DNA of 64,000 nucleotides. It comes from Bolinopsis microptera. Taxonomy: Eukaryota > Ctenophora > Tentaculata > Lobata > Bolinopsidae. The translations under genes and the position numbers were made by a program. The stretch is from assembly GCF_026151205.1 (NCBI RefSeq), contig NC_087075.1, forward strand, positions 4,066,359 to 4,130,358, in the 5' to 3' direction. The stretch's first letter is position 1; every line of letters begins with the position of its first letter. Under the pieces are notes generated by a model. It did not search any database. It was not told where the DNA came from and was given only the letters and a program-made list of their open reading frames with translations. Of this stretch, positions 1-64,000 are shown piece by piece.

Positions 1-606
1 CTTCTTGATGCACGGCGGAGAGATAAGTGGGGTTGTTGAAGATATGGTGCCCAGGAGATCTCCTATACCAAGTGGGGGGTTGGAAATCAAGTTAAAGGCA
101 ACGTTCAAAGCTGTCGCACCTTTAGCTGACAAAATGAAGGTACTCCTAAGAGCGGCATATGATTACGAGTTCCAGGCTCAGAAAAGGGGGGATGATGAAA
201 GGGATGATCCAGATGAAGATAACGAAGATGATTACAACTTATTGGAAGACTAAACAGCTCTCCCTTTATCTTAATATCGATCTGGTTGTTACGCATCTAA
301 TGTTAAAAATTATTTTCCATCTATAGTTTGATTAACCACGAGTCATTATTTCTGTCTACTTTCAACAATTATTGATAATTCGACTTGTTTCACAAGTTTT
401 AGCAATGCGAAAATTTCTAAATTTGCTTATCTCTAATAAGGAAATTTACATCTGAGACAACATTTTTGAATCTAAAATTGAAAGGTTGGACACCGGTAAA
501 ATGGCGACCGGGAAAATGTGGTGGGTTTTGAGCAATTTCGCCATATTTTTCCCGAACCATATTTTAACCGGTCGTTAATAAACCCGTCGTAATAATCCCG
601 AGTAGG
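1..606 (+). mobile_element. 3' end of a TIR DNA transposon, cut by the window edge
   Basis: The first 253 bases are an open frame running in from the left edge and ending in a very acidic C-terminus (DDPDEDNEDDYNLLED, then stop at 251-253). The 16 acidic codons, the stop and about 400 bases of downstream sequence recur at 38129-38823, where they form the right part of a short TIR element. The element ends here at 606 with ...TAATAATCCCGAGTAGG, followed by TA, matching the inverted end of the 38 kb copy. The tail (about 500-590) carries the subterminal block with CCGGGAAAATGTGGTGGG and TTTAACCGGTCGTTAATAA. I infer that the frame is the C-terminus of the transposase. I do not recognise the superfamily; TA target duplication (seen at the 38 kb copy) would fit Tc1/mariner-type or related elements. 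Confidence 0.6.
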
Positions 607-609
607 TAA

Positions 610-895
610 AGTGTTTTTGATTGACATAAAATTGAAACTCAAACATTTAAATTTGAAAACGGAAATTTTTTAACAGCTTTACAGTTATGCGACTTCAGTT
701 TTCACTTTTATTTGTAAACATTTTAATTCTAGTTTAGCTAAATTCAAAATGAAATCCGAAAGGGTTTAATTCAAAATCAAACTTAATCATTGCCATAATA
801 ATGTTATGTAAATAATAAGTGATGATGTATCAAAAATATTATACCACAAAATTTAAATTTGTATCCTGCATGTGTATGTTTAACATTTTTTATTA
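610..895. other. AT-rich spacer, nothing recognised
   Basis: No open frame, repeat or splice-site pattern that I can support lies between the transposon end and the fossil LINE. Confidence 0.5.
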
Positions 896-899
896 AATA

Positions 900-1655
900 C
901 TTTTAATAAAATCAGCGAGGCTATGAAAACCAACAATGGCACAAAGAGCGAAAACTCAACAGAAAATTAGGATTCTACAACCTCATCAAGGTAAGCTTCG
1001 GTTGCGAAACATACTTGTCGATCAACATACGGCCACAGCAGACTAGGAGACTTGCGCAACTCAGAATAAGCTCGCATCAATACAACACCGAAACAGGAAG
1101 ACACGGTGCATGCATCGCCATAAACTTTCGAATAGGATATGTAAACACTGTTCTACTACAGATGAGGAGTCACTCGACCTTCTTCTAGAGCTTCCTTTCC
1201 CCAATCATCGAAGATGAGCTTCATGTATTGCGCACTTGCCCTCTCTATGAAGATTTCCATCACTTTTTGTCCCCACAAAGTAAAACATTACTCTTCTCTA
1301 TGATATTGGAGAGATCTTCGTACACCCTATAACCATCGGTTGTAGGGTGCGCGAAGATCCCCTAAACAAATTCCTAAGAATAACAATATTGCCTAATATA
1401 AGACACTTTTATAAGAGTTTATTTAAATTTTTAGAAAATTAAATCTCATTTTGAAGATTTGAGGAGATTATTTTTTGTTTATTATAGCTTTATAGTGGAT
1501 TTAATTTTATTCTCATCCTCTTAGTCTTGTATACAAGACTATATACATATATACTTTTTGACTTTTGGGTAAATTTACTTTTTATATTGGGTCAGACATT
1601 ACATTGTAATTTGACTTTTGAATCGTTTAATCCGTTTTAGAGTACAGCAATAAAT
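900..1655 (+). mobile_element. Fossil LINE fragment (C-terminus of ORF2 plus 3' UTR)
   Basis: Conceptual translation with several frame changes between about 920 and 1260 matches, piece by piece, the C-terminal part of the LINE at 59.8-61.2 kb: RICKHCSTTDEES, then LLLELPFPQ, then IIEDELHVL, TCPLYED. The matching stretches in the better preserved copy are RICKHCSSSDLE, LAELPMFEP, IIEDEKHVL, TDCSLYDD. A short hairpin sequence follows at about 1310-1365 (TCTTCGTACACCCTATAACC paired with GGTTGTAGGGTGCGCGAAGA). The copy probably ends near 1655 at GCAATAAATGAATA, parallel to GCAATAAATAAATAAAT at 61908 in the other copy. It is dead: frameshifted and lacking the reverse transcriptase. Confidence 0.6.
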
Positions 1656-1659
1656 GAAT

Positions 1660-2136
1660 ACCTTAGGGCCAATAATTTTGGTTACCATAAATTTAGTCAC
1701 TAATTTTGCAAATTTTTAGTCTACAACAATTTTAGTCACATTTTTCGACTTTTCGAGACCATTTTCCATTCCATTTACATTAAGATTAAGAACGACAAAT
1801 TTAGTCTACCCCTTCTGAACACAGATTAAGCTGCAATTTATTACTCAGGAATTTCAGTAACATCAGATCCAGAGTTTGTATTGATGATTTATACATTTTT
1901 AATCTTATAAGAATAATAACAATATTGCACTTTGAACTGTAATCACATTAAGTACTTTTCCTGATTAAAATACAATTTTTTAAATTAATTTAAAAAATAA
2001 AAATAAATCATTGAACTTCCGGAAAAGAATCTCAGTATTTAAAAAATATCAGACTCAGAGTATAGTTCTGGTTCGTTTTGATTTTCAAAAAGGGTGAATC
2101 ATAAAGGGTAATCCGACTCTACTGAAAATGCCGGCT
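1660..2136. other. Intergenic, nothing recognised
   Basis: AT-rich sequence downstream of the 3' end of the minus-strand membrane-protein gene. It could hold that gene's 3' UTR, but I see no clear AATAAA context that I would commit to. Confidence 0.4.
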
Positions 2137-3639
2137 TCATCGTCTATAGGATTGACTGCGCTTTATTTTGCAAAGCTTAACCAGAAGAATAACCAATGCT
2201 GTAATAATAACTATCAACAGAAGGAGAGAGAGAACTATTAACAATATTACCCACCATGCCAGTCCTCTTTTGTCTTTCTTTGGTCTGTGCTTCTCAGACA
2301 CACAATTCTCTTTACACACGTCCAACTTGCCACAATCTGTTTGGAAGTTTTTTAACTCAATCGTGGAAACAGCGTAGAGTGTATCAGACAGACTGGTAAA
2401 CTGTTCCTTGACACTATTGCACTTGTTTTCTGGTTTGATATCATCCTCTAATGTGCCGCAGTAAAAGGCTCTGATGCCAAGGTCACCCGGCTGACTGATC
2501 AATCCTTGTGGTGTTGGGACAGTCATGTCTGCTTTGGAGCTTATGTCGAGAAAAAGGCATACTTCTTCAGTAGTAGCTGAGCATGAGCCGACGGTTTCGT
2601 TTGAGCATGATGCTGAAAATAAATTATTATAAATTCGGGTTAATTGAATTTGATGGTGCTGATGTATGAAGATAGACATTTATGAGTCTAATTTGATTCG
2701 ATTATTCGGTAGTCAAACGCAAATTATAACATGTATTATTACTTACGCCAATTGAGGCCGGAGAGATCTCCGATTTCAAGGCCGTCAAAACTAGAGTTAA
2801 TATCGGACATGCAGTTCTCGTAGCAGTAGACATCTTCCGTAGTCAGATAGTCATCTTTATCCTTCTTTAGATCGATCAGACCCCATATGTCAAAACCATC
2901 TGGTCCGTACTTTATACAGTTGCCTGGAAAAGTGGAACTGTTTCTTACCTTGTTACCAACAATACTTCATAGCTTGTGTCAAATCATAATTTCATTTTGA
3001 TCGTTAAAAACATTAAAAATATTTTACTTTAGCAGAAGGCATAATTAAGATCATAAAAACAGAAAGGGAACATAAATTGAGTTAGTGATCACAACATTAA
3101 TTGCCTACAACATATAAACGAACTAACCGTCTGTAGTGCTACAAACAGCATTCTTGCTTGGAATTCGGTGTTTAAACTCTGGCACTGGTCCGTTCAGTGG
3201 ATAACAGCAAGCAACGCCAACACCACAACCAAACATTTCCAACTCTTTGTTTATTCTTATCGGACAGCTGACATGGTTGTTGGATTAATCACTCACAAGG
3301 AAATTGATCAGTTCCGTGAGCCATTATATTATATCCACGAAGTTTTTGGCATTGATTACTTTATTCATTATACCTGGTTTGGAGACCGTTTTTTGGTTTT
3401 CCAAACAAATCTTGTCCAAAATGGAACACTGTCGTAAAAATGTATCAAAACATGATTTTTTTACTTATAATTATTGAAAATGACCTGGTAGGAATTGTAG
3501 GTTTATCATAGAGACATTTCTGGTTTTCATCAGAGCAAACCTCCGTATCTTTCAGATTTATAGAGAAGCTACCACCGTCAAAACAGCAGGCATATACACA
3601 CTCTCTGTGGGAAAAGGTTGTCAGATTAATTGAGGACAG
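2137..3639 (-). CDS. Cysteine-rich single-pass membrane protein, 3' four exons (5' end not resolved)
   Basis: Reading the minus strand, four exons join in phase: 3639-3485, 3267-3128, 2923-2747 and 2612-2137. Each acceptor ends in AG and donors are GTCATT (weak), GTTAGT and GTAAGT; the junction phases are 2, 1 and 1 and the frame stays open to the TGA at 2137. The product has a cysteine-rich ectodomain, including two related modules (CVYACCFDGGSF...VCSDENQKC and GVACCYPLNGPV...VCSTTDGNC), then a single hydrophobic helix (WWVILLIVLSLLLLIVIITA and onward) followed by a short basic tail ending KIKRSQSYRR. This is the layout of a type I surface protein. I do not recognise the family. A frame at 4004-3756 may belong upstream, but its in-phase junction to the next exon meets a stop, so the first exon and signal peptide are not established. 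Confidence 0.7.
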
Positions 3640-3737
3640 CTGGAAAATAATAAAGAAGGAAAATAATAAAGGAAATAATAAAGAAGGAAAATAATAAAGT
3701 TGGAAGTTACGACAAAAAATGAAAGAAGGATTATCAC

Positions 3738-4004
3738 CTGGTATCCTCTACCCCGTTAAAATAGTTTGTACAAGTTGTGAAACTGGAGACTGGATGGTAG
3801 AGAGTCAAAATCACCACCAGGATTGGTAGGAGAGATGTAATATTCACTGACATGGACCAGATGTGAATACTGACGGAATCCGATAGAATTACTTACAGAG
3901 GAAGTTAAAATATCGAGAACATTATCAAGAAATGCTAAAAGGAGCTGAGGGGATTGATCTTCGTGAAGTCTATAGATGTGGAATCTCGTGGGGAAGTCAG
4001 GCAC
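3738..4004 (-). other. Possible upstream exon of the membrane-protein gene (unproven)
   Basis: A minus-strand frame starts at 4004 and reads 82 codons (MPDFPTRFHIYRLHEDQ...) to a TAA at 3756. A plausible donor, ACCAG/GTGATA, lies just below it at 3738. The stretch SNSIGFRQYSHLVHVSEYY resembles the beta-strand/helix rhythm of a von Willebrand A domain, but only weakly. The frame that is in phase with the next exon contains the TAA, so either the true exon uses another donor, or the exon is in a second frame, or this is not coding. Confidence 0.25.
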
Positions 4005-4086
4005 ATTTGTTTACTTTAATAGTAACTGTAAGAGTGTAAGGTTCTGTTCAGCACAAGAGAGAGGTGATGCACATTTTGTGTTATGA

Positions 4087-4126
4087 AACGCTTGTAACGC
4101 TTGTAACGCTTGTAACGCTTGTAACT
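4087..4126. repeat. Short 10-bp tandem repeat
   Basis: AACGCTTGTA is repeated four times without interruption. Confidence 0.8.
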
Positions 4127-4291
4127 GCTGCTACCCTGGCCCTCTTGTTACCCCCCTTTGGAGGTTTAGATTTATTTTCTGAACGAAAGCTTAAAAATAA
4201 CTGAGAAATCGACCTTGTTTAACTCATTTTTATGTCTAGGTTCCTGACCTAAAATTGCACGAGAAATCGAGGTTTTAGAACCAACAAACAC

Positions 4292-4756
4292 CATAGTTGG
4301 TCAGTACGCACTGTATGAACTTTTAAAAGGTGCCGAACAGTACGAATTTAAAAAAGCTGTCGAGGAATTTTTACCGAATTTTAAGGAAAAAATGTTGTTT
4401 TTTAATCACTTCAGTCCGAAACATTCAAACCTCAAACTGTTAAATCAGGTTTCTGAGTCGGACACTACAAGTTTAGGTGATACTGATAGCAAAGTTGATG
4501 TGACTTATTGCATGTGCAATGATTTCCTTAATAAAGTTGAGAAGTGATTTTCATGCTTACTAATACTTCAGTTATACAATTTGTATCATTGGTTAAAACC
4601 CAAAACTTAAACCCCTCATATTTCAAATTATAAGATTTTTGGAATTAGCTTTTCGAAAATTTATGAGGCGAATTTTTCCCGAACTAATCCCGAACTGAAA
4701 AAAGGTGCCGAACTGTACGAATTTTTAAGGACTTTTGTACGAACTGACCAACTATG
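4292..4756. mobile_element. 465-bp TIR element with perfect 8-bp target duplication
   Basis: The element starts CATAGTTGGTCAGT at 4292 and ends ACTGACCAACTATG at 4756, a 14-bp perfect terminal inverted repeat, with further matching just inside (GTGCCGAAC.GTACGAATTT near both ends). It is flanked by ACAAACAC at 4284-4291 and again at 4757-4764. An 8-bp duplication is typical of hAT-type transposition. Inside is an open frame without a proper start, running from the left end to a TGA near 4547 (EEFLPNFKEKMLFFNHF, later CMCNDFLNKVEK). This might be a remnant of transposase coding sequence or a chance frame. Confidence 0.75.
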
Positions 4757-4764
4757 ACAAACAC

Positions 4765-5098
4765 TTCCGTATCCCTCAAAGTGATGTTTTACAGTTAATA
4801 CGAGCAACAAGTAATTAAGCTGAAACCGAAATATTAAGGCAATCGTCACCTTAACTGATCGAACAGATATTAACATAATTTTCAGAGAGAAATGTCTAAA
4901 AACTATTGTTTATGACGTAATCATGGCGTGTGTACGGTGCAGATAGCAACTCGAATTTCGAAATTGCCAAGCCAAGCTGTGGTAACGATGTAAACAGAGG
5001 ATTAAATACAAATAAGGAAAGTAAACATAATATGATATCCGCGTCTGCTCGCTTTTCCTGTTCGTGATTGGACGGATCGGCGTCACTTGACATTAACA
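4765..5098. other. Spacer between two TIR elements
   Basis: No supported gene. Short ORFs on the minus strand here have no features that raise them above chance. Confidence 0.4.
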
Positions 5099-5106
5099 CC
5101 TTCATT

Positions 5107-6134
5107 CATAGTTGGTTCGAGGCACTCTACGCACTTTTAAAACACAACGCACTTTACGCACGAAACGACTTCAATTCGCACCAAATAAACTTATACAGTA
5201 CACAAACAGAACAATACCAGGCATTATAATAACAAGCATGTAATCCAGAAAGCTCTGAACCTTTTTTGTGGAAAAGCGGACCAGAAGAGTCAAGTGCAAG
5301 GTATCATACCATATACATGTAGTTTTTGATATTGATTGATTTAAAAATTGGGCTCTCTTTAAAATGTTCTTAAAAATAGGACGTAAAATTGTCCACCGGT
5401 GCAAAATGTGAACGGTTAAAAGTTAAGAAGTTTGATATAATCAGTATATGATGCCACGAATCGAAAGCCCTCGCTCAACAGATTGAAATTAAGTCCCTTT
5501 ATAATTATAGTCATTATATTAGTCGTTTATACACACGACCTGTTGCAATCTTATAATGTAAGAATGTAAGCTCAACATCAGCTAAACAAGCCCTAATCAT
5601 CCTTCCCATTCAATTGTAAAACATTCTATGAGGATAACTTTACATTTTTAATTGTCATGAAACTCAGTTTAAGAAATTATGTAAGACTTGTTACTTAAGA
5701 CTAAGTGTTGCGTCGTGTGAACAAAAATAATCGTCTAAGGCAACGTTATATTTATATACTACTCTGTTAGATAATTCAACCTGAGAAAAACTATATTAAA
5801 ACAAATAATTTGAGATTATGAATACGATGTTGTCGAAACATCAAATAATTTATTTCCTGATAAGAACCTTTTCCTTGTCGCAACAAACGGAATCAATACA
5901 ATGTTTCCCAAGATACAGTACTATATAGTATGTTATAAAGAATATAAATAGTATTACATGACACGTTAAGTCTTAAGAGAGTAAGAGGATTATATGATAA
6001 AGGTCGTTTTAATTGTGTATATCCAAACCCAGGATCGCCTGCAATATGTAAGGCGAACGCACTTTAACGCACTAACAGACCATAACGTGCACTTTACGCA
6101 CCTTTCCCCAAAGTTGACGCACAAACCAACTATG
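5107..6134. mobile_element. 1.03-kb TIR element related to the 4.3-kb element
   Basis: It starts CATAGTTGGTTCGAGGCAC at 5107 and ends GACGCACAAACCAACTATG at 6134; the outer CATAGTTGGT is shared with the neighbouring 465-bp element. Both ends carry subterminal copies of ACGCACTTTACGCAC-like motifs in direct orientation, as transposase-binding repeats often are. Flanks CCTTCATT (5099-5106) and CCTCTATT (6135-6142) agree in 6 of 8 positions and may be an aged target duplication. No transposase frame was found, so this is a non-autonomous copy. Confidence 0.6.
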
Positions 6135-6181
6135 CCTCTATTACTATTGGTCGCTGATCGGGATCCCGCGCGGAGCAGTAC

Positions 6182-6600
6182 ATGCAGCTGCCAGCCATTC
6201 AGAATAAATTTAATTCAGTTGTAATACTTATTGCGATTGTTTTGTGGTTTTGGTTATCTATACTTTGTCTAGTTCTACCTCTGACTAGTGCTGAACAGAA
6301 CCTTACTATCAAAGAAAACAAATGTGCCTCACTTCAGTGGCGTAAAGTTACCTGTTGGACTAAATTAGGTGATTTTAGAGGATACGCCGGTAAAATCTCT
6401 AAAATGTTTTGCGCCCGGCCCCTAAGAATAAGATGGCCCCCCGTACGGCGGGGTCAGCGGGCCCTTCGTTACGCTGCACTGCCTCACTTTAACTAATTCC
6501 CCACGATAATTCACATCTATTGCTATCTAGACGAAACGATCGGCAAAAAACATGACAATAGCAAAAATATGGATCACTCACAAACTAACAAACCAATATA
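6182..6600. other. Unassigned region with one hydrophobic ORF
   Basis: A 104-codon plus-strand frame (6182-6496) contains a hydrophobic stretch (VVILIAIVLWFWLSILCLVL) but its second half (ARPLRIRWPPVRRGQRALRY) comes from a locally GC-rich, repeat-like block, and I see no splice or start context. I would not call it a gene. The spacer after it shows nothing else. Confidence 0.3.
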
Positions 6601-7378
6601 TATTGAGGGGATGATGATTAATCACTCTACACTCGACTGTCACGTGACTTTTCAACCCGTTCTCTAGCTGGTTCTGAACGACTGTTCGAAACCCTAACCC
6701 TCTAATCTGATCCCAACCCTAACCCTAACCCAATCCTTAACAAAAACATATGCTGAAACTCTGGCCCTAACGAAAAATTAGGCTAACTTCCTTATAGTTA
6801 TACGGTCATATCACGTGATCGATACAGTTTTTCGCCAATATCTCGTCACGAGAGCATTTTAACCATATGTCATGGGGGGTGATTAGGAATCAGCGTCCGA
6901 AAATACATCGATTGAAGTTGGTTACAACCATCGGGGGCCCTTTTAGAATAATCTTGAAGATCGACTGTACAGTGATTTAGCACGCTCGATATCGAGGTCC
7001 ATAATAAAAAGAAGTCATCTACAAACACCATTTTAGAGAAGGGTAATCAGTTGTGAAAGGGTCAGCTCTATTTTGGGACGTAAATTGTCAAACTTTATTA
7101 TACTGAACAAGCCAAGCCTGTGTGAACAACAAATCAGATATTACTGCAGAACCACGAGCCAAGGTTATACTGTTATATAACTGGAGCGAGCAAATCAATC
7201 AAATTGTTGAATGTTTTAGATAACAATCAGTTAAAAGCTTACAATATTAAACGTTGAAAGGTGTCAGAGCTTTAAAATTAAAAAGAAATAATAAGCGACG
7301 TCGCGACGACACTAATATTTGACTTTAGTCTTAAGCTTAGGGACATAGATTTATTGCATTACTCAAATTACTTGAATG

Positions 7379-8736
7379 TTAAGGGGGCATACACCAAATC
7401 TGTCCAGACCAAATGACCTCATAGGCAGTTCAGTGACCTTCTAGCGCACCGTTTCCACACCAAAAAAAATTATTTTGAGAATACCCATTTTTGTAATCGA
7501 GCATTTCCTGGTTAAGAGTGCACTTTTCGGAAAAAATTATTTTGTGGTTGAGACGCTATAAGTTAATCATTTCTTGCAGTATCGGGTTGAAATTTTGCTC
7601 GCCGTTTATTCACATCTATTTCAAGGTGTGTGTAAAATCTTGATATCGTATCTAAAAAGGCTGGTGTGTTATGAATTTTTAAAGTCAAAAAGCTAAAATT
7701 GTCCTTTTCAGGCTTATTTTAACAAAAAGTCAGTCAGGGAAGATCGGATTTTTTGATGCTTGACATCAAATTGTTCTCTGAATTCTGGCGCAGTTTTTGA
7801 TGCCCTCAAAAATTTTTTTACTCATTCACCTTCTGATCTATTGGACCTCAAAGCCAAACAACAAATTTAGGCACATTTTTCGTTTTTAATATTTACTGAT
7901 TTTTCTAAAATTTTGATAGGAATGTGCTAGTGACTTTTTGAAGGATGCAAAATGACCGCAACTAGCACATTTATATATGAGTTATGAACAACAAAACACC
8001 CTAAAATGCTTCCCTTTGAAGTTATGGGAGAAAATGTGATTTTTTGGCTTTGCAGATAAAAAATCACATTTCCTCCCATAACTTCAAAGGGAAGCATTTT
8101 AGGGTGTTTTGTTGTTCATAACTCATATATAAATGTGCTAGTTGCGGTCATTTTGCACCCTTCAAAAAGTCACTAGCACATTCCTATCAAAATTTTAGAA
8201 AAATCAGTAAATATTAAAAACGAAAAATGTGCCTAAATTTGTTGTTTGGCTTTGAGGTCCAATAGATCAGAAGGTGAATGAGTAAAAACATTTTTGAGGG
8301 CATCAAAAACTGCGCCAGAATTCAGAGAACAATTTGGTGTCAAGCATCAAAAAATCCGATCTTCCCTGACTGACTTTTTGTTAAAATAAGCCTGAAAAGG
8401 ACAATTTTAGCTTTTTGACTTTAAAAATTCATAACACACCAGCCTTTTTAGATACGATATCAAGATTTTACACACACCTTGAAATAGATGTGAATAAACG
8501 GCGAGCAAAATTTCAACCCGATACTGCAAGAAATGATTAACTTATAGCGTCTCAACCACAAAATAATTTTTTCCGAAAATTGCACTCTTAACCAGGAAAT
8601 GCTCGATTACAAAAATGGGTATTCTCAAAATAATTTTTTTTGGTGTGGAAACGGTGCGCTAGAAGGTCACTGAACTGCCTATGAGGTCATTTGGTCTGGA
8701 CGGCACAAACCACTGTTTTGGTGTATGCCCCCTTAA
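7379..8736. mobile_element. Foldback element, about 660-bp arms, flanked by TTAA
   Basis: From TTAA/GGGGGCATACACCAAA at 7379 the sequence runs to about 8046, then reverses, with a loop of about a dozen bases (near GGCTTTGCAGAT), to end GGTGTATGCCCCC/TTAA at 8733-8736. The arms are almost identical; the visible differences are single bases and a deletion of about a dozen bases near the outer end of the left arm. TTAA at both borders is the target duplication of piggyBac-type transposition. There is no transposase gene. A transcript would form a near-perfect 660-bp hairpin. Confidence 0.85.
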
Positions 8737-9057
8737 GTGATTAGGCGATTAAAGATAATCAATGAGTGCGTAATAAGATAACGTATGAATTGAGTCATCC
8801 GACAAAATTAAAGTCGTACCTTAACGGATGATTACAAACTGATCACTCGCAATAAGGTCCCCAAGTTTAAAATAGAATTTTAGCCCTGAATCTAAAAAGG
8901 GCATGGTTTCCAATTGTATAACATTTAAAACAACTATTAACAACAACAACTATTAAAACAACTATTTGCAAACGATCGTTCGGGAAAGGATCCAGTCTAA
9001 TGATATTATAATCAACTTATAATTATATTATACTAGTATAACCGTTTGGATATTTCC

Positions 9058-9151
9058 CGCACACACACACACACACAGCACACACAGCACACACAGACAC
9101 ACACACAGACCCACACACACACACACAGACACACAGACACAGACACACAGA
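9058..9151. repeat. (CA)n-type microsatellite
   Basis: Impure CACACA/CAGACA tract of about 90 bases. Confidence 0.9.
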
Positions 9152-9514
9152 TTTCTTGAGATTATTGTAAGAAATATAAGATTATATACAAAAGTTTATT
9201 TACATGTTTAGGGATCACGAAATATGGAACAATGTAGAATATGCAGGATTTCTACAAAATTATGTCATTGGTCTTACCTACTCTTTATAATATACGTACT
9301 TCAGTTAGGAATTGCTGAATTGGGTTAGGATTTATAGGGTTGGGATCAGATTAGAGGGTTAAGGTTTCGAATAGTAATTCACTTTCAGGGCCACCTAGAG
9401 AACGTGTTAAAAATGTCACGTGACAGTCGAGTGTAGAATGATTAATCATCATCCCTGAAAACCACCGTGAGGCACCTTGTTGTATCCTCACGTGACAAAC
9501 TAACGGACCAATAA

Positions 9515-9830
9515 AATAACCTCAACCCCCTGGCAACATCTCCTGGCAGCAAGCTACGCTTACTTTACTTTATGTTATAAGTACCTACATGAATATAATG
9601 GGCTGCAAGTATTATAATACTAATAGGTCACGTAATATTCTAATATTTAGGGATTAAATACTACTTTCTCTTCTCGTTACAATATTTAGAGACCTCGTCA
9701 CTCCATTACCGCTTTGCTAAGCGGGCCCACTTTGGTAGTTTGATCATCTCACACCTTTACACAATCACATTACGAATCACAGGACGGTACGATGAACTAA
9801 TCCAAATGGTGACATCTAAATGAGCGCCTA
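9515..9830. other. Spacer before LINE, nothing recognised
   Basis: No open frame or repeat that I can define; the true 5' end of the downstream LINE may lie in here. Confidence 0.35.
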
Positions 9831-10315
9831 ATCTGGCTTTAGAATGAAAGATTAGGTTACTGAGATCATTCTAGGGGCAACACTGCACGTCATAGTCGAA
9901 ACTGAGTATGTCCCAATAATAGTCATTATCAAGTTTGTGTACTCATCTTACCTCACCCTGAGACTTTTTTCGTTATTAGATATCACGAACCTTTTCAAAA
10001 CTACATTAACATCTAACCTGGCATATTGGTATCTTGCCAAGTTGGAATCTGGCCTTAGAATGACAGATTAGGATTCCCTGAGATCATCCTCGGGACAATG
10101 CACTTATACGTCATAGTCGAAACCGAATATGTCCCAATAATAGTCATTATCAAGTTTGAGTACTCTGCTTTATATACTCTGTTTTCTCTACCGGTCTGAG
10201 ACTGTGTTTCTTTGTTCTTAAATTACTAAATCTTATGATTTTGCAGGTTTTTGTTCTTACATATCACGAACCTTTTCAAAACTACATTGCTATCTAACCG
10301 GACATGTTGACAACT
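9831..10315 (+). repeat. Two tandem copies of a roughly 216-bp unit upstream of the LINE ORFs
   Basis: The segment beginning ATCTGGCTTTAGAATGAAAG at 9831 is repeated from 10047 (ATCTGGCCTTAGAATGACAG). Shared internal stretches include CGTCATAGTCGAAAC, TATGTCCCAATAATAGTCAT and TATCACGAACCTTTTCAAAA. The second copy has an extra piece of about 75-90 bases. Their position directly upstream of an intact LINE suggests a repeated 5' UTR/promoter unit, as known for L1 monomers in mouse; that role is inference. Confidence 0.6.
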
Positions 10316-10561
10316 TGCTTAGAAGAAACCCATATCCCCGATAATAGATTGCACCCTGTAATCATTGCCTGTAAAGTTACTCAGATTACTCAGCTGCTGA
10401 ATAGTAATGTTTGAGTAATGTAATACTACTGATAACAAATAATAAATATCACGTGACATGGAACACACCTCTCAAATGTCCGGCTCTGTTTTATAATGTG
10501 TTTATTTTGGGTGGAATGCTCGTTATAAAGATAAGGAGAACGAGTTATATTTCGGAGAGTT

Positions 10562-11521
10562 GTGCAAGTACCGCCTTTTTTCAACTGCTTTAGATGTTTT
10601 AAAGGTTCTCATGATTGCGAGAGGAACAGAGTGCTGCACGAGACACTATCCAACATGAATACCCCTGCAGGATTTGTTTGGTTGTGTGATAAGTGTCATG
10701 ATATTGTTGATCCGATAGAACCCAGAAAACATAAGTCACGTCATAATTCTGGAACACTCCCTGCTGGGGATCAGTTTTCTGACAGCTCTAATGTCTGTAA
10801 TGACTTATCAAGCATTGCTCTCCAGAACGCTATATCGTCAACCCAATATGATCCCTCTCAAAACACACCTGAGCATCGTCCTCCTCCTCAAAACACACCT
10901 GAGAATCACGCTGCCCCATCCTCCAACGAAACTTGTCGGAATTTTCTAAATTGGAACTGCCCCCACGGTATGAGCGGGAAGAAGGAAGTTAGTGGGAAAT
11001 GCTGCTCCTATATTCATCCCCGGGTGTGTAACCAGTTTCGCATGTCTGGGACGACAGGTAGAAAGGGTTGCAAAAAGGGCAAGAATTGTCCTTTCTTCCA
11101 TCCTGAAATCTGCAAAACTGCGCTTGACATCGGTTCATGTTCTAAAAAGGATTGTTCGAATTTTCACCCTCGCTCTGCTCGAAAGAAAAATAACAACAAC
11201 AACAACAACAAACCCAGCAGTGTCCCCCGAAAAGCGAAGCAGAAACAAAATGGTGCAAATCAGAACGTCAGCAATTCTGAATCGAGCAATTTTTTAGAGT
11301 TGCGAAACTTGGTCACGGGCATGGCGACCAAGTTAGAAGCGATGGAGAAGAAGATGAGCCAAGGTGCACCAGCGTGCCATCCTCACACGCAGCCAACTTC
11401 AGCTCTCCAAGCTCCCCCCACCATGATGTACCCGGCTCCAGCACCCCAGCCTATGATGTCTCTAGGAGTGCCCAGGCTACCGCCCCATCCCATGCCTTAC
11501 TCTCATCACTCCTTCTATTAA
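10562..11521 (+). CDS. LINE ORF1 protein with CCCH zinc fingers
   Basis: 319 codons. The N-terminus has a PHD-like pair of Cys motifs (CFRCFKGSHDC and WLCDKCHD, residues about 10-55). Residues about 120-200 hold a row of CCCH-type fingers: one around CPHGMSGKKEVSGKCCSYIH, then CKKGKNCPFFH (C-x5-C-x3-H) and CSKKDCSNFH (C-x4-C-x3-H). A low-complexity Asn/Lys/Pro stretch follows, a short helical segment (LVTGMATKLEAMEKKM) that could form a coiled coil, and a Pro/Met-rich end. ORF1 proteins bind the element's RNA; the CCCH array could serve that role. The ATG at 10562 is the first in frame before the Cys motifs. Its end overlaps the ORF2 start, so ORF2 translation may depend on reinitiation or frameshifting. 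Confidence 0.75.
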   Translation: MQVPPFFNCFRCFKGSHDCERNRVLHETLSNMNTPAGFVWLCDKCHDIVDPIEPRKHKSRHNSGTLPAGDQFSDSSNVCNDLSSIALQNAISSTQYDPSQNTPEHRPPPQNTPENHAAPSSNETCRNFLNWNCPHGMSGKKEVSGKCCSYIHPRVCNQFRMSGTTGRKGCKKGKNCPFFHPEICKTALDIGSCSKKDCSNFHPRSARKKNNNNNNNKPSSVPRKAKQKQNGANQNVSNSESSNFLELRNLVTGMATKLEAMEKKMSQGAPACHPHTQPTSALQAPPTMMYPAPAPQPMMSLGVPRLPPHPMPYSHHSFY

Positions 11522-14490
11522 ATGCGAGGAGCTTGAATCCGTCTGCGAATAGTGTCGGCAGATGGAAACTTAATGACCTTATTGGTCATGTTGAGGAAAA
11601 ACGAGAGTCAGGGCACTTGTTCCCCTTCATCGCGATTACGGAGTCCTGGTTAAAGTCATACTACAGTGACGCTCAACTCCAGATACCGGGCTACTCAGTT
11701 TCAAGATGTGATCGTAGCAAGAGGAGTGGAGGAGGTGTTCTTCTCTACTCATTGTCGTCTCTCCCAGTGTCAGCTTCAGAGTTTTACGACGACGGTACTT
11801 GTCAGGGGCTGTGCAATGTTTACCCATCTGCAAAGCTATTGGTGGCAGTCATCTACAGACCCCCTGATGCGAGCCTATCAAGCTTCTCAAAGCTTTTGGA
11901 TCACTTGGGGCACGCTATCGAAAACCTTGACAACGATTATGAGTTGTTCATAACAGGTGATTTCAACTTACCTCAGGTTGACTGGGGATCGCTTCAGATC
12001 CACAGCGGTGGGACATCAGAATCAAATTTATCGGCCCAACGCTTGTTAAACTTTATGTCAACCTACCTTCTTAGTCAAATGGTCAACGTGCCTACCAGAG
12101 GAAACAACATTTTGGACCTAGTTCTCTGTAACAATGACCGACTGATATCGGATGTTAAAACTGAAGCAACCGATATATCTGATCACGATATGGTCAGCGT
12201 CCTACTCTCCTTCAACCCTGGTGTGATGGAGGAGGCCCATGCTACATATCTTGATGAAATGAACTTTCGAGCATTAGATTTCAATCAAGCTGATTTTCCC
12301 CGACTGAATAAGGTTTTTGAAGCTATTGATTGGGATGAACTGAGAGATGCTGGTACGTTCGAGGAATTTCCTGCCAAGTTCACGGATAAAGTACTAAACA
12401 CGTGCATATCGAACATTCCCAAGAAACGACCTCCATCAGGCAAGCCTAAGCTCTACAATTCTCTCAGAAGACGGAAGTCTAAGCTTAAAACTCGTCTCTC
12501 CGCAGCAAGGTGCGCCGGTGACAATGCCCGAATCAAGAAACTTGAAGACGAGATCGGGCTGGTGTGCTATGAGATAAAGGAGGCCATAGTCAACCATCTC
12601 GAACAAGGTGAGAGGAGAGCGGTGGAGCGGATCAAAAGTAACCCCAAATATTTCTTCTCCTATGCCAAATCATTCTCCAAAGTGAAACACAACATTTCTA
12701 CCCTCCTGAACGACAATAAGGAACTAGTCACTGAACGGAAAGAACTCGCCAACATCCTTCAACAACAGTTCTGCTCCGTTTTCAGCGACCCTAACTGTCC
12801 CGACACAGCAGTCCCTACATTTGCGGTACCACCCCTTATCAGTAGAGACAATGACATTGTGTTAACACCTGATAGTATCATGGAAGCTATATCTGAAATT
12901 AAGCTAGACTCTGCCCCTGGACCCGATGGAATACCAGCTATTCTTCTCAAAAGGTGTGCTACCAGCCTTAGTGTCCCGGTTTATCTTATGTGGTCAGAGT
13001 CCATGTCATCTGGTATAGTGCCACGCTTCTACAAGACGGGTTATGTTTCGCCACTTTTCAAGAAAGGCAGTAGATGTGAAGCTGGAAACTACAGACCTGT
13101 CACTTTGACCTCCCACGTTGTAAAAGTGTATGAAAGAGTGATAAGGAAACATATGGTGGAGTATTTGGAAGCCAACAGTCTCTTGACCGATAAGCAGCAT
13201 GGTTTCAGAGCGAATAGGAGCTGCTTGACTCAAATGCTCGGCCATTTTGACGACATCTACGAAGGGTTTACTCGTGGTGAAGATACAGATTCTATATATC
13301 TGGATTACGCTAAGGCGTTCGATAAAGTCGACTTAAATCTTCTCATCCACAAGCTGGAAAAATATGGGTTTCATGGCAAGCTCATAGAGTGGATAAAGTC
13401 CTTTCTCTTTGATCGCGAACAAGTCGTGGTGCTTAATGGAGTTCACTCGGTTATCGCAAAGGTTTTAAGTGGTGTTCCCCAGGGAAGCGTTTTGGGGCCG
13501 CTTCTATTTATCTTGTTCATCAATGATCTAGAACAAGTAGTGGACTCATCTAGGGTGAGTTTTTTCGCCGATGATACTAGAGTCTCCAAACAGATTGGCT
13601 GTTTTGAAGACTGTCAGTTGTTACAAGAAGATATCTATAAGATTCTTGACTGGTCACGTAGCAACAACATGAAGCTTCACGAGCAGAAGTTCGAGCTGTT
13701 AAATCACCTCCATAACAGTAAGAGCTCATTCCCCGAACTACCCTTCTTTGCCGAAACACTGCGTTACAAAGTATCCAGTCAGGACATACTTTATCCTGTC
13801 GAAAACGTCCGAGATCTTGGAGTTATGGTTTCAAGTGATCTTAGCTGGTCGACACACATCGGCAACATGGTACCCAAAGCAAGGAGCACACTATCTTGGG
13901 TATTCAGTGTGTTCAAAACTCGCGACAAGACCGTAATGACTACTCTCTACAAGTCACTAGTAAGAAGCTTACTAGAGTATTGCTGCCCACTCTGGAGCCC
14001 TACCAAGGTGACTGAAATACAGCTGATAGAGGGGGTGCAAAGAACTTTCACCAGTCGTATTGGCGGTCTTCAACATCTCAACTATTGGGAAAGACTCGTA
14101 CAGCTTAAATTGATGTCTCTACAGCGCAGACGGGAGAGGTATATCATCCTGATGATGTGGAAGATTCTCCATAATGTGGTACCAAACTGCTGTGATATCA
14201 AATTCAAGGTGACCCCTAGACACGGGGATGTAGCTGTCATACCCTCATTGTCAAAGTCAAGTTCCTTACGCAACCAGTCACTGTACGACAGGTCTTTTGC
14301 AGTTCAAGGACCGAAGCTGTGGAACAAAGTGCCTCACACAGTAAAGGCTGATTCATCCTTTGACATGTTTAAGTGTAGTTTGTCGAACTTTCTTGCTTTG
14401 ATACCGGACAACCCTCCGGTCGCCGGCTACAGCTGCAGTTGGTCAAACTCACTGGTCGACTACTCGCCATCCAGGTGGTCAGATATCTGA
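11374..14490 (+). CDS. LINE ORF2: AP endonuclease and reverse transcriptase
   Basis: 1038 codons from the ATG at 11374. An APE-type endonuclease occupies about residues 50-285 with ITESWL, VIYRPPD, ITGDFNLPQVDW (near 190) and ISDHDMV (near 268), so the catalytic Glu, Asp, Asn and His residues are present. The reverse transcriptase follows (about 480-770): YRPVTLTS, the motif A stretch LDYAKAFDKVD (near 642), GVPQGSVLGPLLF (near 700) and the catalytic FADD (near 730). The C-terminal region (ARSTLSWVFSVFKTRDKTVM, LLEYCCPLWSP, YDRSFAVQGPKLWNKVP) is typical of the CR1/Jockey group. No stop or frameshift is seen, so the enzyme could be functional. The protein makes the nick and copies the element RNA at the target site. 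Confidence 0.9.
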   Translation: MPSSHAANFSSPSSPHHDVPGSSTPAYDVSRSAQATAPSHALLSSLLLLNARSLNPSANSVGRWKLNDLIGHVEEKRESGHLFPFIAITESWLKSYYSDAQLQIPGYSVSRCDRSKRSGGGVLLYSLSSLPVSASEFYDDGTCQGLCNVYPSAKLLVAVIYRPPDASLSSFSKLLDHLGHAIENLDNDYELFITGDFNLPQVDWGSLQIHSGGTSESNLSAQRLLNFMSTYLLSQMVNVPTRGNNILDLVLCNNDRLISDVKTEATDISDHDMVSVLLSFNPGVMEEAHATYLDEMNFRALDFNQADFPRLNKVFEAIDWDELRDAGTFEEFPAKFTDKVLNTCISNIPKKRPPSGKPKLYNSLRRRKSKLKTRLSAARCAGDNARIKKLEDEIGLVCYEIKEAIVNHLEQGERRAVERIKSNPKYFFSYAKSFSKVKHNISTLLNDNKELVTERKELANILQQQFCSVFSDPNCPDTAVPTFAVPPLISRDNDIVLTPDSIMEAISEIKLDSAPGPDGIPAILLKRCATSLSVPVYLMWSESMSSGIVPRFYKTGYVSPLFKKGSRCEAGNYRPVTLTSHVVKVYERVIRKHMVEYLEANSLLTDKQHGFRANRSCLTQMLGHFDDIYEGFTRGEDTDSIYLDYAKAFDKVDLNLLIHKLEKYGFHGKLIEWIKSFLFDREQVVVLNGVHSVIAKVLSGVPQGSVLGPLLFILFINDLEQVVDSSRVSFFADDTRVSKQIGCFEDCQLLQEDIYKILDWSRSNNMKLHEQKFELLNHLHNSKSSFPELPFFAETLRYKVSSQDILYPVENVRDLGVMVSSDLSWSTHIGNMVPKARSTLSWVFSVFKTRDKTVMTTLYKSLVRSLLEYCCPLWSPTKVTEIQLIEGVQRTFTSRIGGLQHLNYWERLVQLKLMSLQRRRERYIILMMWKILHNVVPNCCDIKFKVTPRHGDVAVIPSLSKSSSLRNQSLYDRSFAVQGPKLWNKVPHTVKADSSFDMFKCSLSNFLALIPDNPPVAGYSCSWSNSLVDYSPSRWSDI

Positions 14491-14540
14491 TGACCCTTCC
14501 GGCTCCACGGATGAACTCAACGAAGTAACGAAGTAAGTAA

Positions 14541-15284
14541 GGGATCGTTAGCTTATTCTCATTTCCTTTTCTTTACTTTAATCTGACATTGATGTTGTGG
14601 AAATAGTACATTTACAAACCTTGTACACATTAATTATTAATTATTAGAACTTATGTTTTGTTTTCATTATTCCTTCTTTGTAACTCTTACTGATGTTTCG
14701 TTTAATGTGCACTTCCTGCAATAAGAGAATAACTATGAGGAGTCGTCATGTCGGATAATAATAGAAACATGATCAGTTATATCACCATCGTGATCACAAA
14801 AGGGAATCAATTACCGTATTTTGTTAGGATTTACTGAAGTTTTTAGCCTCAGTTAATTCGATTGCCCAAAAAATGTTGACCGTTAACTTGCAGTGTTGGA
14901 TAGTTGACTTGCTTTTTATTTATAGCACCTACCACAGTATTAGGGAACATATTGAAGGGGAGATAACCATAATGTCCGTGTTTTTTTTGCATTTTTCCAT
15001 TTTGGCTCCCTTTCAGGATCAGTTTAAATCTCTAAAAGAGGGTGCAACGTGCTGTAACCCGAGCGGCTAATCTTTAAATTCAATTAAAAGAAATATTGCA
15101 CTTTAGCTCGGGCCTTGATTATCGTTCACACTGTTTTTTATTGCGATCCACTGCCTAAGTTCTGTTGTGTTGTTTTATACTCGACGCGTATACTAAAACT
15201 ATTAGTTACCTTTAAAAGAATTGTGAGGATCCAAATTGGCCACCATTTATGTACCAACTGTTCTAACTAACTTGCAATCTAGGC
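14541..15284. promoter_or_regulatory. 5' flank and probable 5' UTR of metalloproteinase copy A
   Basis: From about 15014 onward (AGGATCAGTTTAAATCTCTA) the sequence is shared with the flank of copy B at 31886-32156, so the duplicated unit begins here, roughly 270 bases before the start codon. Before 15014 the two flanks are unrelated. Conservation includes AGCTCGGGCCTTGATTATCG and AAATTGGCCACCATTTATGT. No TATA box is convincing. Positions 14541-15013 show nothing else that I can support. Confidence 0.5.
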
Positions 15285-18200
15285 ATGCTACAAGTGGCTA
15301 GGCAATTGTCAGTTTTACTGCTTCTCACTTTGAGAGGAAGTGCACTTCCGTTACTAAGTTCCCTGAAGTGTTTGAACGAGAACGATGGGGACGAGGACTG
15401 TTATTCTTCTTTTGATGAGGGTAAGTTTGATTAAATGGGGGCGAGGGATGTTATTCTTCTTTTACTGAGGGTAAGTTTAATTAAATGTGGGCGAGGGGTG
15501 TTATTCTTCTTTTGATGAGGGTAAGTTTAATTGAATGGGGGCGAGGGGTGTTATTCTTCTTTTGATGAGGGTAAGTTTAATTAAATGGGGGCGAGGGGTG
15601 TTATTCTTCTTTTGATGAGGGTAAGTTTAATTAAATGGGGGCGAGGGATGTTATTCTTCTTTTACTGAGGGTAAGTTTAATTAAATGTGGGCGAGGGGTG
15701 TTATTCTTCTTTTGATGAGGGTAAGTTTAATTGAATGGGGCGAGGGATGTTATTCTTCTTTTGATGAGGGTAAGTTTGATTAAATGTGGGCGAGGGATGT
15801 TATTCTTCTTTTGATGAGGGTAAGTTTAATTAAATGGGGGCGAGGGTTGTTATTCTTCTTTTGATGAGGGTAAGTTTAATTAAATGGGGGCGAGGGATGT
15901 TATCCTTCTTTTGATGAGGGTAAGTTTGATTAAATGGGGGCGAGGGATGTTATCCTTCTTTTGATGAGGGTAAGTTTGATTGAATGGGGGCGAGGGATGT
16001 TATCCTTCTTTTGATGAGGGTAAGTTTGATTGAATGGGGGCGAGGGATGTTATCCTTCTTTTGATGAGGGTAAGTTTAATTAAATGGGGGCGAGGGATGT
16101 TATCCTTCTTTTGATGAGAATAAGTTTAATTAAATGGGGGCGAGGGATGTTATCATTCTTTTGATGAGGGTAAGTTTAATTAAATGGGGGCGAGGGATGT
16201 TATCCTTCTTTTGATGAGGGTAAGTTTGATTAAATGGGGGCGAGGGATGTTATCCTTCTTTTGATGAGGGTAAGTTTAATTAAATGGGGGCGAGGGATGT
16301 TATTCTTCTTTTGATGAGGGTAAGTTTGATTAAATGGGGGCGAGGGATGTTATCCTTCTTTTGATGAGGATAAGTTTAATTAAATGGGGGCGAGGGGTGT
16401 TATTCTTCTTTTGATGAGGGTAAGTTTAATTAAATGGGGGCGAGGGATGTTATTCTTCTTTTACTGAGGGTAAGTTTAATTAAATGTGGGCGAGGGGTGT
16501 TATTCTTCTTTTGATGAGGGTAAGTTTAATTGAATGGGGCGAGGGATGTTATTCTTCTTTTGATGAGGGTAAGTTTGATTGAATGGGGGCGAGGGATGTT
16601 ATCCTTCTTTTGATGAGGGTAAGTTTAATTAAATGGGGGCGAGGGATGTTATCCTTCTTTTGATGAGGGTAAGTTTGATTGAATGGGGGCGAGGGATGTT
16701 ATCCTTCTTTTGATGAGGGTAAGTTTAATTAAATGGGGGCGAGGGATGTTATCCTTCTTTTGATGAGGGTAAGTTTAATTAAATGGGGGCGAGGGATGTT
16801 ATCCTTCTTTTGATGAGGGTAAGTTTAATTAAATGGGGGCGAGGGATGTTATCCTTCTTTTGATGAGGGTAAGTTTAATTAAATGGGGGCGAGGGATGTT
16901 ATCATTCTTTTGATGAGGGTAAGTTTAATTAAATGGGGGCGAGGGATGTTATCCTTCTTTTGATGAGGGTAAGTTTGATTGAATGGGGGCGAGGGATGTT
17001 ATCCTTCTTTTGATGAGGGTAAGTTTGATTGAATGGGGGCGAGGGATGTTATCCTTCTTTTGATGAGGGTAAGTTTGATTGAATGGGGGCGAGGGTTGTT
17101 ATCCTTCTTTTGATGAGGGTAAGTTTAATTAAATGGGGGCGAGGGATGTTATTCTTCTTTTGATGAGGGTAAGTTTAATTAAATGGGGGCGAGGGGTGTT
17201 ATCCTTCTTTTGATGAGGGTAAGTTTGATTGAATGGGGGCGAGGGATGTTATCCTTCTTTTGATGAGGGTAAGTTTAATTAAATGGGGGCGATGGATGTT
17301 ATCCTTCTTTTGATGAGGGTAAGTTTGATTGAATGGGGGCGAGGGATGTTATTCTTCTTTTAATGAGGGTAAGTTCAGATATATATAAACACTCTGTATT
17401 TAAAAGAAAAGTATGGTATCTTGGATGCAATTAGTTACGACTAGCATAATTAATTGTAGCGTAGTAAATTACTGGATCAAACTATTGATTACGATTCAAA
17501 TGTGGTCTCTCGGATATAATTAGTTACGAATAATATTGATTGCTCAATGAAATAAATGATTACGATTAAAATGTGGTATATAAGTCGTTCGTTTTTGGTG
17601 AAGTATTATCAGTTGCCATCATCAACAACAACAACTATTCCAATTCCTGACATGGTACTCTTCTGTCTAATGGACGAAATTAATGGACCCACCGCCTCCC
17701 TAGAGAATGCTAGAGACTTCCTATTCCAGAAAAACCTCCTAAAGAGCTCCATGTCCTGTCCTGGGTGTAATGCATCTATGTCCCTGGTTCCCTGCTCGTC
17801 CTCGAATACTGTTATTATACAGTAATATGATCTGGTAGACAGTGGTCCGCAGACAGTGGTCCGCGGACAGTGGTCCGCGGACCAGTGGTCGGGCTATCTC
17901 GATACTGCCGAAAAGTGTCCAGTTATGTTTATATTTCTTGATGAAATAACCAAATATAAGTAACTTAATATCTTTATTAATATTGATAATCTGTAAATTC
18001 AGTTGCGCTGGATTTGCGGGCTTTCGGCTCGTCCATTGAGAGTTTAGCACAGATACAGAAAGCTGGAGTACGACCCTTTGACAGTAAGTAATTAGTTGCT
18101 TTGATAATTTGACGTGTGTAAGTAATTAGTTACTTCGATAATTAGACGTGTGTAAATCTCACATTTCATTTTAATCATTCACGTGTTAACTATCCCGATT

Positions 18201-21200
18201 AGACAGGCTAATTAATAACTTTAGCACTCCTCCAAGAAGACCTTTCATAACTTACTAAATACCCCCTTTCAGTCGAACAGGATACCCCTGAACCAACTAA
18301 AAAACTTACTCTGAGATTATTAGAAACAGCTGTAGAACAGGAAACTAGCTTATCAAAAAGCCCAATAGTAAGTGATCAATAATCGTAAGTAATAAATAAT
18401 TGGCAAAAGGTAGATGGTTTGGTTGGAGGCTTATGTTTTTGCTGTATAGCATTTTAGTCACTCCGCAGTTCATTAACGGTGTCTCAACTCTATAAAATGG
18501 CGAAATTGAGACTTAGCTACCGATTATCACGAAACTTGTCATACATTTCACAGTTTCTGCTTGAATACAAAATTGGTCATCTATACTGATGCATAAAATA
18601 TGCCCTGAATGTTATTATTCTACAGGGTTATTTAACAAAGTACGGGAACGTGAAGGTAACCAGGTAACCAGGTAACCAGGTAACCAGGTAACCAGGTAAC
18701 CAGGTAACCAGGTAACCAGGTAACCAGGTCACCAGGTAACCAGGTAACCAGGTAACCAGGTAACCAGGTAACCAGGTAACCATGTAACCAGGTAACCAGG
18801 TAACCAGGTAACCAGGTAACCAGGTAACCAGGTAACCAGGTAACCATGTAACCAGGTAACCAGGTAACCAGGTAACCAGGTAACCAGGTAACCAGGTAAC
18901 CAGGTAACCAGGTAACCAGGTAACCAGGTAACCAGGTAACCAGGTAACCAGGTAACCAGGTAACCAGGTAACCAGGTAACCAGGTAACCAGGTAACCAGG
19001 TAACCAGGTAACCAGGTAACCAGGTAACCAGGTAACCAGGTAACCAGGTAACCAGGTAACCAGGTAACCAGGTAACCAGGTAACCAGGTAACCAGGTAAC
19101 TGCAGGTAACCAGGTTACCAGGTAACTGCAGGTAACCAAGTATGAATGTTATTATTCTACAGGGTTATTTAACAAAGTACGGGTACGTTAAGGGGGTGTT
19201 GAAGGTGATGAAGTCTTGTTCTGACTCAGATGATACTATCCGCTCTGCTGAGATACTGGCTTCTATGATTACATTCCAGAGATTTACCCAGTTAGTATCA
19301 TTCTAGGAAATGTGTGAAATGTGTTAGTTAAATTATGTGAAATTTAGTGCTTTTAAAATTTTTATAGAACCCAATCTTGTATATAAACAATGAGGGTAAA
19401 TTTAGAGGTTATAGTTCTTTCCTCCAAACTTCTATTTGATTAGCTTGTTTTGTGCAAACACAATATCAAAAAAGATAATACCTTAAAGTTTATACAAACA
19501 CACCCTTCACAGTGCAACTAACGTAGACATCTTCATAAAGATGAGCCATGCTCGATGTTCGGTCCCTGACATTAACTTTGACAGTGATGGCAACCTTGAT
19601 GAACAATCTGCAGAAATAATCTTATCTGCTGTTGAATTTGAAGGAACGGATAATCTTAAAGGTAAGCTTCTTTTTCAGCTCGCTTCACGGTCAGTTAGAT
19701 TTGCATTAAGTATGTATATTTGCGATTTGTATTAACTTTAAGTATAGGTTTGATTTGCATTAAGTATAGGTGTGATTTGCATTAAGTATAGGTGTGATTT
19801 GCATTAAGTATATGTGTGATTTGCATTAAGTATAGGTGTGATTTGCGTTAGGTATAGGTGTGATTTTTCCCATAGCCCCCTTATTATTTTACATGTTATA
19901 TTCCTGTACAAAAACATAAATTTTCAAAAAAACGGAACATATCAAAATATGTTGATAGTGGTACTTCCTTAGACCAATAGATAAATAAAACTTACAGGGA
20001 ATCTACTGTAACAATTAAATATAACAAAAGTCAAATTTAAAAAATTAAATTTCTTACCAATTATTACAGAAAGAGTGGGAGAGTTCAGGAGTTCCCATGA
20101 GTCAAACAGAAGAAGGAAAAGGGCAGCAACTTCAAAAGGAACACTAGACCTGTCAGATAAAACTGAGTTTACCTACAATCTGATAAACAAGCCATCAGGG
20201 CAAAGCATGCCATTCGCTAATGATGGGGTTGATATTGCTTTTGAATCGTGGAGCAATGCAATAGGGCCTGCTGTGACCTTTATACGTACTGTAAGTATCT
20301 AGTTCTTATCAGTAATTTACTAGAATGAAAGGAGACTCTCATTCAGTATTATAAGTCGAGCATTATTCTTTTAGAACCCCATTTCTAAGTCTTATAGTAT
20401 ATTATAAAAACACCGTAAGTAAAATAAATGTACTCAATGAATGTGTGCCAAAAGATCAAGAATCTTAGGATACTCCTTCAGAACATCTACATTGTAGTGT
20501 ACTGTAAAACAAGGGCGGTCGAACTATTCGATGACCCTGTAGAGGAATCTACAAACTTTACAAATTATACAAATTATAACTATTAGTAAAATTAATGCAT
20601 TACCTCTCAGACTAGTCAGAAACCAGATGCTAAGTTAGAGTTCGTTGCAGATGAACACAATGATTATACTTTTGATGGAGACGAACTTGCTCATGCTCCC
20701 TTCCCTTCTAGCGAATATCATGGCAGTGTAAGTTATGCCTTTATATTATTATAGTGACATCAATCTTCAATAACATCGTTTACTTTGTTACGCTTATAAA
20801 AAGTTCCTTTTTGTTTAGTAGAGCACTTGAACCCGAGAAACAAACACTTTCGTAATGTAATGACATCTATAGACCATAGCCAATATGAACGAAATTACAA
20901 AACTCATCTACATCTATACAAATTAATTGTGCTGTTTTAAACCCTCCAACATGACTCCAATTATTCATGTGCTCATTTTTGATTAATATATGGCAGACGA
21001 TGAAATGACTCTAAGATAATAGTAATATTCAATAACTATAGTAAGTTCAGGTTCACTACAGAGCAAACAGAGTTTGGGAAGTTAATGCAGACGACAAAGT
21101 GGATTTCATCTACGTAACCGTTCACGAGCTGGGACATTACCTTGGTATGATTATTACGTTATTATTTATTTATAGTTATCACTAATTATTCATTAATTAT

Positions 21201-24200
21201 GTATTACCGATATATTATTAATCACTTGTATTTATACTCCCTCAAGCGAACTGGATAATCTGATAATGGATAATTTATAGCGTTTAATGATATAGGTTAA
21301 TACTAGATATATGTTTCACAAGCAAATTGTTAGCCCTTTCTCATAAGCTTATTTATATTCCACAGGGTTGAGACACTCTAGTGTAGATGATTCGGTGATG
21401 CTTTCTATATTGGACTCCACCACCATACCAGAGTGAGTTACAAAGTCAATGAAAATAATAGTTGCAAGAATCAGTAAAAAGAGCTAAACAAAGCAAAATT
21501 TCCATTTAAAGTTTTGGAGAATATAACAAGTTTAAGAGTTTGTTAATTCTCAGAGATTACAACGGAGAGTTACATGACTCAGATATTCTGGCTGTTAAGC
21601 TACTGTACGCTGGCCAGGGTGAGCGCACATTTGTAAAGCAGATTATACGTTATTATTAGTTTATTAGAGGTACTGTCTACAACAGTTCAACCAACAATAC
21701 AAGCCCCTCACTGTAACCCTCTTTAACCCCCCCCCCTGTAAGTATTAACCTCCCTGTTACTCCCCCCTGTAAGTATAAACCTCCCTGTTACCCCCAATGT
21801 AAGTATTAACCTCCCTGTTACCCCCCCCTGTAAGTAATAACCTCCCTGTTACCCCCAATGTAAGTAATAATCTCCCTGTTACCCCCCCCCCTGTAAGTAA
21901 TAACCTCCCTGTTACCCCCCCCCTCCTGTAAGTAATAACCTCCATGTTACCCCCCTCCTGTAAGTAATAACCTCCATGTTACCCCCCCCTGTAAGTATTA
22001 ACCTCCCTGTTACCCCCAATGTAAGTATTAACCTCCCTGTTACCCCCAATGTAAGTAATAACCTCCATGTTACCCCCCTCCTGTAAGTAATAATCTCCCT
22101 GTTACCCCCCCTCCTGTAAGTAATAACCTCCATGTTACCCCCCCCCCCTCCTGTAAGTAAAAACCTCCCTGTTACTCCCCCCTGTAAGTATTAACCTCCC
22201 TGTTACCCCCAATGTAAGTAATAATCTCCCTGTTACCCCCCCTCCTGTAAGTAATAACCTCCATGTTACCCCCCCCCCCCTGTAAGTAATAACCTCCCTG
22301 TTACTCCCCCCTGTAAGTATTAACCTCCCTGTTACCCCCAATGTAAGTATTAACCTCCCTGTTACTCCCCCCTGTAAGTAATAACCTCCCTGTTACCCCC
22401 AATGTAAGTAATAATCTCCCTGTTACCCCCCCCCCCCCCTGTAAGTAATAACCTCCCTGTTACCCCCCTCCTGTAAGTAATAACCTCCATGTTACCCCCC
22501 TCCTGTAAGTAATAACCTCCATGTTACCCCCCCCTGTAAGTAATAACCTCCATGTTACCCCCCTCCTGTAAGTAATAACCTCCATGTTACCCCCCTCCTG
22601 TAAGTAATAACCTCCATGTTACCCCCCCCTGTAAGTATTAACCTCCCTGTTACTCCCAATGTAAGTATTAACCTCCCTGTTACCCCCCTGTAAGTATTAA
22701 CCTCCCTGTTACCCCCCCCCCTGTAAGTAATAACCTCCCTGTTACTCCCCCCTGTAAGTATTAACCTCCCTGTTACCCCCAATGTAAGTAATAATCTCCC
22801 TGTTACCCCCCCTGTAAGTAATAACCTCCCTGTTACCCCCAATGTAAGTAATAATCTCCCTGTTACCCCCCCCCTGTAAGTAATAACCTCCCTGTTACCC
22901 CCCTCCTGTAAGTAATAACCTCCATGTTACCCCCCTCCTGTAAGTAATAACCTCCATGTTACCCCCCTCCTGTAAGTAATAACCTCCATGTTACCCCCCC
23001 CCCTGTAAGTAATAACCTCCCTGTTACCCCCCCCTGTAAGTATTAACCTCCCTGTTACTCCCCCCTGTAAGTATAAACCTCCCTGTTACCCCCAATGTAA
23101 GTAATAATCTCCCTGTTACCCCCCCTCCTGTAAGTAATAACCTCCATGTTACCCCCCTCCTGTAAGTAATAACCTCCATGTTACCCCCCTCCTGTAAGTA
23201 ATAACCTCCATGTTACCCCCCCCCCCCCTGTAAGTAATAACCTCCATGTTACCCCCCTCCTGTAAGTAATAACCTCCATGTTACCCCCCCCCCCTGTAAG
23301 TAATAACCTCCCTGTTACCCCCCTCCTGTAAGTAATAACCTCCATGTTACCCCCCTCCTGTAAGTAATAACCTCCATGTTACCCCCCTCCTGTAAGTAAT
23401 AACCTCCATGTTACCCCCCCCTGTAAGTAATAACCTCCATGTTACCCCCCTCCTGTAAGTAATAACCTCCATGTTACCCCCCCCTGTAAGTAATAACCTC
23501 CCTGTTACCCCCCCCCCTGTAAGTATTAACCTCCCTGTTACTCCCCCCTGTAAGTATTAACCTCCATGTTACCCCCCCCCTCCTGTAAGTAATAACCTCC
23601 CTGTTACCCCCCCCCCCTGTAAGTATTAACCTCCCTGTTACTCCCCCTGTAAGTATTAACCTCCCTGTTACTCCCCCCTGTAAGTATTAACCTCCCTGTT
23701 ACCCCCCCCCCCCTGTAAGTATTAACCTCCCTGTTACCCCCCTCCTGTAAGTATAACCTCCATGTTACCCCCCTGTAAGTATTAACCTCCCTGTTACCCC
23801 CCCCCTGTAAGTATTAACCTCCCTGTTACTCCCCCCTGTAAGTAATAACCTCCATGTTACCCCCCCCCCTCCTGTAAGTAATAACCTCCCTGTTACCCCC
23901 CCCCCCTGTAAGTATTAACCTCCCTGTTACTCCCCCCTGTAAGTATTAACCTCCCTGTTACTCCCCCCTGTAAGTATTAACCTCCCTGTTACCCCCCCCC
24001 CCCCTGTAAGTATTAACCTCCCTGTTACCCCCCTCCTGTAAGTAATAACCTCCATGTTACCCCCCTCCTGTAAGTAATAACCTCCATGTTACCCCCCCCC
24101 CCCCCCCCTGTAAGTAATAACCTCCCTGTTACCCCCCCCCTGTAAGTATTAACCTCCCTGTTACTCCCCCCTGTAAGTATTAACCTCCCTGTTACTCCCA

Positions 24201-27200
24201 ATGTAAGTATTAACCTCCCTGTTACCCCCAATGTAAGTAATAATCTCCCTGTTACCCCCCCCCCTGTAAGTAATAACCTCCCTGTTACCCCACCCCCCCC
24301 CTCCTGTAAGTAATAACCTCCATGTTACCCCCTCCTGTAAGTATTAACCTCCCTGTTACCCCCCCCCCTGTAAGTATTAACCTCCTTGTTACCCCCAATG
24401 TAAGTATTAACCTCCCTGTTACCCCCAATGTAAGTAATAATCTCCCTGTTACCCCCCCCCCCCTGTAAGTAATAACCTCCCTGTTACCCCCCCCCTCCTG
24501 TAAGTAATAACCTCCATGTTACCCCCCTCCTGTAAGTAATAACCTCCCTGTTACTCCCCCCTGTAAGTATTAACCTCCCTGTTACCCCCAATGTAAGTAT
24601 TAACCTCCCTGTTACCCCCAATGTAAGTAATAATCTCCCTGTTACCCCCCCCCCCCCTGTAAGTAATAACCTCCCTGTTACCCCCCCCTCCTGTAAGTAA
24701 TAACCTCCATGTTACTCCCCCCTGTAAGTATTAACCTCCCTGTTACCCCCAATGTAAGTATTAACCTCCCTGTTACCCCCAATGTAAGTAATAATCTCCC
24801 TGTTACCCCCCTGTAAGTAATAACCTCCCTGTTACTCCCCCCTGTAAGTATAAACCTCCCTGTTACCCCCAATGTAAGTATTAACCTCCCTGTTACCCCC
24901 CCCTGTAAGTAATAACCTCCCTGTTACCCCCCTGTAAGTAATAACCTCCCTGTTACTCCCCCCTGTAAGTATAAACCTCCCTGTTACCCCCAATGTAAGT
25001 AATAATCTCCCTGTTACCCCCCCCCCTGTAAGTAATAACCTCCCTGTTACCCCCAATGTAAGTAATAATCTCCCTGTTACCCCCCCCCCCTGTAAGTAAT
25101 AACCTCCCTGTTACCCCCCCCCCCCTCCTGTAAGTAATAACCTCCATGTTACCCCCCTCCTGTAAGTAATAACCTCCATGTTACCCCCCCCCCTGTAAGT
25201 AATAACCTCCATGTTACCCCCCTCCTGTAAGTAATAACCTCCATGTTACCCCCCCCCCCCCTCCTGTAAGTAATAACCTCCATGTTACCCCCCTCCTGTA
25301 AGTAATAACCTCCATGTTACCCCCCCCCCCTGTAAGTAATAACCTCCATGTTACCCCCCTCCTGTAAGTAATAACCTCCATGTTACCCCCCCCTGTAAGT
25401 AATAACCTCCATGTTACCCCCTCCTGTAAGTAATAACCTCCATGTTACCCCCCCCCCCCTCCTGTAAGTAATAACATCCATGTTACCCCCCTCCTGTAAG
25501 TAATAACCTCCATGTTACCCCCCCCCCCCCCCCTGTAAGTAATAACCTCCATGTTACCCCCCTCCTGTAAGTAATAACCTCCATGTTACCCCCCCCCCCC
25601 CTCCTGTAAGTAATAACCTCCATGTTACCCCCCTCCTGTAAGTAATAACCTCCATGTTACCCCCCCCCCCCCCCTGTAAGTATAAACCTCTTTGTTACCC
25701 CCAATGTAAGTAATAATCTCCCTGTTACCCCCCCCCCCCACTGTAAGTAATAACCTCCATGTTACCCCCCTCCTGTAAGTAATAACCTCCCTGTTACCCC
25801 CCCCCCCCCCCCCCCATGTAAGTAATCACCTCCCTGTTACCCCCCCCCCCCTCCTGTAAGTAATAACCTCCATGTTACCCCCCTCCTGTAAGTAATAACC
25901 TCCATGTTACCCCCCCCCCCCCCCCTGTAAGTAATAACCTCCATGTTACCCCCCCCCCCCCCCCCCCCATAAGTAATAACCTCCCTGTTATTTCCCCCCC
26001 CCCCTGTAAGTAATAATCTCTTGTATCCAGTATTATTCTCCCTTTATGAAGTTATTAATATCCTCTTGTATCTGCAGGACCTTCGAACTGTCCTGATGAT
26101 TGGCACAGATTTGAGGGAGTATGTTACATTGCTCACACAGTGTCAGCAGGAATTACCTGGGACGATGCACAAACCGAGTGTGAAGATATAGGTTAGTAAC
26201 CAGGTAACCAGGTAACCAGGTAACCAGGTAACCAGGTAACCAGGTAACCAGGTAACCAGGTAACCAGGTAACCAGGTAACCAGGTAACCAGGTAACCAGG
26301 TTCATTATCTTTTAAATTTAGTTTGTTGTTATCATATAATATACAATGTCAGTAAATATGTTCATGGATGAACTAATCACACTTTACCCAGGTGCAAGAC
26401 TAGCAACAGTCAGGAATGGTCCGTTAAACGTGTACATACTCGCAACAGTTGCTAATGGACGATCACCTTATTGGATAGGGTGAGATAATTTTTGTAATTC
26501 ACCAAAATGTTTTGAATCATTACTTTTTAATAAGACGGTTAAAAAGTTGTGTATAAAATGAAGGTTGGTGGGGGGGGGGGGGGGGGGCGGAATGTAGACT
26601 GATTATATTAACAACATGATGTGCTCAGGAGGAAATCCTCTGAAGATGGGTGGGTGAGTGGCGAGTCGTTTGACTGGTTCCCTGAGATTAATAAAGCTAA
26701 ACAGATGGACCCTTCCTCAACTAGGTGTCTTCGAGCTAGTGAGTTTATTGTTTGATTTATAAAGAAAACTCTTTTAAAACTCTTTTAAAGATTTTGAGCT
26801 GCATTTATGTTTTAACTTTAAGCTTTTAAGGCCATCCAACGTTGAGCCATATACAATTATATTTATTGAAATTTAGAAGCAAAAAGATACATTTTTCATT
26901 TCTTACTATATAATTATTTGCAGCTGCGTACAGTGGTAACCTTAGTAAACTAGTAACCTTAGTTACCTTAGTCACCACAGTAACCTAAGTAACCTTAGTA
27001 AGCTTAATAACCCTAGCAACTTTACAGCTGCGTACAGCGGTAGCGCAAAGTGGGAGTTTGTTCATTGCACGAACATAAAGAAAGCTAAGACAGAGCACTA
27101 CGTCTGTGAAAAGGTATTACCACATGTTTAGCTCTAACACAGGCCATCTTCTCCAGTAAACCAGGTAACCAGGTAACCGGGTGGTTACCTTTTGAGGCCA

Positions 27201-29922
27201 GGTAGCGCAGTTGGTTAGAACGCCAGCTTTACAATCGTGAGGTTGCGAGTTCAAATCCCACTGTCTGCCTGGTCGTTGACGTTCAGCTAAGGATCCTGAG
27301 TGGTCTATGCAGCCCCCGGTCTACTAAGCCGAATACTCGATAAATCGGGTGTGAGGGTTAAATGAGGAGCTGCACATTACAGCAAAGTCTCGGGCGAAGA
27401 AAGTATGGTACACACTACCTTAACCGTCACTGGCCAAATAAATCCTTCGGCTTCCTGTAATTGGCTGGTTACACATGTGTAACAATGTGGCTGTTGGAAT
27501 ACACCGAAGTAAAATAAGTGTCTTGATTTAAAAAAAAGGTGACCAGGTAACCAGGTAACCAGGTAACCAGATAACCAGGTAACCAGGTAACCAGGTAACC
27601 AGGTAACCAGGTAACCAGGTAACCAGGTAACTAGGTACCCAGGTAACCAGGTACCCAGGTAACCAGGTACCCAGGTAACCAGGTATACCCAGATTTCCTA
27701 AGAAGTTGTGTGTAATTTACACCACCTACACAGTAATACCCTCAGAGAGAAGAAGACTTTAAAGAGGTAACCACACCAACACCAACACCGGAGATAGTCA
27801 CCCAACCCAACACTGTGATGCCTACATTCGCACCTTGTCAGAACTACATCAGGTCAGATTGCTGGGGGGTTGGAGGAGGGGTACATGAATTATGGAACAT
27901 ACAATCTTATAATCATAAGGGGGGGAGGTCAATCAAACTGTTTGAAACAGATAATTGTATATACACATTACATGACAAATGACGCACCTGTCTCTGTAAT
28001 TAACATTGGTCACTGTCTCGCAGGGGTGCAATAAGACGCGGTAACTTCCTCTACATATTTGGTAACGCTAAATATTTCAAATATTTCTACACAAACTCCA
28101 GACCCACCCTGCAACCTGGGTACCCTAAAGACATTGCAGACAACTTCGAGGGGGTCAGTAGTGTAATGATACTTCACAAAGGATCCTTTATTACACAATT
28201 ATAAGAATCAGTTACCAATACAATTTATCTATTTATTATGTAGACACACTCATAATACAGTGGTGTTCATTAGATTGCGAACAATTTAAACTGATGTCAT
28301 AAGCTGTGACAATTTCAGATTCCACAATCCTTCTCAGCAGTTGTAACAAATCCTTATGACAGGAAAATGATTTACTTCATCGATGATCAGGAGGTGTACG
28401 AATGGAAAGTCAGGGGTAAATTATTACTTATTTGTTGTTGCTCCTACCTAATCTATATACTTATATATACCACGGACCACCGATATTGTATTTTAATGAG
28501 GTTACACTAGAGTTATTAATCCCGAGCAGCGTGGAACTATTCAGTGTTACACAATGCACTTCAGGAAAGAGAAGCTCCATAGAGGATGGTAAATTGAAGG
28601 AGCGCGGTAAAAAGAGCGGGGGTAAACCCAAGAAGCTGAAGAGCCTTTTTAAAACTACAAATGTTCTCCGTGGAGCTACAGTGTGAGTAATAAATTAATT
28701 AGTAATAATAATAATAAAATTAATTAATTGATATGGATTGGTTTTATAAAGTACCATTTTGATACTTTTCATTGCAAAACTTGAAACTGACCTTATTAAA
28801 CTTTGCTTCCAGAACCTCATTCAGGGCACCTTCTTAACAAATCTACAAATTTGAATAAAATATAACCACTTAAATATCACAGGTTCGACAGGAACAGTAT
28901 CATGTTGTTTGCCCGTGAAGAAGTAGGTAGGTGGTACAGAGAAACCATTAGTAAATCTAAGATGACGTTCCAGTCTTACTACGACACTGTGGACAAGTGG
29001 GACTACCTGGATAGCATGGGGTCATCTCCAATAGATGCTGTGACTCCTTCCTACTTTGAGAAGTTCATCATGTTCATCAGAAAAGACGTTAGTTTAGTTA
29101 AATTTAGTTGGTCTGCTTAATTTACTAAGAATTTTAGTAAGAATTATTGGCATTGTTTTTGAGGTAATGGGATGCAAATATGATCAATATGCAAATATGA
29201 TAAATAAGAAAATAAGGATGTCCACTGATTCCTTTTATCGCATCTCTCGAGTAATGCCATGGTGACACTACCATATAAGGTAATGTTGTCATGGTGACAC
29301 TACCATATAAGGTAATGTTGTCATGGTGACACCACCGTAGAAGGTAATGTTGTCATGGTAACACTACCATATAATTATAAGGTAATGTTGTCATGGTACC
29401 ACTACCATATAAGGTAATGTTGTCATGGTAACACTACCATATAAGGTAATGTTGTCATGGTAACACTACCATATTATAATGATGTCCACTGTTTCGTTAT
29501 ACCACATGTCTCACAGGAATATTTCTTGGTAAGAAAGTCCGATGGAAAGATACCGAGGAAGTTCATAAGGAATTTGTCGTCTGATTTCGATAAGGTATAT
29601 TTTAATTTATTTGTTGTTTCTTCACTCAAGCACTCAGGCACTGTGAATAATAACTGATGTAATAATGAATAAAGTAAAAACTGTGAATAGCAGAATTTGT
29701 ATGTTATTTCTAATTCTTGCACAATAACATCAAGTTTGTAATCTATCTATAATTTTCAATGTAATTAATGTCCATATATTAAGTTGACATTATGGTTTTT
29801 TTAATGATTGAATTAATGTTTACATAACACTTCAGCTCGAGATTTGCGACGTGATTGCCCCGTTCATAACTGAATATCCAGAAAACATCGACCCCGACCT
29901 AGCTATTTTGGAGGAGGAATGA
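15285..29922 (+). CDS. Matrix metalloproteinase with C-type lectin-like and hemopexin domains, copy A (21 exons)
   Basis: Exons: 15285-15420, 18003-18083, 18273-18367, 19163-19294, 19541-19661, 20070-20290, 20611-20727, 21051-21144, 21366-21432, 21554-21618, 26078-26191, 26392-26479, 26629-26738, 27028-27113, 27746-27852, 28024-28153, 28319-28415, 28565-28682, 28883-29087, 29517-29594, 29836-29922. They total 2349 bases (782 aa plus stop), all phases agree and all borders are GT-AG. Signal peptide about 1-20 (LSVLLLLTLRGSA); propeptide with YLTKYGYVKG and the cysteine-switch variant ARCSVPD (Cys154); furin site RRRKR (202-206); catalytic domain about 207-376 with DGDELAHAPFP, HELGHYLGLRH (His326/330/336, Glu327) and Met344. 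A six-Cys C-type lectin-like domain fills about 377-509 with YWIG but no EPN/QPD or WND, so calcium-dependent sugar binding is doubtful. A Thr/Pro hinge follows, then a hemopexin domain from about 540 to 782, closed by Cys540 and Cys758. It should be a secreted, zymogen-type extracellular-matrix protease. The exon model is mine and lacks transcript support. Confidence 0.88.
15421..17368 (+). repeat. About 39 x 50-bp minisatellite made from the exon 1/intron 1 junction
   Basis: The unit is GTAAGTTTRATTRAATGGGG followed by GCGAGGGATGTTATYCTTCT and TTTGATGAGG. Its second half copies the last 30 or so bases of exon 1 and its first bases copy the donor GTAAGT, so every unit carries an intact 5' splice site. 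Reading on past the first donor meets a TAA or TGA within one unit, so only splicing at 15421 gives a full protein. Copy B has just two such units (32257-32352). Confidence 0.95.
17411..17915 (+). mobile_element. Merlin/ISXO2-like DNA transposon fragment in intron 1 of copy A
   Basis: Absent from the matching intron of B. It is bordered by GAAAAGT on both sides (left within AAAAGAAAAGTA, right after ...GATACTGCC), a 7-8 bp duplication. An internal frame from 17652 (MVLFCLMDEINGP, ARDFLFQKNLLKSSMSCPGC) looks like the N-terminal zinc-ribbon region of IS1595/Merlin transposases; this match is from memory and moderate. Near the right end lie repeated GTGGTCCGCGGAC blocks and the end sequence GGTCGGGCTATCTCGATACTGCC. 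Copy B carries a relative of this element in intron 3, in which the same end sequence is at the other end. Confidence 0.45.
18606..18654 (+). repeat. Duplicated start of exon 4 with its acceptor site
   Basis: GAATGTTATTATTCTACAG plus GGTTATTTAACAAAGTACGG duplicates the real intron 3 acceptor and first exon 4 bases found at 19145-19182. The duplicate runs directly into the AGGTAACC satellite, so the array sits between two copies of the exon start. In copy A the decoy acceptor AG is intact. Confidence 0.9.
18655..19139. repeat. (AGGTAACC)n satellite, intron 3 of copy A
   Basis: An 8-bp unit repeated for about 485 bases with a few CATGTAACC and TGCAGGTAACC variants. Each CAGGTAACC unit resembles a 5' splice site (CAG/GTAA). 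The long reading frames of the type TWLPGYLV across it are translation artefacts of the repeat. Confidence 0.95.
19705..19862. repeat. About 22-bp tandem repeat after exon 5, copy A
   Basis: ATTTGCATTAAGTATAGGTGTG is repeated about six or seven times starting roughly 45 bases after the exon 5 donor. B has a shorter version at 39212-39304. Confidence 0.85.
21727..26019. repeat. 4.3-kb minisatellite in intron 10 of copy A (TGTAAGTAATAACCTCCMTGTTACCCCCC)n
   Basis: About 150 units of roughly 27-32 bp, variable mainly in C-run length and in CTCC/AATG variants, fill nearly the whole intron. Each unit includes TGTAAGTAATAA, with a consensus-like splice donor GTAAGT. Copy B has only a remnant of this tract at 49544-49612. 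Higher-order blocks are visible: segments with the same order of variants recur. Confidence 0.95.
26192..26300. repeat. (AGGTAACC)n array starting at the exon 11 donor, copy A
   Basis: The donor itself (GATATAG/GTTAGTAACCAGG) merges into the 8-bp array, so the repeat begins at the splice site. The same arrangement is present in copy B at 49792-49850. Confidence 0.95.
26914..27027. repeat. Intron 13 repeat with duplicated exon 14 start, copy A
   Basis: TTTGCAGCTGCGTACAGTGG at 26919 is a near copy of the true exon 14 boundary TTTACAGCTGCGTACAGCGG at 27021. Between them lies a GTAACCTTAGTAAC-type repeat of about 80 bases. B has the same structure at 50478-50640, with an extended repeat. Confidence 0.85.
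27160..27690. repeat. (AGGTAACC)n array in intron 14 of copy A, split by a SINE
   Basis: Repeat units lie at about 27163-27185 and 27539-27686, interrupted by the SINE. In copy B the array at 50769-50957 is uninterrupted, giving the empty site. Confidence 0.9.
27196..27538 (+). mobile_element. tRNA-derived SINE
   Basis: The 5' head at 27196-27274 folds as a decayed tRNA: acceptor strands GGCCAGG and CCTGGTC can pair over 7 bp, box A is TAGCGCAGTTGG, box B is GTTCAAATC, and the anticodon-loop position reads TTTACAA. The anticodon stem is degraded, so it is not a working tRNA gene. A body of about 250 bases without similarity to anything else in the window follows, ending in a run of A at 27530-27538. 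Polymerase III transcription from boxes A and B is expected for such elements. It is present in copy A only. Confidence 0.8.
29263..29474. repeat. About 33-bp tandem repeat before exon 20, copy A
   Basis: Units of CATGGTAACACTACCATATA plus AGGTAATGTTGT are repeated six to seven times. Copy B carries about ten units at 52600-52946. CATGGTGACACTACCATAT contains a partial palindrome. Confidence 0.9.
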
Positions 29923-30482
29923 ACATTTCCAACTCCTGTTTGAGCATTCAACAGACCTGATGAATCATTTATAGAGTTTTATAATTTATAATTTTTTGAA
30001 ATTGATTTTTAAGGGGTTTATATTTTATCTGTTTTGATTTTCTATTGCTGTGAGTCACGTTTTGCACCAAATGATTTTACTATATTTGATCCTGTTTATA
30101 TTTGATTTATAATGGTTTACAATTTTTATATTTATTGGTTATTGTTAAGACAGACAACACTCTAGTTTTTATTCTGCACCAAATTGTGTCCATATTTCTA
30201 GTAAGTTCTTTATTGAATTGAGTTGCAGAATAATTATTAAATCATATAAACAAACGGACAAGGTGCTATATATCGGATATAAGTATAACTGAGGAAAATT
30301 AAATGTTGGGACACTATATCTCATTCTCACCAAATGGGCGTGGATGATGAATGTGATCTGCAAACTGATCTTCTTACATGATTCACATCCTGGGACGAAA
30401 CACTAACAAATAGAATAGTTTCAAATTTGTCCAGCGGCTGGTCGTTCTATCAAAAATTAAGTAGTATTAATATTATAAACAG

Positions 30483-31375
30483 TTGATTCACAATGTCAAT
30501 CCTTCGCAATCGCAGCTCGGCGAGGCCCATTGGTGCATTTCGCCTATCTACCGAAGTTGCGAGGCCCAGTAGACTAGGCAGTAGTGCATCACGCTACAAT
30601 AAAAACAATTGCAAAATAAAGAGCACAAATGAATTAACAATGCAATATAGTATAAATATAATGTATAGCATAGCCCCTCCGATCCCGGATTGCAACATTG
30701 CGGCTGTGTTAGTGTTACGTCTACCGCTACGATCAAAATGATTGCCGCGCTAACAAAATATGTATTATTCTTAGCAAAATATTTTAATTTGCCATGTTAT
30801 GATCTATTTGCAATAGTGCGCGCGATGATGCAAATATTTCATATATAAGGAGGCATGATGAATATTTTACTTGGGGACCCCATGCAGGCTATTAGTATTA
30901 TGTTCATAAACATAAAGATTCGGCGGAATGACACTGACAGGCTGAGCGCCGCCCAGTAAGTGTATCAAATATTGTGATATGAAAAATTTGCCATCTTAGT
31001 AAAATATCCACTAAACGCTCGATCGAACGTAACACGCGTAAAAAAATATTCGCCTAGCCTTATTAATTTTATAATTTGCGCCTGGGTTGTGCGGGTATAA
31101 CTGTAAATTGCGTATTTTTAGCAAAATATTCGCCATGTTACGAATATTATATATATGATTAAATTGCATAACATGTAAAGTTCAAATATAGTTTTTGATT
31201 TTGAGCTCGAAACCAATCAAAAATATTAATTTAGTTATTTATTTGTAGCGCGATGCACTACTGGGTCGCGCGCGCATCAAATATTAATAATGCTTCTCGC
31301 AACCTTCGGTAGATCGGCGAAATGCACCACTGTGTACGTCTCACCAAGCTGCGAAGGATTGACATCGTGAATCAA
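30483..31375. mobile_element. 893-bp TIR element downstream of copy A
   Basis: Left end TTGATTCACAATGTCAATCC and right end GGATTGACATCGTGAATCAA form a long inverted repeat that continues about 110 bases inward (GGTGCATTTCGCC, ATCTACCGAAG, CAGTAGTGCATC). No transposase is seen; ORFs inside (30493-30741) are made of the TIR. Downstream of copy B (about 53893-54100) the interior sequence is present but the long TIRs are missing. Confidence 0.75.
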
Positions 31376-31620
31376 GTTATTTATTTACTTTTATGATTGT
31401 ACCTAGCCTAAAATTGCACAAAAAATCGGTTATACTATTATATGTTTTGTAATCCAAAAATCATCATCAGAATGGTAAGACGTGATTTTATATTTAAAAA
31501 TACAAGCTGATGTCTTTATTATAAAATTATAATAATGTTTGATTTTAAAGTGTATACTACTAAAAGAACTTTTTGCTTAAAAGCAAAGAACTGTAAATCA
31601 AATAGTGTCGGTGATCATAA

Positions 31621-31885
31621 AATTGGTTGATTCTTTGGTCCCGTTGAGTTCCTGATGTCGTGGCGAAGTGGACATCCGCCATGACTGCCAGTGTTTCAGC
31701 TGGGGATTCAGTGATTGTAGGTTTATAACCTACCAATACAAAACGTGCGCCGAGTTGGACTCGTCGACGGTCCTCGGCAATTATTTTACGAGACACGAGT
31801 ATCACCATCACCGTACCCGTTAAATTCGGTGAGGGCACCATCAGGTTTCCTTACTGTCCCCATCAGGCAGTTTTGTTGTTTTTAG
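31621..31885. other. Junction segment between duplicate units A and B
   Basis: Unit A homology ends at about 31620 (shared to 54527 in B) and unit B begins at about 31886. The 265 bases between are not found elsewhere in the window. A minus-strand frame covers part of it without recognisable features. This is where the duplication was joined, or where later DNA was inserted at the joint. Confidence 0.5.
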
Positions 31886-32156
31886 GATCAGTTTAAATCC
31901 CTAAAAGAGAATGCATGCAGTGCTGTAACCCGAGCGGGTAATCTTTAAATTCAATTAATAGGAATATTGAACTTAAGCTCGGGCCTTGATTATCGTTCAT
32001 GTTGTTTTTTATTACAATCCACTGCCTAAGTTCTGTTGTGTTGATTTATACTCGACGTATAAATGTAAAACTATTAGTTACCTTTAAAAGAATTGTGAGG
32101 ATCTAAATTGGCCACCATTTATGTACCAACTGTTCTAACTAACTTGCAATCTAGGC

Positions 32157-53378
<21,222 letters not shown>

Positions 53379-54527
53379 ACATTTCCAACTCCTGTTTGAG
53401 CATTCAACAGACCTGATGAATCAACTATAGAGTTTTACAATTTACAATTTTTTGAGACTGACTTTTAGGGGTTTATATTTTATCTGTTTTGATTTTCTAT
53501 TGCTGTGAGTCACGTTTTGCACCAAATGATTTTACTATATTTGATCCTGTTTATATTTGATTTATAATGGTTTACAATTTTTATATTTATTGGTTATTGT
53601 TAAGACAGACAACACTCTAGTTTTTATTCTGCACCAAATTGTGCCCATATTTCTAGTAAGTTCTTTATTGAAGTGTGTTGCAGAATAATTATTAAATCAT
53701 AACAAACGGACAAGATGCTATATTGGATATAACTGAGGAAAATAAATGTTAGGACACTATATCTCACCAGATGGGCGTGAATGTGATCTGCAAACTGATC
53801 TTCTTACCCTCACTGAGTCACACGTGGGACGAAACAAATAACATAGTTTCAAATCTGTCGCTTGTTCTATCAAAAACTAAATAGTATTATAAAGAGTTGC
53901 CAAATAAAGAGCACAGCTGAATTAACAATATAGTATAATATATAGCCCTTCCCGGATTGCAACATTGTTGTGTTACGAAAATAATCACCGCGTTAACAAA
54001 ATGTGCGCCATTCTTATCAAAATAGTCGCCTTGTTATGATTTATTTGCAATGCACTGCGCGGATGATGCAAAAATATAGTTTTTGATCTTGAGCTCGAAA
54101 CTAATCAAAATATTTGTTTAGTTATTCATTTACTTTTATGACTGTACCTAACCTAAAATTGCACAAAAAAACGATTATACTATGTTCTGTAATACAGAAA
54201 TTATCAGAATGGTTAGACGTGACATCATCAAAATGGTGATTTTATATTTGAAAATACAATTACAAGCTAATGTCTTTATTATGATAATGTTTAGTGACGT
54301 TTCACCATATCTACAACAAAAGGAGAGGGTTCCAGAAAATGTTATAGCTCAGATAAAAAGAAAGAAACGAAATCATCAGAAAACTCAATTATACCAGACG
54401 TAATAAGTGGTAGCAGGGTTAATTCTCAAAATGGGCCCTGGAAATAGATTTTAAAATTTATACTATTAAAAAAAAAACTTCTTGCTTAAAAGAACTGTAA
54501 ATCAGATAGTGTCGGCGATCATAAAAT
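53379..54527. other. 3' flank of copy B within the duplicated unit
   Basis: Sequence parallels 29923-31620 downstream of copy A, including a stripped version of the TIR element (about 53893-54100). Homology ends close to 54527, which sets the right border of the duplication. Confidence 0.7.
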
Positions 54528-55356
54528 TTACAACTCGCTGAATCAATTCGAAAATTTGCTTGTATTCAGACCTTGCTCATCTTCAAACATTTATAAAATG
54601 TTCAGAACAACTTATGGTATCAATTCGAAAATGATACCTTGTCGAGACTTGTTCAATGTTTTTATTTGTTCAGTTAGTTTTATTTTAAAATTCTTAGCTT
54701 AATGGGTGCGTTTGATGCTTTGACTTAATTGGGTTGATTCAATTTATTTTTCTAAACAACGGACCTTTCGGGGGAAGGAGATCGAATATTGTACAATTGA
54801 TTTTTGTGCTGTCATATTATATCATATCCGAAGCTGATAATTTTGTTAATTGTTTAACAGTGCGAACAGAAATAAGTTTCTCATTTAATTTTCAGTATAT
54901 AATATCAATTAAGGGTGTTCACTATCTCCTTCTATTTCTCTCTTCCTCCCCTTTTCTGTTATCTATCCTACGTTAAAACAAGTGCAAAATAAGATTTAAC
55001 ACGAAATAAAACACAGGATAAGATTAAACACGTAAATAGTAAACACATGATGGTTAATTTTGTATGCTGCACCAAGACATAAATCAAATAATATTACCAG
55101 TATAATCAGTTACAAAAAAAATTTCAATAAATTTCAAACAGAATCGTAAACTAACTATAATTAATATTGATTGTTGATATAATCTGTCTTCTTCAAAAAT
55201 ATGAAACAATTAAAAGCATTTGTTTTGATTACTGCAATCTACTGACCCAGCTTTTGTAACTGGGTAAAGTGTTAATTGTCTGTATACTGATCCAGAGTCT
55301 AACAAACGAAATACTATGTGAATGAGTCAAATCTCACAGAGTAAGTATGGAAAGCA
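54528..55356. other. Intergenic, nothing recognised
   Basis: Unique AT-rich sequence between the duplication border and the 3' end of the BTB-like gene. A plus-strand 80-codon frame at 54734-54976 is hydrophobic low-complexity sequence and not convincing. Confidence 0.4.
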
Positions 55357-56874
55357 CTAATTTCGTTTAGCAACCAAGTAATCAGCAACATTGTAGTCTA
55401 CACAACGTGCTTCATGCTTCCAGTCTGTTATGTCAGGTAGCCACTCCTCCCACCACATGCACTTCCTTACCACTGTTACCTTGTTACCAGTAGGTGTGGT
55501 ACCTGAGAATGTACCATACCAGTCCATGTCACGTGCGGATATGACATCATGATAGTGTAATCCTGTGTTCTTGTAGTCCTCACCTTGTGTGCACAGTGTA
55601 GTGGTCTCGTTACCTTCATGTCTAATATTTCTCAAGATAAAACCGCACGTACTATCAGACTCTGTGCAGGTTCCTGTTCCAGGGTGTTCGAATTTAAACA
55701 GCTGTATGTACTCCTTATCCGCTGTTGCTGTAATTACTTTATGACCTTGTATTGTAACGATCTCATGGTGTGTACAGAGCTTCTCGTTCTTCTTCAACTC
55801 CTTTAGCAGCGTGATAAGCTGTCCTGATTGTTCTAGAGTAGAACAGTTTAAAGCTGTTATGATGATATCTAAATAAGATCTAGATACCTTTTGTAGCTCT
55901 TTAACACTGCAAATATTTGTAAGTGCAGTCACAAATAGTTTCACAGTGTCTTGATCTTTGTAAGCTGCATCATCAAGAAAAATGGACATCAACACATCAA
56001 CTACCACTAATATGGATGTTATGTGGCCTTCACCTACAGCTTTAGTGATATCATTCAATGTTTTACAACTATTCAGAAGGGAAACATATTCCATAGCATC
56101 AAACACAACACACGTTCCTGATTTTCTTTTTACTCTTCTAGAACTGGTTAATCTTGTAGTTTCTAACGTCAGTTGGTGAGTAGATTTCAGAACAGCAACT
56201 GATATCCCGGACAAGTTCGATATAACTTCAAACACTTCAAGATACAGCTCCTCATTTCTTTCACAACATAGCGCCAAATTTATGTTTTCAAGAAGATATC
56301 TCACTTTTTCATTCAGATCATTTTGGCCGGACAAATAGTGCAGAATGATTTGGAGGAAGTGATCAGTGTTGCTTCTTCCAAGTTTGACTAGCAAATCTAT
56401 CTGCCCTGTCTCCAGTTTTTCAAGATCTGACATATAATCTGAGATAAACGATGAATTGTCCTTCAGAGCCAAACTTGAAACCAGTTCATTTGTCATTTCT
56501 TTATCCTCCCACTTGTTGAAGATATACCAGCATTCGTCGAATAGAAACTTTATTTCGTTATCTTCTGCGATTGAGTCCATTCTGCATTTTAACCAACCGC
56601 AGCATCTTTCTCTCAACCAGTTGACTTCAAACACTTTGGCTATTTTGTGCAATTCTCTGAATATTTCATGCTCAATTTCACCCAGTTGTCTGTCATCTAG
56701 TAGGGTTAGAAACAGGGAAACTGTTTCAGTTGAGAAATCCTCTAGATCAAGCTCATCATATTTTAATTCCTCTATCAGATACGTAAACATACGGCTATCC
56801 TTGGTAAGTCGGTTTTTCGACACGAGCAGAGGATCGCCATCCTTTATCTTAATAATGATCGTTTGGACTTCCAT
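55357..56874 (-). CDS. Single-exon BTB-like protein with an unrecognised C-terminal domain
   Basis: A 505-codon uninterrupted frame. Residues about 5-100 have the pattern of a BTB/POZ fold (IIIKIKDGDPLLVSKNRLTK, SRMFTYLIEE, ETVSLFLTLLDD, then a helical stretch to ERCCGWLKCRM), followed by a helix-rich middle resembling the BACK-type region of BTB proteins. BTB proteins often serve as adaptors for Cullin-3 ubiquitin ligases; that role is family knowledge, not shown here. The last 130 or so residues form a distinct Cys/Trp-containing domain (TCTESDSTCGFILRNI, CMWWEEWLPDITDWKHEARC) that I cannot assign; it could recognise a substrate. TATAAATA lies 19-26 bases upstream of the ATG, which is close for a TATA box of this start, so either it is chance or a later Met is used. 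Lack of introns may reflect retroposition. Confidence 0.75.
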   Translation of the reverse strand: MEVQTIIIKIKDGDPLLVSKNRLTKDSRMFTYLIEELKYDELDLEDFSTETVSLFLTLLDDRQLGEIEHEIFRELHKIAKVFEVNWLRERCCGWLKCRMDSIAEDNEIKFLFDECWYIFNKWEDKEMTNELVSSLALKDNSSFISDYMSDLEKLETGQIDLLVKLGRSNTDHFLQIILHYLSGQNDLNEKVRYLLENINLALCCERNEELYLEVFEVISNLSGISVAVLKSTHQLTLETTRLTSSRRVKRKSGTCVVFDAMEYVSLLNSCKTLNDITKAVGEGHITSILVVVDVLMSIFLDDAAYKDQDTVKLFVTALTNICSVKELQKVSRSYLDIIITALNCSTLEQSGQLITLLKELKKNEKLCTHHEIVTIQGHKVITATADKEYIQLFKFEHPGTGTCTESDSTCGFILRNIRHEGNETTTLCTQGEDYKNTGLHYHDVISARDMDWYGTFSGTTPTGNKVTVVRKCMWWEEWLPDITDWKHEARCVDYNVADYLVAKRN

Positions 56875-56914
56875 CGTTGCTTTCTAAGATGGTATTTATA
56901 AAAGTTTTTATTTA

Positions 56915-57300
56915 TTGAGTGCAAGCTTAACGTGAATAAATTGGCTTATGCGTAATGTGTATGAATGTGTATGATTAAATTATATTTGATGTAGAACAAA
57001 ACAGACCAAGTTTAGAAATCATTGTGAACTTAATAAGTTGATAAAAAGATATCACAAAGTTATAGCTTGTATCTTGAAGATTTACAAAAATTGAAGAGCG
57101 AAAGAAAAACAGCAGACTGAAGGAGAGCAACAAAAAGATGACCTCACAGAGTCAAACGTGCAGAGTCACAGAACTAGTGAAATTTGATAGTCACGAGTAA
57201 TTCTGAGTAAGTTTTAGGTACTGTGGGTAATCTGATATTGGGGATATTCATTGCATCACACGTTCATACACAAGAGTCATAACCTAAAAATATAGGAAGT
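56915..57300. other. 5' flank of BTB-like gene, nothing further recognised
   Basis: AT-rich sequence containing the gene's presumed upstream region; no motif beyond the TATA-like sequence at 56893-56900. Confidence 0.35.
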
Positions 57301-57304
57301 GCTA

Positions 57305-58082
57305 ATGGAAAGAGGGAAAGAGGGAAAACAGGAAAGAGGGAAAGAAGGAAAGAGGGAAATGGGGAAATAAGGAAAGAGGAAAGAGGGAAAGAGGGAAAGA
57401 GGGAAAGAGGGAAAGAGGGAAAGAGGGAAAGAGGGAAAGAGGGAAAGAGGGAAAGAGGGAAAGAGGGAAAGAGGGAAAGAGGGAAAGAGGGAAAGAGGGA
57501 AAGAGGGAAAGAGGGAAAAGGAAAGAGGGAAAGAAGGAAAGAGGGAAATGGGGAAATAAGGAAAGAGGGAAAGAGGGAAAGAGGGAAAGAGGGAAAGAGG
57601 GAAAGAGGGAAAGAAGGAAAGAGGGAAATGGGGAAATAAGGAAAGAGGGAAAGAGGGAAAGAGGGAAAGAGGGAAAGAGGGAAATTGAAAGAGGGAAAGA
57701 GGGAAAGAGGGAAAGAAGGAAAGAGGGAAATGGGGAAATAAGGAAAGAGGGAAAGAGGGAAAGAAGGAAAGAGGGAAATGGGGAAATAAGGAAAGAGGGA
57801 AAGAGGGAAAGAGGGAAAACAGGAAAGAGGGAAAGAAGGAAAGAGGGAAATGGGGAAATAAGGAAAGAGGGAAAGAGGGAAAGAGGGAAAGAGGGAAAGA
57901 GGGAAAGAGGGAAAGAGGGAAAGAGGGAAAGAGGGAAAGAGGGAAAGAGGGAAAGAGGGAAATATGGAAATAAGGAAATATGGAAATAAGGAAATGAGGA
58001 AAGAGGGAAAGAGGGAAAGAGGGAAAGAGGGAAAGAGGGAAAGAGGGAAAGAGGGAAAGAGGGAAAGAGGGAAAGAGGGAAA
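57305..58082. repeat. (GAGGGAAA)n minisatellite, 780 bp
   Basis: Eight-bp purine-rich unit with regular variant blocks (AAGAAGGAAAGAGGGAAATG then GGGAAATAAGG), giving a higher-order pattern. The long minus-strand frames rich in FPSFPLSL are artefacts. Confidence 0.95.
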
Positions 58083-58300
58083 TAAAACAAATTTAGGCAT
58101 ATTTTTGGTTTTTCATAATTACAGACTTTTAGTTTTATAAAATGTCGATAGGAGCTTCTGGATAAGTGCAAAATAACCACAACTTGTACATTTATAAATG
58201 AGTTATGGAGAATAACATATACCTTAAAGTACATCATTTTAAAGTATAAATGGTCAAAAATTGGATTTTTTGTTTCCCGGACAGTTTGAGAATTGACATA
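58083..58300. mobile_element. Diverged fragment of the TTAA foldback arm
   Basis: AAACAAATTTAGGCATATTT, then ATAAATGAGTTATGGAGAAT, then a GGATTTTTTG run in the order of the arm segment at about 7855-8045 (ACAAATTTAGGCACATTTTT, ATATATGAGTTATGAACAAC). It looks like an old relative of the same element family. Confidence 0.5.
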
Positions 58301-58428
58301 AAATTTAAACCTCACTTATATAATAGTCCGACGGTAAATTTGTGCTAACGTAACATTAATTTATAGTAAATTATAGTTGTGCAATTTGCTTATCTTACTT
58401 ATAATAGTCCGACAGTAAAGTGCTAGAT

Positions 58429-58654
58429 GCAGATGACGCTAGATGACGCTAGATGACGCTAGATGACGCTAGATGACGCTAGATGACGCTAGATGACGCT
58501 AGATGACGCTAGATGACGCTAGATGACGCTAGATGACCCTAGATGACGCTAGATGACGCTAAATTACGCTAAATTACGCTAAATTACGCTTAATGACGCT
58601 AGATGACGCTAAATGACGCTAAATGACGCTAGATGACGCTAAATTACGCTAGAT
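58429..58654. repeat. 10-bp minisatellite (GATGACGCTA)n
   Basis: About 22 units with AAATTACGCT variants towards the right. Confidence 0.95.
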
Positions 58655-58712
58655 GTCGAATTTCAATCAACTAAAGTTCCTCCTCCAGCACATATCTCAA
58701 CACATCGTCAGT

Positions 58713-58910
58713 TCATTCCTCTCCTCTCAGTAGAAGAACAAGTCCTGGACCGGTCACCATAAACTCACACGGATCCCCCACATTCTCCAATAGATCCACT
58801 TCCAGATAATCGTTTCTAATAAACCTCCCTATAGGAGAGGACGGGGAGCAGAACAACCTGCTAACCACTGGGAGACTTTGGGACCGGAAACTGATCCGGC
58901 CCCCAAAGAG
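58713..58910 (-). other. Possible terminal exon, minus strand
   Basis: An open frame of about 65 codons ends at the TGA at 58713 (GGRISFRSQSLPVVSRLF, later EVDLLENVGDPCEFMVTGPG, LVLLLRGEE). The composition is protein-like, but I find no clear acceptor and do not recognise it. Confidence 0.25.
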
Positions 58911-58938
58911 GGGTCAGATCACGTCACCAATTAGTGAC

Positions 58939-59108
58939 GTATAATTAGTGATGTGATCCATGGATTGAATTTAATTGACATAGAAATGGGCTAGATCTAG
59001 GGTAGAGTTCACATGTCAAGTCTGTAAATCATAGCTGTACATTAAGAAGTAAACATGATCTGACTGCTCGACTCGTAGATCACATAAGGGACGGGAGCTC
59101 TTGCTAAA

Positions 59109-59148
<40 letters not shown>

Positions 59149-59875
59149 CTCGTATCAAGGATGTGAGACGTACGTGTCAAAGGCATGCAAGGGGAGTGAG
59201 CGGTTTCAGAGGATGTCAACAGGTGCTTGATTCTGACGGATATATAATCTACAGCACTATCCTGAGTTGATGGTTGTAGTGAATTATTTCGAGAAAACCT
59301 ACTTAGGGTCAGCCATTGTAGACAGTGAGGTGAGGGTTCCTCCCACATATCCTTTAGAGTTCTTGAATCATTTCGCCAGTATTCTTCAGGATCCGGAGTT
59401 CCCTCGGACCTCTAACATGGTGGAGGGGTTTCACAGAGGTTTCAAAACCCGAGTGAATCGCCCAACGCCCTCTGTTCAAGAACATTTTCGTGCTATCAAG
59501 GAGCAACAGGTTGTTACAGATTATCATCTGGATCGGCTTGCTGTTGGAAAGACTCCTTCCAAAAAGAAGAGGATTTCCAGCAGTATTCTGTACGACCTTT
59601 GTTTCTTCTACACGACATACCCAACCAAGATTGAGTACTTGTTCGCTGTTGCGAAATACTTTGGTAATAATATTGAGTAATTTGTTGTATTCTGAAGTAT
59701 TATATTATTAATCGATTTAACATTTTATAACCAGCCAATACATTGTCTCAATTTAAAACATTTTCACTTCTTAATTTGTAGCTTCTATGTACAGAGTTGT
59801 CATATGAACTCTACCCCAGATCTAGCCCATTTCTAGGTCAATTATATTCAATCCATGGATCACATCACGTCCCTG
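58939..59875. repeat. Inverted repeat pair of about 70 bp around the MULE fragment
   Basis: GATGTGATCCATGGATTGAA...GAAATGGGCTAGATCT...GTAGAGTTC at 58939-59009 is inverted at 59808-59875. The pair encloses a 37-base G run (59110-59146) and the MULE frame, so it may be the remains of that transposon's ends or of an inverted local duplication. Confidence 0.6.
59255..59680 (+). pseudogene. C-terminal part of a MULE (Mutator-like) transposase
   Basis: Open frame with YFEKTYLG, then PPTYPLEFLNHF, then PRTSNMVEGFHRGFKTRVNR, then PSVQEHFRAIKEQQVVTDYH. This is the conserved region after the catalytic core of animal MULE transposases, where N-x-VE-x-(F/W)H marks the third acidic residue. The frame is open back to a possible acceptor, ATCTACAG/CACTATCC, at 59255. 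Only the C-terminal third is present, so it cannot transpose by itself. It could be a decayed transposon or an exon captured by a host gene; I see no other exon to support the second option. Confidence 0.7.
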
Positions 59876-61923
59876 AACTGAATAATGTTAATATCACTCA
59901 TCTCCTCTGGGCTGATGATCTTATACTTCTTGCCCTTGATCATACTGGACTACAGAAACTTCTAAACGTTTTACACAGTTACTGTATCGAATGGGGACTA
60001 ACCGTTAACATCGAAAAAACGGCAGTGATGGTGTTCAACCGTTCCGGGAGGCTCCTTAAAGAGAGTCTGACATTCCAACTCGGCGAAACCAACATCACAT
60101 CAGTTCGAGAATATTGCTACCTCGGGATAACCTTTACCCTCAACGGTTCTTCAGCAGTAGCACAGAACAAACTGAAGCAAAAAGGTCTCAGAAGCTACTT
60201 CGCGCTAAAAAGCAGTATTGACTTAAGACACTTCAGGCGAACAATCGTATTCAAGCTATTCGACGCGCTTGTGGTACCGATTGTGACATACGGATGTCAG
60301 GTGTGGCTCCCAGAGACTCTCTTTGTCAGAAACTATCAAGATAATATCAACACCAAATCTCTCCTGAAGGAGACTGCAAGAGATCCTCTCGAAAAGCTTC
60401 ATCTCTCATTCCTCAAGTGGACCTTAGGAGTGGGCAGAAAAACCTCAAATGCGAGTGTATGGGGTGATACAGGCCGCTGCCCCCTAGTGATAAAGGCATC
60501 AAAGCAAGTATTTGGATACTTCAACCGACTTGAGCAAATGGACAGAGCTGGTTGCACAAGTCTAGCCAGACAGGCGTTCATAGAACAACGCACACTCAAT
60601 CTGCCATGGTACAAAGGTATAGAAGATCTCCGACAAAGCCTTCAGTCAGTATCATCTCGCAGGTTGACCTACCCCAACCAATTCAAAACAGCACTACGTA
60701 GTACTTTTACTAACTGTTGGAACGAGGAGCGGCAAAACAACCGGAAGCTCAGTTTCTACAACACTATCAAAAGTGAATTTACAGCTGAAGCGTACCTGAA
60801 CCTGCAGCTCAGTGGAGAAGAGGTGAAGCGGCTGGCGCAGTTCAGAATGAGTGCTCATAAGTTCAACATCGAGACCGGTAGATACGCCATCAACCGTGAA
60901 AATCCGCTCAGTCGCATTTGTAAGCACTGTTCTTCATCAGACCTTGAAGCTGTCGGTATACTGGCCGAACTACCAATGTTTGAGCCGATCATTGAAGATG
61001 AGAAACACGTTCTCACGGATTGTTCGCTTTACGACGACCTGAGGCGAAACATAGGTCAGCAGGCGAGAACCATGATCACCTCTGGAGCGGAGACCTTTGC
61101 CGACCTCTTCAAGGATATCCTATTGATCAGAGAAACTGCCAGATTCTTGAGTAAAGTGAACAAGCGGAGGTTCCCCCCGAGTGACAGAAAAGAAAAGGAA
61201 GGACCTACAACATGACTCACGGACTCAACATGCGAAACGTGGATCCGACTGTGTGTTATTTTTCGTGTGCGTTTCACACTTTTGATTTAGTGTGGAATTT
61301 ATGTGTGGATCTTAGGCATGGACACAAAGGACTGGTTGTTCGCGTCATGAACATTCCTTTTTAGAATAGCTCGGTTTTTAAACTTTTTAGACTATAACCG
61401 TCAACCGTGTATTTTTCAGGACAGGTTTCGGTTTTTTCGTTTTTGACTTTCATTTTATCTTTATTTTTTAATATTTAGATCCGACACAATGTTTATTGTA
61501 ATGATCATTTTATTTTGAAATCCTTTGAAATCCTTGAAATCCTTTTTTGAAATCCATCACTAATTATACGCCACATGCTTCAAGCTTGCATGTTAATTAC
61601 TTGATGACGTATATGGTGGATCATATCACTCCGGCCCTAAAGTCTGGCAGCCCTGCTAACTGTAGATTTAGACCAGGATGAAACCGCTACAGAGTATGAT
61701 TTAGAAGAGTGACTGATACAGATAATGTGATTTTTTATCTCGCGAGATTTTCAGATCTTCTTCAATTTGATTGTGTTTTGATTAAATATTTTACATTGTG
61801 GTATATGATACTGGATGTGAACCGGTTGGATTTGTTTTTTATTTTGACTCTATTACGAATTCCGATTAGATTTCAGACGCCTGAAATATATAACATTCAT
61901 ACTCGTGCAATAAATAAATAAAT
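59797..61923 (+). mobile_element. 5'-truncated LINE with intact C-terminal ORF2
   Basis: A 472-codon frame (59797-61215) starts just before the catalytic motif (THLLWADDLILLALDH; the usual Tyr or Phe before ADD is Trp). It continues with the thumb and C-terminal region (KQKGLRSYFALKSSIDLRHF, VVPIVTYGCQVWLP) to a Cys/His motif (RICKHCSSSD...DEKHVLTDCSLYDD), a presumed nucleic-acid-binding knuckle. The first 25 or so codons (59797-59870) come from the inverted repeat that also occurs at 58.9 kb, so they are not LINE sequence. The 3' UTR probably extends to GCAATAAATAAATAAAT at 61908-61923. A fossil relative lies at 900-1655. No stop occurs in the frame, but the element lacks most of its reverse transcriptase. 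Confidence 0.8.
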
Positions 61924-61924
61924 C

Positions 61925-62197
61925 GCTCGGTATTAGCCACAAATTGTTAATGGTAAAATACATGAAAAACTTTTCAAATTGTATAAAAATGCCTTTATGC
62001 TAATACTATCAAATCAGAATATATAAATCTACTTTTTACGTCAAATTAAATCAATTCAAATTTTGTCTCTAAAAATCTTAATACAGTGCATAAATAATAA
62101 TAGAAAATTTAAAGGCACAAAATTCGTAGTAACCATTTTCAGTGTTACATATTTTTAATATCAAATTATCTCATGCAGTAGTTTCTTGATGGTTTAT
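61925..62197. other. Intergenic, nothing recognised
   Basis: AT-rich sequence between a LINE tail and a candidate minus-strand exon. Confidence 0.4.
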
Positions 62198-62280
62198 TTA
62201 CTTTTTACAATCGGCGTGTTTAAAGTCCTTTCCATTTACAATCCTTATGTTCTCGTGGTCACCAACTTTGAATGCTTCGT
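62198..62280 (-). other. Candidate terminal exon of a minus-strand gene
   Basis: A good acceptor (TTTTCTATTTCAG) is followed by 2 bases, 26 sense codons and a stop: EAFKVGDHENIRIVNG then KDFKHADCKK. Length and phase are consistent with a last exon. No other exon of the gene can be identified to the right, where LINE and MITE sequence lies. Confidence 0.35.
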
Positions 62281-62596
62281 CTGAAATAGAAAATGTTATG
62301 TTGAACTGAAGTAAGAAGAAGAAAGGTTAGAAAATAGAATATAGCATCTATATAATATGTTAGTTAGTTGTCATCCGGCCAAACATTAAGCAACTTATAT
62401 TGCAGTACCATTTATCATTAGTATATCAAAATATGTCATTGTAATTTTGCATGGCTGAAATGTGACGCTTGATTTATATATATAATAATTAATTGAATTT
62501 TCAAATAAAATAAAAAATAGCATGTATTTACTATTATCAGTGTCGTATAAATCAAATAAAGTCGTATAAATCAAATAAAAACAAAAACTACAGAAC

Positions 62597-62866
62597 TGTA
62601 GTGCACCAATTACCACGGGACACTGTGGCTTAAACAAACACCTCCACACCATTCGCAAATCAAGCACCAGTGCTTGTCCTATGTGCGGCGACGAAGAAGA
62701 GACTGTCTCACACTTTATTGGACAGTGTCCTGCTATTGTCCAAATAAGAGGTCAATATTCCCAGGACTATTACCTTTCCGTCAACGACATATTTGACAAC
62801 CTGAACCAACACATTTCCACTATTGTCAATTTCGCAAACCGCACTAAACGCTTAATTGAGCCCTAG
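62597..62866 (+). mobile_element. LINE ORF2 C-terminal fragment
   Basis: The open frame ending in TAG at 62864-62866 reads GHCGLNKHLHTIR, then CPMCGDEEETVSHFIGQCPA, then FDNLNQHISTIVNFANRTKR. A GHC.L..HL...., C-x2-C ... H-x4-C arrangement after an RNase H-like domain is typical of the C-terminus of several LINE families. Only the last 85-90 codons remain. Confidence 0.7.
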
Positions 62867-63018
62867 GGGCTGGACCAGACCGGTGTGACATAGCGACTAC
62901 TCACATGTTGTCTTAGCTCATCTTCCTTTTCCACATCCAGCTGGCACTTAAGTGTTTCTTCATGACTCATCCCCCCTCATAACACTTTCCATTATCCTCC
63001 ACTATACAGTGTACAGTA

Positions 63019-63345
63019 TTTGACCAAAACCCATAATCATGGGTAGAGTGGACCGCTGCCAGTGTCTCTCTTTTCCAAACAAAAGGAAATGATATTAATT
63101 TGAATAACCGTCCGCAAATGCAAATTGATATCGAGAATAAAATCGGTCGCTCGCTTTTCCCATTCATTTACGGCTTACGAATTGTAATAAAGCTTATTGA
63201 ATGGGAAAAGCGAACGACCGATTTCATTCTCGATATCAATTTGCATTTGCGGACGGTTATTCAAATTGATATCATTTCCTTGTGTTTGGAAAAGAGAGAC
63301 ACTGGCAGCGGTACACTCTACCCATGATTATGGGTTTTGGTCAAA
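63019..63345. mobile_element. Palindromic MITE with TA target duplication
   Basis: TTTGACCAAAACCCATAATC at 63019 is mirrored by GATTATGGGTTTTGGTCAAA at 63345, and almost the whole 327 bases fold into one hairpin with a short central loop around TTACGGCTTACGAATTGTAA. TA borders both ends (63017-63018 and 63346-63347), consistent with Tc1/mariner-type mobilisation. Confidence 0.85.
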
Positions 63346-63347
63346 TA

Positions 63348-64000
63348 TCATCTCCTTTTGATTATAATGTCAGAATAATTTGCTAAGTCGAAATGTAAAC
63401 TCATAACTTCATGAATATCAATATTAATAAGGAAGTAATTTCAACAATTTTGAAATTTTACCTTTGAAAATATTTCCTTGTGTTTAGGTAAGCATATCTG
63501 TCGATAACTGACTGAATACGAAACTTTTTATGCATTCAAGTTGGCATTACATTAATATATAATGACATTTAAAATATCGTGGGTAAGCAGAATTTATTCG
63601 AAATCACGAATGAGAAAAATTCTCGCCTTTCGCACGTGCAAACTTTTAGCGGACGTTGCCTGCGCATACAATATTGAATCACCGTAAATTTTTGCATAGT
63701 GTTATTTTATATATAGTTTGATAAGCATGCAAAGTTTCATGAGAAGGTTTCAAAAAGAACTTGGATCACAACGGGACTCCAAAGTTGATAAAAATTGTGA
63801 AAACAACAATTTTCAGTGATTTTAGTAATTTTAAATCAATTTGGGCGTGTCAAAAATCAAGTTTTTAAAACGGTTTACTTGATGACTTCACCAAGTGGTA
63901 ATTATGACGTTGAATTATTTTTCGTGTACCGTAAACTAAAGTCTAAACAATTATCCTCAAGACCTGTGGTCTGAAATGGCTGTATCGTTCATACTTTTGA
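63348..64000. other. Intergenic, nothing recognised
   Basis: AT-rich sequence to the right edge; no frame, splice pattern or repeat that I can support. Confidence 0.4.

Follow-up and report, generated by a model that had tools for sequence, protein, structure and literature searches.

A ctenophore gene in two tandem copies predicted to join an M10 metalloproteinase, a C-type lectin-like domain and a hemopexin-like tail

Background

In the usual frame of a matrix metalloproteinase (MMP), an M10 catalytic domain is followed by a hemopexin domain. Across these families a switch cysteine blocks the catalytic zinc, furin removes the propeptide and hemopexin domains bind substrates; the furin-activated secreted MMPs (family M10A) form a defined class, and the gelatinases MMP2 and MMP9 carry fibronectin type II repeats inside the catalytic domain. 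A C-type lectin-like domain (CTLD) set before the hemopexin-like tail is not a standard MMP layout. Such an arrangement had been proposed, in an initial annotation, for a gene of the ctenophore Bolinopsis microptera, which raises the questions of whether the three domains belong to one gene, whether that gene is maintained, and what a CTLD in this position might do. Here we address these questions for a 64-kb window at C4:4066359-4130358, the whole stretch of DNA that was analysed; coordinates are positions within it unless a contig is given.

Results

A 21-exon gene with three recognised domains

The gene, copy A, occupies 15285-29922 on the plus strand, with its ATG at 15285 and its stop codon ending at 29922. 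The initial annotation had both of these coordinates exactly and also counted 21 exons; its reading frame of 782 aa is corrected here to 790 aa. The exon models of this copy and of the second copy described below were fitted by hand to splice sites and reading frame, and that of copy A was compared with copy B as a control; all 20 introns of copy A are GT..AG. The features are as follows.

15285..15420 (+): exon 1, signal peptide (by eye) and start of the propeptide; splice model
18003..18083 (+): exon 2, propeptide; splice model
18273..18367 (+): exon 3, propeptide; splice model
19163..19290 (+): exon 4, propeptide; splice model
19513..19661 (+): exon 5, propeptide including the cysteine-switch-like motif; splice model
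19550..19570 (+): ARCSVPD cysteine-switch-like motif, residues 160-166; motif scan, exon table
20070..20290 (+): exon 6, furin-type site and start of the catalytic domain; splice model
20108..20122 (+): RRRKR furin-type site, residues 210-214 (RRKR 211-214); motif scan, exon table
20611..20727 (+): exon 7, catalytic domain; splice model, Pfam
21051..21144 (+): exon 8, catalytic domain, with HELGHYLG, the first part of the zinc site, from 21123; splice model, motif scan
21366..21432 (+): exon 9, LRH, which closes the zinc site (to 21376), followed by the Met-turn; splice model, motif scan
21554..21618 (+): exon 10, end of the catalytic domain; splice model, Pfam
26078..26191 (+): exon 11, beginning of the CTLD; splice model, Pfam
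26392..26479 (+): exon 12, CTLD, with WIG; splice model, motif scan
26629..26738 (+): exon 13, CTLD; splice model, Pfam
27028..27113 (+): exon 14, end of the CTLD; splice model, Pfam
27746..27852 (+): exon 15, Thr/Pro-rich hinge and C548, first Cys of the hemopexin-like part; splice model, motif scan
28024..28153 (+): exon 16, hemopexin blade 1, as recognised by Pfam; splice model, Pfam
28319-28415, 28565-28682, 28883-29087, 29517-29594, 29836-29922 (+): exons 17-21, rest of the hemopexin-like part, Lys-rich insert and closing C766; splice model, motif scan

A second, tandem copy follows on the same strand. It was absent from the initial annotation, as were the further M10 genes with added modules that are considered below.

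32157..53378 (+): gene copy B, intact tandem copy, 21 exons, 791 aa; splice model, Pfam, comparison of A and B
49678..50722 (+): copy B exons 11-14, CTLD; splice model, Pfam

Pfam recovered the proposed order of M10, CTLD and hemopexin in both spliced proteins, with every match above the curated cut-off: Peptidase_M10 (E=1.4e-28 in copy A, 2.1e-27 in copy B), Lectin_C (5.3e-8 and 2.4e-7) and Hemopexin (2.5e-5 in each). The check put forward with the initial annotation, recovery of M10 and Lectin_C in one transcript model, thus came out in its favour. With the M10 match of copy A running from position 4 to 159 of the 159 in the profile, the catalytic domain is complete and uninterrupted, and the CTLD lies behind it. 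Sequence searches of the PDB gave stromelysin-2 as the top match for the N-terminal half (E=1.4e-14), matches including lymphocyte antigen 75 (CD205) and the mannose receptor for the CTLD, and vitronectin and gelatinase A for the hemopexin part.

The zinc site and Met-turn reported earlier are present: HExxHxxGxxH lies at residues 334-344 in copy A and 332-342 in copy B, followed in both by SVM, and the Met-turn methionine, counted on the spliced sequence of copy A, is Met352. The cysteine-switch-like motif reads ARCSVPD against the consensus PRCGxPD, with R, C and VPD kept and the first P and the G changed. Together with the furin-type site and a signal peptide called by eye, this propeptide with its switch-like cysteine is in keeping with the secreted zymogen that had been proposed. 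Residues 1-216 had no Pfam match at E<=10 and hence none to a PG_binding_1-type prodomain. Such a prodomain does not appear to be obligatory for MMPs, since in the available text of a review of echinoderm MMPs (PMC8467561) it is missing from some of them; variation in the cysteine switch is described there as well.

Six cysteines (389, 400, 419, 485, 502 and 515) and a WIG at 450 mark the CTLD. As had been noted before, the sugar-binding motifs EPN/QPD and WND are absent from it, and the motif scan found this in both copies; the WND position reads KWEF, and the sole match, QPN at 537, falls in the hinge outside the domain. Cysteines 548 and 766 bracket the hemopexin-like part, of which blade 1 alone is recognised by profile: blades 2-4 gave no profile match, and the last 192 aa had no PDB sequence match at E<=10.

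No fibronectin type II match was listed by Pfam at E<=1, so that the defining feature of gelatinases was not found. The Reprolysin (M12B) models reached just E 0.14-0.2, under their cut-off, and disintegrin was not listed at E<=1. NCBIfam returned six matches under cut-off, five to metallopeptidase models and one to a polycystin model. A search for relatives in a viral collection gave no match, and Rfam (at gathering threshold) and tRNA scans of the 64-kb window found nothing.

Two copies and the selection between them

When the stretch 14501-31500 was compared with the window, homology formed one block per copy (approximately 15.0-31.5 kb and 31.9-54.2 kb). All 20 introns of copy B are GT..AG, with phases identical to those of copy A; this agreement in splice sites and phases is partly by construction, because the models were fitted by hand. 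The two proteins differ at 41 amino acids, with dS 0.075, dN 0.026 and dN/dS 0.345 (Fisher p=4.3e-6). Exon indels between the copies are whole codons in three of three cases. Of the 20 introns, 14 were short enough for alignment; in these, 12 of 40 indels are multiples of three and 28 are not. Given this dN/dS and these whole-codon exon indels, most of the joint frame looks to be under purifying selection.

The constraint is unevenly distributed. Using rounded counts for the Fisher tests, we obtained dN/dS 0.34 for the catalytic part (p=0.036), 0.19 for the CTLD (5.5 nonsynonymous against 7.5 synonymous changes, p=0.0015), and no nonsynonymous against eight synonymous changes in the hemopexin-like part (p=2.4e-6). 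Exons 1-3, which encode the N-terminal propeptide (15285-18367 in A, 32157-32797 in B), have a dN/dS of 1.35, without constraint, and carry a higher share of nonsynonymous changes than the remaining exons (p=1e-4). Exons 1-3 are relaxed or diversifying and the remainder is constrained. Chance would not leave a copy B with all 21 exons and the three Pfam domains, nor the purifying selection seen when the two copies are compared.

Repeats and mobile elements around the gene pair

Several repeats lie in and around the two genes. In copy A, 15385-17375 consists of about 40 copies of a 50-bp unit that corresponds to the last part of exon 1 and the adjoining splice donor (GAGGGTAAGT); in copy B about two of these exon 1 units are present (32257-32356). 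The donor-site minisatellite may complicate splicing. Arrays of an 8-bp unit, AGGTAACC/GTAACCAG, occupy introns of both copies (18654-19142, 26196-26301, 27537-27685, 36168-37556 and 50768-50966); some lie directly next to an exon end. The unit is similar to a splice donor, and the lengths of the arrays differ strongly from one copy to the other.

Reading frames that resemble reverse transcriptases by eye, apparently of non-LTR type, were seen at 11281-14490 and 59782-61215 on the plus strand and at 33357-35366 and 46440-47792 on the minus strand. The latter two lie within introns 3 and 8 of copy B; the equivalent introns of copy A are short. A single open frame of 508 aa at 55357-56883 (minus) has no Pfam match at E<=1 and is BTB-like by eye only.

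One gene or two, and two genes or two alleles

The model could be wrong in two ways: an M10 protease (exons 1-10) might have been joined to an adjacent, separate CTLD-hemopexin protein (exons 11-21), or the two copies might be alleles of one gene set in tandem by the assembly. The junction at issue in the former case is intron 10, which is long and unlike between the copies (4459 bp in A, 1510 bp in B). Also, the legend of a figure on Mnemiopsis counts hemopexin among the domains that occur together with CTLDs and names ZnMc in another panel, as far as the available text goes (PMC11797021). The sequence upstream of exon 11, however, speaks for continuity: read back in frame, it meets a stop that starts 22 bp before the exon in both copies (26056 in A, 49656 in B), with no start codon between that stop and the exon in either. 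Intron 10 of copy B has ten ATGs, none of which, judged by eye, could plausibly begin a signal-peptide exon. In copy A, the two stretches taken as common to B hold one ATG (26046); over the whole intron a fitting donor exists for 36 of 76 ATGs, and those listed lie within minisatellite sequence of this intron. Intron 10 thus appears to hold no convincing alternative first exon, and M10 followed by hemopexin is in any case the usual MMP frame. Having examined stops, phases and candidate first exons in this intron, we judge the joining of two genes to be very unlikely. Exons 1-21 look like a single translated and mostly constrained reading frame, and the presence of M10, CTLD and hemopexin in one gene is, on the predicted exon structure, very probable.

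That the copies are alleles has more in its favour, although we regard it as the less probable reading. Identity is 96.5% in exons and 92.2% in alignable introns, the homology amounts to one block each within the compared stretch, and heterozygosity may be high in animals of this type. Against this, A and B lie on one chromosome-scale contig, retroelement-like frames are found in two introns of copy B only, array lengths differ, and a dS of 0.075 is in our judgement high for alleles. Neighbouring pairs are also seen among other M10 matches in the genome (C3:9379771 with 9385912; C5:16758609 with 16781262). We treat A and B as two genes.

Other M10 genes of the same genome

Sequence comparison places this genome close to Mnemiopsis among the ctenophores: a stretch of one of its glutamate receptors is identical at 96 of 118 positions to ML032222a, a Mnemiopsis receptor of solved structure (E=9.7e-61), and outside this protein and the ctenophore protein 4zdm the best match reaches 1e-15. 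A second receptor ranks its matches alike. A profile search of the same genome, with the best candidates kept, gave 37 exon-level M10 matches at E<=0.001, and nine ORFs were profile-tested in all. L001 has M10 and Hemopexin, with repeats recognised by Pfam, in one ORF with a PRCGVPD switch. L005 (G000:C9:9306461-9309916), likewise a single ORF, has M10 and PG_binding_1, then EGF and Sushi, above cut-off; a hemopexin-like tail was seen there by eye only. L009 (1157-4189, minus) and L010 (1975-3810, minus) are single ORFs with M10 and CUB (M10 2e-35 and CUB 3.8e-31 in L009; CUB 3.5e-19 in L010), in which a Thr-rich hinge and CUB follow the catalytic domain of an MMP in a tolloid-like arrangement. 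In the five further ORFs M10 stands either alone or beside PG_binding_1 or other metallopeptidase models. As single ORFs, L001, L005, L009 and L010 have domain layouts free of any splicing guess. A further M10 group (L012, L013 and L014) has long upstream reading frames, near which cysteine-rich repeats and hemopexin-like pieces were seen by eye in neighbouring frames.

From the layouts of L005, L009 and L010 it follows that modules were added behind M10 on several occasions, or on a single one followed by exchange. In a tree of catalytic domains, built from 13 of 17 sequences with four short ones left out, the module-bearing genes cluster with support of 81/85 and a long-branch warning, which is too weak for a verdict on common origin. 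Additionally, an acidic stretch, IHFDNDE in L001, which we take to have a calcium-binding role, reads VHYRANR in the window gene, and its loss may leave the fold less stable or differently regulated.

When the whole spliced protein was compared with its own genome, the CTLD exons were matched in the two window copies only, among 60 matches; one L005 match reaches query residue 400, inside the CTLD, yet L005 has its EGF match there. None of 52 Lectin_C matches (E<=10) lay less than 0.8 Mb from any of the 37 M10 matches, in a weak search that went exon by exon, retained just the best candidates and did not recover even the window genes. Similarly, tblastn of loci L001-L028 with the CTLD and hemopexin parts as queries gave no match at E<=0.1, in a search weak enough to miss L001 despite its Pfam hemopexin repeats.

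Discussion

Comparison with known systems

With the furin-activated secreted MMPs the window gene shares a signal peptide (by eye), a propeptide with a switch-like cysteine, an RX[K/R]R site, M10, a hinge and a hemopexin-like tail; it departs from them in the CTLD between catalytic domain and hinge and in its ARCSVPD switch. MMP2 and MMP9 likewise place an extra ligand-binding module on an MMP, but their repeats interrupt the catalytic domain, whereas the CTLD comes after a complete M10. L005, L009 and L010 also have recognition modules behind M10; these are EGF with Sushi, or CUB, instead of a CTLD, and they are encoded in single ORFs, not in 21 exons.

Metalloproteinases with C-type lectin-like domains are known from other families. 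In P-IIId snake venom metalloproteinases such as RVV-X, lectin-like domains have been proposed as a distant protein-binding exosite, in the text available to us (PMC4885070); there, however, the enzyme is M12B and the lectin-like parts are separate disulfide-linked chains, as opposed to M10 and one chain here. Astacins that carry a CLEC domain, as given in a review (PMC9848320, available text), combine a metzincin and a CTLD within one protein, but are M12A, and that paper does not contain the word hemopexin. The echinoderm MMP review gives standard architectures, and no word beginning with lectin occurs in its available text (PMC8467561). The nearest likeness is within the same phylum: the legend of Fig. 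3d in a paper on the Mnemiopsis leidyi genome gives HX among the domains combined with CTLDs, although no metallopeptidase is named in the legend to that panel and the available main text has no metalloprotein- words (PMC11797021). The Mnemiopsis protein may be an orthologue, perhaps already drawn there unremarked. Among the matches listed from the open-licence literature, as far as their text was available, there was no statement of a protein with M10, CTLD and hemopexin.

A model for the role of the lectin-like domain

We propose, as the account that seems to us moderately probable, that the gene encodes a secreted furin-activated MMP in which a CTLD devoid of sugar motifs serves as a protein-binding exosite. 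The propeptide cysteine would cap the catalytic zinc until a furin-like protease, acting within the secretory pathway, cuts after RRRKR. In the released enzyme, the CTLD, the hemopexin-like domain and the Lys-rich insert would together form an exosite on which substrates dock. Since it lacks the sugar-binding motifs, the CTLD would most likely bind a protein, or a glycan through a non-canonical surface, and the substrate range would be narrowed. By analogy, a CTLD exosite on a metalloproteinase would have a precedent in RVV-X, whose lectin-like part is described in the available text as a distant exosite (PMC4885070). The CTLD of the window gene would then be one of several recognition modules behind M10 catalytic domains in this ctenophore genome.

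Two other roles deserve consideration. The complete set of six cysteines, the WIG core and the presence of mannose-receptor CTLDs among the PDB sequence matches would suit a genuine Ca-dependent lectin, through which the protease is directed to a glycan. EPN/QPD and WND are nevertheless missing from the CTLD of both copies, with KWEF at the WND position, and CD205, which matches best, does not belong to the classical sugar binders either; a lectin of this kind is thus an unlikely reading. Somewhat more doubtful still is the view of the CTLD and hemopexin parts as passive spacers, or as an addition now in decay, on an enzyme that works as an ordinary MMP. The loss of canonical ligand motifs and the hemopexin blades 2-4, unrecognisable by sequence, might be read in this way, but the dN/dS of 0.19 in the CTLD and the hemopexin-like part, in which none of eight changes is nonsynonymous, show good conservation of these parts between the copies. 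The protein-binding exosite is the role that we prefer.

Conclusions

The M10 genes that this ctenophore has on its chromosome-scale contigs include L001 and three module-bearing kinds, represented by the window gene, L005 and the pair L009/L010. With this set, the age and early diversification of the family become testable, and the one-chain fusion of a CTLD to an M10 protease would provide a natural model for exosite-guided proteolysis.
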